From Bradyrhizobium sp. CB82 (GTDB lineage: Bacteria; Pseudomonadota; Alphaproteobacteria; Rhizobiales; Xanthobacteraceae), in NCBI RefSeq assembly GCF_029714405.1, contig NZ_CP121651.1:372001-436000 (forward strand): 64,000 bases of DNA, written 5' to 3'. The position numbers and the translations under genes were made by a program. The notes below the pieces were generated by a model. That model worked only from the letters and a program-made list of their open reading frames with translations, did not search any database and had not been told where the DNA came from. Below are positions 1 to 64,000 of the stretch, piece by piece. Position 1 is the first letter of the stretch; each line of letters begins with the position of its first letter.

Positions 1-40
1 TTGGTGCTGCTGTCCAATGCGGGCCGCTATCATGGTTACG

Positions 41-295
41 TTACTGACCGACAATCGGCTTGGGAGCCTCGTTGGACGCGCTCCCCTCGACCACATGGAG
101 ACGCGGTGAAGTGGACAGCCTGAAGATGCTGTCGTGCACTTGCTCTTTGGCTGAAGGGCCCCTACGCGAAGGCTCTGAGTACGGCGCGTATGCCAGATAG
201 ACGGCCCGTCGTTTGCGCGAGACAATTCCTCGCGTGACATAACCCGCGGCAAAACCCACTCCCAGCAGTGCAAACGCAACAGCTAAGCCGAGCAT
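41..295 (-). CDS. small membrane-anchored hypothetical protein
   Basis: An 84-residue protein with one N-terminal hydrophobic segment (about residues 3-20) followed by a basic stretch (RKRR), which predicts an N-in, C-out or simply membrane-tethered small protein. The rest is polar and low in complexity, and I recognise no domain. Codon use is GC3-rich as in the neighbouring genes. The downstream 230 bp up to the next gene hold no other good frame. Function unknown. Confidence 0.55.
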   Translation of the reverse strand: MLGLAVAFALLGVGFAAGYVTRGIVSRKRRAVYLAYAPYSEPSRRGPSAKEQVHDSIFRLSTSPRLHVVEGSASNEAPKPIVGQ

Positions 296-404
296 AATGG
301 AGGCTATGCTAGCACCAGGGGGCCGTCGTTAACTCACGTTAAACTCAATCAGCACGGTTCGGGTGATCAAAAGACAGCACACCTCGGCAGGCAAGTTCCG
401 CAGC

Positions 405-432
405 GCTTAGCCATAATTGCTTAGCCATAATT
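405..432. repeat. tandem 14-bp repeat in intergenic DNA
   Basis: The unit GCTTAGCCATAATT occurs twice head to tail at 405-418 and 419-432. The second copy runs into the palindrome CCATAATTATGG (425-436). It lies about 90 bp upstream of the gene starting at 524 and could be a regulatory site or simple slippage; the sequence alone does not decide. Confidence 0.6.
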
Positions 433-1142
433 ATGGTCGCTTGGCTGTGCATTCTAAGTACGGCGCTCATCACAGTTGGAAATTGGTGGCTAAAAGCGGC
501 GCGGCTTTCTTCAGAGGCAGCGCATGAAGGGGTTCTTTCTCATGCGATATCCGATAGAGATCGCACCGAAGAATGGGCACATCATCGTGCTCGAAGATGA
601 AGCGAGCGGAAGCCTCGCAGTTGCTCGCTGGTGTCCTGAGACCGAGGAATGGATCGGCGAGTACGACGAGACACTCGATATGACGCCCTCGCATTGGTAC
701 CCAAGCTACTGCTTTTTTGAGTCGCTGGGAGCCGATGCGCTGGACGCGGGACCCGGCTCGCTCAAATCCAATGCAGCAGAGAACGTTCGGAAGATGGCAT
801 CACACAAGCGCGGAGGATCATCTCCGCGTTATTGGATTGCCGCAATGGTGATCGCAGGTGTCGTTGGCGGGGTTTATCTTGAGCGGGCAATGCCGCGTTT
901 TCAGGTGCTCTCTACTACCGCACTTGAAGGCGATGCCGCAAAGGCGCGAGGTACGACCACGACCACGACGACGGGATTGGCCCCCTCACACGGCAGCAAC
1001 GCAGCCAGCGAAGTGGCGCAACCCAAACAATCGATCGAGAGCGTCACGACGGAGCTGCGGCGGTCTCTCCAGCAGGAGCACGACAGGGCGGAGACGCTGG
1101 CCGCTGAATTGGCACAGGTACGCGGAGACCTGGAAGAGAAGA

Positions 1143-2571
1143 GGGGATGTCCCGATCGCTGTTGAACTACGTCGGGCCGACGTTGCCGGAATGAATGTTA
1201 CGCGGCCCTCGTGACGTGGGCAACGGGGTTGATCGTCATGCGATTGTGGCGAGCTTGAAGGGCCGCACGCAAAACCGACAATTGCTTATGCGCCTTCAAT
1301 CGTCGGAAGCCCTTGTTGGCCTCGATCATGCCGGCCGCGACCCATCGCAAGGCCATGCCGGCATCCCGCCAGCGTTTGATGTTGCGCGTGACGCGGCGAA
1401 TGGTGCCCATCATGTTCTCGGCGATGTTGGTACAAGCGAGCGATCGACGAAGCTCCTTCGGCAGCTTCAACCGGACGACAGTCAGGATTTCGTCGAGGCC
1501 TTCGAGGATGCTGGCCGCTACGCCGGGCCATTGCTGGTCGAGTCGACGCGCGAGATTGCGGATCAATTTTTCAGCCTTGTCGGCGTCATCGAGCTCCCAG
1601 GCCTGGCGCAGCACCCGACGGGTGGCCGCATGATGCTCTTTCGGCAGGCGTTCCATGATGTTGCGCGCCTTGTGGATCTGGCAGCGCTGGATCGCAGCGG
1701 CCGAACCGAAGGTGCGGCGGATCGCCTTCGACAACGCCTTCGCGCCGTCGGCGATGAACAGTCTTGGCACCGTCGGGTCGAGCCCGCGCGAGACCAGGTT
1801 GTCCAGCAGGGCCTGAACCGTTGCGGCGTTCTCGGTCGCCCCTTCCACCAGCGCCAGCGGATGCTTGTTGCCTTCGCCGTCAACCCCGATCGCGGCCACC
1901 AGCACGAGATCGTCGCCGAGATGCAGCCCGTCGATTTGGACCACCAGAAGGTCGAGCGCGGACAGATCGGCAGCCATGAAGTCGGCCAGCCGCGCCGCCG
2001 ACAGCGCTACGAACCTCCGCGAGGCCGCCGACTTCGAAACCCCCGATCCGGGCGGTGCCGGCACGTCACCCTCGGGCAGCCGGACAGCGCGGCCGAACCG
2101 GCGCGTCGACACATTGATCAGCATCAGGTTCATCGCCCAGCGACCGAGCCAGTCCTCCTCCGCCGCCGTTTCCCAGCTCGGGATCGTGACCTCGCGGCCG
2201 TCCACGCCCCGGACCCGCGGGCGCTCGACCTCGATCTTGCCGCCGTGGAAGCCGATCCGTCCCCGCGTTCGGCCCCAACGGTGCGCCCGCCGCGCCGCGT
2301 CGCGACCGTGGCGCGGCCCGCAGGCCGCCGTGACATCCGCCTCCATCATCGTGCCGAGCGCCTCGATCCCTGCCGCAAGGCAGAACCGATCGAAGCTCGC
2401 CCGCACTTCTGCAAACGCTTCGTCCACAGCCCCGGTCGCCGGCCAACCAGCCGGTGTGATATCTCTCGTCATGGCGTTGCTCTCCTTTGTGGAATCAGCA
2501 CCCCGAGCCTACCGGCTCAAGGTGGGCAACGCCGACCTCTTCAGAAATTCAACAGAACCCGGGACATCCCC
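1143..2571 (-). mobile_element. IS256-family element, copy 1 (1429 bp)
   Basis: The ends are imperfect inverted repeats beginning GGGGATGTCCCG and extending about 25 bp (the inner part of each contains CTGTTGAA). It is flanked by a perfect 8-bp duplication AGAGAAGA at 1135-1142 and 2572-2579, which fixes the boundaries. It carries a single transposase gene on the minus strand. The transposase protein is identical to that of copy 4. Confidence 0.96.
1198..2472 (-). CDS. IS256-family (mutator-type) transposase, copy 1
   Basis: A 424-residue DDE transposase, full length for the family. The visible catalytic triad is D181 (in VVQIDGLHLG), D242 (FIADGAKAL) and E352 (TNIAENMMG), with the characteristic C264-x2-H267 of the insertion domain. 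The start ATG lies behind GGAGAGCAACGCC on the minus strand, about 100 bp inside the element. It should catalyse cut-and-paste or circle-mediated movement with 8-bp duplications, matching what is seen here. The protein equals copy 4 and differs from copy 2 only at residue 365 (Ile instead of Val). Confidence 0.96.
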   Translation of the reverse strand: MTRDITPAGWPATGAVDEAFAEVRASFDRFCLAAGIEALGTMMEADVTAACGPRHGRDAARRAHRWGRTRGRIGFHGGKIEVERPRVRGVDGREVTIPSWETAAEEDWLGRWAMNLMLINVSTRRFGRAVRLPEGDVPAPPGSGVSKSAASRRFVALSAARLADFMAADLSALDLLVVQIDGLHLGDDLVLVAAIGVDGEGNKHPLALVEGATENAATVQALLDNLVSRGLDPTVPRLFIADGAKALSKAIRRTFGSAAAIQRCQIHKARNIMERLPKEHHAATRRVLRQAWELDDADKAEKLIRNLARRLDQQWPGVAASILEGLDEILTVVRLKLPKELRRSLACTNIAENMMGTIRRVTRNIKRWRDAGMALRWVAAGMIEANKGFRRLKAHKQLSVLRAALQARHNRMTINPVAHVTRAA

Positions 2572-2702
2572 AGAGAAGAAATCGATTACGGTTGAGGACT
2601 CGCCCCCCAGTGAAACAGTCGGATGGTGCCGCACTACTGAAAAGCGAGTCAGAGGATAAAGCGACAGAAACAGGTCTTCAACGGCGGCGGGCCCTGAGCC
2701 AA

Positions 2703-2795
2703 AACGCTAGTTCTAACTGTCAACATTATCGAACGTATGATCCAGCATCTGGGACTTACAGGGGCTATGACAGACAGGTCCATGCCTGCCCATAA
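2703..2795 (+). pseudogene. 3' remnant of a BA14K-like small secreted protein gene
   Basis: The last 30 or so codons before the TAA at 2793 read like the conserved tail of BA14K-type rhizobial proteins (YRTYDPASGTYRGYD followed by a Cys near the end). No signal peptide or start remains upstream in this frame, since the sequence before it belongs to the split gene ending at 2659. I infer a truncated remnant; the family match is from motif memory only. Confidence 0.45.
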
Positions 2796-3053
2796 GTGGC
2801 AGCCCGTGGTGGCACAGTCTCCGCTTACGAGCGATAATCAAAGTCCAGTGCAAGTGTGATCTGCTCAAGCGGATGTTCGATACTCTCTCACTCATCGGCA
2901 TCTTGGCAGCGCGTGCGCCTTGTTATCGTCGCACAACGGCCACACGTTCAGCATTAGCTGATCGACATTCACAACCCCCTTTTGAGCGAGATCAAACGCG
3001 GCGAAACAACAAACCCGCCGCGCGGAGGTGTGAGAGGGCTGCGAGCGTCGATC
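2796..3053. other. intergenic, no gene seen
   Basis: About 260 bp between the BA14K-like remnant and the stop of the L,D-transpeptidase gene. Neither strand holds a frame with sensible codon use or a recognisable motif. Confidence 0.5.
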
Positions 3054-4550
3054 CTACCAGATCGAGAACGGACTCCTCATCGGCGAGCCCCAATAGAGCT
3101 GGCGATCGCGCGGACGTTCGTAGCCGTAATACGTGGGCGCCGGACGGCGCTTTCGGAACTTGATGCCGCCTTGCGGTTCGTCGCTCAGCACGATCACGAA
3201 GTCGGTGCCCTTGCCGGTTTCCGGGCTCAAGGCTTCATCGGTGGCGATCACGGACGATCCGGGCGTCATGCCTGCGATGCGATCGAGGGCCTCCTGCGGA
3301 ATGACGATCCGGTCGAGCGCGGCCCTGGCGCGGTCCGGCTCGGGCGGCGATTCAACATCGAGCGCGTTGCCCGGGGCCACCGGAGGACGGTGTTCGACTT
3401 CGGCGACTCGTGACCGTCCGCTCTCCAATGAGACGACATTCCATCGCGCGCCGTTCTCGCCGCCGGCGCGCTCGATTGCGGTGAAGACATGCGTGCCGAT
3501 CGGGCGGTCGGCATCGGTGACGGTGACGGGACTCTCGTAGACTGGTTCAAAGCCGCGCCGCACATAAAGCCGCTGGGTCTTGCGGCTGATTAGGACCGAG
3601 ATCGGCTCGAGCTCGCGGGCGGCCTGGCGCGCTGCCGCTGACGCCATGGCCCGCGCGGCCTGGGCGGCTTTGGCGGCCTCGCGTGCCGCCGCGAGCACAT
3701 CGGCCTTCTGTTGCAGCTCATCCCTGACGGCGGCCAGTTTCACGTCCAGCTGGACGATATCGGCAGCCACCTTCGCCCTGGCGTCCTCTAAATCCTGCTT
3801 GGCCTCGGCCGAGCTTGCGGAGCCGAGCGAAGCCTCGACGGCGGCCTGTCGCGCGACGGCCCGCGCCTTCAGCGTTTCCGCCGAACGCACCGGCACCATC
3901 GCCTGCATCGCCTCGCGGTAGGCCATTGCGACCGCGCCCCTCGCCTGCTCATCTCTCCTGGCCGCCTCTTTCGCTTCGGCGATACTGGCAGAGGCTGCGG
4001 CGCTGCTATCCGGCTTGCTCCGCAGCAGCAGCGGGTGAACGACCTCGACCGGCGCCACGTCGGTCGGCGCCACGATCACCCGCAAGCCCAGCTGCGTCGC
4101 GTCGAACAGGCGTTTGGCGAAATCGAACGGCATCCGGATGCAGCCATGCGACGCCGGATATCCCGGCAAGTGCCCGCCATGCAGCGCGATGCCGGACCAT
4201 GTGAGACGCTGCATGTGAGGCATCGAGGCGTCGTCGTAGAGGTTCGAATAGTGCTCCGCCTGCTTCTCGATGACGCTGAAGATTCCGGACGGCGTCTCGC
4301 GTCCCTTCTGGCCGCTCGACACCGGCGCCCGCAGGATCCACCCCTGCGCGTCATAAATGGTGATCTGCTGCCGCTGCAGCGACACGATGGCCAGGACCGG
4401 GTCGCCAGTTGGGCGCGAGGCAATGGACTCGACCGGACGGGCGCCGGCGGCGCCTCCCGCTGCGAACAGCAGGGCCAGCGCCGCAATGGCAAGACCTGCA
4501 GGCGACCGCCGATTCTGCTTCCGGCTCGCAAGCCCAAAGGTCATGCGCAT
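3054..4550 (-). CDS. L,D-transpeptidase (YkuD domain) family protein
   Basis: A probable periplasmic cell-wall cross-linking enzyme of 498 residues from the chosen start. An N-terminal signal peptide (about residues 10-38, hydrophobic core AIAALALLFA) leads to a YkuD domain with the catalytic signature H124...S-H135-G-C137-I-R, the Cys being the nucleophile. A long Ala/Glu/Lys coiled coil (about 190-330) separates this from a second stretch that resembles the start of a YkuD fold (ISRKTQRLYV...PIGTHVF) but lacks a Cys motif. Two upstream in-frame Met codons exist (to 4631); I prefer 4550 because it places the signal peptide properly. The M15-like gene lies 122 bp upstream on the same strand, so both may act in peptidoglycan remodelling. 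Confidence 0.85.
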   Translation of the reverse strand: MRMTFGLASRKQNRRSPAGLAIAALALLFAAGGAAGARPVESIASRPTGDPVLAIVSLQRQQITIYDAQGWILRAPVSSGQKGRETPSGIFSVIEKQAEHYSNLYDDASMPHMQRLTWSGIALHGGHLPGYPASHGCIRMPFDFAKRLFDATQLGLRVIVAPTDVAPVEVVHPLLLRSKPDSSAAASASIAEAKEAARRDEQARGAVAMAYREAMQAMVPVRSAETLKARAVARQAAVEASLGSASSAEAKQDLEDARAKVAADIVQLDVKLAAVRDELQQKADVLAAAREAAKAAQAARAMASAAARQAARELEPISVLISRKTQRLYVRRGFEPVYESPVTVTDADRPIGTHVFTAIERAGGENGARWNVVSLESGRSRVAEVEHRPPVAPGNALDVESPPEPDRARAALDRIVIPQEALDRIAGMTPGSSVIATDEALSPETGKGTDFVIVLSDEPQGGIKFRKRRPAPTYYGYERPRDRQLYWGSPMRSPFSIW

Positions 4551-4671
4551 CCCTGTGATCCGAGTGACGCCAGGGGAGGAGATTAGCTCCATGCCCGGTC
4601 TGGCCGCCTCGGAAATTATTCCCGGTTGCAAGCATCACCTCCGGCACAAAGCGGATATCGCGCATCGGGAG

Positions 4672-5838
4672 TCAGATCGTTCGCCCCTTCGCTGATTTCG
4701 CGGTCTTCGGCGGCTTCGCCCGGCTGCGATTATCGCGCACAGCGAGCCGATTGTGCTTCTTCACATCCGGTCCCGCCAGCCGCGTTTTGGCCCCGTGGTT
4801 GTGCGCAGCATATTCGTGGCCATCGATCGGCACCAGATGCGGCGGATCCCGATTGAGATAGGGTCGCCCGACGCCGAACTCCTTGCCGTGGGCATCGAGC
4901 CACTTCCAGAGTTTTTCCGAGGACGTCCATCGCTCGTCGCGTGTTTCGCCGGTGACGCTGACGACATCCGCCGCCAGCCCATGGCCATAGCCGCCGCGCA
5001 AGCTGCCGCCATGGAACGACCTGTTGCTGGCCGCCTTGAGGCCGCTGGCTATCGACTGGCGGTAGTCGTCGCGGAACGCGCTGGTGATGCCGGGCGACAG
5101 GCCGGCCTGCTCCGCGGCGTGAAGCGCATGAAAGAGCTTTAGCTTGAAGCTCCGATCCATGCCGCCGATCACGTAGTCCTGCATGGACATGCCGGCTCGC
5201 TCGGCCGCCTTCGGATCCTTCCAGGCGAAATCCTCATCGACGAGCCTGGTGAAGGTTTTCGAGACCGTCATCATCCTGCCCTTCCGTTTAACCGTCACCT
5301 TCTGCTGTTCCGGCACCTTGATGGTGTCCTCCTTCGGCGCCCGCTGATAGAGCGCCCACAGGAAGCGGTCGATGCAGACGTCGACGTTCCAGCATTCGTC
5401 AAGAATTTCGATGGAGCCGACAGTTGGCTTGATCTCACCCTTGCTTGCGTCGCCCGGCTCCGGTTCCGGCGTGCTGGCCGTCGACACTTCCACGGGCTGC
5501 GCTTGAGGCGGCAGCACCTCGGCCGGATTGGTCAGCGCGGTCTCGACAATCGCTTCCACCTCGGGCGAGGTTGTCGTGGTATCGCTGGCGGCCACCGTCT
5601 CCGATCTGCCTGCGGTTGCCTCCTCGGCGAAAGCGGCAGCCGCATGGCCGACGACGGTTGCCCGAAGTGCGCCGGGCGCGGCGTCGGCGACGACAACAGG
5701 TGCGGTGCGCTCGACGGCTGGCGCACCGCAAGTCTCGACTCTGGTCGAACCGAAAGCAGCAAGGCAGGCGACAATCCAGCTCGGGAGAACGACCGTCCGG
5801 CACAACCCCGCTGTCTTCATTCGCCGCGAGTTTTTCAT
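4672..5838 (-). CDS. exported M15-like (DD-carboxypeptidase fold) protein
   Basis: A 388-residue protein with an N-terminal hydrophobic segment (residues 15-30), a low-complexity Ala/Thr/Pro linker to about 145, then a conserved C-terminal domain. The domain shows SAFRDDYRQ near 253, the zinc-site-like pattern GYGHGLAADV (H286, D291) and DPPHL (H334), as in VanY/peptidase M15 and related hedgehog-fold enzymes. This suggests a D,D-peptidase or endopeptidase acting on peptidoglycan. It is followed on the same strand by the L,D-transpeptidase gene. A basic Lys-rich tail ends the protein. I am confident of the fold family but not of the exact bond cleaved. Confidence 0.75.
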   Translation of the reverse strand: MKNSRRMKTAGLCRTVVLPSWIVACLAAFGSTRVETCGAPAVERTAPVVVADAAPGALRATVVGHAAAAFAEEATAGRSETVAASDTTTTSPEVEAIVETALTNPAEVLPPQAQPVEVSTASTPEPEPGDASKGEIKPTVGSIEILDECWNVDVCIDRFLWALYQRAPKEDTIKVPEQQKVTVKRKGRMMTVSKTFTRLVDEDFAWKDPKAAERAGMSMQDYVIGGMDRSFKLKLFHALHAAEQAGLSPGITSAFRDDYRQSIASGLKAASNRSFHGGSLRGGYGHGLAADVVSVTGETRDERWTSSEKLWKWLDAHGKEFGVGRPYLNRDPPHLVPIDGHEYAAHNHGAKTRLAGPDVKKHNRLAVRDNRSRAKPPKTAKSAKGRTI

Positions 5839-6411
5839 TCCCAGCCTCCAAGGCTCCTGCGGAGCTAGCTTGCACAGCCAAGATGTGACGCTCGGGATTG
5901 TCGGATCAGGTTATGGACTCGCAATGGCCAAAAATGCTGATCATCCGTCTTTTCCGCGAGTGTTGCCTGAAGGCAACTGGCAACACATTGTTAACCATAC
6001 GCGGCGTCACCGCCGCGGGACCGGCTCTCGAACCGGTCGCACGCGCATCCGCATAGCCGTGGCGGCAAGCCAGAAAAACTCGCCAGCGGATTCCCCGTGG
6101 CCAGCAAACGCCTCTGGGGGCTGCGCCCAGAACAATTCTTCTTGTTTACCGAATCCATGGGTGTGAGAAAATCGTCGCCCTCCTCCGGTCGCCCGTGAGG
6201 CCCTGTGCGTCGTGGGTGTGGAAAAGCGAACCGCCAGCGCTGACGGCCCATGCGCGCCGGCTGAGGCGGCAGAACGGGGGCCTCATCAGCCCCCGTTCTC
6301 GCTCATACTTCTGGGTACACTCTTCCGTAATGGCTGTGGCGCGACCTTGTCGCCATATGGTGCGCCTAATCGAATTTGAGTTAGCGCGGGACCGAAGCCC
6401 CCCGCTTTTGC
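5839..6411. other. intergenic region upstream of the M15-like gene
   Basis: About 570 bp with no convincing gene. It must contain the promoter of the minus-strand cell-wall pair. There is a small GC hairpin near 6000-6017 (CGCGGCG/CGCCGCG) and a strong one at 6271-6299. Confidence 0.5.
6271..6299. terminator. strong GC hairpin, possible terminator
   Basis: An 11-bp perfect stem AGAACGGGGGC / GCCCCCGTTCT with a 7-nt loop. There is no T-run on either side, so it is not a classical intrinsic terminator. It sits beyond the stop (6412) of the minus-strand fragment and could end its transcript. Confidence 0.4.
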
Positions 6412-6660
6412 TTAACCCTCTATCGCCTTGTAGCCCGCAGCTTCCAGCCACGGCAGCCGATAAGGAGAGACAATGAAGGTCGTGCCGTTGTTGTCCTGCT
6501 TCCACCCAATCAGGAAGGACCGATCGCCCTCGCTGGGAAGGCCAGCAATATATGGACCCTGGCGGATATCACCCTCCCACCCCGCCTGTCCGGCTAGATT
6601 CTGTGCTCGCTCCTTTGCCCTTATCGGCTTCGGGATGTGTACGGCATCACGAAGTGGCGA
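6412..6660 (-). pseudogene. fragment of a conserved hypothetical protein
   Basis: An open minus-strand frame ending in TAA at 6412 encodes about 80 residues of convincing protein, including AQNLAGQAGWEGDIRQGPY, FLIGWKQDNNG and SPYRLPWLEAAGYKAIEG. No ATG or GTG start exists in this frame, and the reading becomes poor beyond 6660. It is therefore probably the C-terminal part of a small protein that lost its start. Function unknown. Confidence 0.5.
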
Positions 6661-6893
6661 CGTTGAACACCGGTCGATTATGGGGTGGAACCTTGCCGGT
6701 CCCGCTGCACGTCGGGCACGGCCGAAAGAGGATCTTCCGCGTCGGGTGCGGAGACGTCATCCGGGGCTCGTTGCCGGTGCCGAAGCAGCCTCGCAGTCTT
6801 TGACTTTAGCTCATCTTGATCTCCATCGATTCGAGGCGACTTGCCTTGCGACGGATTGATGCAAGGCAGCCCTCCCCCAGCAACGCACCACAC

Positions 6894-7103
6894 CTATTCC
6901 TGCGGCTCTTCCGGGGGCACAAGCTTGATGTCGACGCCAAGCGAATGCTGAGGAGGCCCGAGCTCCTTCAGCTTCCATTCGGTCAGCTTCATCTTGTTCT
7001 GAAATTCTCGACGCTCGGGCGAGCCCTCCGGATGAGCGAGGACCGCGTCGCGCCACGCCTGGATCTCGTTGATAAGGGCCGCCCGTTTCTCGTCGTCCGT
7101 CAT
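6894..7103 (-). CDS. small hypothetical protein
   Basis: 69 residues, charged and predicted mostly helical (MTDDEKRAALINEIQAWRD...), ending in an acidic Pro/Glu tail. Codon use matches real genes. No membrane segment and no known domain. It stands alone between two other small hypothetical genes. Confidence 0.55.
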   Translation of the reverse strand: MTDDEKRAALINEIQAWRDAVLAHPEGSPERREFQNKMKLTEWKLKELGPPQHSLGVDIKLVPPEEPQE

Positions 7104-7204
7104 GCCCGCATGATCACACGATTCGGGCCGGTCACCGTGAGACGGGAAATATACGGTACGACAGCCTTGACGAGTGACTCGCCGGGGGAGTCTTATCCGC
7201 GCCC

Positions 7205-7387
7205 ATGGGGCGGGATCAGAACATCCTCGACGATCTGAAGCGGTACGAACGGCTTTGCCTGGAGCTGGCCGACGACAGCACCATGCCCGAGGAGCGCGCG
7301 GGCCTGCTGGTCATGGCGAACAACTATCCGGCCGAGATTACCGACCGAAAATTTAATGACAAAACGCTCACAGAAAAAACGACTTGA
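7205..7387 (+). CDS. small hypothetical protein
   Basis: 60 residues, acidic and helical (MGRDQNILDDLKRYERLCLE...). It resembles short soluble proteins common in Bradyrhizobium genomes, but I cannot name a function. The last 12 codons (after ANNYPAEITDRK) are AT-rich and abut the tRNA fragment at 7416, so the natural C terminus may have been replaced when foreign DNA joined here. Confidence 0.55.
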   Translation: MGRDQNILDDLKRYERLCLELADDSTMPEERAGLLVMANNYPAEITDRKFNDKTLTEKTT

Positions 7388-7415
7388 GATAGTGCGGATA
7401 AGTAATTGTAATTGT

Positions 7416-7459
7416 TGGAGGCCACGACCAGAATTGAACTGGTGTAAACGGTTTTGCAG
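7416..7459 (-). pseudogene. 3' part of a tRNA-Cys (GCA) gene, probable att scar
   Basis: On the minus strand the 44 nt start CTGCAAA (an anticodon loop with GCA), continue through a variable region, form a perfect T arm (ACCAG / CTGGT around the loop TTCAATT) and end in an acceptor strand with the encoded CCA. The 5' side of the anticodon stem, the D arm and the 5' acceptor strand are missing; the bases before the loop do not pair. A tRNA remnant cut exactly at the anticodon loop is what integration by a tyrosine recombinase leaves at the distal end of an island. Confidence 0.8.
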
Positions 7460-7528
7460 TTCTCGAACCTCCGTACCGGCCAGTACCTTGCTGCTTCAGG
7501 TAATCACAAAGAGCAGTCAAATCTTAGC

Positions 7529-7560
7529 GGGGAGGCAACCGTTCGTCCCTCCCCGTTTTG
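7529..7560 (+). terminator. hairpin followed by a short T-run
   Basis: Stem GGGGAGG (7529-7535) with CCTCCCC (7548-7554), then GTTTTG. It lies shortly beyond the tRNA fragment. Weak evidence for a terminator. Confidence 0.35.
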
Positions 7561-7822
7561 GCCCGTGCCACCTGGTTGGGTAGCAATTTGGGTAGCAAGT
7601 TGCGCATCCCCGCCACCGGCGAACGGCGCTTTTCCACCCGGCGGTTGCAGCCTCGACTTCCGAATAGGGTCGCCGGCGCTTCCACTATAAAAAGGGACTC
7701 AGTGCCCCGCCGATGAGAGCCTCCGCTAGAAGAAGTGCAATGCCGTAAGGTGGCCTGCACCCCGTTGAAGGCTTTTCGTAGTTCGCTTCGATGGTGAACG
7801 CGAGGTCAGCCGGTTTTCGGGC

Positions 7823-8452
7823 AGCGTCACTTCCGATCCGGATAGCCGTTCGATGGCAACCAGTGGCCGCGGATCCGGCGTTGTCGGCTACAATGTCCAA
7901 GTCGCCGTCGACACCGACCATCACCTGATCATCGCGCATGAGGTGACGAACAGCGGCTCAGATCGGGCACAACTTGCCAATATGGCCAGGCAGGCGAAGG
8001 CTGTTCTGAACACTGAGACGCTCGAGGCCGTTGCCGATCGCGGCTACTTCAGCAGCCCGGCGATCCTCGCCTGCCACGAGGCCGGCATCACGGTAACTCT
8101 GCCCAAGCCGATGACTTCAGGCGCCAAGTCGGACGGACGCTTCGATAAGCAGGACTTTGTCTATTTACCGGAGGAAGACGCCTATCGTTGTCCGGCCGGA
8201 CGGATCACGCGATGGGAGCACGAGGATCTGCTCGACGCAGTGCAGCAGCGGCTCGATGCGAACCCGCTCGCTATGCGCCGTCGTCGCGAGACTGTCGAGC
8301 ATCCGTTCGGCACGATGAAGGCACGCATGGGAGCGACGCACTTCCTGACCAAAACTCTCCCAAAGGTAGCCGCCGAGGCCCTCTCGGTTCTGGCCTATAA
8401 TCTGACCCGAGCAATGAATATCCTCGGGATCAGGCCGCTGATCGCGGCCTGA
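7823..8452 (+). pseudogene. IS1182-type transposase remnant, 5'-truncated with internal deletion
   Basis: The frame aligns with the C-terminal half of the complete IS1182 transposase at 27802-29241 (shared SRSMATSGRGSGVVGYNVQV, SGSDRAQLANM, RRRRETVEHPFGT, FLTKxLPKVA). About 230 N-terminal residues are missing. An in-frame deletion of roughly 45 residues joins YRCPAG directly to RITRWEHED, removing the cysteine-rich segment present in the intact relative. It is too incomplete to be active. The DNA just beyond it resembles the right end of the intact element, which supports descent from a full copy. Confidence 0.85.
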
Positions 8453-8480
8453 GGCCGGCCCAGTTTTGGCTTCAAGACTG

Positions 8481-8502
8481 ACGGCCCTGTAAGGCCGTTT
8501 TT
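8481..8502 (+). terminator. intrinsic terminator after the IS1182 remnant
   Basis: Stem CGGCC / GGCCG with a 6-nt loop followed by TTTTT, 30 bp past the stop of the transposase remnant. Confidence 0.55.
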
Positions 8503-8798
8503 ACACGGCCAAGACCCGTTGCGGACGTTGGCGGTGTTGGGCCAGCGACTCGCTTGCGGTTTGAAGATCAGTGTTCTGTCAGCCCTACCTGTCGGAGAAT
8601 GTCGCTATAGCGGGCACGATCCGCCGCGCGAACCAATGTGACGCGCTCCACCCCTGGCGTTAACCATACGGCGGTTTCTCTTACCGGGCGGCGGACGCTT
8701 AATGCTCGTTTAACATTTTCGCACAAAAGATAACGATCAGCGCGGAGATCAATACGCAGAGAGAATACCGGCAGAAATTCATCCTCTAGGGTGATTGC

Positions 8799-9677
8799 TT
8801 GAGAACACCTCTCATCATCGCGCTGGCCGCGACCTTGGTCGGCTGTAGTCGTCAACCACCGCCCCAAGCGGCCGTGGAATCGTGCGCTGACAAACATGGC
8901 TTCGCCTGCTCCAATAGGACGGCTGCCGATCAGCCGATTAAACTCGCGTCATCCAAAACCAATCGCCGAACAAAATCGGCCATGTTTACCATTGCGGCAA
9001 CCTCCGAAAAGCAGCCGGCTCATCGTACCCGTGACAAGGGGCCGGCACATCTCGCTACCAAGAAGGCGAAACCTACTGTCACCACGGCAAAGGCAGAGCC
9101 TCCCGCAACCGGCGTCCCGCTCCCGCCTCCTTCATTGAAGACGGAACTCGAGAGCAAAAGCAGCGCCCCCGCCGCAGGTCTCGGTACGACAGGGTTAAAC
9201 GTCGCGGATCCGCGGTCCACCGTGGGGCCCGCTCCGAATTCCAATAGCAGGACGATACAGGAGCAGGTGGCGGCCGCGACGGCGGTTGCAGAGCGAATGA
9301 CGGTCACGGCCGCAACAGCGGCACGTGACGGGGCCGACCCAATTGCAGGCGCGTCGCCTGACACAGAGCCCCTGGTTGCCGTTGTAATAGTTCGACCGGA
9401 GATCCCGTCGGTATTCGCCCTTACCGACGTTGCTATCGATGACAGGTATCTCGCATCGAGGGTTGATATCATGATCGCGATCGTGGCAGCAGGAGGTCCG
9501 GTGGTCCATCTCAGCGCAGGGCACACGGCGGCGATCGATCGGCTGCTCAATGGTGAGGTGCCGGCTGCCGTCGCGGCCCTGGTGTCCGTGGACGCAGCAG
9601 AGGCGTTTCCTGAAATAAAAGGCTTCAAGATTTTTCACCTCCCGCTCTCGTCGCGTTATTTGAAGCCGCGGCCTTAG
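8799..9677 (+). CDS. lipoprotein of unknown function
   Basis: 292 residues from a TTG start. The N terminus is a lipoprotein signal (MRTPLIIALAATLVGC), with the lipobox Cys at residue 16. A long Ser/Thr/Lys/Pro-rich linker (about 20-190) leads to a compact C-terminal region (about 195-285: DVAIDDRYLASRVDIMIAI, INRLLNGEV-like and FPEIKGFKIFHLP), which recalls the later lobe of TAXI/NMT1-type periplasmic binding proteins, though I am unsure. It is probably anchored to the inner face of the outer membrane. The TTG has only a weak ribosome site (AGGGTGATT); no ATG is available before residue 60. Confidence 0.65.
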   Translation: MRTPLIIALAATLVGCSRQPPPQAAVESCADKHGFACSNRTAADQPIKLASSKTNRRTKSAMFTIAATSEKQPAHRTRDKGPAHLATKKAKPTVTTAKAEPPATGVPLPPPSLKTELESKSSAPAAGLGTTGLNVADPRSTVGPAPNSNSRTIQEQVAAATAVAERMTVTAATAARDGADPIAGASPDTEPLVAVVIVRPEIPSVFALTDVAIDDRYLASRVDIMIAIVAAGGPVVHLSAGHTAAIDRLLNGEVPAAVAALVSVDAAEAFPEIKGFKIFHLPLSSRYLKPRP

Positions 9678-10149
9678 CATACCGGTTGCGCAACGAGGCA
9701 CGTTGCCGCTCGAGCAAAAGCCGGAGGGATTTATGAGCCTAATTTCCGACCATGGTGAGTCGGAGTTATTCGCTGTGATGGGCATTTCTAATTTTCGCGG
9801 CCTGCGTGGCCGGCGCGCTTCTCCTTGGCGTTTCGCCGATAGGGCCGACAACGGCCGCATTAGTTGCTGCGAAGCCTCAGCCGAAGCTGAAATTGCAGGT
9901 TCCGGCAAGATCGTTTTTGACTGTGCACAGGTGGGGGCGTTCAATTCAGCTTGGTTTTGAATCGCCCATGCGTTCGATGCAATGTCCTGATCGAAACCGG
10001 TTGGTGCAGCCGCGCAAATCCGATGAATGAACAAACTGCTAGAGGTATCGCACGACTGGCTTGCAATTGACGTGCTGGTGATCGCCGTATCAATGGCACG
10101 CATCCTACTTGAGATCTGGGTCTTGAACTCGCCAATGGAGGATACAGTC
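9678..10149. other. intergenic, no supported gene
   Basis: About 470 bp between the lipoprotein gene and a small peptide gene. Short frames exist on both strands, but none has a good ribosome site or recognisable motif. Confidence 0.4.
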
Positions 10150-10254
10150 ATGCTTATGTTTTACCTGCCGATGATAATTTTCGGAGCGATGCTCGACGTA
10201 ATTGCGAAACAGAATGCAGCGACCACCCTCGTGACCCGCCAAGTTTTTGATTAG
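10150..10254 (+). CDS. 34-residue hydrophobic peptide
   Basis: The ATG at 10150 is preceded at 7 nt by GGAGGA, a near-ideal ribosome site, which is the main reason to choose this start rather than the upstream in-frame ATG at 10027. The product starts MLMFYLPMIIFGAMLDVI and is a single membrane helix with a short polar tail. It is followed 62 bp later by another small membrane protein gene on the same strand. Function unknown. Confidence 0.5.
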   Translation: MLMFYLPMIIFGAMLDVIAKQNAATTLVTRQVFD

Positions 10255-10316
10255 ACCCCCGAGGCCGCTAGTAGCTTCAGCTCGTTGTTCTCGAAACAAC
10301 TAGTTCGAGGCCTAGC

Positions 10317-10475
10317 ATGTTCGAAATGATCTCAATCGCCGCTGATGGCGCTGGGATGTGCCTGTTCCTGGCAATTGCAGTCTATCAATCGACGAGGCGC
10401 CGCAGCTCGCCCAAGCAATCGATCGGGCCAGTCATCAAGGAGATCAATGCCACTCAAAAGAAAGCTCCAGCGTGA
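10317..10475 (+). CDS. 52-residue single-span membrane protein
   Basis: ATG at 10317 behind TTCGAGG. The protein has one hydrophobic segment (about residues 10-23, GAGMCLFLAIAVY), then a basic stretch (STRRRSS) and a polar tail, consistent with a small N-out single-pass protein. Codon use is good throughout. Together with the peptide at 10150 it may form a small transcription unit. Function unknown. Confidence 0.5.
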   Translation: MFEMISIAADGAGMCLFLAIAVYQSTRRRSSPKQSIGPVIKEINATQKKAPA

Positions 10476-10608
10476 TGCCGGAGCGTTCTTCGTTGTTGAG
10501 CATTTCAACCCTCCTTATAGTGGTTTTGCTGCTGGTACATCCGCAGTCAGAAAATTCGTGTGTGACTTAGGCGGCCTCGCGTCGGTTTTGGTACGCATCG
10601 AAGCGTGG

Positions 10609-11033
10609 TTAGATCCCGCGCTCCGAATCGTCTTCGCTCGCAATGGGCCACGAGCCACCGCCGGGGCCATGCTTCAGCACGCGAACGACGTCGGTCATGG
10701 CATCTTTCTTCAGGTACGGCGCGTCGTGAACGAGCTCGTAGACTTCCGCTCCAATTCGTCAAACTGCGATTGATAGAGCGCAGTGTTGGGCACCGGATCG
10801 AACGGACAGTTTAAGTCGCGCGGCTTCGGCAGATTGGCCGCCAGCGACTTTGGCGGAGCGCCTGGAAGAATGCCAAGATCCCTACAGATTTCCTGCCGTG
10901 CGAGTTTGACGACGTTCTCCGCAGTATGCAACGCCATCTCGGCGTCGCGCGTATCATCGAGGGCCGAGCCGAAGCCTCCGAAGCTCGCGATCGCCCTCGG
11001 TGTTTGCCATGACTCACTGTGCGCCCAGAACTA
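10609..11033 (-). pseudogene. frameshifted and 5'-truncated conserved hypothetical gene
   Basis: From about 11033 downward one minus-strand frame reads as solid protein (FWAHSESWQTPRAIASFGG..., DDTRDAEMALHTAENVV, LPKPRDLNCPFDPVPNTALY). Near 10750 the good reading jumps frame (EVYELVHDAPYLKKDAMTDV...) and ends at a TAA at 10609. A stop codon (TAG) lies directly upstream of the first good codon, with no start. It is thus a gene with a lost 5' end and a single frameshift. I do not recognise the family. Confidence 0.65.
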
Positions 11034-11316
11034 CTAAAGTTCCGACCACACAAGACCGCTGGTGCGATTTGCCGGACCGAGGACATTTATGTTCGGGATA
11101 GTGGAAAACCGCTCCAGGGAATTCACGGCCGCTGGCGGAGCCTCGGGAAATAAATTCAGACAGTATCTGGACCGGAGGTCGCGATGAACGTGTACGGCAG
11201 AAAGCTGCCTGCTCGCATTCGCCATCCTGATTGTGCTGGCCGCCATCGGGCCGACCGCAGCGGTCTTCTGGTATCGGCCGGCCCAAGCACGCCAAACAGG
11301 CGCGCCCATCACGGGC
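11034..11316. other. intergenic with a degraded signal-peptide-like frame
   Basis: On the plus strand CTGCTCGCATTCGCCATCC and what follows translate to a convincing hydrophobic segment (LLAFAILIVLAAIGPTAAVFW), but the frame opens right after a TGA. An ATG behind GGAGG at 11184 is one frame off. I read this as a small exported-protein gene damaged by a frameshift. Confidence 0.35.
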
Positions 11317-11535
11317 TCAAGCCCGACTAAAGCCGTCCACCGCCAGCGTGATCTTGTGCGCGGTATGGTCAATGGTGATGCAGTTTATCTTTGTCAGCGC
11401 GCCGCTGGCCCTGAAGAACAGTTTGTGGTGGAGCTTTAGCTCGGCGTCGATTTGGTGGTGCCCTTTGATAAGCGTGCCGTCGAGGTTGGTCTGGCCCACT
11501 TCATCGCCGGCTTCGTTCACGATTGTTCGGATCAT
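11317..11535 (-). CDS. small hypothetical protein
   Basis: 72 residues (MIRTIVNEAGDEVGQ...) with strikingly GC3-rich codons over its whole length, which favours it over the overlapping plus-strand frame. A GGAGGCGGAG ribosome-like site lies 23 nt upstream but is better spaced for an ATG in another frame, so the natural start is uncertain or a small deletion has occurred. No known domain. Confidence 0.45.
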   Translation of the reverse strand: MIRTIVNEAGDEVGQTNLDGTLIKGHHQIDAELKLHHKLFFRASGALTKINCITIDHTAHKITLAVDGFSRA

Positions 11536-11691
11536 TTTCGTCTTTGATGGGTTTCATCTCCGCCTCCTACAACGTTGCGCCGGTCCCGGCGTTCGAACCA
11601 GACGTACCAAACACGATACGATCGGCGGGCGCATCAAGCTCTATGTGCAGGAGAACTTCCCGGAGGCTTAGAGGGCCTGCACCGCTCCGGG

Positions 11692-13120
11692 GGGGATGTC
11701 CCGATCGCTGTTGAACTACGTCGGGCCGACGTTGCCGGAATGAATGTTACGCGGCCCTCGTGACGTGGGCAACGGGGTTGATCGTCATGCGATTGTGGCG
11801 AGCTTGAAGGGCCGCACGCAAAACCGACAATTGCTTATGCGCCTTCAATCGTCGGAAGCCCTTGTTGGCCTCGATCATGCCGGCCGCGACCCATCGCAAG
11901 GCCATGCCGGCATCCCGCCAGCGTTTGACGTTGCGCGTGACGCGGCGAATGGTGCCCATCATGTTCTCGGCGATGTTGGTACAAGCGAGCGATCGACGAA
12001 GCTCCTTCGGCAGCTTCAACCGGACGACAGTCAGGATTTCGTCGAGGCCTTCGAGGATGCTGGCCGCTACGCCGGGCCATTGCTGGTCGAGTCGACGCGC
12101 GAGATTGCGGATCAATTTTTCAGCCTTGTCGGCGTCATCGAGCTCCCAGGCCTGGCGCAGCACCCGACGGGTGGCCGCATGATGCTCTTTCGGCAGGCGT
12201 TCCATGATGTTGCGCGCCTTGTGGATCTGGCAGCGCTGGATCGCAGCGGCCGAACCGAAGGTGCGGCGGATCGCCTTCGACAACGCCTTCGCGCCGTCGG
12301 CGATGAACAGTCTTGGCACCGTCGGGTCGAGCCCGCGCGAGACCAGGTTGTCCAGCAGGGCCTGAACCGTTGCGGCGTTCTCGGTCGCCCCTTCCACCAG
12401 CGCCAGCGGATGCTTGTTGCCTTCGCCGTCAACCCCGATCGCGGCCACCAGCACGAGATCGTCGCCGAGATGCAGCCCGTCGATTTGGACCACCAGAAGG
12501 TCGAGCGCGGACAGATCGGCAGCCATGAAGTCGGCCAGCCGCGCCGCCGACAGCGCTACGAACCTCCGCGAGGCCGCCGACTTCGAAACCCCCGATCCGG
12601 GCGGTGCCGGCACGTCACCCTCGGGCAGCCGGACAGCGCGGCCGAACCGGCGCGTCGACACATTGATCAGCATCAGGTTCATCGCCCAGCGACCGAGCCA
12701 GTCCTCCTCCGCCGCCGTTTCCCAGCTCGGGATCGTGACCTCGCGGCCGTCCACGCCCCGGACCCGCGGGCGCTCGACCTCGATCTTGCCGCCGTGGAAG
12801 CCGATCCGTCCCCGCGTTCGGCCCCAACGGTGCGCCCGCCGCGCCGCGTCGCGACCGTGGCGCGGCCCGCAGGCCGCCGTGACATCCGCCTCCATCATCG
12901 TGCCGAGCGCCTCGATCCCTGCCGCAAGGCAGAACCGATCGAAGCTCGCCCGCACTTCTGCAAACGCTTCGTCCACAGCCCCGGTCGCCGGCCAACCAGC
13001 CGGTGTGATATCTCTCGTCATGGCGTTGCTCTCCTTTGTGGAATCAGCACCCCGAGCCTACCGGCTCAAGGTGGGCAACGCCGACCTCTTCAGAAATTCA
13101 ACAGAACCCGGGACATCCCG
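11692..13120 (-). mobile_element. IS256-family element, copy 2 (1429 bp)
   Basis: Same length and ends as copy 1. The 8-bp duplication GCTCCGGG is at 11684-11691 and 13121-13128. The outermost base of the right end is G instead of C, so the terminal base pair of the inverted repeat mismatches. Confidence 0.95.
11747..13021 (-). CDS. IS256-family transposase, copy 2
   Basis: 424 residues with catalytic D181, D242 and E352 intact. It differs from copies 1 and 4 by Val instead of Ile at residue 365. It is apparently functional, and its target duplication is perfect, indicating recent insertion. Confidence 0.96.
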   Translation of the reverse strand: MTRDITPAGWPATGAVDEAFAEVRASFDRFCLAAGIEALGTMMEADVTAACGPRHGRDAARRAHRWGRTRGRIGFHGGKIEVERPRVRGVDGREVTIPSWETAAEEDWLGRWAMNLMLINVSTRRFGRAVRLPEGDVPAPPGSGVSKSAASRRFVALSAARLADFMAADLSALDLLVVQIDGLHLGDDLVLVAAIGVDGEGNKHPLALVEGATENAATVQALLDNLVSRGLDPTVPRLFIADGAKALSKAIRRTFGSAAAIQRCQIHKARNIMERLPKEHHAATRRVLRQAWELDDADKAEKLIRNLARRLDQQWPGVAASILEGLDEILTVVRLKLPKELRRSLACTNIAENMMGTIRRVTRNVKRWRDAGMALRWVAAGMIEANKGFRRLKAHKQLSVLRAALQARHNRMTINPVAHVTRAA

Positions 13121-13332
13121 GCTCCGGGCTCGCCTGACATGGCGCGCTGTGGACAACCGAACCGGTCTATCGTGATCCATTCGCGGTCGAATGTCGGCTC
13201 ATACAGAGCGAAGCCGTCAGGACTGGACGTGACGACCAGCGTCTCCGGATCGAGTTTCTGCAGCTCATCTATTAGGTCTTTGGCCTAGCGCCATTGCGGC
13301 AAATCCGAGTTACGCCGATTGCTCAATCGCAT

Positions 13333-13680
13333 GTGGGGCGCCCTTAAGGCATGTTGTCTGCCTGGGCCGATGTTACGGTCGGTCCGGAAACTTGGCCCTA
13401 GCTCCAGCCCCCTTGAGCCGGGGCCAAAATTTTGAGGATCGCCCCTCACTCGATCTTCTTTGGTTCTCTCAGCGACACAACCTGAATGTGTTTTATCGGT
13501 GTAAAAGACAAAACGTGTCACTTCTCGCTGGCAGCAGTTGCGGTAAAACCGCGCTGTTGCAAATCCGCGGAAGCAGAACGCGGCTGGCTCGAGCTGCACG
13601 AGAGCGGTGTCAAGCGACGTCCGGATTTAACCCCGTAGCGACATGAAGAAGTGACCCCCTTGTTGTTTTGGCGGATGTGG
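13333..13680. other. intergenic, no supported gene
   Basis: About 350 bp. Short frames on both strands lack start sites and recognisable motifs. It contains GAAGTGACCCCCTTG near 13648, reminiscent of an IS terminus, but no transposase accompanies it. Confidence 0.35.
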
Positions 13681-13736
13681 AGCAAGCCGCTCGCGGAGCG
13701 CGCCCCCATAGCGCCGTAGCGAGCGAGCGGCTTGCT
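13681..13736. repeat. 14-bp perfect inverted repeat beside a serine recombinase remnant
   Basis: AGCAAGCCGCTCGC (13681-13694) and its exact complement (13723-13736) are separated by 28 bp. It lies about 80 bp before the recombinase remnant and may be a recombination site or a hairpin from a former element. Confidence 0.6.
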
Positions 13737-13817
13737 TCACGGCTTTTTCTCCGATTTAGCTTCTGGCGCGGCGGCCTTCTGCAAAAGCCCGCTACGACGC
13801 TTTTCCTTCAAGCGGTA

Positions 13818-14420
13818 GCTGGCGGCACCGCGCGTCCCGGGTTCGAGAAGCTGCTTGCCGCGATTTGCGAAGGGCGAGTTGGCGCGGTGGTCTCGATTGA
13901 AGCCTCTCGGCTGGCCCGCAACGGCAGGGATTGGCATACGCTCCTGGAGTTCTGCGGGCTCGTTGGAACGCTGATCGTCGATGAGGATGGCGTCTACGAT
14001 CCGCGCCACCCCAATGATCGCCTTCTGCTCGGCATGAAGGGCACAATGAGCGAGATGGAGCTGTCGATCTTTCGGCAGCGCTCGCTTGAGGCCTTGAAGC
14101 AGAAGGCGCGCAGGGGTGAGCTCTTCCTCAACGTTGCCATCGGCTATATCAAAGTCTCCCACGATCAGATCGAGAAGGATCCTGATCGACGCATTCAGGA
14201 GGCGCTCGCACTCGTGTTCGCCAAGTTCGCCGAGATGCAGACGCTGCGCCAGGTCCACCTATGGTTACGGCAAGAGCGAATCGCCTTGCCTGCAGTCGTC
14301 AGCCGTGGCCCCGAGGGCCGTCACCTCGAGTGGAAGTTACCCGTCTATAACACGATCCGCCACATCCTGACCAATCCGATCTACGCTGGCGCCTACGAAA
14401 TGTTTGGCGCAGGTCATTGA
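13818..14420 (+). pseudogene. serine recombinase, N- and C-terminally truncated
   Basis: The frame contains the resolvase catalytic-domain part with EASRLARNGRDW, IDEDG-like VDEDGVYDP, LLLGMKGTMSEMEL and the helix FRQRSLEALKQKARRGEL, then the recombinase-domain start with IRHILTNPIYAGAY. The N-terminal segment carrying the catalytic Ser (usually in a YVRxSt context) is absent; the upstream residues in frame are unrelated. The protein ends shortly after AGAY, where full members continue for several hundred residues. This is therefore a remnant of a large serine recombinase of a mobile element. Confidence 0.8.
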
Positions 14421-14524
14421 CCCATTTTGACAAGATCTCTCGATCCTCCTTTGTTTCCGACAAGTGTCCTGTGGCGCTCTCGGCCGGGAATAGCCATTGT
14501 TGCGCCTGAGACGGATGCATTTGC

Positions 14525-14599
14525 CTGCCGGTTCCGGCAGGCATGTCGGCGGGGCTCCCTGTCGGCATGATGCTGATCGGACGCCATTGGGAGGACGGC
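14525..14599 (+). pseudogene. amidase-family remnant
   Basis: 25 codons read LPVPAGMSAGLPVGMMLIG then RHWEDG, the highly conserved region near the C terminus of amidase-signature enzymes (VPaGms.GLPVGmmliG). Stop codons and unrelated sequence surround it in this frame. It is a short relic only. Confidence 0.55.
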
Positions 14600-14782
14600 A
14601 GTCAGCGCACAAAGGACACACTGGCGACCACCGCTGCCGTTGTTATTTTCTGGCCAGCCGCCTTCTTAGTTTAGCGCCTCTATCCCCATCCGCCGCATCA
14701 GCGTTTTAATATGCCGGGAGAGGAAACGGAACGCACATCAACGCGTCACCGCGGGCCGACTCGAGCAGCACCGAAGTCATGT

Positions 14783-14818
14783 AATCGTTTACGATTTCGT
14801 TACCTTCGATGGTAACGA
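14783..14818. promoter_or_regulatory. two adjacent inverted repeats upstream of the GGDEF-EAL gene
   Basis: AATCGT-TT-ACGATT (14783-14796) is followed immediately by TCGTTACC-6 nt-GGTAACGA (14797-18, perfect 8-bp arms). They end about 44 bp before the ATG at 14862. Such paired dyads suggest operators for a dimeric regulator, or an mRNA hairpin in the leader; no sigma-factor motif can be assigned confidently. Confidence 0.45.
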
Positions 14819-14861
14819 GGTCTTGTGGAGTCTTGTGCATTTTGCATCCACAGGGGGCTGC

Positions 14862-17528
14862 ATGAGCACGTCAATCCGTTTCAAGGCGCGCATGCGCGCG
14901 CTGGTTCGTCACTGGGGCGGGGCGCCGCTGACTTGGCTGATCGTTGGCGGGTTCGTGCTAATGGCCGCGACCGCGATCGGCACGGCGCTGACTGTCGATC
15001 GCTTTCGTCGGAGCGCGATCGAAAGCGGCCGCGACAGCCTCGAGAGCACCGTGCGACTCCTTGCGCGGCATTTTGACCGTGAGTTTGCAGATTTCTCGGT
15101 ACTGCAGAAGAGCATTATCGCGGAGCTCGAAAGCCATGGCATCGATTCCCCGGACACGTTCCGGAGCGAAATGGCGACGCTCGCCATGCATGAGGTGCTG
15201 CGCGCCAAGGCCAGCGGTTGGTCCGATGTCGCCGGTGCCAATGTGTTCGATTCCAATGGTGTGTTGATCAACTCGTCGAAGCGCTGGCCGGTCGCCGATA
15301 TCAAGATCTCCGATCGAGGCTATTTCAACCGCCTGAAAAATGATCCGGCCTCACAGCAAGAGGTCGAGGTCGTTCCCGGTCGTTTCGGCAGCGGGCAAGC
15401 GATTGTTTTCGCCCGACGCATCTCTGGCCCCCGCGGAGAATTCCTGGGCGTTGTGTCCCGTGCGATCACACCGGACCTGCTGGAAGAGTTCTTCGCCTCG
15501 ACAGGTCTTAGCGGAGAGTCTTCCATCGCGATGCACCATCAGAATGGGCAGTTGCTCGCACGCGTTCCACATGTCGAAGCGATGATCGGCCAAAACTTCC
15601 ATAAAGGTTCGGCTGAGCAGATGGCTGTCTTCGACCGTCCTTTCGTCACCACCCAGCTCGCAAGCCCGATCGACGGCAAGGATCGACTGGTCGCCTCGCA
15701 GATGCTCACCGGCGAGCCGCTGGTCGTGGTTGCGACCAGGACATTAGATGCGACGCTCATGACCTGGCGCACGCAGACAAACTTCTTCGTTGCCGTGGCG
15801 GTGGTATCGATCGGGCTATTGGTCCTAACGCTCTATTTGATCTTCCGCCAGATGACGAGGCGGCTTTCAATCGAGAAGCAGCGATTGGATACCGCGATGA
15901 ACACGATGACGCAGGGTCTCCTGATGTTCGACCAGGACGAGCGGCTCATCGTCTGCAACCGCCGTTATATTGAGATGTACGGGCTGTCGGCCGACGTGGT
16001 GAAGCCGGGCGCCTATTTCCGCGACGTGATCAAGCACCGGCACGACACCGGCCCATTCTCCGGTGACGTCGATTCCTATTGCGACGGCATCTTGGCTGCC
16101 GTCGGCCGCTTGCAGAGCTCCGTCGTGGAGACCCGTGACGGCCGGCTGATCGAGGTCAGGAACCAACCGAGCGCCTCGGGCGGATGGCTTGCCACCCATG
16201 AAGACGTCACCGAGCGTGTCCGCGCCGACGAACGAATCGCGCACATGGCGCATTACGACGCACTGACCGATCTCCCCAACCGCGTGCTGATGCGCGGGCA
16301 CCTGGAACGCCGGGTGGCGGAGCTCGCCGAGGGCAAGCCGTTCGCGATCCTCTATATCGACGTCGACGAATTCAAGGGCGTTAATGACTCGCTCGGGCAC
16401 GAGATCGGCGACGAGCTGTTGCGCCAAGTCGCAAACCGCCTGCGCAGCTGCATTGGCCCGCACGATCTTGTCGCGCGGCTTGGAGGTGACGAATTCGCGG
16501 TCATCAAGGCGGACACTGGCGACCGAGCCGAGTTGACGGTGTTGGCGGATCAGATTTTGAAAACGCTGCGCGCGTCCGTGAACTGCAAGGGTCAGGAGAT
16601 TCCGATCGACGCCAGCATCGGCATCGCAATCGCGCCGGAACATGGCGACAATCTCGACGAATTGCTTAAGCGTGCGGATCTGGCGATGTATGCCGCGAAA
16701 TCCGATGGCCGCCGCACATTCCGCTTTTTTGCAGCGGAATACGACGCCAAGGTTAGGCAGCGACGTCAGCTCGATTTCGATCTGCGGCAGGCGCTCGCCA
16801 ATAGCGAATTCGAGGTGCACTACCAGCCGCTGGTCGATCTCGCGGCGAATGTCGTGACAGGCTGCGAGGCGCTACTCAGATGGCACCACCCCGAACGCGG
16901 CATGGTTTCGCCTGCAGAGTTCATCCCGCTCGCCGAGGAGACCGGACTGATCGGCGAGATCGGCGAATGGGTGCTGAAACAGGCCTGCACCGAGGCTGCG
17001 AACTGGCCGGGCCAGATCCGGGTCGCAGTCAACGTTTCGCCGGTGCAGTTCCGCTCGAAGACACTGGCGCTCAAGGTCGCCGCTGCACTGAACGAATCCG
17101 GCCTGGCGCCGGGACGGCTGGAGCTTGAAGTTACCGAAACAGTCTTGATCCGCGATGACGAAGAGGCACTCACGATCCTACAGCAACTTCGCGAGCTCGG
17201 CGTGCGCATCGCGCTCGATGATTTCGGTACCGGCTATTCGTCATTGAGCTATCTGCACCGCTTTCCCTTCGACAAGATCAAGATCGACCGTAGCTTCATC
17301 AGCGATATCGGTGAGCCCGAAGATTCCTCGCCGATCGTCCAGGCCGTTGTGCATATGGCCGCGGCTCGCCACATGGCAACCACCGCGGAAGGCGTTGAGA
17401 CCGAGGCGCAGCGCGAGATCCTGCGACGGCTCGGCTGTAGCCAAATGCAGGGCTATCTGTTCAGCCCGGCAATCCCGGCATCCCGGCTGAAGCGGCTGCT
17501 TTCGACTCAGCAAGCCTCAGCGGCCTAA
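14862..17528 (+). CDS. sensor diguanylate cyclase/phosphodiesterase (PAS-GGDEF-EAL)
   Basis: An 888-residue inner-membrane c-di-GMP enzyme. From the N terminus: transmembrane helix (about 20-43), periplasmic dCache/PDC-like sensor (about 50-295), second helix (about 305-330), PAS (MNTMTQGLLMFDQDERL, about 350-460), GGDEF domain with intact GGDEF at 541-545, and EAL domain with EALLRW at 669, NVSPVQFRS, DDFGTGYSS and a late AEGVETEAQ. Both catalytic signatures are intact, so either synthesis or breakdown of c-di-GMP is possible, presumably tuned by a periplasmic ligand. I start at ATG 14862 behind AGGGGG; an in-frame TTG at 14823 is less likely. Paired dyads lie just upstream. Confidence 0.93.
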   Translation: MSTSIRFKARMRALVRHWGGAPLTWLIVGGFVLMAATAIGTALTVDRFRRSAIESGRDSLESTVRLLARHFDREFADFSVLQKSIIAELESHGIDSPDTFRSEMATLAMHEVLRAKASGWSDVAGANVFDSNGVLINSSKRWPVADIKISDRGYFNRLKNDPASQQEVEVVPGRFGSGQAIVFARRISGPRGEFLGVVSRAITPDLLEEFFASTGLSGESSIAMHHQNGQLLARVPHVEAMIGQNFHKGSAEQMAVFDRPFVTTQLASPIDGKDRLVASQMLTGEPLVVVATRTLDATLMTWRTQTNFFVAVAVVSIGLLVLTLYLIFRQMTRRLSIEKQRLDTAMNTMTQGLLMFDQDERLIVCNRRYIEMYGLSADVVKPGAYFRDVIKHRHDTGPFSGDVDSYCDGILAAVGRLQSSVVETRDGRLIEVRNQPSASGGWLATHEDVTERVRADERIAHMAHYDALTDLPNRVLMRGHLERRVAELAEGKPFAILYIDVDEFKGVNDSLGHEIGDELLRQVANRLRSCIGPHDLVARLGGDEFAVIKADTGDRAELTVLADQILKTLRASVNCKGQEIPIDASIGIAIAPEHGDNLDELLKRADLAMYAAKSDGRRTFRFFAAEYDAKVRQRRQLDFDLRQALANSEFEVHYQPLVDLAANVVTGCEALLRWHHPERGMVSPAEFIPLAEETGLIGEIGEWVLKQACTEAANWPGQIRVAVNVSPVQFRSKTLALKVAAALNESGLAPGRLELEVTETVLIRDDEEALTILQQLRELGVRIALDDFGTGYSSLSYLHRFPFDKIKIDRSFISDIGEPEDSSPIVQAVVHMAAARHMATTAEGVETEAQREILRRLGCSQMQGYLFSPAIPASRLKRLLSTQQASAA

Positions 17529-18110
17529 GCCCTTCAGGACTGGTGACCGCGTCCGATCAGAAGCGAACATTCGCAAATCAGATGTTATGGAGTAAGTTGG
17601 CCATTGGCCGATGGCCGCTTTGATACGTTTCAGCGGACCTACAGCATTTGGGTCGGACGTCCGCGTTGGGCCAAGAAGCGACACTCGCGGGGACCACAAT
17701 TGAAGTTCCGCAAAGGCGATGCGTTGTCGGGCCGTATTCAATCTTGAATTGCGCGCGAAGCTTGTAGCTTCGCGGCGTTGTTCCAGCAAAGCAAGACAGC
17801 GCGCCAAGTTTTGTTGAGTGAGTTCATGCCAATGTGGGGTCGCTTCGACGGTCCATTCCTCGAGGGCCGCGCGATAGGCGGCGACTGCCTCCTCGAGACG
17901 CGATGTGCCGCTTTCGAGCCCGCCGAGGCTTACTAGTGCATTGCCGAGGCTGTTCCGCGTCGTCGCCCATTCGAGCGGGACGCGCACGCGTGTCCTTTCC
18001 TCCAGCGCCGCTCGATAGGCGGCGACTGCCTCGTCGAGGTGCGATGTGCCGCTCTCACGTTTGTCGAGCGTGAAAAGCGCCACCCTGAGATTGTTCTGCG
18101 TCGTCGCCAA
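17517..18110 (-). pseudogene. TPR-repeat protein, C-terminal fragment
   Basis: Two near-identical 40-residue units (GTSHLDEAVAAYRAALEE then PLEWATTRNSLG and again GTSRLEEAVAAYRAALEEW) are tetratricopeptide-like repeats; the DNA repeats directly with a period of about 120 bp. Homologous sequence stops abruptly at 18110 in the middle of a WATTQNN unit, so the 5' part of what is normally a long repeat protein is gone. The last 60 codons look out of frame with any family and overlap the 3' end of the GGDEF-EAL gene. The fragment is not expected to function. Confidence 0.7.
17560..17606 (+). repeat. dispersed intergenic repeat, copy A
   Basis: The stretch around TTCGCAAATCAGATGTTATG followed by AAGTTGGCCA is about 80% identical to 22366-22412 (copy B). 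Both copies lie a short distance downstream of a signalling-protein gene. Probably a relic of the same ancestral sequence. Confidence 0.4.
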
Positions 18111-18203
18111 TCACTATGTGCGCTGCGATGGAAATCAGACGCATTTTGCGCTAACCAAGAATTGTCATGCGCCGCGCAGGTCAAGCCCATCGGGAGGTCG
18201 CCT

Positions 18204-19526
18204 ATGCTCATGGCCGTGTTCACGACGTTCGCGGCGAGCCGCAAACAGCCGCTTGGCGATGTCGTCGAGCGCGTTCACGCGGCCTTTGTCGCGGCCGGTT
18301 TCGGCGAGCCCGTGATCCGCTTCTCGATCTCGGACCCGCCCAACAGCCCCGAGCTCGGCGCCATCACAACGTTCATGGGCACCAAGCGCGTGTCGAGCAT
18401 CGAACGCATCCTCAAGCGCTGGCCGGAGCTGGCGCAATTTGCAAGTCTTGCGGGATCCGCGGCGCGCGGCCACGAGACCAGGGTGATGTCGAACCTGACC
18501 GACAGCGGCGCTGTGGCGCCGATCGATTTCGCGATCCTCAGAGAGATCGCGCACGGTGTTCCAAGGTCCTTCCCATGTCACCGGATTACGCTGCATTTCA
18601 AGGCCGCCGGGTTTTCGGACGGGCCGGAGCTTCCGCCCACAGCCGACCCGCGCAGCATCCGCATGCTGGCGCGCGCGGGTGTCGATGTCTTCGCTGGTCA
18701 CCCGACGTCAGCAGGCGTCAGCGTGACGGATTCTTGGTGGGTCAATGGCCGCCAGCGATCGCTCGCGGCGCTGCGCCTCGTCGAGGCCGATCCAACGGCA
18801 AAAAAGCTCCCGGCTCCGCCGGCGAACGTCCAGGCCGTGTTCTTGGCCTGCGGCAAAGTCCGAAAGACCATACAGGTGCCCTTTGCGACCGCGCCGGCTG
18901 TAACAGAAGCGGGCAACGCCGCCGCCGAAGCCGCTCCGCACGGGGCGTTGAGATCGGAGACGGGCGAAGCCATTCGGGCCGTGGTGCGCGCCCATCGCGA
19001 AAGAATGACCGAGCTGTTGCAGCAGGTGCCGCACGACTTGCCGCATCACGCCGAGAGCGAGGCGCACAGCCCAACGCTCTCTGGGATTCCCGCGACAGGT
19101 CCTAAAAAGCCCGAGCTGGTCAAGGCCTTCGCCCCCATGGGCTACGACTGCCGGGGCGAACATGGAAATTTCATGCCGCAGCGACGCACGCCAGGCAACC
19201 TCGTGGTCCAGCTCCGCGTGGACATTGGAGGCTGGGGCAGCACCGTCAACGCCTCCATTCAGGTGATCGGGCTCTCGAAAGGCCAGGAGAACAGTCCCGG
19301 CTTCCGGGCGACACTTAATTTGCCGCTCTCGCCCCAGGCGGCTCGAGGCATGGTGCGCGGCGTCGAGTTCGTTGGCCAGTTTCCGATCGGCGGCCCCGAT
19401 CGGTGGCGACAGATCGTCGAAAATCTCGCTCACCTCGTGGCCGCACTCGATCGCAGCTCTGTGCCCGAGGTCGAGGCCATCCTAGGACCTTCGCCGGAAT
19501 GGTTTCAGCCAGAAACGGCCGGATGA
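18204..19526 (+). CDS. conserved hypothetical protein, 440 residues
   Basis: The ATG at 18204 follows GGGAGGTCGCCT, a strong ribosome site, which decides the start over the open frame that extends upstream to 18039. The protein is soluble, with a mixed alpha/beta pattern in the first half (VFTTFAASRKQPLGDVVERV, SDPPNSPELGAITTFMGTKR), an Ala/Pro-rich linker near 210-310 and a beta-rich C-terminal half (NLVVQLRVDIGGWGS...). No catalytic motif, signal peptide or membrane segment is evident. Codon use is strongly biased and the frame is intact. I do not recognise a family. Confidence 0.8.
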   Translation: MLMAVFTTFAASRKQPLGDVVERVHAAFVAAGFGEPVIRFSISDPPNSPELGAITTFMGTKRVSSIERILKRWPELAQFASLAGSAARGHETRVMSNLTDSGAVAPIDFAILREIAHGVPRSFPCHRITLHFKAAGFSDGPELPPTADPRSIRMLARAGVDVFAGHPTSAGVSVTDSWWVNGRQRSLAALRLVEADPTAKKLPAPPANVQAVFLACGKVRKTIQVPFATAPAVTEAGNAAAEAAPHGALRSETGEAIRAVVRAHRERMTELLQQVPHDLPHHAESEAHSPTLSGIPATGPKKPELVKAFAPMGYDCRGEHGNFMPQRRTPGNLVVQLRVDIGGWGSTVNASIQVIGLSKGQENSPGFRATLNLPLSPQAARGMVRGVEFVGQFPIGGPDRWRQIVENLAHLVAALDRSSVPEVEAILGPSPEWFQPETAG

Positions 19527-19870
19527 TCCGCCGCGCGAGTTCATTCGTCACGCAACGATCTCGATAGCTCCTAAGCTCTCGTTCCATCCTCGCCACGCTG
19601 AATCCGCCGCACGGCATCAGCCACTTGTCCAGCGCCCTCATTTCGAACAATGTCCGCAGGACAAGTGATCGACGCGCGAGGTACGAAGTCGAAAGCTTGT
19701 TTTCTTAAACAGCGTGCTCGAACCTAAGGTCCGATGGCTACATCATGCGACGCTACAACACCTCGACGCGCACGAACTGGCATTATGAGTGCGCCGCGGC
19801 TCAATCCAAATCTCGGTCACGTCGACTCAGGGTGTTGAACCAGAAATTTTGGCAACTCCGTTGAATACCG
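19527..19870. other. intergenic with a weak minus-strand frame
   Basis: On the minus strand, from 19650 down, a frame begins MFEMRALDKWLMPCGG and continues with fair codon use (VARMERELRSYRDRC...) to about 19515. It then runs under the 440-residue gene, so it is at best a truncated small gene. No other feature is seen. Confidence 0.3.
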
Positions 19871-20098
19871 TCAGATCTCCGCTAACTCCGGTTGATTCGC
19901 TTCACGTTGCGCTTTGAAAGCAGCGATGAATACCTCGAGGCCTACCGAGGTCAGCCCCCGTTCAGTGATAAGACCCAGCCGCATGAGATTAGCAGTCTCG
20001 ATCGGACTATTGCCATACAAGGACCCACCGCCGAACAGCTTGATGATAACTCGCTGCTCCCTGCGCGTTAGCCTATTCCAGAGCATCAGATCGGTCAT
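19871..20098 (-). CDS. small hypothetical protein, possibly winged-helix-like
   Basis: 75 residues. The order helix (LTRREQRVIIKLF), small turn, helix (SPIETANLMRLGLI), then a short strand-like TERGLTSVGLEVF with a following helix recalls a compact winged-helix domain, but no DNA-binding family can be named. Good codon use. It is divergent from the cyclase gene at 20365. Confidence 0.5.
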   Translation of the reverse strand: MTDLMLWNRLTRREQRVIIKLFGGGSLYGNSPIETANLMRLGLITERGLTSVGLEVFIAAFKAQREANQPELAEI

Positions 20099-20364
20099 CC
20101 AATGCCTCGCGCGAATCGCTGCATGTGGCTGGAGGAATTAGCCGATCGCTCAGAGGCGAATTCGTGGCAGCGGCGGCTTCCGTGCCAAGAGCGAGGTCCG
20201 CGTTGCTCTTGAAAGCAAGCATCGCAGCCGCAGAATGGGCATTTTCCCGTCCCGACCCAGGCGGCGTGGGCAAAACGGCGACGTCAGACTTCGAAAATTC
20301 GGTCAAAACACTTTGGCACTGCGATTGATCCATCGTACGATGACCCAGGGGTTGGATTGCATGC

Positions 20365-22143
20365 ATGGTGCACGAACGACCAGTCAGGGTTGAGCGCAGG
20401 TTGGCTGCGATATTGGCGGCCGATGTGGCCGGCTATTCGCGTCTGATGCACCATGACGAAGAAGCTACGCATGCGAGGCTGACAGAACTCCTCTCGGACA
20501 TTGTTAACCCCGCGATCGTCGAACACGGTGGCCGCATCGTGAAGAACACGGGGGACGGGCTCTTAGCGGAGTTTCCGAGCGCGGTCCAAGCGGTTCGAGC
20601 TGCTGTGCAGTTCCAGACCCGCATCAGAGAGCTTTCAGTTGGAGAGAAAGACACCCGCATAGCTTTCCGCGTGGGCATCAATATCGGCGATGTAATCGTC
20701 GAGCCCCATGATATCTTTGGCGACGGCGTTAACATTGCGGCCCGGCTTGAGAGCATCGCAGAGCCCGGCGGTATCTGCCTCGCCTCCTCTGCTTACGATC
20801 AAGTCCGAGGCAAAGTCGGAGTTGAGTTCGTCGATATGGGCGAACAGACGCTCAAGAACATCTCCCGCCTGGTCCGGGCCTACGCCATGGTTGGGGACCC
20901 CGGCGCAACTATACTCGCGGATCGCGAATGGTGGGGTGCGCCTGCAGCGCCTCGCCTCTCAATCGTTGTGCTACCCTTTGCGAACCTCAGCGCCAATCCA
21001 GAGCAAGACTACTTTGTTGACGGCATGACCGAAAGTCTAACCACGGATTTGTCGCGAATCCGTGGATCGTTCGTTATCGGTCGACACACCGCATTCACAT
21101 ACAAAGGCAGGGCGGTCAATCTGAAGGAGGTGGGCCGCGAGTTAAACGTTCGCTACGTGCTTGAAGGGTCGGTGCAGCGGCGGGGCAACAGACTCCGGGT
21201 AAATGTACAATTGAACGACGCCGGAACTGGTAATCATCTGTGGGCCGAACGGTTCGACAAACTGATTGCCGATCTTTTCGATGTGCAGGACGAGATCGTA
21301 TCGAGACTCGCTAACGCCCTAAATACTCAACTTGTCGAGGCCGAGGCGCGTCGGGCGGAGCGTTCGGCACACCCTAACTCTTTAGATCTATATTTTCAGG
21401 GTATGGCTTGGCTCAACAAGGGGCCAACTCCCGACCATTTGGCCCAAGCGCGCAGCTTTTTTGAAAGGGCCTTGGCGCTCGATCCGGAGGGCGTCGAATC
21501 GCTGGTGGGCTTGGCGCAGGTTGACGCTTTGATGTCTATCGGCTTTCTCACCGACGATAAGGTTTCACATTTTGCGGTGACCGAAGCGGCCTCAACGAAG
21601 GCTCTTTCCCTCGCGCCAGACCATGCGTTGGCCCACCTGCTTTTGGGAGGTGCAAAAATCGGTACGAACCGAGCAGCCCTGGGAATCGCCGAATGCGAGC
21701 GAGCTCTGGAGTTAAACCGGAGTCTAGCGGAAGCGCATGCTACGATCGGCTCGGCCAAGATATTTATCGGTCGCGCTGCAGAAGCGGAAGCCCACGTTCA
21801 GGAGGCGCTACGTCTGTCTCCCCGCGATTCAGGTGTTTACCGCTGGCTGCATTGGGTCGGTATCGCCAAATTGATGCATGGCGCCGACGTCGAGGCCGTT
21901 GCGTGGCTACGTCGCAGCATCGAAGCCAACCGCAATAATCCCATTGCGCACTTTCACTTGGGCGCTGCACTTGTGTTTCTCCAGATGTTTGATGAGGGGC
22001 GCGCAGCTGTACGCACCGGCTTGACGCTCAACCCTACTTTTACGATCCGCCGCATGCGACGAATGAGTGACGATCCGACCTTCCGCGCCCAAGGAGCGCG
22101 TATTCGGGATGGTATGCGCTTAGCAGGGGTGCCGGAGGGTTGA
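20365..22143 (+). CDS. class III adenylate/guanylate cyclase with TolB-like and TPR regions
   Basis: 592 residues. The N-terminal class III cyclase domain (about 10-175) has both metal-binding Asp positions (D20 in AADVAGYSR, D64 in NTGDGLLAEF) and the Asn-Arg pair N123/R127 (GDGVNIAARLES), so it is predicted to be active and to convert a nucleoside triphosphate (probably ATP) to the cyclic form. A TolB-like/FlgO-type segment follows (about 195-305: LSIVVLPFANLS...YFVDGMTESL), then TPR repeats to the end (about 330-575). There is no transmembrane helix, so it is cytoplasmic. Proteins of this build are abundant in Bradyrhizobium. A C-terminal piece of a related protein lies at 32281. Confidence 0.9.
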   Translation: MVHERPVRVERRLAAILAADVAGYSRLMHHDEEATHARLTELLSDIVNPAIVEHGGRIVKNTGDGLLAEFPSAVQAVRAAVQFQTRIRELSVGEKDTRIAFRVGINIGDVIVEPHDIFGDGVNIAARLESIAEPGGICLASSAYDQVRGKVGVEFVDMGEQTLKNISRLVRAYAMVGDPGATILADREWWGAPAAPRLSIVVLPFANLSANPEQDYFVDGMTESLTTDLSRIRGSFVIGRHTAFTYKGRAVNLKEVGRELNVRYVLEGSVQRRGNRLRVNVQLNDAGTGNHLWAERFDKLIADLFDVQDEIVSRLANALNTQLVEAEARRAERSAHPNSLDLYFQGMAWLNKGPTPDHLAQARSFFERALALDPEGVESLVGLAQVDALMSIGFLTDDKVSHFAVTEAASTKALSLAPDHALAHLLLGGAKIGTNRAALGIAECERALELNRSLAEAHATIGSAKIFIGRAAEAEAHVQEALRLSPRDSGVYRWLHWVGIAKLMHGADVEAVAWLRRSIEANRNNPIAHFHLGAALVFLQMFDEGRAAVRTGLTLNPTFTIRRMRRMSDDPTFRAQGARIRDGMRLAGVPEG

Positions 22144-22534
22144 CATCAGTTATGTTGCAAGTATCGCGCTACACCAGCCCCATCCGGGTAAATCCACCAG
22201 CCAGAGCGAACTCAGGACTGGATAAAACTTGGGGGCAAGGTCACCGTGAACCGCACAAGCTCAAAGGGATTTCGGGCCGTTGGGACTTGTTTGCGGCGAG
22301 CGCCTAACGCACTTCTGCATTTAACCCATCGCTGCCCTCATAGGCTGACCAAATGTCCGCTTCGGGTCCACAATCGGATTTCGCAAATGAGAAGTTATGG
22401 AAGAACTCGGCCAGCGACCGACCAGCGGCTTCCGATGCTGCAGCTGACGGCGGTCGAGTGTCGTGATGCCTGTGTTTTCCTGATTTAGGCCCACCGACTG
22501 CGCGCGCAGCGGACAGTGAATGGTCGCATTCGGT
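22144..22534. other. intergenic, contains dispersed repeat copy B
   Basis: No supported gene. The segment 22366-22412 (TTCGCAAATGAGAAGTTATG then AACTCGGCCA) matches the repeat at 17560-17606. The minus-strand oxidase gene ends at 22535, so this is a convergent intergenic region. Confidence 0.5.
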
Positions 22535-24136
22535 TCAGGACCGTACCGCCAAGAGCACGCCCGGGTTCAAAAGTCCCTTCGGATCCAGACGATCCTTCGC
22601 TGCCTGTAGCGCAGAAGCAAAAAGGTCGGGCCGCTGACGACGGTACCATGGCATGTGGTGACGTCCGACCGCGTGGTGGTGTGTCACCGTTCCGCCATGG
22701 GTGATCACTGCATCAAACGCGCGACTCTTGATTTCCAGCCACTGCTCAGCAAGTGCGCCGTGCCGCCCCTTTGCCTGAAACGAGAAATACGGTGCCGGCC
22801 CATCCGGATAGCAATGGGTGAAGCGGCAAGACACGCTGCCCTTTTGGCCGGTCGCCTTGAGGCAGGCGTTCTCGGTTGCCGAAACGATCGCTTTGTAGAA
22901 TTCGGGGAATCGCTCCCAGGTGATTGCGCTCTCAAAGGTATCGCTGATGATCCCCATCTCCACGGCAATTTTCATGTGGTGCGGCATGCGAATAAAGGCG
23001 TTGCGCCAGGCCTCGGCTGCACCGGCGCGGTGTCCGCTGCCGCTCTTTGCAGCGTCGTGATCGAATTGACCGCCGAAATCCTTTGTGATTGCGAGCGCAC
23101 GGTCCATCCACGCGTCGACGGGGTGATCGGCGTTCTCGAAAGCGAGCACAACAACGGACTGTTGCCCGTCACCGAACCCATTGTTGAAGGCCTCGCGCGA
23201 ATCCAGGAGCCGGACATTGGCAGGAAAAAGCCACGCTTGCGAGATCACCCTCACCGCCTCGGCCGCCTTGAAGACATCGTCGAACAACACAGCCGTCCCT
23301 GCCCGGAATGTCGGTCGCGCCTGCAGGCGCATCCACGCTTCTGTGATGGTCCCGAGCGATCCTTCCGAGCCGATCATCAAGCGGTCGGGGCTCGGGCCTG
23401 CGCCAGAACCCGGCAGGCGCCGGCTCTCGATGACGCCTGCCGGCGATACCGTCCTCAAGCTTTCCACGAGATCGTCGATGTGATAAAGTGTAGCGAAATG
23501 GCCGCCCGACCGGGTCGCGATCATGCCACCGAGCGTGGCCAGTTCCATGCTCTGCGGGAAATGCCGCAGCGTCAGGCCGTAGGATTTCAGTTCGTTCTCC
23601 ATGGCCGGCACGCGGATCCCGCCCTGGATACGCGCCGCCCGGCTGGTCTTGTCGACTTCCAGAATCCCGTCGAGCTGCGTCAGGTCGAGGCTGATGGTAC
23701 CGTTGAACGTGCTGCCGACCTCTGGCTCAACGCCACCGCATACGGAAGTGCCGCCGCCGAAGGGGATCACGGCCGCATTCACCCGCCCGGCGTAGTCATA
23801 GACGGCAACGATGTCGGCCTCGGAGCGAGCCCGGGCGACGATGTCCGGTGCGTTGCGATAGTCGCCTAGAAACTGGCGGGCATAGTCGGGATAGGACTTT
23901 CCGTAGGTGTGAAGCAGCCGATCGCGCTTCGAATCTGTTGTGAAAGCAAAAAGCTCAGCTGGAACGGGCAGCCGCGGTGCGTGCAGGGCAACAGCGTCTT
24001 CACCGGGCGCCTCGCGGATCTCGAACTCGCCGCCAAAGCGCTGGCACATACGCGATATCACCGTCTGTCGCTCGACCTCCGTGATCTCGTCGCCTTCATA
24101 GCCCCAGCCGACCAGTTTCAGCCCGCGCGTCGCCAT
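22535..24136 (-). CDS. FAD-binding oxidase of the alkyl-DHAP synthase/D-lactate dehydrogenase type
   Basis: 533 residues with the PCMH-type FAD domain (AVIPFGGGTSVCGGVEP near 130; SGGHFATLYHIDD; GSEGSLGTITEAW) and a C-terminal cap domain ending in the His-rich motif THHHAVGRHHMPWY and the family-typical DPKGLLNPG. This pattern matches alkyldihydroxyacetonephosphate synthase-like flavoproteins (the HHH motif is essential there). In bacteria such proteins more often act as FAD-linked 2-hydroxyacid or related oxidases, so the substrate is open. No signal peptide. It lies 121 bp downstream of the CoA-transferase gene on the same strand, implying one operon. Confidence 0.85.
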   Translation of the reverse strand: MATRGLKLVGWGYEGDEITEVERQTVISRMCQRFGGEFEIREAPGEDAVALHAPRLPVPAELFAFTTDSKRDRLLHTYGKSYPDYARQFLGDYRNAPDIVARARSEADIVAVYDYAGRVNAAVIPFGGGTSVCGGVEPEVGSTFNGTISLDLTQLDGILEVDKTSRAARIQGGIRVPAMENELKSYGLTLRHFPQSMELATLGGMIATRSGGHFATLYHIDDLVESLRTVSPAGVIESRRLPGSGAGPSPDRLMIGSEGSLGTITEAWMRLQARPTFRAGTAVLFDDVFKAAEAVRVISQAWLFPANVRLLDSREAFNNGFGDGQQSVVVLAFENADHPVDAWMDRALAITKDFGGQFDHDAAKSGSGHRAGAAEAWRNAFIRMPHHMKIAVEMGIISDTFESAITWERFPEFYKAIVSATENACLKATGQKGSVSCRFTHCYPDGPAPYFSFQAKGRHGALAEQWLEIKSRAFDAVITHGGTVTHHHAVGRHHMPWYRRQRPDLFASALQAAKDRLDPKGLLNPGVLLAVRS

Positions 24137-24257
24137 CTCAGGTCTCCAATTCTCACCGGGATTTTCGTCTGGAAGATATTACGCCTCGCCTGCCCGGCGC
24201 CATATCGCGTTCACTCGCGACTATTTGGCACCAGGCATCGCCCAAGGCTTCACGTTG

Positions 24258-25634
24258 CTACGGATTGGCCGGAGCAACCTGCGGCTCAGTGAATGGATCT
24301 GTGCGGTGCACTACCCCGTCGGCATACAATCCATCGATCTCAGCGTGCGATAGGCCCAGCATAGTCAACAGAATATCGGTCGTATCGTCGCCGATCGAAG
24401 GCGCGCCGCGCCAAATACGCCCAGGTGTCAGCGACATCTTCGGTACGACGCCGAAGACTCGGATCGGCACGCCCGACTGCCGATCGAGCACCGGCACAGT
24501 CATATCACGAGCCGCGTAGTGCTCGTCGCTGTATTGGTCGCGCACGTTGAACACGCGAGCGCAACCTATCTGCGCAGCGTTCAGCGCGGTCTCCACCTCA
24601 AGCGCCGTGTGTGCAGCACAATAGTCGCGCAGCCGTCGGTCGACCTCGCGTCCTTTCTTGGAGTTCACCGCCGCGGCATCCTTCGAGCATTCGTCGTAGC
24701 TGTATTCGACGGGGTCAAGACCGAGGAACTTGGGCACGCGCTTGTAGATCGCACCGCCGAGCGCCCCGATAAAGACCCAGCCGTCGCTGCATTTGAAGGT
24801 GTCGTAAGGTTGAAAACCCGCCGGCCGGTTGCCGGTATGCCCGTAGACCGTACCCTCTCCGGTAAAAATCGGCAGCGTATTGCCGTTGGTCTGCGCGACC
24901 GCTTCATATTGCGCGAGATCGATGACCTGGCCTCGCCCGGTTTTCTTAACCTCCCACAGCGCCATCATCGTCGCTGCCCAGCCGGTGAGCGCGGTCACAT
25001 AGTCGCCGGTATAGGACTTCGCACGCTGCGGCGGACCCGCGGGGTCACCCGTCAAGTTCATCATGCCGCCATACGCTTGCGCAATCGCGTCATAACCCGG
25101 TCGCCCGAGATAGTCTTGCTTTCCGTACTGACCATAGGTGCTGACCCGCACGATCACGAGGCTCGGGTTTACCGCGAGCGCCAATTCGTTGGTGATACTG
25201 TTGCGTTCGCATGTGCCGGGTGCCGAGGATTCCATCCAGACGTCGGAAATCTTCCATAGCGCCATTAAGAGCTCTATGCCGCGCGCCTTTTTGAAGTCGA
25301 GCCCCAGCGACAACTTGTTCTTCGTGACTTCGGCCTCGTCGCCGCCATGGGGGCGCGGACCCCGCTGCAACTGCGGCGCGGTGAAGCGAAACACGTCGCC
25401 TCCCGGCTTTTCGACGTGGATAACCTCGGCGCCGAACTCGGCGAGCTTGGTGCCAATATAGGGTTGAGCGATCAACTGCCCGGTGCCGACCGCGCGGATG
25501 CCTTCCAATGGCCCGAACGCTGGCACGATGCACGGCGTCTTCGGTCGCTCCAGGCGTTTGATCCAAGTCGGGATAGAACTCCGAAGTTGCTCGATCTTGC
25601 TCTCGTCGCGGATAATCCTTGGATCGTGAGGCAT
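24258..25634 (-). CDS. CaiB/BaiF (family III) CoA-transferase
   Basis: 458 residues from ATG 25634 (an upstream in-frame Met at 25658 is less well placed; GGGGGT precedes 25634). The family III signature is clear: RAVGTGQLIAQPYIGTKLAE, VIHVEKPGGD, NKLSLGLDFKK, and a catalytic Asp in GYDAIAQAYGG. Such enzymes move CoA between an acyl-CoA and a free acid in catabolism of carnitine, oxalate, aromatic or other organic acids. With the downstream FAD oxidase it forms a two-gene unit, possibly for oxidising and activating an unidentified hydroxyacid. The gene is intact but bounded by IS256 copy 3 only 200 bp upstream. Confidence 0.9.
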   Translation of the reverse strand: MPHDPRIIRDESKIEQLRSSIPTWIKRLERPKTPCIVPAFGPLEGIRAVGTGQLIAQPYIGTKLAEFGAEVIHVEKPGGDVFRFTAPQLQRGPRPHGGDEAEVTKNKLSLGLDFKKARGIELLMALWKISDVWMESSAPGTCERNSITNELALAVNPSLVIVRVSTYGQYGKQDYLGRPGYDAIAQAYGGMMNLTGDPAGPPQRAKSYTGDYVTALTGWAATMMALWEVKKTGRGQVIDLAQYEAVAQTNGNTLPIFTGEGTVYGHTGNRPAGFQPYDTFKCSDGWVFIGALGGAIYKRVPKFLGLDPVEYSYDECSKDAAAVNSKKGREVDRRLRDYCAAHTALEVETALNAAQIGCARVFNVRDQYSDEHYAARDMTVPVLDRQSGVPIRVFGVVPKMSLTPGRIWRGAPSIGDDTTDILLTMLGLSHAEIDGLYADGVVHRTDPFTEPQVAPANP

Positions 25635-25835
25635 GCACACCCCCGTCGGTGAATGCACCAGTAAAACTTGGGTTCAAGCAAGTTCGTTACGGGCAGGGAC
25701 ACTGAAAAGCACGTGAGCAATTTCTCACGCTGAAGAACTAGTGAAATTTTTCGGGCGTAACTTTGCCAGTCGAGGCGTCCCGAATGCCGCCCCTTCGACG
25801 CAACATTATTGATTGCGGTGTAAGACGCAACATTA

Positions 25836-27236
25836 GGGGATGTCCCGATCGCTGTTGAACTAAGTCGGGCCGACGTTGCCGGAATGAATGTTACGCGGCC
25901 CTCGTGACGTGGGCAACGGGGTTGATCGTCATGCGATTGTGGCGAGCTTGAAGGGCCGCACGCAAAACCGACAATTGCTTATGCGCCTTCAATCGTCGGA
26001 AGCCCTTGTTGGCCTCGATCATGCCGGCCGCGACCCATCGCAAGGCCATACCGGCATCCCGCCAGCGTTTGACGTTGCGCGTGACGCGGCGAATGGTGCC
26101 CATCATGTTCTCGGCGATGTTGGTACAAGCGAGCGATCGACGAAGCTCCTTCGGCAGCTTCAACCGGACGACAGTCAGGATTTCGTCGAGGCCTTCGAGG
26201 ATGCTGGCCGCTACGCCGGGCCATTGCTGGTCGAGTCGACGCGCGAGATTGCGGATCAATTTTTCAGCCTTGTCGGCGTCATCGAGCTCCCAGGCCTGGC
26301 GCAGCACCCGACGGGTGGCCGCATGATGCTCTTTCGGCAGGCGTTCCATGATGTTGCGCGCCTTGTGGATCTGGCAGCGCTGGATCGCAGCGGCCGAACC
26401 GAAGGTGCGGCGGATCGCCTTCGACAACGCCTTCGCGCCGTCGGCGATGAACAGTCTTGGCACCGTCGGGTCGAGCCCGCGCGAGACCAGGTTGTCCAGC
26501 AGGGCCTGAACCGTTGCGGCGTTCTCGGTCGCCCCTTCCACCAGCGCCAGCGGATGCTTGTTGCCTTCGCCGTCAACCCCGATCGCGGCCACCAGCACGA
26601 GATCGTCGCCGAGATGCAGCCCGTCGATTTGGACCACCAGAAGGTCGAGCGCGGACAGATCGGCAGCCATGAAGTCGGCCAGCCGCGCCGCCGACAGCGC
26701 GACGAACCTCCGCGAGGCCGCCGACTTCGAAACCCCCGATCCGGGCGGTGCCGGCACGTCACCCTCGGGCAGCCGGACAGCGCGGCCGAACCGGCGCGTC
26801 GACACATTGATCAGCATCAGGTTCATCGCCCAGCGACCGAGCCAATCCTCCTGCGCCGCCGTTTCCCAGCTCGGGATCGTGACCTCGCGGCCGTCCACGC
26901 CCCGGACCCGCGGGCGCTCGACCTCGATCTTGCCGCCGTGGAAGCCGATCCGGCCCCGCGTTCGGCCCCAACGGTGCGCCTGCCGCCCCGCATCGCGACC
27001 GTGGCGCGGCCCGCAGGCCGCCGTGACATCCGCCTCCATCATCGTGCCGAGCGCCTCGATCCCTGCCGCAAGGCAGAACCGATCGAAGCTCGCCCGCACT
27101 TCTGCAAACGCTTCGTCCACAGCCCCGGTCGCCGGCCAACCAGCCGGTGTGATATCTCTCGTCATGGCGTTGCTCTCCTTTGTGGAATCAGCACCCCGAG
27201 CCTACCGGCTCAAGGTGGGCAACGCCGACCTCTTCA
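25836..27236 (-). mobile_element. IS256-family element, copy 3, right end lost
   Basis: The left end GGGGATGTCCCG is intact at 25836. On the right, homology to the other copies stops at 27236 (GACCTCTTCA), 28 bp short of the expected end, and no 8-bp duplication is present. The last 28 bp, including the inverted repeat, were deleted or replaced, so this copy should not move on its own although its transposase gene is complete. Confidence 0.93.
25891..27165 (-). CDS. IS256-family transposase, copy 3
   Basis: 424 residues, catalytic D181, D242 and E352 present. It shares with copy 5 the substitutions A60G, R62Q and E105Q relative to copies 1, 2 and 4, defining a second sublineage. It could supply transposase to other copies although its own element lacks a right end. 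Confidence 0.95.
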   Translation of the reverse strand: MTRDITPAGWPATGAVDEAFAEVRASFDRFCLAAGIEALGTMMEADVTAACGPRHGRDAGRQAHRWGRTRGRIGFHGGKIEVERPRVRGVDGREVTIPSWETAAQEDWLGRWAMNLMLINVSTRRFGRAVRLPEGDVPAPPGSGVSKSAASRRFVALSAARLADFMAADLSALDLLVVQIDGLHLGDDLVLVAAIGVDGEGNKHPLALVEGATENAATVQALLDNLVSRGLDPTVPRLFIADGAKALSKAIRRTFGSAAAIQRCQIHKARNIMERLPKEHHAATRRVLRQAWELDDADKAEKLIRNLARRLDQQWPGVAASILEGLDEILTVVRLKLPKELRRSLACTNIAENMMGTIRRVTRNVKRWRDAGMALRWVAAGMIEANKGFRRLKAHKQLSVLRAALQARHNRMTINPVAHVTRAA

Positions 27237-27355
27237 CAAAATGCGAAGAACTCAACGTGAGCAAATCCAGTCTGCTATGCTCCGTTGAACGGACCTGAAT
27301 GGGGCGCTACGTGGGCTTGTAGGTAATTCGGCTCTGGAAAGGCGTGCGAATATCG

Positions 27356-27686
27356 ATGACAATCCAGCCAGGCAATCTATTCGCGGATGTGGCGGATGTT
27401 TCGGCCGCCAGAGGCGTTCAGCGAAATCCTCGCGCAGCCTGGCTTGAAGATCGAGCGCATTATATCGCAGGGGCAAACTAGTCCGCCGGGCTTCTGGTAT
27501 GATCAGGCGCGGAACGAGTGGGTGATCGTGCTGAAAGGGCGCGCCACATTGCAGTTCGAACGCGAGCTTGCCGCGCGATCGCTGGGCGTGGGGGATTACG
27601 TCTTCATCCCTGCAAGGAAACGCCATCGCGTCGAGTGGACGGAGCCACAACAGCCAACGGTCTGGCTCGCCGTCCATTTCGAGTGA
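27356..27686 (+). pseudogene. cupin-domain protein with an early frameshift
   Basis: From 27356 an ATG frame reads MTIQPGNLFADVADV, the expected N terminus of a small single-domain cupin. The rest of the family sequence (FSEILAQPGLKIERII..., SPPGFWYDQARNEWV, RATLQFE, LGVGDYVFIPARKRHRVEW) is in a different frame from about 27400 to the TGA at 27684. A one-base slip near 27400 thus separates the two. The shorter frame from 27387 could still give a 99-residue cupin with both metal-site motifs largely present (the HRVEW motif is intact), so residual function cannot be excluded. Confidence 0.65.
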
Positions 27687-27736
27687 GCGCTTATCGCAAT
27701 CGGATCTCGCCGGCCAACTGCGAGAATGTCGAGATT

Positions 27737-29425
27737 GACCCTGGCTGCGTGAAAACAACGAGTCAGATAGAGATCGTCTCTGGGTTTTTCGGAGACGGTC
27801 GATGCGACGGTTCATTGAAGGCGCGGATCGCAATCAATCGACGTTGTTGCCGGAATGCCTCGATGATTGGGTCGGTGAGAGCAATCCTGTTCGCGTTGTC
27901 GATGCGTTTGTCGAAGCACTTGATCTTGACGAGATGGGTTTTGAGGACATCGAACCGTCGGCGACCGGGCGACCCGGCTATCATCCAGCGGTGCTGCTCA
28001 AGCTGTACATCTACGGCTATCTCAACCGCATCCAGTCGAGCCGCCGGCTGGAGCGGGAGGCACGACGCAATCTCGAGGTGATCTGGCTGTTACAACGGCT
28101 TTCGCCCGACGACAAGACGATCGCCGACTTTCGTCGCGACAACGGCCTCGGTATCAGGAAGGTGTGCGCGAAGTTCGTTGAGCTTTGCCGGCGGATGGGA
28201 TTGCTGACGCAGGCGAGCGTCGCCATCGACGGATCGAAGTTCAAGGCGGTCAACACGCGTGACAAGAACTTCACAAAGGGCAAGGTCGAGCGCCGTCGCC
28301 AGCAACTGGAGGAGAGCGTCTCGCGTTATCTCGCACAGCTCGACACGGCAGATCTGCAGGAGCCATCTGAGACTCTCGCCGCGAAGACGGCGCATCTGAA
28401 GGAAAAGCTCACCAAGCTCAAGAGCGAGATGCACAAGCTCGAAGCCTACGAAGAGGCGATGCTGGCATCACCAGATCAACAGATCTCGCTGACCAATCCC
28501 GACAGTCGGTCCATGGCAACGAGTGGCCGTGGCTCGGGCGTCGTTGGCTACAATGTGCAGGTTGCCGTAGATACCGAGCATCACCTCATCATCGCGCACG
28601 AAGTAACGAATAGCGGCTCGGATCGCGCTCAACTGGCAAACATGGGCAAACAGGCCAAGGCCGTGCTCGGCGTCGACAAGCTCGAGGCGGTGGCCGATCG
28701 CGGCTATTACACAGGCGAGGAGATCAAGGCTTGCGCCGACGCTGATATCCTTGTGACTCTACCGAAGCCAAACACGACCGGCATGGAGGCGAAGGGCAAG
28801 TTTGGAAAGCACGACTTCGCCTATCTGGCCAAACAGGATGTGTATCGCTGCCCGGCTGGCGAGTTGCTGGCATATTGGCTCACAACAGTGGATGGCGAAC
28901 GCACCATTCGGCGCTACGTCACGAAAGCTTGTGGGAGTTGCCTACTGAAGGCGCGCTGCACCACGGCCAAAAACCGCGTCATCTCTCGTTGGGAGCATGA
29001 GCACGTCATGGAGGATGCCCAGAGGCGGCTCGACGCTGATCCTCAGGCGATGCGTCGCCGTCGCGAGACGGTCGAGCATCCGTTCGGCACGCTGAAGATG
29101 CGCATGGGCGCGGCGCACTTCTTGACGAAGCGCTTGCCGAAAGTCGCCACTGAGATGGCGCTGCACGTGCTCGCCTACAATCTCACGCGCGTGATGAACA
29201 TCATGGGTGCTGGTGCGCTGATCGCGGCGATTCAGGCATGAGGCAGGAGCGCTGTCGCGCGCGTGCCGCCAACCTCATCATCGATCACAGCGGCTCGGGC
29301 AAGCCATCGGGCTGGCTTCCGGCGCCTCGCCGGAAATTATGCCATTTCGGCGTCAATCCGGAACCCCATGGGGCTGTTCAAAGCGGCGCCCCCCGCATTG
29401 AAACGTTTTCACGCGGCCAAGACCC
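27737..29425 (+). mobile_element. IS1182-family element
   Basis: The likely ends are imperfect inverted repeats: GACCCTGGCTGCGTGAAAAC at 27737-27756 and the complement of GGGTCTTGGCCGCGTGAAAAC at 29405-29425. They bracket one intact transposase gene. The same right-end motif follows the decayed relative near 8500. I could not identify a target duplication, so the outer bases are approximate. Confidence 0.75.
27802..29241 (+). CDS. IS1182-family transposase
   Basis: 479 residues, full length. The N-terminal domain (LDDWVGESNPVRVVDAFVE, YHPAVLLKLYIYGYLNRIQS) is followed by a DDE-type core with VAIDGSKFKAVNTRDKN, ADRGYYTGEEIKAC and a late E in RRRRETVEHPFGTLK, and a Cys cluster (KACGSCLLKARCTTAKN) typical of IS1182. 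All segments are in one frame, so it is probably functional. The remnant at 7823 is a close relative. Confidence 0.94.
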   Translation: MRRFIEGADRNQSTLLPECLDDWVGESNPVRVVDAFVEALDLDEMGFEDIEPSATGRPGYHPAVLLKLYIYGYLNRIQSSRRLEREARRNLEVIWLLQRLSPDDKTIADFRRDNGLGIRKVCAKFVELCRRMGLLTQASVAIDGSKFKAVNTRDKNFTKGKVERRRQQLEESVSRYLAQLDTADLQEPSETLAAKTAHLKEKLTKLKSEMHKLEAYEEAMLASPDQQISLTNPDSRSMATSGRGSGVVGYNVQVAVDTEHHLIIAHEVTNSGSDRAQLANMGKQAKAVLGVDKLEAVADRGYYTGEEIKACADADILVTLPKPNTTGMEAKGKFGKHDFAYLAKQDVYRCPAGELLAYWLTTVDGERTIRRYVTKACGSCLLKARCTTAKNRVISRWEHEHVMEDAQRRLDADPQAMRRRRETVEHPFGTLKMRMGAAHFLTKRLPKVATEMALHVLAYNLTRVMNIMGAGALIAAIQA

Positions 29426-29491
29426 ACAACAGACCTCGCCGCCTTGGACGATGACGCGATGAATAACTCGGATAGCAAGGAGCGAGTTGCC

Positions 29492-29935
29492 ATGAGCATG
29501 AAATACGCCAGCGGCATCATCATCGCGCTTAGTGTCGATGTGTCCGCCACGATACTGATCAGATCACGCCCGGCTCTCGCCGATGTGAAACGGCTCGCGG
29601 AGATTCCGAAGTCTTTCTGGGGCGCATGGGCGCCAAACGCCGATGCCTGTGCCAACGCGGAAGATCACTCGATCATCACTCTGTCAGGCAAATCCTACAC
29701 AAGCTCGCAGACTTCATGCAGTGTTATCAATGTGAGCGAAACGCCCGGCACAAACAGGCCAACTTATTCTGCTCGTTTGCGGTGCGTCTGGCGAGGGCAG
29801 ACCCAACCCACATCCTCGAATTTGATCCTTCGCTCAGACGATTCGAATCGTATTTCCATCGGTTCTGAGTTCATGACTCTCAACGTGTATCAGAAGTGCT
29901 CCGCAAAGGGGCCGGTCACGAACGGCCCTCGGTAG
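29492..29935 (+). CDS. small secreted hypothetical protein
   Basis: 147 residues from ATG 29492, chosen because AAGGAG lies 9 nt upstream and because the signal peptide then starts at once (MKYASGIIIALSVDVSATIL). The mature part begins around residue 30 and carries four Cys (after ADA, TS, RL and YQK), with SFWGAWAPNADAC resembling small periplasmic proteins seen in Bradyrhizobium. No enzyme motif. Start at 29459 is possible but would bury the signal peptide. Confidence 0.6.
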   Translation: MSMKYASGIIIALSVDVSATILIRSRPALADVKRLAEIPKSFWGAWAPNADACANAEDHSIITLSGKSYTSSQTSCSVINVSETPGTNRPTYSARLRCVWRGQTQPTSSNLILRSDDSNRISIGSEFMTLNVYQKCSAKGPVTNGPR

Positions 29936-30281
29936 TCATGTCCATGGGAGACCACGATGGCCTTACTCCATCAGCTCTCTTCACGCCTAACGAATCGATC
30001 CTGATTGGTCTTAAAGCTTTGAAAATGTTACAAAGCCCGACGCTGAGATGGGTTTGATTGGCGGGTTCTCGGCGTAATGCATTAGCAGTTACTGCCAAGG
30101 CGATGGAGGCCACTGTGAAGATCGATCACGCGTTGGCCATCGCGGGCAGGGCCAGGATCAGGCGGCGTATTGCGACACCGAGTGACAACACCGCGCAAGT
30201 AGCTTCGTCATCTGAGCGGCCGGTCGCGATGCGCGGGGCCGTTACCTCAAAGGCTGGGCAGGTGGCCCTGGTCGTGCACCG
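29936..30281. other. intergenic, no supported gene
   Basis: About 350 bp downstream of the secreted-protein gene. A 38-codon frame at 29938 has no ribosome site or family resemblance. Nothing else is seen. Confidence 0.4.
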
Positions 30282-30395
30282 CGTGATGCCCTGCGGGAGT
30301 TATATGTCGACGACCTCTTTCATGTTTGGAAGACGCATGGTCGGGGTTTTTGGTCTCGGCACAAGGACATCAAAGTGACGCCCACTTTGCCCTAG
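30282..30395 (+). pseudogene. small remnant resembling a phage-type protein tail
   Basis: The plus-strand frame reads RDALRELYVDDLFHVWKTHG and runs to a TAG at 30393. It resembles a segment (LYVeDL..vWkkHG) I associate with small terminase-type or related phage/plasmid proteins. No start is visible. Weak evidence. Confidence 0.25.
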
Positions 30396-31069
30396 TGAAC
30401 GGACGTCGTACCAGCGCGCCAGCCCATTTCCCAAAAATCGGCTTCGAGCCGGGTGGCCTCCTTGAAGATCACGATCAGCTCTGCCTCACGGGCCGGCGTG
30501 GCATAGAGATCGACAAGACCGTCGAGATGCGCCAGCGCTTTCGCCGCGACCTCCTGGTATGGTGCACCGGCATACTCGGCGATCCAAACGCGATAGGGGT
30601 TTGTTGCAGCGTGCGCATCGGGTCGCGAGGCGAGCCGCGTCGCGATCTCTGCGTAGCCGATCACGCAGGGGGCAAGCGCCACCTTGAGTGCCAGCAGATC
30701 ACCGCGCATTCCCGCGTCGAGCACGTAGCGTGTATAGGCCAGCATCTCGACCGCCGGAGGGGTTTGTTCAAGATCGCTGGGCGACAGGCCCCAGCCGGCG
30801 CAGAGCTTCATATGCAGGTTCATCTCGATGTCGAGAATGGCCGAGAGGCCGGCAGCCGCTTCGCGCATGTCAGTCAGCTTTAGCGACTTATAGACGGCGA
30901 GCGCGTAGGCGCGAGCGAACTCGATGAGGAACAGGTAGTCCTGAACTAGGTAGTGACGAAACGCCGCTTCGGCGAGTGAACCGTCTGCCAACCCGTTCGT
31001 GAAGGGATGCTCGGTGTAGGCCCGCCACTCGGCGGATGCAGCTTCCTTTAGCCGCTCGAAGAAACTCAT
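30392..31069 (-). CDS. tenA: TenA-family thiaminase II / aminopyrimidine aminohydrolase
   Basis: 225 residues. The active-site residues of TenA fall at the expected positions: D44, Y112, C135 (nucleophile, in APCVIGY), Y139 and E204. The enzyme hydrolyses aminomethyl-pyrimidine thiamine breakdown products for salvage (EC 3.5.99.2). I start at ATG 31069; an in-frame ATG 12 bp upstream also exists. A truncated anmK-like gene lies 36 bp upstream on the same strand, so tenA was probably its downstream partner. No thiamine riboswitch (THI box) is apparent upstream. Confidence 0.92.
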   Translation of the reverse strand: MSFFERLKEAASAEWRAYTEHPFTNGLADGSLAEAAFRHYLVQDYLFLIEFARAYALAVYKSLKLTDMREAAAGLSAILDIEMNLHMKLCAGWGLSPSDLEQTPPAVEMLAYTRYVLDAGMRGDLLALKVALAPCVIGYAEIATRLASRPDAHAATNPYRVWIAEYAGAPYQEVAAKALAHLDGLVDLYATPAREAELIVIFKEATRLEADFWEMGWRAGTTSVH

Positions 31070-31105
31070 GATCTTTCTCACTAAGTGTCTTAGGCTCGCT
31101 ACCGG

Positions 31106-31258
31106 TCATAAGCAGACATCTGGTCCATTTTCGATTTCGACAGCCACCACGTCGATGCCGTCGAACGACGATCCGCTGGTGAGTCCTATTACCTTGACCA
31201 TATTGACCGCCAATCCCGCGAGCACATTCTTACTCGGCCGACCACCTGTAACAGCCAT
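31106..31258 (-). pseudogene. N-terminal fragment of an anhydro-N-acetylmuramic acid kinase-like gene
   Basis: A 50-residue frame with a good ribosome site (GAGG 8 nt before the ATG) reads ...VKVIGLTSGSSFDGIDVVAVEI, the phosphate-binding N terminus of AnmK (iGLMSGTSlDGiD). It stops after ENGPDVCL, where the enzyme normally continues for more than 300 residues. The rest has been deleted between this stop and tenA. The product cannot be a kinase. Confidence 0.7.
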
Positions 31259-31380
31259 TTGCTTGCCTCGATACGCGATCGTTGTTAGCGTGACCAGCCT
31301 TCATTTTTCGAGCCTGGCACGGACGCAAGAGCGACGCCAGTACATTGGGAAACGCTGTCACGCTCTGGAAGGATAACAAT

Positions 31381-32262
31381 ATGTATACCAAGCAAGCGCT
31401 TCATGATCTCGGGGTCACCGCCACGGACTTCACCGATGCGCAGCGCCGCTCCCTCGATGACGACGGGTTTTTCATTGTGGAAGGAGTCTTCACGCCGCAA
31501 CAATGTGCAGCGATGGCGGAGGAATTCGACCGCCTGCACGCGATGGAGGGAGATAAGGGCGGCCACGAAGTCCATATCGAGCCGGGAGCGCCGCGGGTTT
31601 CGAACATATTCAACAAAACATCCACTTACGACCCTTGCCTTGCAATCAAGCCGATGCTTGCCGCATCGGCCCACCTCCTTGGCGAATTCAAGTTGCACGG
31701 AGCCAACCTCCGCAATCCGGCCAAGGGCAAGGGGCACCAGGATCTCCATACCGATGTTCCCAAAAAGTTCGGCGACGACTGGTGGGTCTCGAACGGCATA
31801 ATCACCTTCGATGACATGACATTGGATAATGGCCCGACGCGCGTGGTGCCGGGCTCTCACAAGTGGCAGCCGATCAACGTGCCTGCGGTGAACCGCGCGG
31901 ATTGGGACTCGGCGCCCCTGACCAGCGAGGAAAGGGCTCGCGTACCAAAGGATCTCGCAGCCCCTCACCCCCGTGAGATCAAGGTGACCGCCCCTAAGGG
32001 CTCGATCATCATCATCAATTCCTCGCTTTGGCACGCGGGCACGGTGAACACGAGCGGCAAGAACAGGCGCGTTCTGCATCTGAGTTATACGCGGCGCGAT
32101 CTCCCCCAGCAGCTGGTGCAGCGCCAATACCTCACAGAAGCTTTGTACAAGCGCATGTCGCCGGCACAGCCCTTCCTCATGGATATCGAGCCGCTTGCAG
32201 TCGGGGCCGCTATGATGAAGTCCGCGGGCGCCGGGCATAAGAGTGCGGGCTGGTGGGCCTGA
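31381..32262 (+). CDS. phytanoyl-CoA dioxygenase (PhyH)-family Fe(II)/2-oxoglutarate oxygenase
   Basis: 293 residues from ATG 31381, preceded by GGAAGGA. The 2-His-1-carboxylate iron site is visible as H123-T-D125 (DLHTDVP) and distal H218 (SSLWHAGT), with an Arg downstream (R229/R230) suited to bind 2-oxoglutarate. The family hydroxylates small organic molecules next to a carbonyl or in natural-product pathways; the substrate here is unknown. It is divergently transcribed from the anmK-tenA unit, sharing a 120-bp promoter region. Confidence 0.9.
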   Translation: MYTKQALHDLGVTATDFTDAQRRSLDDDGFFIVEGVFTPQQCAAMAEEFDRLHAMEGDKGGHEVHIEPGAPRVSNIFNKTSTYDPCLAIKPMLAASAHLLGEFKLHGANLRNPAKGKGHQDLHTDVPKKFGDDWWVSNGIITFDDMTLDNGPTRVVPGSHKWQPINVPAVNRADWDSAPLTSEERARVPKDLAAPHPREIKVTAPKGSIIIINSSLWHAGTVNTSGKNRRVLHLSYTRRDLPQQLVQRQYLTEALYKRMSPAQPFLMDIEPLAVGAAMMKSAGAGHKSAGWWA

Positions 32263-32280
32263 GGCGCTGATCGTTTGGGG

Positions 32281-32442
32281 ATGGCGGCGGATCCTGGCGA
32301 CTTCCGCCTCGGACGTTACGCTGAGGCGCGTGACGCGGCGGCTCGTCTGCTTGAGGTCGATCCCACATTTACAATCTCTTCGTGGATTGCGCGGGGTGGA
32401 CAATCAAACGCGAACCTGCAAAGCGGCATGGTGCGCGAATAG
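32281..32442 (+). pseudogene. C-terminal fragment of a cyclase-TPR type protein
   Basis: 54 codons from an ATG read GRYAEARDAAARLLEVDPTF then TISSWIARGG, which aligns with the end of the cyclase-TPR protein at 20365 (DEGRAAVRTGLTLNPTFTIR...). It sits 18 bp after the oxygenase gene and lacks all upstream domains. It is a relic of a paralogue. Confidence 0.6.
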
Positions 32443-32652
32443 ACGTTGGATCACAAGTCTAGTAGTTCGAGTGACAACGATCGCAGCGCTTGCAAGTGCG
32501 CCAGGCCAGGCAGGAACGCTGCTTCCGTAAAAAGATGTGAGGACTCGGATAGTTGGCTGAAAGAGCGACTTTGGAAAGCGTTGGGTAAAGGGTGATCTTG
32601 ATGCCTTGCAAAGAGCAGGCGTCTCTATTGTGTAGGTGGTCGCACAGGCTTC

Positions 32653-32961
32653 GGTATTCATGCCCCGGCTGCTGAATATGTTGGACAACGATTTCGTCAA
32701 GGCTCGGTCGGATTGAATCATCACTGCTTTCGCGCTCGTGAGCGTGCCGACGTGGATGAGGCCTATAACTTCCTAATCAAGATGGGTGCGCACATTGTGC
32801 ACCCACCGCGCGAAGACAGCTTTGCGCCTGGCTACTACTCGGTGCTTTTCGAGGATCCCGACGGCACCAGGTTGGAGCTCAATCACATATCCGGAAAGGG
32901 GCTGCTCGCGCCGGGAATACAGATTGGTGGCGGATACGCCGATCGCACCCAGAATGGCTGA
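32653..32961 (+). pseudogene. VOC (glyoxalase)-family protein, 3' fragment
   Basis: The frame from about 32653 encodes EYVGQRFRQGSVGLNHHCFR, AYNFLIKMGAHIVHPPRED, APGYYSVLFEDPDGTRLE and a tail with GKGLL. These are the second beta-alpha-beta-beta-beta module of a vicinal-oxygen-chelate protein, with a metal-ligand His (NHHCF) and Glu (RLELNH). The N-terminal module is missing and there is no ribosome site; a TTG at 32713 could at best give 82 residues. Confidence 0.7.
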
Positions 32962-33490
32962 GGGTCGAGTACAGAACCAATCATTTCCCGCCGTTTGTTG
33001 CGGTGACGGCATGCGTCACCGCAGAAGCGCGGTTACAATCTACACGCTCGGTGCGCCCGACCGGCCGCTGTTTGAGCGCCTCAACCTTGTCGCTCCGGCT
33101 AACATCCGCCGGCCGATCCGGTCACCATGGGAGGGCTTCGGCATCCCGCTGGCTGCTATCGGCCCGGTCCTTGGCAACGAGTTCTCGGCGAACTGGCTCG
33201 CGTACGCCATGAGCCGCGCCGACGGTGGCCCTTTGCTTGATTCGCCAAAGGCTGGGGCCCTGTCTGCGGCAGATGGGCTTTTCGCCAGTACGACATCGGT
33301 TTGGCGACGGGCGCCTCACCATGGTGCGACCGGTCGCGGTTGGGCGGCCGAGCCGCGGGCGGCCTCGTTCGTCTCACAGAAGACATTCGGCAATTCGAGA
33401 AGCGACGGCCAGGCGGATCCCATGATCATCAGCGTCAAGGTGTAACCATGACCCACGTCCTAGAACGACACAGATATCACGCCGACATAA
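32962..33490. other. degenerate region without an intact gene
   Basis: One plus-strand frame (about 33015-33300) looks protein-like (YTLGAPDRPLFERLNLVAP, WEGFGIPLAAIGPVLGNEF) but has no start and loses coding character near 33300. A short tail (QADPMIISVKV, stop 33445) may belong to the same lost gene. I do not recognise it. Confidence 0.35.
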
Positions 33491-33563
33491 CGGGCGAGCG
33501 GCCAAACTATCGCGCGCATCTACATCACCGAGCGTCAACCCTATCCGGTATGCGACCTTCAGC

Positions 33564-34992
33564 GGGGATGTCCCGGGTTCTGTTGAATTTCTGAAGAGGT
33601 CGGCGTTGCCCACCTTGAGCCGGTAGGCTCGGGGTGCTGATTCCACAAAGGAGAGCAACGCCATGACGAGAGATATCACACCGGCTGGTTGGCCGGCGAC
33701 CGGGGCTGTGGACGAAGCGTTTGCAGAAGTGCGGGCGAGCTTCGATCGGTTCTGCCTTGCGGCAGGGATCGAGGCGCTCGGCACGATGATGGAGGCGGAT
33801 GTCACGGCGGCCTGCGGGCCGCGCCACGGTCGCGACGCGGCGCGGCGGGCGCACCGTTGGGGCCGAACGCGGGGACGGATCGGCTTCCACGGCGGCAAGA
33901 TCGAGGTCGAGCGCCCGCGGGTCCGGGGCGTGGACGGCCGCGAGGTCACGATCCCGAGCTGGGAAACGGCGGCGGAGGAGGACTGGCTCGGTCGCTGGGC
34001 GATGAACCTGATGCTGATCAATGTGTCGACGCGCCGGTTCGGCCGCGCTGTCCGGCTGCCCGAGGGTGACGTGCCGGCACCGCCCGGATCGGGGGTTTCG
34101 AAGTCGGCGGCCTCGCGGAGGTTCGTAGCGCTGTCGGCGGCGCGGCTGGCCGACTTCATGGCTGCCGATCTGTCCGCGCTCGACCTTCTGGTGGTCCAAA
34201 TCGACGGGCTGCATCTCGGCGACGATCTCGTGCTGGTGGCCGCGATCGGGGTTGACGGCGAAGGCAACAAGCATCCGCTGGCGCTGGTGGAAGGGGCGAC
34301 CGAGAACGCCGCAACGGTTCAGGCCCTGCTGGACAACCTGGTCTCGCGCGGGCTCGACCCGACGGTGCCAAGACTGTTCATCGCCGACGGCGCGAAGGCG
34401 TTGTCGAAGGCGATCCGCCGCACCTTCGGTTCGGCCGCTGCGATCCAGCGCTGCCAGATCCACAAGGCGCGCAACATCATGGAACGCCTGCCGAAAGAGC
34501 ATCATGCGGCCACCCGTCGGGTGCTGCGCCAGGCCTGGGAGCTCGATGACGCCGACAAGGCTGAAAAATTGATCCGCAATCTCGCGCGTCGACTCGACCA
34601 GCAATGGCCCGGCGTAGCGGCCAGCATCCTCGAAGGCCTCGACGAAATCCTGACTGTCGTCCGGTTGAAGCTGCCGAAGGAGCTTCGTCGATCGCTCGCT
34701 TGTACCAACATCGCCGAGAACATGATGGGCACCATTCGCCGCGTCACGCGCAACATCAAACGCTGGCGGGATGCCGGCATGGCCTTGCGATGGGTCGCGG
34801 CCGGCATGATCGAGGCCAACAAGGGCTTCCGACGATTGAAGGCGCATAAGCAATTGTCGGTTTTGCGTGCGGCCCTTCAAGCTCGCCACAATCGCATGAC
34901 GATCAACCCCGTTGCCCACGTCACGAGGGCCGCGTAACATTCATTCCGGCAACGTCGGCCCGACGTAGTTCAACAGCGATCGGGACATCCCC
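33564..34992 (+). mobile_element. IS256-family element, copy 4 (1429 bp)
   Basis: Inverted relative to copies 1-3. The perfect 8-bp duplication CCTTCAGC lies at 33556-33563 and 34993-35000. Both ends are intact. Confidence 0.96.
33663..34937 (+). CDS. IS256-family transposase, copy 4
   Basis: 424 residues, identical in protein sequence to copy 1, with D181, D242 and E352 present. The ATG follows GGAGAGCAACGCC. Predicted active. Confidence 0.96.
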   Translation: MTRDITPAGWPATGAVDEAFAEVRASFDRFCLAAGIEALGTMMEADVTAACGPRHGRDAARRAHRWGRTRGRIGFHGGKIEVERPRVRGVDGREVTIPSWETAAEEDWLGRWAMNLMLINVSTRRFGRAVRLPEGDVPAPPGSGVSKSAASRRFVALSAARLADFMAADLSALDLLVVQIDGLHLGDDLVLVAAIGVDGEGNKHPLALVEGATENAATVQALLDNLVSRGLDPTVPRLFIADGAKALSKAIRRTFGSAAAIQRCQIHKARNIMERLPKEHHAATRRVLRQAWELDDADKAEKLIRNLARRLDQQWPGVAASILEGLDEILTVVRLKLPKELRRSLACTNIAENMMGTIRRVTRNIKRWRDAGMALRWVAAGMIEANKGFRRLKAHKQLSVLRAALQARHNRMTINPVAHVTRAA

Positions 34993-35561
34993 CCTTCAGC
35001 GCCGCTTTCTCTTTTCCGCCTGGGAGCTGGAGGAGGCCCTGGAGCAGTTCGAGCGCTGCTGCATGAAGTGTGAGCCCCCTTGAGAGCTGGTGTACACCTC
35101 CAGGAGCCAGGACGGGCTGCCGTGCCTATCTCTGAAGCAAACTCCATTCGGAGAGTTTCGGGTGCAGCAAGACTCGGATGGAGAGTGGATCGCGCTTCGC
35201 GATGGTGCGCCCCTTCTTGAGTTTGGCCGACTTGCGACGTTCCCGTCTTGCGGGGCGGCGCAGGCAGCCGCGGACGAATGCGGGCGGCCGCGTTGGGGGA
35301 GCTGCATGGAGGGTGGCTTCCACTGGGGATAGGACCCGGAGGAAGATTACGAAGGTGACGAGGACGAACCCCTAGACCTCAAGGTCGCCCGCTTGCTCCA
35401 AGTGCAGAATTAGTGCCCGGGACCACAGAAGCGGACAACAACCTGCCGACAATCCCTGATGAAACCGTCGAAAATGATGTGGTGGACGACGCCCGCTCCC
35501 GGCATCGAATGTGCCAAAGGGTGATCGTTGAACCACGAATCACCGGAGGGGGGTCGTCCAC

Positions 35562-36582
35562 ATGCAGGTTAGCACCATCGGCGTTGATCTCGCCAAGAAC
35601 GTGTTCCAAGTGCACGGCGTGGATAGTGCGGGCAAGGTCGTCATCATTCGTCAGTTGCGGCGCAAGCAGGTCATTGACTTCTTTAGCAAGATTTCCCCTT
35701 GCCTGGTCGGCTTGGAAGCCTGCGGAACCGCGCATCATTGGGCGCGTGAAGTCTCCAAGCTCGGTCACACCGTCCGTCTCCGCCGAGCTACGTAAAGGGC
35801 TATGTCAAACGGTCGAAGCGGCCGACGCAGCCGCCATCTGTGAGGCCGTGACACGCCCATCAATGCGGTTCGTGCCGATCAAGTCGGCCGATCAGCAAGC
35901 CTTGCTGATGTTGCATCGAACGCGGGATCTTTTAATCCGTCAGCGCACGCAGCTGATCAATGCGCTCCGAGCCCACCTTGCCGAGTTCGGCCTCGTTGCG
36001 GAGACGGGACGCGAAGGTCTCGCGCAGCTTGCCGAGATCATCACGGACGAGAGTAATCGCGAAGCTCTTCCGTCTGCGATGAAGCAGGCGCTGCAGGCCA
36101 TTGTCGATCAACTCGCTGCGCTGGAATTGCAGATCGGGGCTCTGGATCGCGCCATTCACGCCCATCATCGTGCCAATGATATGAGCTGCCGCATCGAGAC
36201 CGTGCCGGGCATAGGCGTGATCGCGGCCACGGCCATCGCTTCTACTGTCACAGACCCGAGTAACTTCAAATCCGGTCGGGATTTTGCAGCATGGATCGGA
36301 TTTGTGCCGCGGCAGCACTCGACCGGGGGCAAGGAGCGGCTCGGAGGCATCTCCAAGCAGGGAGATCGCTACCTTCGACGGTTGCTCGTGATCGGTGCAA
36401 CATCCGTTGTTCAACACGCTCGGCGGCATCCGCAAAAGCATCCCTGGATCATAAGGCTGCTGGCCAGGAAGCCGGCCAAGCTCGTCGCCGTTGCCGTTGC
36501 CAACAAGATGGCGCGCATCGCCTGGGCAATCATGGCCAAGGGAGGATACCATCGCGCGCCGGAGCTTGCTGCAGCCACCTGA
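35562..36582 (+). pseudogene. IS110-family transposase with frameshifts
   Basis: The N-terminal RuvC-like part is in one frame (TIGVDLAKNVFQVHGVD, CLVGLEACGTAHHW) up to HTVRL at about 35780. It then breaks; the segment equivalent to PPSYVKGYVKRSK is one frame over, and after a further small deletion near 35815 the reading continues as ADAAAICEAVTRPSMRF to the end, including the C-terminal transposase_20 domain (ETVPGIGVIAATAIAS, DFAAWIGFVPRQHST). At least two small deletions make it inactive. The missing residues include the conserved K-N-D-A of the catalytic core. Confidence 0.85.
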
Positions 36583-36993
36583 AGGGGCTTGGCAATGGGA
36601 GCGTGAGGCGACGGCGGAGCAGGACAATCGAATTGCGAGGGTGATGATGGTGTGATGCGAAACGGTCGAGCCGTCGATCGGGACAACCCGCTTCTGGGTC
36701 ATGGGCATTAAAGCCCGTGAAAATGATTGGGACCTGATCCGCGGACTACATCAGGGCCAGCGGTCATGGTGCCGCGCAAACAGGCCGGACACATGACTTG
36801 CACCCGACCGCCAGCCGAACGTCAGATTCTTCTTGCAACGTGGGCGTCGTCCACACATGGACCCTTAGACGACCTCTATCGAAAATCTTCCGCTTTTGCA
36901 TCAATAGCGTCCATGCTCCCGCTCAGCCTGGACCGCCTTGTCATCGTTTTGCGGGCTCGGCTTCCTCTTGTGATTTAGATGGGGAGCGTGTCA
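36583..36993. other. flank between IS110 remnant and IS630 transposase
   Basis: About 400 bp that probably hold the right end of the IS110 element and the left end of the IS630-type element. No gene is supported. I could not locate a TA target duplication with certainty. Confidence 0.4.
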
Positions 36994-38121
36994 ATGAGAG
37001 CCGATCGAACAGTTGAAAGAAATTACCTTCGCCAATGGCGCATGCTCATTGAGCAATATGAGGCTGTGAAGACAGGAAGGTCCGCAGCATTCAGCAACGT
37101 GCGCGACTTCTACGAGTGCCATGGGACCTGCTCGCAGACCTTCCGGAAGTACTATAACCGCTATCGGACGAGCGGGCTGACAAGTGATCTGTTCCCGCAA
37201 CGACGTGGCCCGAAGCACCGGGTGAAGTCAGAAGCCGAAGCCACCCAAGCAAAAGAGGCGGTGTTCAGAATACTGCATTCTCCGCCATCCGATTTTGGCT
37301 TCATTCGAGCAACATGGAAGCGTACCGACCTCCAGCAAGCCCTGAAAACGATAGGCGTCATGCTGAGCAACCGGGACATTCAATCCATCATTCAGGAGGC
37401 AGGATATCGATGGATGAAAGCCAAGCAGGTCCTAACAAGCAGAGACCCCGAGTATTGCACTAAGCTTGCTAGCGTGAAGTCCATTCTTCAAGGCTTGAGG
37501 GAGGATGAGGGGTTCTTCTCGATTGATGAATTTGGGCCAGTCGCGGACTTGAAGCGCGGTGGACGCAAGCTCGTAGCTCCGGGCGAGAGCGCGACCGTGC
37601 CTCAGTGGCAAAAATCGAAGGGAGTTGTGATCATCACCGCTGCCCTCGAGCTTTCCACTAATCAAGTTACCCATTTTTATTCAGGCAAGAAGAACACCGC
37701 AGAAATAATCAAGCTGCTGGACTTGCTGCTCGCTCGAAATCGTCACTTGTCGCGGCTGTATCTATCGTGGGATGCGGCTTCCTGGCATATGTCCAAGCAA
37801 CTCGCGCACCGGATCGCATCTAACAATGTGATGGCGGAGGTGACGGGTTCTACTCGGGTCGAGACCGCACCGCTGCCCGCGGGCGCGCAATTCTTGAACG
37901 TCGTCGAAGCAGTTTTCAGCGGAATGGCGCGTGCCATTCTTCACAATAGCGACTACTCATCTGTGGGAGAAGCGAAGGGGGCGATCGACCGGTACTTCAC
38001 ACAGCGGAATGAGTATTTTCGCGAGCATCCAAGGCGGGCGGGGAACAAGATTTGGGGTAACGAGCGGGGAACGACAGCCTTTTCGGACAGCAGTAACCAT
38101 AAGGACCCCAGATACAGATAG
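36994..38121 (+). CDS. IS630-family transposase
   Basis: 375 residues. An N-terminal helix-turn-helix region (TCSQTFRKYYNRYRTSGLTS) and a linker (RRGPKHRV) precede the DDE core: D in FFSIDEFGPVADL, D in LYLSWDAASWH, and E in QFLNVVEAVFSG. This spacing is typical of IS630/Tc1-like enzymes, which insert at TA. The frame is open throughout, so it may be active. I prefer ATG 36994 (GGGGAG 8 nt upstream) over 36979. Confidence 0.9.
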   Translation: MRADRTVERNYLRQWRMLIEQYEAVKTGRSAAFSNVRDFYECHGTCSQTFRKYYNRYRTSGLTSDLFPQRRGPKHRVKSEAEATQAKEAVFRILHSPPSDFGFIRATWKRTDLQQALKTIGVMLSNRDIQSIIQEAGYRWMKAKQVLTSRDPEYCTKLASVKSILQGLREDEGFFSIDEFGPVADLKRGGRKLVAPGESATVPQWQKSKGVVIITAALELSTNQVTHFYSGKKNTAEIIKLLDLLLARNRHLSRLYLSWDAASWHMSKQLAHRIASNNVMAEVTGSTRVETAPLPAGAQFLNVVEAVFSGMARAILHNSDYSSVGEAKGAIDRYFTQRNEYFREHPRRAGNKIWGNERGTTAFSDSSNHKDPRYR

Positions 38122-38158
38122 ATAACGGCCCCAAAGCCAAACTGCGGCCCACTTAGCA

Positions 38159-38733
38159 CTAAAAGCTGACATTGATAGAAGGTCGCCTTCTGGCCAGTTT
38201 GATAGCCGCCGCAAAGAGTTGATCATTTTCCAGAGCATCATTAAGCGCATCGAAATCGAGCACGTGCCCACGCCCTGTATTGACGAACAATGGCGCCCTT
38301 CGGCAAGGCGGCCAGCTCCTTCGCTCCGATTAAGCCGCGCGTTTCCGGAGTTAGCTCGGGTACCAACACAAGGAATTGGCATTCCGGAAGCAATCGCATG
38401 AAGGTCTTTCACAATTTGCGCATCAACTAGGCGAACAACTCTCGGGTTGACGTATGGATCGTATGCAAGGACGCGGCAATTGAGCCCATATTTCAGCTTC
38501 CGAGCGATGATGTAGCCGAGCCCAACTATGCCTACAGTTTTTCCCTCTAGCTCGCTGATCTGAAGACCGGAGCGATTGCTCCAAGCCGAGCCGTCCCGCA
38601 CACCTCGATCGCCCCACACGAGTTGTTTGGCCGAAGCCAACATCATCATGATCGTATGCTCGGAGACAGGCACTCGGCCGAACCCCCGATGATTGACAAC
38701 GAGCCCTGAAGGTCTTTCGCGGGCATGGCCCAA
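38159..38733 (-). pseudogene. D-2-hydroxyacid dehydrogenase, truncated and frameshifted
   Basis: Reading down the minus strand: VSEHTIMMMLASAKQLVWGD and GKTVGIVGLGYIIARKLKYG (the NAD Rossmann motif GxGxxG altered to GLGYII) in one frame; then, after about 38405, FLVLVPELTPETRGLIGAKE and LAALPKGAIV in a second; then NTGRGHVLDFDALNDALEN in a third, ending at a TAG at 38159. The N-terminal substrate domain and the C-terminal end are missing. At least two frameshifts make it a clear pseudogene. Confidence 0.8.
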
Positions 38734-38818
38734 TGGGCTGCGCAGACAGCCAACACACGACTCGCCTTTTTGTCGTCGTTAAGTGCTGACTAAGCGGCCA
38801 CCGGCGAGCCAGTGCGAG

Positions 38819-40375
38819 TCACACCAGTACGTGGTCGACCGACGTGCCCCAGCTCGAATAAATGAAAGACTTCCCATTATCGAACTCATTGGAAATATAG
38901 AATCCATTGGCATGCGCGGGATCGAAGGTTGCAGTCGAGTAATCGCCCCAGCGAGCGACAGGGTCGCGCCCCGGATCGATATAGGCCGCCACGCTGTCAT
39001 GATAGTCGATTGGCGTGGCGAGACTTGGCATCGTACTCGACGTCGCGCCCCCGGCCCCCTTCCAAAAAGTGAAATAATCGGCAGGGTACATATGTGAACC
39101 GCTCACGTTGAAATTGAAAAGGACGTCTCCGTTGGCATCGACCGCCACCGATCCGTTGAACGTCGCCGCTCCGGCCGTTGCCCCTGTTGTTGGCAGAAGG
39201 CTATTCAGATTGCCACTGTGCAGGACGGTTGGAGCGGTCGTTCCTCCCGAGGCATTGAAGGTCGTCATATCGAGTTGCACCCACTCGACCGACGGAGTCG
39301 CAGGTGTATTGTGCGGCTGTCCTTCGAACACGACGTACAGCTTTTGATTGACCGAATCGTAGGCAGCACTGGTGATTCTGCCGTCGCCGGCATCCAGCTT
39401 GTATTTCGTGCCGTATTGACTGACGGAATAACTGCCGTTGCCGAAATCGATGTTGTCGAGAGAGACCGTGACCGGGCTAGTGCTCGCTCCGTTGAGCGAC
39501 TCGAATATGCTCAGGCTGTTATGCGTATTGGAGACCAAATATTCCCCGTAATACGTCCCCCCGCCGACGATTTCCGCCGTTTGGTAGGATGGCGCCGCGT
39601 AGTTCTTCGTGCTGAGAACGGCGGATGAGCTGCCGCTGTACAAGCCGTCGTCCAAAATCGTGACGGCAGTACCCTGAAATGTCCCCGACGAGGAGGGCGT
39701 GAACTGGTTGGTCGAGATGTAGATGTTGTGTCCGTCCACGGCGACCAGTGGTTGGTCCGACCAAGTCGTCAGACCATTCAAGGTGTACGTGGTTGAAACC
39801 GCCTCGAACAGCCAATTGGCCGACGAGAGCGATGTGGTCGTCAAATCAGATTTCGAGACGGCCAGGAGGACGTAGCTGCTGTTCAGAGTGTTGCTCACCT
39901 CATCGACAGCGACCACGAATTGGTGATGGGTGGCATCGTAGAGCACCCTGGGGTCGGTGAGGAAGTATCCCGAACTCAGCACGGGGCTGAAGAACGTGTT
40001 CAGAGATTCCGTTTGCGCGGCGGTGCCCTGCAAAGTCGCGAACTGGATCGCGTCGTTCTCGGCCGTAATGACGATGTACGCTCCTGCTGCGAGAGCGTTG
40101 TCCGGTGGATAGTACCCGCCGCTCTGCGCGAAGGTTATACCGTCCCAATGATAGTCGACATCGGTGATCGACGATGTACTGTTGACAAGGTGGCTTGTGG
40201 GCGACGTCGACGTCGTCGTGGCGTGAACCTGAAGCGTTACCTGAGATGGGACGTCCGGGTCTGGGAAGAAATTAAAACTATCGATCGACGAGCTGGAATC
40301 AAAAAACAGATCACCCAATCCAAGCTTATGGTCGCCGCCAAAGAGTGGATCACTTCCCTCAAAGTGCTTTCTCAT
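38819..40375 (-). CDS. large Ser/Thr-rich protein without signal peptide, possibly secreted
   Basis: 518 residues, rich in Ser, Thr, Gly, Asp and aromatic residues, with no Cys and few Lys/Arg. Repeated strand-turn patterns (QPLVAVDGHNIYISTNQF, PRVLYDATHHQFVVAVDE, VNQKLYVVFEGQ, NGFYISNEFDNGK) suggest a beta-propeller-like fold. The N terminus (MRKHFEGSDPLFGGDHKLG) is not a Sec or Tat signal, yet the composition is that of an extracellular protein, so export by a type I or other leaderless system is possible. The ATG follows GAGGTGACGGA. I see no tts box in the 130 bp before IS256 copy 5, which inserted close to its promoter. Function unknown. Confidence 0.75.
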   Translation of the reverse strand: MRKHFEGSDPLFGGDHKLGLGDLFFDSSSSIDSFNFFPDPDVPSQVTLQVHATTTSTSPTSHLVNSTSSITDVDYHWDGITFAQSGGYYPPDNALAAGAYIVITAENDAIQFATLQGTAAQTESLNTFFSPVLSSGYFLTDPRVLYDATHHQFVVAVDEVSNTLNSSYVLLAVSKSDLTTTSLSSANWLFEAVSTTYTLNGLTTWSDQPLVAVDGHNIYISTNQFTPSSSGTFQGTAVTILDDGLYSGSSSAVLSTKNYAAPSYQTAEIVGGGTYYGEYLVSNTHNSLSIFESLNGASTSPVTVSLDNIDFGNGSYSVSQYGTKYKLDAGDGRITSAAYDSVNQKLYVVFEGQPHNTPATPSVEWVQLDMTTFNASGGTTAPTVLHSGNLNSLLPTTGATAGAATFNGSVAVDANGDVLFNFNVSGSHMYPADYFTFWKGAGGATSSTMPSLATPIDYHDSVAAYIDPGRDPVARWGDYSTATFDPAHANGFYISNEFDNGKSFIYSSWGTSVDHVLV

Positions 40376-40515
40376 TCCGTCACCTCACAGCTGGGGCAAG
40401 GGCGCAATCGAAGAACGCGCCCAATCCGGGAATCAAAAATTGAAATGCCAATTCCATACGACAGTCTGCGCTAACCAAAGTGTAAGGAAAAGGCCCATGC
40501 GTTGCGCCAAAGCGG

Positions 40516-41944
40516 GGGGATGTCCCGGGTTCTGTTGAATTTCTGAAGATGTCGGCGTTGCCCACCTTGAGCCGGTAGGCTCGGGGTGCTGATTCCACAA
40601 AGGAGAGCAACGCCATGACGAGAGATATCACACCGGCTGGTTCGCCGGCGACCGGGGCTGTGGACGAAGCGTTTGCAGAAGTGCGGGCGAGCTTCGATCG
40701 GTTCTGCCTTGCGGCAGGGATCGAGGCGCTCGGCACGATGATGGAGGCGGATGTCACGGCGGCCTGCGGGCCGCGCCACGGTCGCGATGCGGGGCGGCAG
40801 GCGCACCGTTGGGGCCGAACGCGGGGCCGGATCGGCTTCCACGGCGGCAAGATCGAGGTCGAGCGCCCGCGGGTCCGGGGCGTGGACGGCCGCGAGGTCA
40901 CGATCCCGAGCTGGGAAACGGCGGCGCAGGAGGATTGGCTCGGTCGCTGGGCGATGAACCTGATGCTGATCAATGTGTCGACGCGCCGGTTCGGCCGCGC
41001 TGTCCGGCTGCCCGAGGGTGACGTGCCGGCACCGCCCGGATCGGGGGTTTCGAAGTCGGCGGCCTCGCGGAGGTTCGTCGCGCTGTCGGCGGCGCGGCTG
41101 GCCGACTTCATGGCTGCCGATCTGTCCGCGCTCGACCTTCTGGTGGTCCAAATCGACGGGCTGCATCTCGGCGACGATCTCGTGCTGGTGGCCGCGATCG
41201 GGGTTGACGGCGAAGGCAACAAGCATCCGCTGGCGCTGGTGGAAGGGGCGACCGAGAACGCCGCAACGGTTCAGGCCCTGCTGGACAACCTGGTCTCGCG
41301 CGGGCTCGACCCGACGGTGCCAAGACTGTTCATCGCCGACGGCGCGAAGGCGTTGTCGAAGGCGATCCGCCGCACCTTCGGTTCGGCCGCTGCGATCCAG
41401 CGCTGCCAGATCCACAAGGCGCGCAACATCATGGAACGCCTGCCGAAAGAGCATCATGCGGCCACCCGTCGGGTGCTGCGCCAGGCCTGGGAGCTCGATG
41501 ACGCCGACAAGGCTGAAAAATTGATCCGCAATCTCGCGCGTCGACTCGACCAGCAATGGCCCGGCGTAGCGGCCAGCATCCTTGAAGGCCTCGATGAAAT
41601 CCTGATTGTCGTCCGGCTGAAGCTGCCGAAGGAGCTTCGTCGATCGCTCGCCTGTACCAACATCGCCGAGAACATGATGGGCACCATTCGCCGCGTCGCT
41701 CGCAACGTCAAACGCTGGCGGGATGCTGGTATGGCCTTGCGCTGGGTCGCGGCCGGCATGATCGAGGCCAACAAGGGCTTCCGACGATTGAAGGCGTATA
41801 AGCAATTGTCGGTTCTGCGTGCGGCCCTTCAAGCTCACCACGATCGCATGACGATCAAGCCCGTTGCCCACGTCACGAGGGCCGCGTAACATTCATTCCG
41901 GCAACGTCGGCCCGGCGTAGTTCAACAGCGATCGGGACATCCCC
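40516..41944 (+). mobile_element. IS256-family element, copy 5 (1429 bp)
   Basis: Same orientation as copy 4. The perfect duplication CAAAGCGG lies at 40508-40515 and 41945-41952. Both ends are intact. It is the most diverged of the five copies. Confidence 0.96.
40615..41889 (+). CDS. IS256-family transposase, copy 5
   Basis: 424 residues, catalytic D181, D242 and E352 present. It shares A60G, R62Q and E105Q with copy 3. It additionally differs at the N terminus (W10S) and in the last quarter (EILIVV, RVARNVK, KAYKQ, AHHDRMTIK), where silent changes also cluster. This mosaic pattern suggests gene conversion between sublineages. Predicted active. Confidence 0.95.
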   Translation: MTRDITPAGSPATGAVDEAFAEVRASFDRFCLAAGIEALGTMMEADVTAACGPRHGRDAGRQAHRWGRTRGRIGFHGGKIEVERPRVRGVDGREVTIPSWETAAQEDWLGRWAMNLMLINVSTRRFGRAVRLPEGDVPAPPGSGVSKSAASRRFVALSAARLADFMAADLSALDLLVVQIDGLHLGDDLVLVAAIGVDGEGNKHPLALVEGATENAATVQALLDNLVSRGLDPTVPRLFIADGAKALSKAIRRTFGSAAAIQRCQIHKARNIMERLPKEHHAATRRVLRQAWELDDADKAEKLIRNLARRLDQQWPGVAASILEGLDEILIVVRLKLPKELRRSLACTNIAENMMGTIRRVARNVKRWRDAGMALRWVAAGMIEANKGFRRLKAYKQLSVLRAALQAHHDRMTIKPVAHVTRAA

Positions 41945-42162
41945 CAAAGCGGCTACGGTAAACGGTTTGTTGCAACGAACCAGCGCGCTAGCGTCTCGTC
42001 GGCGATAGCATTCACCCTATGTCGGAGGGTTAGCGGTAGTAGAGTAGCTGCATCCACGCTTCACCGGCGGTGCCGCTTGCCGGCTTCAACAGTCTCATCC
42101 TATTTCCCTTGCCGCTCCTTCGATCATGTCATTTTGCGGCTCATCGCGCCGGTCGCGCGTCA

Positions 42163-42375
42163 TCATTTCAGTCTGCGGACGAACGTGATGTAGCGCGGCG
42201 GGGCGACGCTGAAGCTTGCACCGCAATGCGTGCATGTGAGGATCTGCGCCGCCCCGCCACGCGCCCCCGATTGCAGATGATGTTGACAGTCGGGGCAGCG
42301 GTCCATGCGCAGGCTGTTGATCAGCATCTCGGCCTCGCGGTCGGACAACATCCGGCCGTTCTCTACCACGATCAT
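42163..42375 (-). CDS. small zinc-ribbon protein
   Basis: 70 residues with two Cys pairs, RCPDCQHH near residue 26 and LTCTHCGASFSV near 47, forming a probable zinc ribbon. The N terminus is helical and acidic (SDREAEMLINSLRM) and the C terminus basic. Proteins of this size with one ribbon often bind nucleic acid or other proteins; no more specific role is visible. Confidence 0.65.
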   Translation of the reverse strand: MIVVENGRMLSDREAEMLINSLRMDRCPDCQHHLQSGARGGAAQILTCTHCGASFSVAPPRYITFVRRLK

Positions 42376-42836
42376 TTTCTTCCAAATCTCGATGGGCCGC
42401 GACGTGACGACCCCTCCAAGGACGACTAGCCGCGACCCATCTTCGCGGTCTCATCGGCCACACGAATCCCCAGTCCACGATCTGCTCCGGCGCGACGCTG
42501 CAAGCCGTCAGGGCCGGCAACCAGCAAGCTGGTCGCAAGAATGATTAAACCCGGCGGCTAGGCGGGGGCGAACGGCCCCGGCGCACCTTTTGGGTGTTAC
42601 CAGGGCCGTTGGCGATCCCCCCGCTGGGGCCAGCCCAAAGGACCGCGGCGCGGCGGTAGCACGCGGTCCCAGCGACGGTCTTGTGATTGGCGGCCAACAA
42701 TTTGGGATATGGTGCCAATTGGCGAGAGCCGAAGTATCGGACTTTAAAGCCGCAAGCCGCGGACGAATTGCAGCATCCATCGCCAGAGTATCCAGCGGAT
42801 GTTAGAGTTCAATCGTTGCAAGGGAGGCACCATGCA
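42376..42836. other. intergenic with a degraded lipoprotein-like frame
   Basis: On the minus strand near 42490-42545, LIILATSLLVA in one frame and ALTACSVAPEQIVDWGF in the next together look like a lipoprotein signal followed by a mature start, separated by a frameshift. Otherwise nothing is supported in this 460-bp stretch. Confidence 0.3.
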
Positions 42837-42998
42837 ATGACAGTACGTTTCGAGCATCTCATTGACGACGACTTGCTCCTTCTGTGGCACCAAGCCACTA
42901 AAGAGGCGGAAGAAGACATCGAAGACGACGGAGTCTTAGTCGCAGCCATCGAACGCGAGCTTATTAGTCGCGGACTCGCCGACTGCACGCGCAATTGA
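42837..42998 (+). CDS. small acidic hypothetical protein
   Basis: 53 residues (MTVRFEHLIDDDLLLLWHQA...), strongly acidic and helical. GGGAGG lies 10 nt upstream of the ATG. Good codon use. No known domain. Confidence 0.5.
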   Translation: MTVRFEHLIDDDLLLLWHQATKEAEEDIEDDGVLVAAIERELISRGLADCTRN

Positions 42999-43222
42999 CG
43001 TTGCAAAGAAGCCCGCATCGCGCACACCGCAACACGGACTGCCCTCCCGGACCAATGTCTGCACTCGGCGGAAGCGGACGTGCGGCCCCAAGAGGACTTC
43101 GACGCCGAGTCCTGTTGCCGTTGATCTACATCAAGGTCAAACGACTTCTGGCACTCAAGTTCGGTTCAGCCGCACTTGAGGCGGTCTAGTCACGTTCGCA
43201 ACGTGCGATGAGGAGGATGACC

Positions 43223-43297
43223 ATGCATCAGCGAAAGGGTCTCTCGACCAAATCAGTGACAGTAGAGCTGGCTCCGGAATTCTGGACGGGGCGATAA
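43223..43297 (+). pseudogene. start of a small gene cut by the IS3 element
   Basis: An ATG with an excellent ribosome site (GAGGAGG, 8 nt) opens MHQRKGLSTKSVTVELAPEF, then meets what looks like the IS3 left end (TGGACGGGGCGATAAG, from about 43284) and stops. The true C-terminal part is not recognisable on the other side of the element. Confidence 0.35.
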
Positions 43298-43350
43298 GTG
43301 GAGTTTCTGCCTGACGGCGGGCAAGATTGTCCCGCGAATCAGGAGAGACG

Positions 43351-43613
43351 ATGAGCAGACGAACCCGTCGGCATCACGCACCGGCATTCAAGGCGAAGGT
43401 GGCGTTAGCCGCGATCAAGGGTGAGATGACGCTGGCCCAGCTGGCTGAGCATTTCGACGTGCACCCGAACCAGATCACGCAGTGGAAGTCACAGCTTCAG
43501 GAAGCGGCGGCCGAGGTATTTGGTCCTGGCGGTGGCAACAGAACGAGCGAGCCCGCGGTGGACGTGAAAACGCTGCACGCCAAGATCGGGGAGCTCACGC
43601 TGGAGAACGATTC
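43351..43613 (+). CDS. IS3-family OrfA, 3' end cut by IS110-type insertion
   Basis: About 88 residues starting MSRRTRRHHAPAFKAKVALA after AGGAGAGACG. It has the helix-turn-helix of IS3 OrfA (LAQLAEHFDVHPNQITQWK) and the start of the leucine zipper (LHAKIGELTLEND). The insertion at about 43613 removes the end of the zipper and the overlap with orfB, so the programmed frameshift that makes the OrfAB transposase cannot occur. Confidence 0.85.
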
Positions 43614-45223
43614 CTAAGAAACGGCATCGCCGACGTTCGGCTCCAAGGGCTGGAGAACGAAGCCGAATGCCTTGGCACGCCGATGCAAATTGTTGACCAC
43701 TCGCGTCCGGTAGCGCGTCTCGTAGGACGAGGCCCCGGGATCGACATAGTCCATTCCGTATCGCACAGCATTGTAGAACAGAACTGCGATCTTGCGGGCC
43801 GTGGCGGTCACTGCCTTGGCCTTACCGATGCGCGATGAAAGTCGCCTGTAAAAGGCGCCGAGCGCAGTATCGGTGCGTCCGACGGTGACGGCAGCAAGGC
43901 GCAGAAGCGCCGCCGCCCGGCCGCCGGATCGGCGCGTTCGGGACGAGAGCCTTTTGCCGCCGGAGACCTTGTTGCTCGGCGCCAGTCCTAGCCAGGAGGT
44001 AAAATGCTTTGCACTTGGCCACGAGGAGAGGTCGTCACCGCATTCAGCGATCAGCTTCAGCGAGAGGTAAGAACCGAGGCCGTCGATCGTGGTGATGTCT
44101 TTTCCCAGCAACGCGAACAGCGCCTCGCGGACGTCGAAAGCTAGAGCGTTCGCCTGATCGGTTCGATTCCGACGCAGTGAGGCCGGCGGTGCTGGTCCAT
44201 GGCCACGTCCGCGATGGTTGCTCAGTTCCTTCAACACGGCTTCGATCCGGGCGTCGCAGGCAGATGCCTTCTCGTGGTAGGTGTCGTAAAGCGCAAGTGC
44301 CTGCTCGAGCGCAAACAGATGCTCGGCTCGGTAGCTCCCGGTGAGCGCCTTCGCAATCGTCTCGGCACTGGCGTGGCAACTGTAGTGGCGCAAGCACGCC
44401 AGCGCCTCGGGATCGCGCTCGCCGGCAAGGATCGCGCGTATGATACGCAGGCCGGTCGCGCCGGTGATGTCGGCGACGACGTGGTGGAGCTGAAGATTCA
44501 TCTCCGTCAAGGCCTTCTGCATATGCTGGATGTGTGAGGCCGCGTACTCCAGCAGACGCTCGCGCTGACGCACGTAGGCTCGCAGTTCGGCAATCTGCCC
44601 TTTGGGCTGAAAGCTGGCCCGCAGCAACCCGAATGAATGGAGCCGCTGCAGCCATTGCGCATCGCTGACATCGGTCTTACGCCCCGGCACGTGCTTGGCA
44701 TCGCGCGCGTTGACAAGAAACACGGTAAATCCCCGGGCATCGAGAAGCTCGAAAATCGGAATCCAGTAGACGCTGGTCGATTCCATGACGACGGTCTCGA
44801 CGCCGCATTCCGTAAACCAGTCGACCAGCCGATGCAGATCGGCCGTGAAGGTACCGAAACTGTGGACTGGCTCCGGTGCGCGATCTGCCCTAACGGCCGC
44901 CATATGCATGGTGGCGCCAACGTCGATGGCAGCCGCGTTCGGGTGCACCATCGGCATCTTACCGCCGTCCTTCGACTTCGATCTTTTGGGATTCATCTGT
45001 AGCTCCTCCTGACTCCGGCGGAAGGGCTGGGCTGCGCAATTCATTCAAATTCCTAAACGGGATCGCCGAGATGGCGTCACCACTCTCAAGTGCGCAACAG
45101 CCCATGGACCAGGTTTTTTGACGGGGTCACGTGCCACCAAAATCGTATCGGCCGCTCCCTTCCGGCCGCAGTCTAGCGGTTACCCGTTTCTATCCCACAG
45201 GGGGCGCGCAGCGCCCCGCTCAG
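43613..45223 (-). mobile_element. IS110-family element inserted in the IS3 element
   Basis: Boundaries follow from the continuity of IS3 coding on both sides (GAGAACGAT at 43603-43611; TTTTTAGAAGGCGCG from about 45224). No target duplication is needed for IS110 elements, and none is evident. It carries one intact transposase gene on the minus strand. Confidence 0.8.
43614..44996 (-). CDS. IS110-family transposase
   Basis: 460 residues from ATG 44996, chosen for AGGAGGAG 7 nt upstream. The RuvC-like DEDD domain is at the N terminus (AAIDVGATMHMAAV, ETVVMESTSVYWIP, KTDVSDAQWLQRL), a coiled coil lies in the middle, and the C-terminal domain with the catalytic Ser region follows (TTIDGLGSYLSLKLIAECGD, HFTSWLGLAPSNKVSGGK). 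The frame is intact. Its stop codon (43614-43616) coincides with the element's left junction. Confidence 0.93.
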   Translation of the reverse strand: MNPKRSKSKDGGKMPMVHPNAAAIDVGATMHMAAVRADRAPEPVHSFGTFTADLHRLVDWFTECGVETVVMESTSVYWIPIFELLDARGFTVFLVNARDAKHVPGRKTDVSDAQWLQRLHSFGLLRASFQPKGQIAELRAYVRQRERLLEYAASHIQHMQKALTEMNLQLHHVVADITGATGLRIIRAILAGERDPEALACLRHYSCHASAETIAKALTGSYRAEHLFALEQALALYDTYHEKASACDARIEAVLKELSNHRGRGHGPAPPASLRRNRTDQANALAFDVREALFALLGKDITTIDGLGSYLSLKLIAECGDDLSSWPSAKHFTSWLGLAPSNKVSGGKRLSSRTRRSGGRAAALLRLAAVTVGRTDTALGAFYRRLSSRIGKAKAVTATARKIAVLFYNAVRYGMDYVDPGASSYETRYRTRVVNNLHRRAKAFGFVLQPLEPNVGDAVS

Positions 45224-46301
45224 TTTTTTAGAAGGCGCGCTCAGCAAAGCCGGCCTGCTGAGCGCAAAGCGATGATCGACCGTGAGCACGACCTGCCGAT
45301 CACGAAACAGGCGGAAGTTTTGAAGATCAGCCGTGGCAGTGTCTATTATCTGCCGCGTCCAGTGCCTTCCGCCGACCTCGCGATCATGCGACGGCTCGAC
45401 CGGCTGCATCTGGAGTTTCCTTTCGCCGGTTCGCGAATGTTGCGAGACCTGTTGGCTGCCGAGGGGTGCAAGATCGGCCGCCGGCATATTAAAACGCTGA
45501 TGCGGCGGATGGGGATAGAGGCGCTCTACCGCCGGCCGCGTACCACCAAGCCCGAGCCTGGACACAAGATCTATCCGTATCTGCTGCGCGGGATGGAGAT
45601 CACACGCCCGAACCAGGTCTGGGCGATGGACATCACCTACAGTGCGCCTCGCCCCACAGTTGGGGTAGCGTATGACTGGAATGCAAAAGAGAAAGGAGGA
45701 TTGGGAGAAAACAAAATGACTTGTCCCCTGCTGTGAGGGGACATGAGCCCAAGCGGCGGTGACCTGTCGTCAACTGGCAGGGTGACGTAGCCCGCAGGTA
45801 AAGGGGATTGAGGCGAAGCCGTTAAGCCGAGATGGTCCCCGAGGCTGAAGTATTGGAAGGTTGAGGAACACGAACCGGTTTACCCGCATCTAAGGGCTGA
45901 AATGTCGCCTCCGTCTACACGGCTTAACAGGTGGAATGCTGATGATGTCGCCGGACAGATATGACGGCCGGCATCCGAACGCGAGCCCAGATGTAAGGAC
46001 GCTCGCGAGTAGTCATGGGGAGAACGCAGCCAGACCATGGCATCGGCATCGACTTGCGGAAAGCAAGGGAAAAGACTGCGACCGGCAGCCTCACCAATAC
46101 GATGACGTCCAGTATATGAACGAGGGAAGGCATGATGGAATGCCAACGATGCTTTGCGTCGCAAGGGAGTTGACCCTGATGTCCACCATGCTGGCGGAGT
46201 TCCCGTAGTAGTCCGCGGCAGGGAAAGCCTGCCACATGGCGAAGGGGAGCAGTTCAAACTGCTTGGATTGCAAACTATCTGACCGAACGAGGTGAAGACC
46301 T

Positions 46302-47831
46302 TTGATAATCAGTGAAATGCAGCACAAGCTCGCGACATGGGCCGAGAGCGACCCGAACCGAAGGTTCGATCGCCTCCTTCGGCTGATTGCCAACCGGGAA
46401 TGGCTTGCCGAGGCCGCTCGGATTGTTCTGGCGTCAAGTGGCGCACGAACACCGGGCATCGACGGAATAGATAAGCAACGACTGCAGGTCAGACTGGATC
46501 AGCATCTGGATGACCTGCGGAAAAGCCTGCTGGACGAGAGTTATCGCCCCCAGCCGGTGAAGCGAATCTATATCCCGAAAACCAACGGCAAGCTACGCCC
46601 ACTGGGTATTCCGACTCTGACGGATCGCATCGTCCAACGAGCCATGCTCATGGCCATGGAGCCAATCTGGGAAAGCGACTTCCATCGCCTATCCTATGGC
46701 TTCCGGCCTGAACGGAGCGTGCACCATGCCGTCCGCACCGTGAAGATACAGCTTCAGGATGGAGCCGATACGACGAGGGGCCGCTGGATCATCGAAGGTG
46801 ATCTGGCAAGCTACTTCGACACGGTCCATCACCGGCTGCTTATCAGATGTGTGCGGCGACGAGTGCAGGATGGGCGATTTGTTGATCTTCTCTGGCGGTT
46901 CCTGAAGGCAGGTCACATTGACCGTGACCTGTTTAAAGCCTCCAGCGAGGGTGTTCCGCAAGGTGGCGTGCTGTCACCGCTCTTGTCCAACATCATGCTC
47001 CATGAGTTCGATGCGTGGCTGGAGGCGAAATACCTGAGCGACAAGGCCCGCAAGGACCGCTGGGCATGGAACTTCGGCATCAAGCTGGGCCGCCCTATTA
47101 CGGTTCGAGAGAACCGGCAATGGAAGCCGGCGGTTGCTTACTGCCGATACGCTGACGACTTTGTCGTGATCGTAAAAGGGACCAAAGCTCAAGCAGAGGA
47201 AATCCGCGAGGAATGCCGCGCCTTTCTGGAAGGCAAGCTGAAATTGATGCTGAATATGGAGAAAACCCATATCACCCACGTCAATGACGGCTTCGTCTTT
47301 CTGGGGCACAGGATCATTCGCAAACGAGGGTCGCACGGGCGCATGTCCGTCGTCACAACGATACCCAAGGAAAAGGCGAAGGGGTTTGTTCGCAGGCTCA
47401 CTGAAACCCTCTCCGGCAATCATAGTGTCAGCACGGTCGACATGATCGCCGGCCTGAACCGCCAACTGGCGGGATGGGCAGCGTTCTACAAGTTCACCGA
47501 CTTCACCGCGTACGTATTCCGGCGCATCGACCATGTCGTGTTCTGGAAAATGGCGCATTGGCTGGGGCACAAATACCGATCTCGCATCAAACCTTTGATG
47601 CGGAAATGGTACCGAACCCCGGAACCGGGCAAGGCGAAAACCTGGCTCGTGTTTGGTCGGAATGAACGCGGCGGGACCGACGGAAAAGCACTTTACCGGC
47701 TTGTCTCAAGCCCGAAGGCGCAGTTCCGGTGGCGCAATCCGGAGGAAAATCCATACATCCTCCGAAAGGAAGCCCGCAGCACTGTCACCTCGCACTATCA
47801 TGATGTTGCTATGGCCATGGGCCAAGCTTGA
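46302..47831 (+). CDS. group II intron reverse transcriptase/maturase (intron 1)
   Basis: 509 residues from a TTG start with GAGGTGAAG 5 nt upstream; ATG 46317 is the alternative. RT motifs are present: PGIDGIDKQRL, RPLGIPTLTDRIVQRAML, SYGFRPERSVHHAV, EGVPQGGVLSPLLSNIML, and the catalytic YADDFVVIVKG. The maturase (X) region follows (LNRQLAGWAAFYKF). No HNH endonuclease motif is visible at the C terminus, so mobility would rely on nicked or single-stranded targets. The ORF sits in domain IV, ending just before domain V. Confidence 0.94.
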   Translation: MIISEMQHKLATWAESDPNRRFDRLLRLIANREWLAEAARIVLASSGARTPGIDGIDKQRLQVRLDQHLDDLRKSLLDESYRPQPVKRIYIPKTNGKLRPLGIPTLTDRIVQRAMLMAMEPIWESDFHRLSYGFRPERSVHHAVRTVKIQLQDGADTTRGRWIIEGDLASYFDTVHHRLLIRCVRRRVQDGRFVDLLWRFLKAGHIDRDLFKASSEGVPQGGVLSPLLSNIMLHEFDAWLEAKYLSDKARKDRWAWNFGIKLGRPITVRENRQWKPAVAYCRYADDFVVIVKGTKAQAEEIREECRAFLEGKLKLMLNMEKTHITHVNDGFVFLGHRIIRKRGSHGRMSVVTTIPKEKAKGFVRRLTETLSGNHSVSTVDMIAGLNRQLAGWAAFYKFTDFTAYVFRRIDHVVFWKMAHWLGHKYRSRIKPLMRKWYRTPEPGKAKTWLVFGRNERGGTDGKALYRLVSSPKAQFRWRNPEENPYILRKEARSTVTSHYHDVAMAMGQA

Positions 47832-47836
47832 ACAGA

Positions 47837-47905
47837 GAGCCGTATGCGCTGAAAGGTGCACGTACGGTTCGGGGAGGAGAAGCGCGCTCGCGCTTCTTAC
47901 TCCAC
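47837..47905 (+). ncRNA. group II intron 1 domains V and VI
   Basis: Domain V (47837-47870) pairs GAGCCGTATGCG with CGTACGGTTC around GAAAGGTGCA. Domain VI (about 47872-47905) is a GC-rich hairpin GAGAAGCGCGC/GCGCTTCTT with the presumed branch-point A, 7 nt before the 3' splice site. Confidence 0.8.
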
Positions 47906-48546
47906 TGCCCATCGGCCGCGGCTTTCTTTATCTCGTCGCCATCATCGACTGGGCGAGCCGTGCGGTTCTGGCGTGGCGGTTGTCGAACACGATGGACGTC
48001 TCGTTCTGCGTGGCGGCTCTGGACGAGGCGCTGGCGAAGTATGGCACGCCGGAGATCTTCAACACCGACCAGGGCAGCCAATTCACCAGTGCGGCCTTCA
48101 CCGGCGCGTTGGCGGGCGCAGGGATCAAGATCTCCATGGATGGCCGCGGTCGTTGGATGGACAACGTCTTCATCGAGCGGCTGTGGCGGTCGCTCAAGCA
48201 TGAGGACATTTATCTCAAGGGCTATGCCGACGGCCGCGAGGCCAAGGCAGGGGTCGCGAGCTGGATCGCCTTCTACAACGATCGTCGCCTTCATCAGGCG
48301 CACGGCTATCGCACGCCAATGGCGGTCTGGCGCGAACGGATGCAGGCCGCGAAGGCTGTGGACATGGTGGACAACGCTGACGCGTTGACCACATGCCCAC
48401 AGCAACAGCAGCAGACAGAATCTCTGGCAGCGTGATAGAAAGGATCAGGAGCGGTCAGTTTCCAACTAACAAACCGGTTCAAGCGGTCCCGCTCCGCGGG
48501 TCCATTTCAAAGGGATTGACTAGGTCGAGTGTGTCGGCGGTTTCTT

Positions 48547-49458
48547 ATGTGCAATCTACAGCATCACCACCTACCAAGCCGCCACCCTCGCGCTCTTCCG
48601 CGTGGTGAACCGCTACGTCGGCAACTTGCAGCCGATGCCCGGCGTCTTCCCTGACTATCCGGCTCCCGTGATCCGCAACAAGGAGGCCGGGACGGAGATG
48701 ACGCTCATGCGCTGGGGGATGGCACCGCCGCCGCGCACGGGCGGGCCGTCAGTCACCAATATACGCAGCTCTCCGCTTGGAGTATTGTGGCTGAGGCCGG
48801 AGAACCGATGCTTGGCCGGCCTAATTTTCGACTCGCCTCCGCGTGACATTTTCATCCGGGGATGTTTGTATCCATCTCATAATTAAACCAAAGGAGTATT
48901 GAAGTGATTAAGTTGATTTTGACCGCTGCTCTGGCTTTAGGTGTCGGCGTAACCGTTGCGCAAGCGCAGCAAGGCACCGGAGGAGGCACACCGAACCCCC
49001 AAAAGCTTGAGAAATGCAGAACGCTTGCTAGGGAGCGCGGGTTTACTAATAGTGGAGGTGGGAGAAATACAGGTATTGGGATGCGAGATTTCGTGCGGGC
49101 GTGCATGCAGGGCAAGCAAAGCTAAGCCGCCGATCGGAATGCCGCCAGCGCACAGCTTCGCCGAGTACGCGCCCGAGCCGAACCCTGAGATCAAGAAAAA
49201 GTATGTCGTCTGGTTCGCGCTCAACGAGGACCGGCCGCTTACGGCGTTCTCGGGCATTTGGACTGAATTCAAAGGCGAGCGCGGCACGAAGTCCAAGCCG
49301 GCCCCGGTCCGCATCTCGTTTACAGTTTCCTGACGACTACGCCGAATGCGGTGGTTGAGCCGATCCATCCCAAGGCGATGCCGGTGATCCTCACGACTGA
49401 CGAGGAGCGCGACGTTTGGATGCGTGCCCCCAAGGTCGCGTCACGTTGGCCATCTTAG
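48547..49458 (+). pseudogene. SRAP (YedK/HMCES-type) gene, frameshifted and split by a 0.3-kb insertion
   Basis: The start MCN (with the catalytic Cys2) is present at 48547, but a small indel after codon 4 shifts the frame before SITTYQAATLALFRVVNRY, NLQPMPGVFPDYPAPV, LMRWGMAPPPRTGGP and WLRPENRCL (to about 48815). The family sequence resumes near 49145 (SFAEYAPEPNPEIKKK, VVWFALNEDRPLTAF, IWTEFKGERGTKSK), shifts frame again near 49305 and ends with AVVEPIHPKAMPVILTTDEE and a late TAG. SRAP proteins crosslink to abasic sites in single-stranded DNA; this one cannot be made whole. The intervening 0.3 kb carries its own small gene. Confidence 0.85.
48904..49125 (+). CDS. small secreted protein inside the split SRAP gene
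   Basis: 73 residues from GTG 48904, preceded by AAGGAG at 8 nt. A clear Sec signal peptide (IKLILTAALALGVGVTVAQA, cut after AQA) leads to a 53-residue mature part with two Cys (KCRTLARERGF and FVRACMQGKQS) that could form a disulphide, and a Gly/Asn-rich loop. It resembles small periplasmic proteins of rhizobia but I cannot name it. Its GC content is visibly lower than that of the SRAP fragments around it. Confidence 0.65.
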   Translation: MIKLILTAALALGVGVTVAQAQQGTGGGTPNPQKLEKCRTLARERGFTNSGGGRNTGIGMRDFVRACMQGKQS

Positions 49459-49508
49459 GCAGAAAGCGCTGCTCATGGCAGGGGCTTTCCAGTCGCGACA
49501 GGCTAGTG

Positions 49509-49799
49509 ATGGATCCGGAGCTGATGGCCCAGATCGCGCGCGCGGGCCAAGACCGCCTGCTGGCGTTCCATGTCTGCGACTGGCTGGTGCCGACGAAGGA
49601 CATCCTCAACGACCGCGGCATGATGGGCGACGGCGTCATCGACATCAAATCGGTGCGCGCTGCGGTCGAGGCCCAAGGCTATGCTGGCTATTCCGAGATC
49701 GAGATCTTCTCCAACGACTGGTGGGAGAAGCCTATGGACGAAGTGCTGCACACCTGCATCGACCGGCACCGGAGCGTGGTTTCTAGGATCATTGCTTAG
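49509..49799 (+). pseudogene. sugar phosphate isomerase/epimerase, C-terminal fragment
   Basis: 96 codons from an internal ATG read LAFHVCDWLVPTKDILNDRG, MMGDGVIDIKSVRAAVE and YSEIEIFSNDWWEKPMDEV, the last strands of an AP-endonuclease/xylose-isomerase-like TIM barrel with its metal-ligand His, Asp and Glu. The first two-thirds of the enzyme are missing; upstream in frame is the scrambled end of the SRAP pseudogene. Confidence 0.8.
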
Positions 49800-49815
49800 G
49801 CAACGCTGGTGGCGA

Positions 49816-51011
49816 TCACTGGCTTGCGGTCCGGGGCGTCGTGTTGAAGCGGGCCTTCTGCTCGCTGCTGAGCGTCGCATAGAATTCGTCCAATGCGGGC
49901 TGCACCCAACTGGCCGCCTCCAGCATGGCTTCGAGTCGCCTCTGCATGGCTTCCAGCCGTCCGACTGGTGTCAACGGCACTTCATTCGGGCAGGTAGCTT
50001 GCAGTCCATGAACCGCCTGTTTGGTCGCGTCGCCCAGGCGTTCGAGCGCTTCCTTTTGTTTGCCAGCCGGGTTTACCACTGCATCGATCCGTTCGATCGG
50101 CAGCTGCGTCAGGCTTGATTTCGGATCGCCGCAGCTCTCGGGCTGAGCATTCGGGCTGCTGTTGCGAAGGCTCGCCGATATTGGGACCGAGCGCGTTGAA
50201 ACGTGCCTGCTGCTCGTCGCTGAGCGAACCATAGAACTTCTCGAGCGCCGGCCGCACGATCTTCACCGCCTCGAGCGTGGCGCTGACGCGGTTCGTCATC
50301 GGGTGGCGTCAGCGCATAGGTATCGGTGCACGACTCCTTGAGCACATCGGCAGCCTTCGCCGCCGCGGCCTTCAATTCGTCGAGCAAAGCGCGCTGCTCC
50401 GGCGTCGGCCGGACCGCCTGCGCGATCTCGGCGAGCGGCCAGGCGGTGACGCCCTTGTCCGGATCGCCGCACAATTGCCGCATCTCGTGCTGCTCTTCTT
50501 GCGCTTGATGATGCTCGTGGCCTTTCTGCTCGCGGCCATGCTGTTCTAGCGCTTCAGTCTCGTGCTGCTCTTCTTGCGCTTGGTGATGCTTGCCGCCTTT
50601 CTGCTCGTGCTGTCCTAGCGCTTCATGATACTCGCGCCCCTTCTGCTGCTGCATCTCGTGCTGTCCTTCTTGCGCTCGATGATGCTCGCGGCCCTTTTGA
50701 GAATGCATCCCGTGTTTTGCCGAATGAACGGAAGGCACGCCCGATATCGAACTTGGCGAATGCCCCGGAGTCACGCCCGATATCGAACTCGCGGGGCCGA
50801 CAGTACCCACACCCGTACCAACTCCGCTAACCCCAGCAGCTCCGCTAACCCCGGCAGCTTCGCCCACCCCGCCAACTCCGCCGACCCCGGCAGCTCCGCC
50901 GACCCCGGCAGCTCCGCCCACCCCGCCAACTCCGCCAATTCCACGGATGAGATGGACAAGCGATTTTTTATGACCGCCGCGATGACGATTGCGGAAATCG
51001 CGTACGTCCAT
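49816..51011 (-). pseudogene. LTXXQ-motif secreted protein with two repeat tracts, frameshifted
   Basis: From ATG 51011 the protein has a short basic N terminus, then a tract of Gly-Gly-Val-Gly-Gly/Ala-Ala-Gly repeats (about 50 residues), then His/Gln/Glu-rich repeats of the form KGREHHRAQEGQHEMQ in several variants. A helical LTXXQ-like unit follows (CGDPDKGVTAWPLAEIAQAV, PTPEQRALLDELKAAAAKAA). Near 50295 the frame shifts (VKIVRPALEKFYGSLSDEQQ), and it shifts again near 50160 before a second unit (LPIERIDAVVNPAGKQKEAL, FYATLSSEQKARF) and the stop. Intact relatives are Spy/CpxP-like periplasmic proteins; this copy is broken by at least two frameshifts. Confidence 0.75.
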
Positions 51012-51273
51012 TCTTTTGTTCGGCCGCGCCGCGGGCCATTCTTCCGTCCCGGCCACCGATCTCGCAGCCGCCGCGCGCAGGGTCGGTCAAGGCTGGCCGC
51101 GTTTGCGGCCACCGCACGGTTTGGCCTTGACCGGCCCGAGCACGGCGGCATGCTGGCGTGGAACGGGACTGCATTCCTGGCTGGCACTTGCCGTCAGCGG
51201 CGGTTATGGTTGTCGGGCGCGGGCGACCTCGTGGCGAAGCGTGACGCGTCGGCTGCAAGCGTCACCGGACTGC

Positions 51274-52509
51274 CTATTTTGTCCTGCCGAGCTGAGGCGC
51301 CCGCGCGCCGGGTTTCGGCCGCCGCGGTTTCCATTGCGACACCAATCGTTCGTAGCTTCGCTCCGCCTGGGCGGCAATCAACATCTCACGGTCGCGCAGC
51401 GCCTTGATGTTGTAGGCATAGGCTGGTCCACGCCGGCTGCCCTTCTGTTGCGGATGTCCAGCTTGAAGTTGCATCGCGCGGGTCTTGTTGGCGACCAGCG
51501 CCGGGCGCGCCAACAGGTAATTCTCGCCCTTCGTCAGCAAATGCCAGCAGAGCACCGTGAGCTTGCGAGCCACGGCCACCGCGGCGACCTGATGGCCACG
51601 CCGGGCGCGGATCCGCACGAAAAAAGCATGCAGTGGACCGGGCGCCTTGGCCGCGGCCCAGGCCGCCTCGACCAGCATGGCGCGCGCGTGACTGCGGCCG
51701 ATCTTGCTGATGCGACCGTGATGGGCGGCTCCCAGTCCCGACTGCCGCACCCGCGGGTTCAGCCCGAAATAGCTCACCAGCTTCTGCGGGCTGTTGAACC
51801 GGCTGATGTCGCCGATCGCCGCCACGATGCCGGCGGCGACCGCCAGATTGACGCCGGTGATCGTCATCAGTCTGTTGACCGCGGAATCCTCGATGGCGTC
51901 CTGCGCGATCTCGCGATCGAGCAGAGCCAGGTCGTCCGCCAGCCGGTCCAGCTCACGGACGTGCCGATCGATGGCCGCGCGCTCATCGTCCGGCAACTGG
52001 TGAGCGGCCAACCAGGCCCGGCCGCGGGCGTTGAAGAGATCGCCATGCGGGCACTTCGGGATCAGGTGTGCATGCAGGATCGAATGCACCTCGTTCTTGA
52101 GCCGCGTGCGATGCCGCACGACCTGGTAGCGCCGCGCCACCAGTCTGCGCTTGCGTTCGGTCTCCGCGTCAGGCGTCCAGATCTCCGGCAGGTAGCCCGC
52201 CGCCTGCAGACTGGCGAGCGTACCAGCGTCAATCTTGTCGGTCTTGACGTGAGCCTGGGCGATCGCTTTCACCTGCAAGGGATTGGCGATAATCACCCGC
52301 GCCACGAATGGCGTCAGCACTCGCGAGACCGCCATACTGTTGCCGGTCGCTTCAAGCACCACCTCATCACTGGCCAGCAGGGTCTTGCCAAATCCCTCCA
52401 GCGCAGTCCGTGTCATATCAATGCGGCCTGCATGTCGAAGCCTGCCGTCCTCCCAAAATACGACCTCCCCGAAGGTTCGGTGGACATCAATGCCAATGAC
52501 CCGTCGCAT
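51274..52509 (-). CDS. IS110-family transposase
   Basis: 411 residues from ATG 52509 (GGAGGTGCGA just upstream). The DEDD core is present (VIGIDVHRTFGEVVFW, DEVVLEATGNSMAVSRVL, KTDKIDAGTLASL) with the C-terminal domain (MTITGVNLAVAAGIVAAIGD, KLVSYFGLNPRVRQSG) and a basic tail rich in Arg, Lys and Pro. The frame is intact. Element ends are not obvious. It lies between two genes that both contain Gly-Gly-Val repeats. Confidence 0.92.
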   Translation of the reverse strand: MRRVIGIDVHRTFGEVVFWEDGRLRHAGRIDMTRTALEGFGKTLLASDEVVLEATGNSMAVSRVLTPFVARVIIANPLQVKAIAQAHVKTDKIDAGTLASLQAAGYLPEIWTPDAETERKRRLVARRYQVVRHRTRLKNEVHSILHAHLIPKCPHGDLFNARGRAWLAAHQLPDDERAAIDRHVRELDRLADDLALLDREIAQDAIEDSAVNRLMTITGVNLAVAAGIVAAIGDISRFNSPQKLVSYFGLNPRVRQSGLGAAHHGRISKIGRSHARAMLVEAAWAAAKAPGPLHAFFVRIRARRGHQVAAVAVARKLTVLCWHLLTKGENYLLARPALVANKTRAMQLQAGHPQQKGSRRGPAYAYNIKALRDREMLIAAQAERSYERLVSQWKPRRPKPGARAPQLGRTK

Positions 52510-52560
52510 TCGCACCTCCTGCCAGACACATGATGACGGGAGCTGCGGGCGACACGACAA

Positions 52561-52887
52561 CTACGGATTCGCGCTCTCGGCGCAACCGGGCGAGTCGCAG
52601 AGGCGGCCAGCTACTAACTCGAGCTCTCGGCTCATCGAATGCATCGGCCTGCCCGCACTTCGTGCTCCCGGTGCCTCTGTCCCGATGGTCGCACCATACG
52701 CCACGATGTAGAACACCGCAGCGGAACGTTGGCACCGAGAAATCTCATACCGGTTACCAACTCCGCCGACCCCGCCAACTCCGCCGACCCCGCCCACCCC
52801 GCCTGCTTGCGCATGCAGCGGGCCGGACGCTGCGATCAACAACGCCGGTATCGCGGTTACTGCAAGAAGCCTGGCTTTCCTAATCAC
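52561..52887 (-). pseudogene. 5' part of a secreted Gly-Val-repeat protein
   Basis: A GTG at 52887 behind AGGAGGAG starts a Sec signal peptide (IRKARLLAVTAIPALLIAAS, cut near LHA-QA). Five GGV-type repeats follow, coded by alternating GGCGGGGTC and GGCGGAGTT units. After NRYEISRC the sequence loses its character and ends at a stop by 52561. It looks like the head of an LTXXQ-type protein whose remainder was lost; the next gene downstream (51011) has the same repeat type. Confidence 0.5.
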
Positions 52888-53148
52888 GATATCTCCTCCT
52901 ACTTTTAGTTCCGCGTCCAAGGCGAGCAACTCGAGCCAACCCTCGACAAAGATTCAAAATGGTCACTCGCCGACGTTCCATGCAAAAAGGGCGTCACTAC
53001 ATTGCGATATCCAAATAGCTGCGAAACAAGTTCCTTCGGCCGAACCCGTGCCCTTCTGCGCACCAAGAATCTCGGAGACGATCCGCCACAACGTGGTGGG
53101 GCAAGCGGTAGCGTGAGGTTCCGTGTTCCAAAAACCGCCGCGAATGCT
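52888..53148. other. intergenic, no supported gene
   Basis: About 260 bp containing the promoter region of the Gly-Val-repeat gene on the minus strand. Nothing else is recognised. Confidence 0.4.
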
Positions 53149-53316
53149 GATCTAAGAGCGACCAGCGTCCCTGACGGCCCCGATTGGCTCCACGAGATAA
53201 AATACGATGGATACCGGCTAGAGCGCGACGGCGACCGCGTGCGTCTGATCACGCGCGGCGGCTACAATTGGACCAGCCGCTATCCTTGAATCGTCGAGGC
53301 CGCGCGCACTCGCGAA
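53149..53316 (+). pseudogene. ATP-dependent DNA ligase (LigD type) remnant
   Basis: The frame reads SVPDGPDWLHEIKYDGYRLE then DGDRVRLITRGGYNWTSRYP, containing the catalytic Lys of the nucleotidyltransferase motif I (EIKYDGYR). After an in-frame TGA the same frame continues IVEAARTRE before merging into the GIY-YIG gene. Only about 55 of several hundred residues remain. Confidence 0.75.
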
Positions 53317-53322
53317 GTCCTA

Positions 53323-54138
53323 GTGCTGCGACATCGGCCCAGTGAGCCCGACTTGAACAAGGTCTTGCCGCTGCTCGCAGCCGACAAGCCAGAGCTTTTC
53401 AATGCGTATCAGCAAACGCAAGGCGCGGCGCTGGAAAAGAGCATGTCGAGCGCCAGCTATGTTGCGTCGTTCATCGGTCATGAGCCGGGTAAAGCGTTGT
53501 ATGTCGGCCTTTACAAGATCGGGAAAACGAAACCACTCACTGTCGCCCAATTCTTGAAGGTGCCGGAGAAAATTGAACTGATAAAGCTCGGCATGAAAGT
53601 TCCGAGCGGAAAGCGGCCATCGTGTCTCTGGTTTGATCTTAAGTTGATGGACTTCTATTCGGAATGGAAAGGCAGGCTGATCGTGGATTGGCCTCCTCCT
53701 GAGCGGTCGTGGTGGAGACGAGCACATCAGAACATCATGCCGGTTCACGCAATCTTGGAGGATGGCGCTCTCGACACCGCAATGAAGCGCTGGGATGAGC
53801 TGGACTTCAGTTGGAGCCAACTGGCTGTCTTGCCGAAACGCTGGCAGGCCAAGCTCGCCGAGTGGCGCGGCATCTACTACATCTTCGATACCTCAGCTGG
53901 AAAGGGTTACGTCGGGTCTGCGTATGGAGCGGAAAACCTGCTTGGTCGTTGGCGCAACTATGCTGCATCGGGACACGGTGGAAATCGCCTATTGAGGGAG
54001 CGCGATCCACAGCATTTTAGGTTTACCATCCTGGAATTGGTCGCCCCCAGCATGGAGGCCGACGAAGTGATCCGGCTCGAAAGCAGCTGGAAGGAACGCC
54101 TGCACACTAGGCGGCCGCACGGGCTGAACGATAACTGA
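53323..54138 (+). CDS. GIY-YIG nuclease-family protein
   Basis: 271 residues from a GTG. The N-terminal 175 residues form a conserved region of unknown role (LFNAYQQTQGAALEKSMSSA, SYVASFIGHEPGKALYVGLY). The C-terminal GIY-YIG domain has GIYYIF at 183-188, KGYVGSAYG at 194-202, Arg209 in LLGRW and a late Glu in RLESSW, so its catalytic residues are present. Such proteins probably act as structure-specific or restriction-type nucleases, but no methyltransferase is nearby. The upstream junction with the DNA ligase relic has probably replaced its first residues and promoter. A bidirectional hairpin follows the stop. Confidence 0.8.
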   Translation: MLRHRPSEPDLNKVLPLLAADKPELFNAYQQTQGAALEKSMSSASYVASFIGHEPGKALYVGLYKIGKTKPLTVAQFLKVPEKIELIKLGMKVPSGKRPSCLWFDLKLMDFYSEWKGRLIVDWPPPERSWWRRAHQNIMPVHAILEDGALDTAMKRWDELDFSWSQLAVLPKRWQAKLAEWRGIYYIFDTSAGKGYVGSAYGAENLLGRWRNYAASGHGGNRLLRERDPQHFRFTILELVAPSMEADEVIRLESSWKERLHTRRPHGLNDN

Positions 54139-54151
54139 GGCAGAGCCGCCA

Positions 54152-54183
54152 ATGGCCCCGACGATATTGCACGTCGGGGCCAT
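54152..54183. terminator. strong bidirectional hairpin
   Basis: A 12-bp perfect stem ATGGCCCCGACG / CGTCGGGGCCAT with an 8-nt loop, 14 bp after the GIY-YIG stop and just before the end of the convergent minus-strand fragment. No T-run, but position and stability suggest termination. Confidence 0.6.
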
Positions 54184-54192
54184 CCAAGATCA

Positions 54193-54554
54193 TCAGGCCG
54201 GGTACTTCCGCCGCGCCTTCTGATCATTGGTGTTGCCGATTACCGCATCCGATCTGGCCCAGACCATGACAATGATCACATTCCGCGCGAAAGCGGCTCG
54301 CGGCCACCTCGCGCTCGCACCACTCCGCACGCCGCTTGCGTTCGGCCGCCAACGCCTTGTGCGTCTCGAACTCCACGATGATTTTGTCGATCTCTGCCCA
54401 GTCCAATGTGCGCTTGATGCGCAGCACGGTGTGACAGAACCATCAGGAGATCGCCGAAGGCAGCAACAAATCGCGTGCTGCGACATTGCTGTGCGCAATG
54501 GCGCTCCCTGTCGGTCTGACGACAAGGTCTGAAGCCCGACCGGGGCGCGCGCAC
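54193..54554 (-). pseudogene. degraded hypothetical gene
   Basis: The best-preserved part (54224-54427) reads LRIKRTLDWAEIDKIIVEFE and THKALAAERKRRAEWCEREV. Upstream residues (AAFGDLLMVLSH) and downstream residues (VWARSDAVIGNTNDQKARRK) lie in other frames, so at least two frameshifts have occurred. Helical, charged; no family recognised. Confidence 0.45.
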
Positions 54555-54699
54555 CGTACGTGGTAGATTGCGACGTTATCGTGTTGCGAGCGATTTGTGC
54601 GCGTAACAGTGTCGCGGTGAGCCGGCGCTGCTGACGCACCCTCTTCGTGGACGCGCTATGAGAATAGGTAATGTGTTGCGCGTTCAGCGACGTCCGCTA

Positions 54700-54752
54700 T
54701 TCCCCGGTCGCGACCAAATTGCGCTTAGCAACGAATTGTCGCGATGGGCCAG
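54700..54752. repeat. palindromic intergenic repeat, copy 1, at the group II intron 3' junction
   Basis: CCCCGGTCGCGACC followed after about 20 bp by TTGTCGCGATGGGCCA. A similar arrangement occurs at 63903-63953. GGTCGCGACC is a perfect 10-bp palindrome. Group II intron 2 ends within 5 bp of this copy. Confidence 0.55.
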
Positions 54753-54754
54753 AG

Positions 54755-56696
54755 ATCGGGATAGGGGGACGTCTCGCGACGTCACCCCTCCCACACCACC
54801 GGGCATACGGGTCCGTACCACGGCGGTTCGATCGAGTTAAGCCGGCACAGGCATGAAGATTCGGGGGAGACCAAGAGAGTCGAACACATGATTTCGTAGG
54901 GCGTGTTGAACCGCCGGGTGTCCGGACATGCGCCAGAGTCCCGTCGGTGAACCGGCAGCGACCGATGCGGCGAACTTCGCGATACCGAGGCGGCGAAGCT
55001 CCGTGAATCGGTTATGCCCGTTCCGCCATTGCCGCCAGAGATACACACGCAGTCTCCGGCGGATCCAGGCTTCCAGGTTCGTTAGCACGCGCGGGGTCTG
55101 ACAGAAGCCGAAGTACCCGCGCCATCCGATGAGGTATGGCGTGAGATCTGCGATCATCTGCTGCAAACTGATCCCTCGCGTCCGGCATGTGATTTCCCGG
55201 ATTCGGTCTTTGAACTTGTCGAGAGCTTTCGGCGCAATGCGTCGCTCGCTCCCGTCATTCGCAATGCTGAATCCGAGAAATTTACGTTCCTCGGGTCGCG
55301 CCACCGCGCTCTTGGCCTCGTTGACTTTCAAGTGGAGCTTGTCAGTCAGGAATCGGCTGATCGAGGCCCTCACCCTTTCGCCAGCGTGGTGGCTGCGAAC
55401 ATAAATGTTGCAGTCATCCGCGTAACGGCAGAACCGGTGACCACGTCGAGCCAATTCCTTGTCGAGATCGTCGAGCACGATATTGCTGAGGAAGGGCGAG
55501 AGCGGACCGCCTTGCGGGGTCCCTTCGTCCACCGGTCGGACCAAACCGTCTTCCAATACCCCGGCATTCAGGAATGCCCGGATAAGCTTGAGCACGCGTT
55601 TATCGGGTATCCGTGCGGCGACGCGCGACATCAGGATGTCGTGGTTGACTCGGTCGAAAAATCTTTCCAAATCGAGATCAACCACTACGTTGTAGCCTTC
55701 GGCGACGTAACGCTGTGCCTGGGCTACAGCCTGGTGGGCGGACCGCCCCGGCCGAAATCCGAAACTGTGCTCCGAAAACGTCGGATCCCATCGCTCTTGG
55801 AGAACTTGCAGCACGGCTTGTTGAATCAGGCGGTCGACGACACAGGGGACGCCGAGTTTCCTGACTCCGCCATCCGGCTTCGGGATTTCAACCCGCTTAA
55901 CCGGCTGCGGCCGGTAGTTTCCGTCAAGCAGTTGAGACCGAATGTTTGGCCAGTGCTGACGCAGGAATGCCTTCGCGTCGTCGATGGTCATCCCATCAAC
56001 GCCAGGGCTTCCTTTGTTCCTTTTAACACGCTTCCACGCTCTTTCGAGGTTCTCTCGGTCGCACACCTCCTCCATCAGTTGTTCTGTGAAAGCCGAGCTT
56101 TCGGTGGCTGATTTCGCCATGAATGGTTCGATCTCCTCGTCACCGTGCGCACGGAGCTTCACCCCGGTCGTTCGGTTCCAAGGCCAGCACTTGCTGGTTG
56201 TTCTGCCGCTTTCTATTCACGAGATACCAGTCCCTACTTGCCTCTCTCAATCGTTCGGGCCTTCAGCCATCGTTTCCGGCTCCGCCTATCTGTTTCTCCA
56301 CCTTTCGGCATTGGAGTGCCTCACTAGCTTTGCCGACAGCCTGACCTAATACGCCCTCAGCTGACTTCTGCCCGGCGGTCAGACGGCCTCGCGGTCGTCT
56401 CAGTCGCCCGAGGGCGACACCGGGCAGATCTCCCGGGGTAAGCTCAATCGCCTTCGGTGCACAACCGCCGGATCTACGCTTCGCATCCTTGGTGGATCTG
56501 GACTTCGCGATGTGTCGCCCGCTCGTCCGACGCTTGCGCCTCATATCCGGTTTTTGTTCATCGGCTCGCACCTTTGATCCACGCTTCCTTCAGACCCCGC
56601 CTCGCGACGGCAGCCCTTGCGTTTCACTAACCCTTCACCTCCATCAGGTTGGGTGGAAGACTTTCACTTCCGAGCTATTGAGCATGCCCGGCACAC
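54755..56696 (-). mobile_element. group II intron 2 (about 1.94 kb)
   Basis: On the minus strand the intron appears to begin GTGTGCCGGGCATG at 56696. A typical domain I stretch follows (GGTGAAGGGTTAGTGAAACG near 56620), then the maturase gene and a domain V/VI region after the stop (54755-54836: GAACCGCCGTGGTACGG... then the hairpin GACGTC-GCGA-GACGTC with a candidate branch A 8 nt before the end). The 5' flank is IS91-type DNA; the 3' flank is a palindromic repeat. Ends are inferred and may be off by a few bases. Confidence 0.75.
54837..56120 (-). CDS. ltrA: group II intron reverse transcriptase/maturase (intron 2)
   Basis: 427 residues from ATG 56120 (an in-frame Met at 56162 also exists). 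RT motifs: KGSPGVDGMTIDDAKAFL, VRKLGVPCVVDRLIQQAVLQ, SFGFRPGRSAHQAVAQ, EGTPQGGPLSPFLSNIVLDD, and YADDCNIYV. The maturase domain follows (TPYLIGWRGYFGFC). No endonuclease domain. It is of a different lineage from the protein of intron 1 and has the compact form common in bacteria. Confidence 0.94.
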   Translation of the reverse strand: MAKSATESSAFTEQLMEEVCDRENLERAWKRVKRNKGSPGVDGMTIDDAKAFLRQHWPNIRSQLLDGNYRPQPVKRVEIPKPDGGVRKLGVPCVVDRLIQQAVLQVLQERWDPTFSEHSFGFRPGRSAHQAVAQAQRYVAEGYNVVVDLDLERFFDRVNHDILMSRVAARIPDKRVLKLIRAFLNAGVLEDGLVRPVDEGTPQGGPLSPFLSNIVLDDLDKELARRGHRFCRYADDCNIYVRSHHAGERVRASISRFLTDKLHLKVNEAKSAVARPEERKFLGFSIANDGSERRIAPKALDKFKDRIREITCRTRGISLQQMIADLTPYLIGWRGYFGFCQTPRVLTNLEAWIRRRLRVYLWRQWRNGHNRFTELRRLGIAKFAASVAAGSPTGLWRMSGHPAVQHALRNHVFDSLGLPRIFMPVPA

Positions 56697-56819
56697 GACT
56701 AAACCGCTCGCGCGGTAAGGCGCTGCGGCAAGCGGGGCGGCCAAGCCGATAGCGCCAAGGGGCGTCCTGTCTTGAGATTGAGGGGTTGCAACAACCTCAC
56801 TCAAGACAGGAGCATCCCC
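56697..56819 (+). other. leader of the IS91-type unit
   Basis: Contains the inverted pair CTGTCTTGAG (near 56767) and CTCAAGACAG (near 56800) around GGTTGCAACAACC, forming a cruciform-like leader directly upstream of the recombinase ATG. It may be the element terminus or a hairpin recognised by the HUH transposase. Confidence 0.45.
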
Positions 56820-57695
56820 ATGACCGACGAGGCAGTGAGCCCATTGCGCCGGCGCATGATCGAAGACATGACGATCCGCAAGTTGGCCCCGAAGACCCAA
56901 CATGACTACGTGCAAAGGGTCAAGAACTTCGCGGCGTTCCTCGGGCGCTCGCCCGATACGGCGAGCTTCGAGGACGTGCGCCGCTACCAGCTGCATCTGG
57001 CGGCGAGCGGTGTTGGCGCGCCGACCATCAACCAGACCGTCTCGACATTGCGGTTCTTCTTTAAGGTCACGCTCAGGCGCCACGAGATCGTCGAGCACAC
57101 CCATGTCATCCACGAGCCGCGCAAGCTGCCGGTGGTGCTCAGCGTCGAGGAGGTGGCGCGCCTGCTCGATGCCGCACCGGGGCTGAAGTATAAGGCGGCG
57201 CTGAGCGTGGCCTATGGCGCCGGCCTGCGCGCCACCGAGGTGGTCTCGCTCAAGGTTTCCGACATCGACAGCAAACGCATGATCATTCGCGTCGAGCAGG
57301 GCAAGGGCGGCAAGGACCGTAACGTCATGCTCTCGCCCAGCCTGCTCGACCTGCTGCGCGCCTGGTGGAAGGCGGCGCGCCCGCAGGGCTGGCTGTTCCC
57401 GGGCCGCGACCCGGCCCAGCCGATGACCACGCGCCAGCTCAATCGTGCCTGTCACGCCGCGGTCCAGATGGCGGAGATCAAGAAGCGCGTCTCGCTGCAT
57501 ACCTTGCGGCACAGCTTCGCCACCCATCTGCTCGAGCAGAACATCGATGTCCGTGTGATCCAGGTCCTCCTCGGCCACGCCAAGCTCGACACCACGGCGC
57601 TCTATACCCGCGTCGCCACCAAGACGATCAGCGAGGTCATGAGCCCGTTGGAGCAGGTCGCGCTCAAGCTCAAGGAGATCCGGCCGCCCAACTGA
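56820..57695 (+). CDS. XerD-like tyrosine recombinase of an IS91-type element
   Basis: 291 residues. N-terminal SAM-like domain (TIRKLAPKTQHDYVQRVKNF) and a catalytic domain with the conserved Arg (GAGLRATEV), HTLRHSFATHLLE, LGHAKLDTTALYTRV and the nucleophilic Tyr. It is the accessory recombinase that commonly precedes the transposase in IS91/ISCR-related elements and ends 9 bp before that gene. The ATG follows CAGGAGCATCCCC. Confidence 0.93.
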   Translation: MTDEAVSPLRRRMIEDMTIRKLAPKTQHDYVQRVKNFAAFLGRSPDTASFEDVRRYQLHLAASGVGAPTINQTVSTLRFFFKVTLRRHEIVEHTHVIHEPRKLPVVLSVEEVARLLDAAPGLKYKAALSVAYGAGLRATEVVSLKVSDIDSKRMIIRVEQGKGGKDRNVMLSPSLLDLLRAWWKAARPQGWLFPGRDPAQPMTTRQLNRACHAAVQMAEIKKRVSLHTLRHSFATHLLEQNIDVRVIQVLLGHAKLDTTALYTRVATKTISEVMSPLEQVALKLKEIRPPN

Positions 57696-57704
57696 CGCGC
57701 GGCA

Positions 57705-58904
57705 ATGTCGCGCTCGGCGTTGGAGGTTGCGGATATCTTCCGCAGCCATGGTCCGGCGTGGCGCAAGGCCCATGCCGGTCACGTCAGCCTCGACCAGCTC
57801 AAGGTGATGTCGGCAATCGAGCGCTGCCGCACGGCAGCCCTCGGCGGCCATGTCGCGCGCTGCGCGGACTGCGCCTACACGACCATCGCCTACAACTCCT
57901 GCCGCAACCGGCACTGTCCGAAGTGCCAAGGCGCCGCCGCGAAGGAATGGCTTGCCGACCGCGAAGCCGACCTGTTGCCGGTACCGTACTATCATGTCGT
58001 GTTCACGCTGCCTGTGGCGATCGCCGACATCGCCTACCAGAACAAGGCCGCCCTATACGATCTCCTGTTCAAGGTGTCGGCCGAGACCATGCTGACGATT
58101 GCCGCTGATCCGAAGCATCTTGGTGCCAGGATCGGCATCACCTCCGTGCTGCACAGCTGGGGCTCGGCGCTCACCCATCACCCGCATGTGCACATGATCG
58201 TGCCGGGCGGCGGCATCGCACCCGACGGCCAGCGCTGGGTGTCCTGCCGGCCCGGATTCTTCCTCTCCGTGCGCGTGCTCTCCCGCCTGTTCCGACGACT
58301 GTTCCTGGAGAAGCTCGTCGCCGCGCACCAAGCCGGCCGCCTGAGCTTCTTCGGCGATCACGCCTATCTCGCCGAGGCGCAATCCTTCGCGGCTTATCTC
58401 GCACCGCTACGCAAGGCGGAATGGGTTGTCTACGCAAAGCGCCCGTTCGGCGGACCTCAGGCAGTGCTGGCCTATCTGTCGCGCTACACCCACCGCGTTG
58501 CCATCGCCAACAGCCGCCTGATCGCCTGCGACCAGCAAGGCGTCACCTTCAAGTGGAAGGACTACCGCGTCGAGGGCCGCAATCGATACAAGCGCATGAC
58601 GCTCGCAACAGACGAGTTCATCCGCCGCTTCCTCATCCATGTGCTGCCAAAAGGCTTGCATCGCATCCGCCACTACGGCCTGTTCGCCAAAGGTGCTTGC
58701 GCCGCCAACATCGCCCGCGCGAGGGAACTGCTCGCCGCTGCAACACCTGAAGCCGAGCCCAGCACTGCCGCTATCGACCCCGGCAAGCCGACCTGTCCAT
58801 GCTGCGGCGGTCACATGATCATCATCGAGGTCTTCGAGGCCGGTTGTACGCCACGTCATCGGCCGACAGCTCCAACGAACCGCTTCAGGATCGACACCTC
58901 GTGA
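57705..58904 (+). CDS. IS91-family (HUH, Y2-type) transposase
   Basis: 399 residues. N-terminal zinc-binding domain (CADCAYTTIAYNSCRNRHCP), the HUH motif in LTHHPHVHMIVPGGG, and catalytic Tyr residues in the YLSRYTHRVAIAN region. A late CPCCGG cluster near 365 is followed by a Cys-containing tail. The enzyme acts by rolling-circle transposition. It follows the recombinase gene with 9 bp between them, one transcription unit. The frame is intact. Confidence 0.94.
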   Translation: MSRSALEVADIFRSHGPAWRKAHAGHVSLDQLKVMSAIERCRTAALGGHVARCADCAYTTIAYNSCRNRHCPKCQGAAAKEWLADREADLLPVPYYHVVFTLPVAIADIAYQNKAALYDLLFKVSAETMLTIAADPKHLGARIGITSVLHSWGSALTHHPHVHMIVPGGGIAPDGQRWVSCRPGFFLSVRVLSRLFRRLFLEKLVAAHQAGRLSFFGDHAYLAEAQSFAAYLAPLRKAEWVVYAKRPFGGPQAVLAYLSRYTHRVAIANSRLIACDQQGVTFKWKDYRVEGRNRYKRMTLATDEFIRRFLIHVLPKGLHRIRHYGLFAKGACAANIARARELLAAATPEAEPSTAAIDPGKPTCPCCGGHMIIIEVFEAGCTPRHRPTAPTNRFRIDTS

Positions 58905-59579
58905 CCGCGTCACAATCCCGCAAATCTCCTCATTGTGCTCGCCATCTCTCGATCGGCCACCGGAAAGCGCGTTCTGATATCCGGCTGTCACCGCAAATCG
59001 TTCGACAATTTACAGCGCTCGGCACCATCCGCAGTCATTCGTCCGCCGCTCAACTGTCGAACAGCTCGTTGCATCGGCTCGATTCAAATCCGCCAGCTCG
59101 CCCGCGGCGCCCAAATCCCCATAGCGCATGCGGCCCCACCTTACGTTCCCTTACGCGCGGTTTCCTTGTATGGGCTTTGTCAAGGCGGCGGCGTTTCAAC
59201 AGGCGACAGGTCGGCGCATCTTTTCCTTCGTCAGTTTCTTTGTTCGATCTGAGATCCGTTTCTTCGTCCCGACCCGTACTTCGTTTGCGCTGGCGCGCGC
59301 AGAAGCTGTCAAGGTTGGCCGTCGCACCAACCTTACGACAGGCTCCGCCGTTGCCAGGCCACACCGTGACAGCTTCGAGCACGACGGCACGCTTTGGTGC
59401 GATCGGGATGACGATCGGAGGGGAGCCCGCTTGCGGGCGCGATCAATCGCGCCACAACCTTGTATCCGGTGGGTCCAAGGACCCGAACCATGATGCAGAT
59501 CCTATGCAGGCGCGACGGACGGGAGGTGTGTTACCGCCTCGGTTTCTACCTTCCCACCAGTGCATAGGAGACGACTCTG
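58905..59579. other. non-coding flank between IS91 and IS110 elements
   Basis: About 670 bp without a convincing gene. It probably contains the terminus of the IS91-type element and the left flank of the following IS110-type element. A GTCCAAGGACC palindrome lies near 59474. No gene supported. Confidence 0.45.
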
Positions 59580-60749
59580 ATGGAAGCCCGCACAGTAAAC
59601 AACCCGCCGCCCGCCGCATCCCATGATGACGCAGTACGCTGCGTTCTTGCAATCGAATTGAGCAAGAAGAGTTGGATTGTCGCGGTCAACACGCCCTCGT
59701 CGGAGAAGATCAGTCGCTACACGTTGAAGGCCTGTGATTGGAAGGAGCTTTTAAAGCTGTGCGAGCGGATCGGGACGCGGATCGCCCAAGAACTGAAGAA
59801 AGACGTCGAATTGGTTTCTTGCTACGAAGCGGGCTACGACGGCTTCTGGCTTCACCGTCTGCTCGAAGCACACGGCATACGCAACTATGTCATCGATCCG
59901 GCAAGTCTGCAGGTTGATCGTCGTGCGCGCCGAGCCAAGACAGACCGCGTCGATGTCGAGCGGTTGCTGCGATCACTGATGGCGTATCTGCGTGGGGAAC
60001 CGAAGGTTTGGAGCGTGGTGTGCGTGCCTAGTGTCGCCGAGGAGGACGACCGTCGGCTCCATCGTGAGCGTGGCCGGCTGATTAACGAACGTATCCAACA
60101 CGTCAACCGGATCAAGGGACTGCTCGCGATCCATGGCATCTATGACTACCAACCCCTGGGCCACGATCGGATGAAGCGGCTGGAACGATTGCGCACCGCT
60201 GATGGCCGGACACTGTCACCGCGGCTCAAGGCAGAAATCCTGCGCGAACTGCAGCGATTGGAGCTTGTGATCGGAATGATCAAGACGATCGAGGCGGAGC
60301 GCGATGCCATTGCATCGGCCAAGATTGAGACGGAGCATAGCAGCGCAAAACGGATTCAGGATCTGGCCAAAGTCAAGTGTATCGGGCCCGAATTTGCAAC
60401 TACACTTGTCGGCGAAGTATTCTACCGCTCTTTTGACAATCGCAAACAGCTAGCGAGCTACGTCGGTCTGACGCCGGCGCATTTCCAGAGCGGCGAGACG
60501 TGCCGTGATCAAGGTATCAGTAAGGCCGGTAACGCCAAGGCTCGCAGGGTCATGATTGAGCTCGCGTGGCTGTGGTTGCGACATCAGCCCGCCAGCCCTT
60601 TGAGCGTCTGGTTCCACGATCGTGTCGGCAAACTCAAGGGCCGTATCCGGCGGATTACGATCGTCGCAGTCGCACGCAAGTTGCTGATTGCTCTCTGGCG
60701 CTATCTCGAGACAGGTCTGGCGCCTGAGGGCGCCATTCTGAAGGTGTAA
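59580..60749 (+). CDS. IS110-family transposase
   Basis: 389 residues. N-terminal DEDD part (CVLAIELSKKSWIVAVN, ELVSCYEAGYDGFWLHRLLE, KTDRVDVERLLRSL) and C-terminal domain (VKCIGPEFATTLVGEVFYRS, QLASYVGLTPAHFQSGE, KARRVMIELAWLWLR). In this subgroup Glu replaces the first Asp (AIELSKKSW). The frame is intact. It is a distant relative of the minus-strand transposase at 61417, with which it shares the KTDR(V/L)D and GFWLxR(L/W)L features. Confidence 0.92.
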   Translation: MEARTVNNPPPAASHDDAVRCVLAIELSKKSWIVAVNTPSSEKISRYTLKACDWKELLKLCERIGTRIAQELKKDVELVSCYEAGYDGFWLHRLLEAHGIRNYVIDPASLQVDRRARRAKTDRVDVERLLRSLMAYLRGEPKVWSVVCVPSVAEEDDRRLHRERGRLINERIQHVNRIKGLLAIHGIYDYQPLGHDRMKRLERLRTADGRTLSPRLKAEILRELQRLELVIGMIKTIEAERDAIASAKIETEHSSAKRIQDLAKVKCIGPEFATTLVGEVFYRSFDNRKQLASYVGLTPAHFQSGETCRDQGISKAGNAKARRVMIELAWLWLRHQPASPLSVWFHDRVGKLKGRIRRITIVAVARKLLIALWRYLETGLAPEGAILKV

Positions 60750-61416
60750 TTTGAATCGCGGAAAGTGGACGAAAACAACATTACCGATCCCAAGGTGGAT
60801 GTGTGACCGTGCGCATGACTGGCTGAAAGAAGCCGTGTTGCAGAAGGGTGCCATCCTCCTTGGAGCCCTGTGCCCTCGCATGTTGCATGAGGGACCTTGG
60901 TACGGGGCTCGCCCCGACCGGATATAAGTTGATGCGGCGAGCGCCGCATAGCCAAAGAGCTCCGCCTTGGGATCAATTGAACAAACATAGTCGGAACTTC
61001 AATCGGGCAAGAGGGGATCAGGAGCGCAAAATACGTATGCAGCGTGATGGCCGGACACGATTGTAGCTCGGCGCGCGCTTTCGCCGTCAACCCCTCGCGC
61101 CTTCCGGCGCGACCCTCCGGGCTCCGGGGTTGACCGCTCAGCGCGACCAAGCAGAGGAGCCGCCGTGCCATCAATGCAGACTTGCGCTCGCGTGAGCCTC
61201 TTGAAACGGACAGAAGGAAGAAATGTTGATCGCGAAAAAACTCTTGACTCACGAAGCCTCATATAAGTCATGCGCATCGGCAGCGAAGCTCCGAAGCGGC
61301 GGACCCATTCTCCCTTTCGGCATTGAAGCCAAGGAAACACGTCGGGACCCCGCCACCTCGAACCGTCATCGGCCACACCGTCACGAGCGGACGGACAAGG
61401 CCGAAACTGTTGGCCT
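60750..61416. other. non-coding region between two IS110-type genes
   Basis: About 670 bp. It probably holds the right end of the first IS110 element and the right end of the second (which points the other way). Short frames have no motif. No gene supported. Confidence 0.45.
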
Positions 61417-62592
61417 TCAGTGATCTCCGTTCATGGATGCCGGCCGCAGAACGACGCCGTCCGGCACTACACCCTCCCGCACGAGCCGCCACAGGTCGAT
61501 TAGCAGCTTGCGCGCCACGGCCACGATCATGGTCTTGCGCGTCCCGCGGGCATTCTCGGTCCGGGTTCGAAACCACTGCGCTAAGACGCTGTCCTTCTGG
61601 AACCTGAGAAATCGCCAGGCCAATTCGATCATGCCTCGTCTCACTCGAGCGTTGCCGGAACGCGTCAGCCCTTTCTCCCGGCGTTTTCTGCCGCTCTCGT
61701 CGGGCGAGCCGGTGAGGCCAGCATAACGCGCTATCGCCCTTCGGTCGCGCATGCTTCGCGATAGTACCTCCTGCACCAGCATGTCGGCGGTCTCGACACC
61801 AACGCCGATCACCCGCGCCAATAGGCGCACCATTGCGCGTGGTCCATCGCTGGGCGTTTGCTTGAGATGCTCCAGGCGAGCGTCCTCGATCTGCCGTATC
61901 TGATCGCTGACGAGCCGCCGGCGCGCCATGTCGCGACGCAGCTCAGCCAGGGTGTTGGGCGGGATCGGCTCGCCCTCGGGGGTGCGTAAGCCGTCAAGGC
62001 GTTCGGCGGCTTTCTTCAGCTTGGGATTGAAGCCGCGGATGCCGAGCCGTATCAACGCTGCTTTCATTCGGTTGACGATCCGACTTTGCTCTCCGATGAG
62101 GCTCTCGCGCTCACGGGTGGGGCGCTTGGCATCTTCGTCCTTGATTGTCGGGATCGCGACCATCTTGCAGTGATCACGCTCGCCCCGCAACCAGCCGAGA
62201 AAGCTGCGTTTGAGCAGTTCGGTGTCGAGACGATCGGTCTTGGCGCGCCGGTGCTCGCGCGATACCGCTATGCTCGATGCGTGAATGACATGCGCCTCGA
62301 TGTCGCGCGCCCTGAGCCAGCGGGCCAACCAGAAACCGTCACGGCCGGCCTCGAAAGCGACCGCGATGCGTTCGATTCCGTGTCCTGCCCTCCGCGCTTC
62401 TTCTCGCCAGCGATTGAGCAGCTTCAGCAAGGCGTTCTCGTCGACCTCAAGCTTCTTCGACGGCTGGCGCTCGACACCAGGCACAATCCCCGCAACGAGC
62501 CAGCTCGACAGGCTCATCTCGATCACAGCGATCAGCGTGCCGTCTGGTTTGAGGGGCGTGAGGGATCGGCTCAGGTCATTCAACTTCTGCAT
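61417..62592 (-). CDS. IS110-family transposase
   Basis: 391 residues from ATG 62592 (GGAG 6 nt upstream; an in-frame ATG at 62604 is less well placed). It belongs to the same subgroup as the gene at 59580: AVIEMSLSSWLVAGI (Glu at the first acidic position), AVAFEAGRDGFWLARWL, KTDRLDTELLKRSF, and the C-terminal VIGVGVETADMLVQEVLSRS and AIARYAGLTGSPDESGR. The frame is intact. The two genes converge. Confidence 0.92.
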   Translation of the reverse strand: MQKLNDLSRSLTPLKPDGTLIAVIEMSLSSWLVAGIVPGVERQPSKKLEVDENALLKLLNRWREEARRAGHGIERIAVAFEAGRDGFWLARWLRARDIEAHVIHASSIAVSREHRRAKTDRLDTELLKRSFLGWLRGERDHCKMVAIPTIKDEDAKRPTRERESLIGEQSRIVNRMKAALIRLGIRGFNPKLKKAAERLDGLRTPEGEPIPPNTLAELRRDMARRRLVSDQIRQIEDARLEHLKQTPSDGPRAMVRLLARVIGVGVETADMLVQEVLSRSMRDRRAIARYAGLTGSPDESGRKRREKGLTRSGNARVRRGMIELAWRFLRFQKDSVLAQWFRTRTENARGTRKTMIVAVARKLLIDLWRLVREGVVPDGVVLRPASMNGDH

Positions 62593-62786
62593 GGGGTACT
62601 CCATCGGTTCGCATCAGGGCCGATGAATGCCATATCCTCACCGTCCTCACCGCCGCCGCCCGCCCCATAGCATCTCCCTTGGAGGCTTTCGGACGCCAGC
62701 CGCCCGAATCCGCGGCGCCATCCCTCACGCGGCCGGCATCCGAAACCCTTCACAACTTCGGACTCAGACACTGCCAACAAAGACAG

Positions 62787-63773
62787 CTATTCGATCACGT
62801 TGTCAGCTCTGGCGATCAATGTCTCAGGTACATCGAGACCAATCGCCTTGGCAATTTTCAGGTTGATCGTGAGCGTTAACTTCGTCGCCTGCTGGATAGG
62901 AATGTCGGCTGGTGCAGTGCCGTTGAGAACTTGGCCGACTTCGTCCCCCCAGAGATGGAAATAGTACGGATAGTCTGGCGTATAAGCGAAACATAGCTGT
63001 TGGTCAGCTATGCCTGTCCACCAAGTAATGGATGGCAGGCGATATTTCACTGCCAATTCAAGTATCAGATCTCGGTGCTCGAAATTGGGAGGAAGCCCAT
63101 TGGCCATCAGCGCTTGAACCGATTGCCGGGCCATAGTCTCGAAGGCTTGCCGATATTCCGCATCGCCTGCCGAACGGTCCATTGGTATGCCGATGATTGA
63201 GACTCCCAACCGCTGACCGGCGTCTCTGACAGCCTGTCCCCAAGCCCCTTCCCATTCTGCGCGGTTTGAGAGATACGCAATGCGCGATGCCGACGGCAAA
63301 GCCTGCCGGAGAATTTCGAGGTGCTTCCCTTGCATTTCGATCCCTGCATCTAACGAAACGCCGCTGATGTTGCCTTCCGGCCTTGCCATGTTCTTTACAA
63401 TTCCAGCAGCGACCGGATCGCCAAAGGTCGCAATAATGGGAATTGTGCTTGTCTCTTTTGCGACCTCCAAGATGAGCTGATGATCGAACCCAAGTGCTAT
63501 CACGTCGGGCTTTGCTTGCACGATCTTGCGCGCGACCTCCGCATAATTGTCGGGCCGACCCTCGGTGACATATCGATCGACGATCAGATTTTTGCCTTCC
63601 TCGAACCCCATCTGACGCAGCCGCTCAAAAAGCCACACCCAAGGTGGGATCGAGAAATCCGTTTCGTGCTGGCTGCAAATCGCCAGATGGTGGACCCTAT
63701 TTTGTTCGGCGGCCTGCAACGCGGTCGCCGCTGTAGTGGCCAACAATCCTGCTAAAAGGTCCCGCCGTCGCAT
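62787..63773 (-). CDS. ABC transporter substrate-binding protein (ABC_sub_bind type)
   Basis: 328 residues from ATG 63773, behind GAGGAGGGACAC. The signal sequence (MRRRDLLAGLLATTAATALQA) has paired Arg suggesting Tat export. The body matches the ABC_sub_bind family: YVTEGRPDNYAEVARKIVQA, TFGDPVAAGIVKNMARPEGN, GVSLDAGIEMQGKHLEIL, LAVKYRLPSITWW and the tail ALIARADNVIE. Such periplasmic proteins, abundant in Bradyrhizobium, bind an unidentified solute for an ABC importer. No permease or ATPase gene is in the window. A probable paralogue ends just upstream at the window edge. Confidence 0.9.
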   Translation of the reverse strand: MRRRDLLAGLLATTAATALQAAEQNRVHHLAICSQHETDFSIPPWVWLFERLRQMGFEEGKNLIVDRYVTEGRPDNYAEVARKIVQAKPDVIALGFDHQLILEVAKETSTIPIIATFGDPVAAGIVKNMARPEGNISGVSLDAGIEMQGKHLEILRQALPSASRIAYLSNRAEWEGAWGQAVRDAGQRLGVSIIGIPMDRSAGDAEYRQAFETMARQSVQALMANGLPPNFEHRDLILELAVKYRLPSITWWTGIADQQLCFAYTPDYPYYFHLWGDEVGQVLNGTAPADIPIQQATKLTLTINLKIAKAIGLDVPETLIARADNVIE

Positions 63774-63902
63774 GTGTCCCTCCTCTAAAGACCACGACTG
63801 GAATTGGGAACCTACCACTTTGTCGCCGCTCTGTGAGGCCATTTCCGCGTTGCGTCACGAGGGTGGTCCTGTGCAGCACCCGACTGTTCGTCAACTTCCG
63901 CC

Positions 63903-63953
63903 ATGCCCCGGTCGCGACCGATGCGGTGGTGCATTATGTCGCGAGGGGCCATT
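63903..63953. repeat. palindromic intergenic repeat, copy 2
   Basis: CCCCGGTCGCGACC then, after about 18 bp, ATGTCGCGAGGGGCCA, matching the repeat at 54700-54752 in order and spacing. It sits between two substrate-binding-protein genes. Confidence 0.55.
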
Positions 63954-63982
63954 AATGGAATGCACCGCAGCAAACAATCCGA

Positions 63983-64000
63983 TCATTCGATCACCTCGTC
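63983..64000 (-). CDS. C-terminal tail of a probable second ABC_sub_bind protein (partial)
   Basis: The last five codons before a TGA read DEVIE, matching the typical end of ABC_sub_bind proteins (compare DNVIE at the end of the neighbouring gene). The gene continues beyond the window. The match is short, so confidence is limited. Confidence 0.4.
   Translation of the reverse strand, partial: DEVIE

Follow-up and report, generated by a model that had tools for sequence, protein, structure and literature searches.

A tRNA-Cys fragment on a putative Bradyrhizobium plasmid is probably the orphan attR of a former tRNA-Cys island

How does part of a tRNA-Cys gene come to stand on a replicon in which no tRNA gene is found, and what is it there? 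The genome of Bradyrhizobium sp. CB82 comprises 10.14 Mb in two contigs, C1 and C2, and the window, as the 64-kb stretch of DNA that was analysed is called here, covers C2:372001-436000. C2 is 900,293 bp long and carries a RepC gene, because of which it is taken for a plasmid of the repABC type. All 51 tRNA matches in the genome lie on C1 and none on C2 (150 of the 168 candidates were scored), and of the five NifH-family matches all are likewise on C1 and none on C2. The 44-nt site in the window is very probably an orphan attR of a former tRNA-Cys island.

As an earlier note on this DNA had described it, the tRNA-Cys piece starts at the anticodon loop, keeps a perfect T arm and ends in CCA; this is confirmed, with the addition of the strand, which had not been given before (Table 1). 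Its 5' end, at 7459, is the first base of the anticodon loop, and the perfect T stem and the CCA can be read from the sequence. All 44 nt are present letter for letter in each of five tRNA-Cys genes of named records that were compared in full. Exact copies of a 36-nt part of the fragment occur in 30 stretches from the species-genome collection, of which 21 have Bradyrhizobium in the title, and in all 30 an intact tRNA-Cys(gca) called by ARAGORN ends at the match. An exact identity of this length to tRNA-Cys is far beyond chance. The 5' half of the tRNA is absent: before CTGC the window has ..CGAGAA, where the intact gene has ..AGCGGT. No tRNA is called by ARAGORN anywhere in the window, and an intact tRNA that the program overlooked is ruled out by the missing 5' half. 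At gathering scores Rfam shows no tRNA in the window, and in 7200-7700 it shows none up to an E value of 1. The Rfam match H19_2 was set aside as chance (16.8 bits against a gathering score of 50), and RNA folding of the fragment together with its upstream bases showed nothing notable (z -0.54).

Table 1. Features at and around the tRNA-Cys fragment, in window positions
Feature	Positions	Strand	Basis or remark
60-codon ORF	7205..7387	plus	DNA 7140-7347 similar to loci elsewhere in the genus
About 20 nt like the downstream flank of the intact tRNA-Cys in G230 and G039	7396..7415	minus	Presumed chromosomal side of the attR
Probable attR core, tRNA-Cys(GCA) 3' part from the anticodon loop to CCA, 44 nt	7416..7459	minus	Identity to tRNA-Cys genes and the same boundary in 10 other genomes
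Probable element body remnant (right end), 373 bp	7460..7832		Genus matches to query 7462-7860 start only at 7833
Putative arm-type repeat nearer the core, TTGGGTAGCAAT	7576..7587	plus	Minus-strand GCTACC starts 129 nt before AAAACCG of the core
Putative second arm-type repeat, TTGGGTAGCAAG	7588..7599	plus	Minus-strand GCTACC starts 141 nt before AAAACCG of the core
DDE transposase, truncated (DDE_Tnp_1; ORF 7853-8452)	7833..8452	plus	Bounds the element remnant

The query 7340-7700 was matched at E <= 1e-4 by 250 of the 265 genomes of the genus, own genome included (two candidates per genome were scored), and in the matches listed, the own one excepted, the similarity covers the tRNA piece and no more than some 17-33 flanking bases per side. 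Seventeen genomes, again including the own one, have two matches each, two being the most that were scored per genome. The stretches of ten of the other sixteen were fetched, and the loci of an eleventh, G156, were also at hand; G122, G174, G247 and G264 stood outside the survey, and G062 was examined for attL only. The stretch fetched from G063 held the intact gene alone. A tRNA-Cys 3' fragment without the 5' half was found in ten genomes: G163, G192, G168, G065, G156, G115, G158, G161, G230 and G039. An intact tRNA-Cys stands 1.2-6.7 kb from the fragment in seven of these (G192, G168, G065, G115, G158, G230 and G039), while in G161 the upstream copy is likewise without a proper 5' half and G156 has its two copies on separate contigs. 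Pieces of integrase adjoin the tRNA-Cys in G158, G065 and G156. In G115 the 6.7-kb insert between tRNA-Cys and fragment (L076:5834-12502) seems by eye to code for membrane-protease-like proteins of the SPFH/HflK type, and no integrase motif was found in it.

The boundary reads GAACTGC in the window and in G192, G161, G156, G115, G230 and G039, and in the remaining genomes it is a close variant (GAGCTGC in G163, GAACCGC in G168, GAATTGC in G065 and GAACTGT in G158), so that identity with the tRNA begins in the anticodon loop each time. The suggestion in the earlier note of an attachment-site scar with its crossover in the anticodon loop is supported by this boundary, shared with ten other genomes, and integration in the loop with displacement of the 3' part of the gene is strongly supported by this family of sites.

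A whole island of this kind can be seen in G163. Its fragment is at C1:5559458-5559504 of that genome and a pattern match places an intact tRNA-Cys with left arms at C1:5602401-5602486, about 43 kb away on the same strand of a 9.18-Mb contig, that is, in direct orientation. Between the ends, adjoining the tRNA and pointing at it (convergent), is a 385-aa integrase (L099:15245-16399) with matches to Phage_integrase PF00589 (1.6e-21), SAM_3 (5.8e-10) and, just below the cut-off, Arm-DNA-bind_4 (0.00015). Relatives of this integrase were found in 2152 phage records, all below 60% identity, and in 436 plasmid records, 32 of them at 60-80%. Ten island proteins were scanned, and among them are the integrase, a carbamoyltransferase, a periplasmic binding protein, two cyclase-domain proteins, two GDSL-type lipases, a citrate transporter, a transposase and an AAA_25 ATPase; no conjugation protein is among the ten. 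The G163 island and the window site are alike in target tRNA, boundary, arm motif and spacing, and they differ in that G163 has both ends and the integrase, whereas neither partner was found for the window site.

The arm motif belongs to a 12-nt direct repeat that stands beside the core in the window. On the plus strand the motif is TGGGTAGCAA; read along the minus strand, on which the tRNA piece lies, it is TTGCTACCCA, and GCTACC is the reverse complement of the motif in the earlier note. Taken singly, TGGGTAGCAA is unremarkable: the window has 4 matches with at most one mismatch where 1.97 are expected, and 12 of 100 shuffles reach 4. What matters is the spacing of the pair and its distance to the core rather than the number of motifs, and no other GCTACC pair with a spacing of 11-12 nt occurs in the window. 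The rate at which GCTACC starts in a given 6-nt interval is 0.0011 in 19 fetched loci, some of the sites being among these loci, and the motif was picked after the sites were seen. Against the window's offsets of -129 and -141 from AAAACCG, the attR-side offsets are -128/-140 in G163, -126 in G192, -129 in each of G168, G065 and G115, and -118/-129 in G156, so that 6 of the 10 relatives have GCTACC 118-129 nt from the core. The motif is elsewhere in G158 (-55/-66) and G161 (-56), and there is no exact GCTACC in G230 and G039, where the alignment shows a degenerate form at the expected place. Since the same motif and spacing recur beside attR elsewhere, including in a whole island with an intact integrase, the TTGCTACC repeats are likely arm-type integrase sites, putative ones that are recognised by their geometry. 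The earlier note's proposal of arm sites gains from this, with the correction that the second TGGGTAGCAA starts at 7589 and not at 7591.

On the other side of the core, the 20 nt that resemble the downstream flank in G230 and G039 have a local score of 13, which 0 of 300 shuffles reach, and the next best of 51 distinct flanks scores 8; the shuffle test is uncorrected for the 51 comparisons, and the match is only 20 nt long and to G230 and G039 only. As the flank in those two genomes follows an intact tRNA, the stretch could instead be an element end. Farther left, the DNA as far as 7347 is part of a small gene family with members at different loci in 17 of 264 other genomes, as scored with two candidates per genome; in 2 of these 17 another stretch, 6961-7049, was the only match or an additional one. 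Because 7140-7347 resembles loci elsewhere in the genus, there is probably a junction somewhere from about 7348 to 7396. In the C1 locus and in L077, L079 and L083 the tRNA-Cys is followed downstream by a gene that was found neither in the window nor in the 20 kb on either side of it.

Could the core be the attP of the plasmid, or of an element in the plasmid, which carries half a tRNA-Cys and can integrate at chromosomal tRNA-Cys genes? A core with arm repeats on one side would be expected of an attP too, and the flank similar to G230 and G039 stands where the left end of the element would be. An attP should have arm repeats on both sides, and here the left arms are missing. Eight attL-side copies were examined, and GCTACC is at +99 to +112 from AAAACCG in G158, G161, G065, G192 and G168, with an additional one at +79 in G168; repeats of this type are absent beside the window core. 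The comparison carries the caveat that three of the eight, G115, G230 and G039, are likewise without the exact motif on that strand, G230 having an opposite-strand form at +88. With no close relative of the integrase found in the genome as well, an attP is quite improbable.

The attL side was also searched by sequence pattern in 265 genomes. The arm-bearing attL pattern was found in 10 and the attR pattern in 3, the own genome included, and the reversed-pattern controls for both gave 0; both patterns were composed from sites already seen. A full-length integrase frame stands beside the arm-bearing tRNA-Cys in one of the 10 attL genomes, G163, as judged by a motif that can miss some, and no integrase near the tRNA was recognised by the motif in the attL loci or stretches of G008, G018, G062, G232, G192 and G065. 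Few integrases being recognised, most attL sites are either eroded themselves or carry something that the motif misses.

On the element side, nothing in 264 other genomes matches 7462-7832 at E <= 1e-5 (two candidates per genome were scored), and the 5 of these that match the query 7462-7860 at that threshold all do so from 7833, the start of the transposase fragment. A plasmid search with 7150-7760 gave no match in 72,556 records, a set from which records of the own genome or near relatives may be left out, and a search with 3000-11700 gave one match of 211 bases. Two copies of an IS256-like element flank the locus at about 1.1-2.6 and 11.7-13.1 kb, and their plasmid relatives are annotated as IS256 family.

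Other mobile elements are spread over the window. A 424-aa ORF lies opposite a longer ORF in five places (1195-2595, 11744-13288, 25888-27288, 33525-34940 and 40471-41892), and for 1195-2595 and 11744-13288 the matching plasmid records carry the annotation IS256 family transposase. At 46302-47905 and 54837-56611 are two group II introns that have reverse transcriptase ORFs and are matched by Rfam. At 56772-58901 a tyrosine recombinase gene adjoins an IS91-type (Y2) transposase, and the genome holds three matches of nearly equal score and one weaker match with the same frame length.

With many transposase genes and two group II introns in the window, the tRNA fragment might have been copied to the plasmid by transposon capture or retrotransposition, that is, without an integrase, in which case the repeats would be coincidental. 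This is very improbable, given a boundary at the anticodon loop that is common to 10 genomes, and repeats at 129/141 here against 128/140 in the complete island.

The earlier note had expected the window to hold one end of an existing island with an intact tRNA-Cys of the same genome at the other end. One tRNA-Cys was found in the genome, at C1:4781902-4781975 (L063:9903-9976), and neither an attL nor a tRNA gene was found on C2. The proposed check for an identical 44-nt 3' end turned out against the expectation: 4 of 44 positions differ, namely two T-stem base pairs, each changed on both sides, a kind of difference that the note itself had named as refuting, and the downstream flank is unlike that of the window (score 4, attained by every shuffle). 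The own tRNA-Cys in its present form was accordingly rejected as the source of the fragment on these differences. A search of 257 genomes found the own 44-mer with the start of its flank in one, the own genome, although an own-type form with a different flank would escape such a search. Two named relatives, L025 and L026, have a flank that is nearly that of the own genome, yet their tRNA is in the form of the fragment, so the fragment need not stem from a distant species; by the same sequences, the own tRNA-Cys gene may be the changed one.

The note's second check, for an integrase beside the own tRNA-Cys, fared no better. The genome has 42 integrase-domain matches, of which a single one adjoins this gene, a C-terminal remnant of 72 aa on the 5' side; there is none closely 3' of the gene. 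The remnant lies on the same strand as the gene, just 5' of it, with two GGGTGCCAATT repeats (L063:9632-9976, C1:4781631-4781975), and it seems to be an eroded integrase on an unusual side. The best match in the own genome to the G163 integrase has 36% identity over 170 aa (E 6.6e-8), and no close relative was found. That the site is one end of an intact island of its own genome is extremely improbable: one tRNA-Cys and 42 integrase-domain matches are indeed present, but the gene is on the other contig, with those differences, another flank and no integrase-domain match closely after it.

The reading as an orphan attR accommodates these results as follows. An island with a tyrosine integrase would have entered a tRNA-Cys gene of Bradyrhizobium through a crossover in the anticodon loop. 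The tRNA would have been rebuilt at attL by the island's own copy and the displaced 44-nt 3' part left at the far end as the attR, between the island's right end with its arm-type sites and the downstream flank of tRNA-Cys. A piece with this attR would later have reached C2, where transposable elements and deletion may have taken away all of the island DNA but about 373 bp, an erosion suggested by the IS256-family-like copies and the DDE transposase around the site. Since the own tRNA-Cys differs, has another flank and has no close integrase, the island behind the scar would have sat in another copy of tRNA-Cys, in another strain or as an ancestral allele.

The window shows a 3' tRNA part displaced from the crossover site onward, and it has element-side arm-type repeats at the distance seen in the complete island. 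For the other end, a complete tRNA of the same kind on the same replicon and in direct orientation was not found, nor was an integrase gene inside an island next to the tRNA; for want of such an integrase, the site is filed as an attR relic and not as an island. Against an orphan attR speaks that its defining pair of ends is not seen here, with no attL or tRNA gene found on C2 and no close integrase found in the genome. Also counting against it are the 4 of 10 relatives without the exact arm motif where it would be expected, the single full-length integrase recognised among the 10 attL genomes, the want of genus matches to 7462-7832 and the shortness of the flank match.

Being without a partner integrase or attL, the site is now probably inert and most likely has no function. 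It is unlikely, though it keeps the crossover core and the right arms, that the half tRNA-Cys on the plasmid acts as a second docking site for tRNA-Cys islands; if it did, such islands could land on or recombine with a large plasmid and in this way pass from one replicon or strain to another. As a scar, it would testify to exchange between large plasmids and tRNA islands of the chromosome, a traffic that in Bradyrhizobium reshuffles symbiosis elements according to the parts of a published study at hand (PMC9239051). Sites in tRNA-Cys with conserved arm geometry could be used to find more of the kind.

The kind of scar is ordinary and its place, a plasmid, is unusual. In the available portion of the Islander database paper, anticodon-centred attachment sites are a standard class, class A, and there too the far end of an island formed by a tyrosine integrase is marked by a 3' tRNA fragment that begins at the anticodon loop (PMC4383910). 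Islander, as that portion describes it, looks within one replicon for both a tRNA gene and its fragments, whereas C2 has yielded no tRNA gene and has lost the island; scars on replicons without tRNA genes would escape such searches (PMC4383910). The islands of B. japonicum USDA6 resemble the window site in their duplicated 3' tRNA parts, which are 39-53 bp in most rows listed, several of them with an integrase, and serial insertions at one tRNA are described in the excerpts of that study; no tRNA-Cys site is among the rows listed of its Table 5 (PMC3927601). A literature search, within the partial texts that it returned, found no report of tRNA-Cys islands in Bradyrhizobium; one Bradyrhizobium paper names tRNA-Cys a single time, in a table of genes. 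The published precedent, as given in the retrieved sections, comes from Bradyrhizobium strain 187, whose Sym plasmid bears the att scar of a tRNA-Val symICE; there too a plasmid of the genus keeps a single att from a tRNA-targeting element. The two differ in the target, tRNA-Val there and tRNA-Cys here, and in that the NifH-family matches of the present genome are not on the replicon that carries the scar (PMC9239051).
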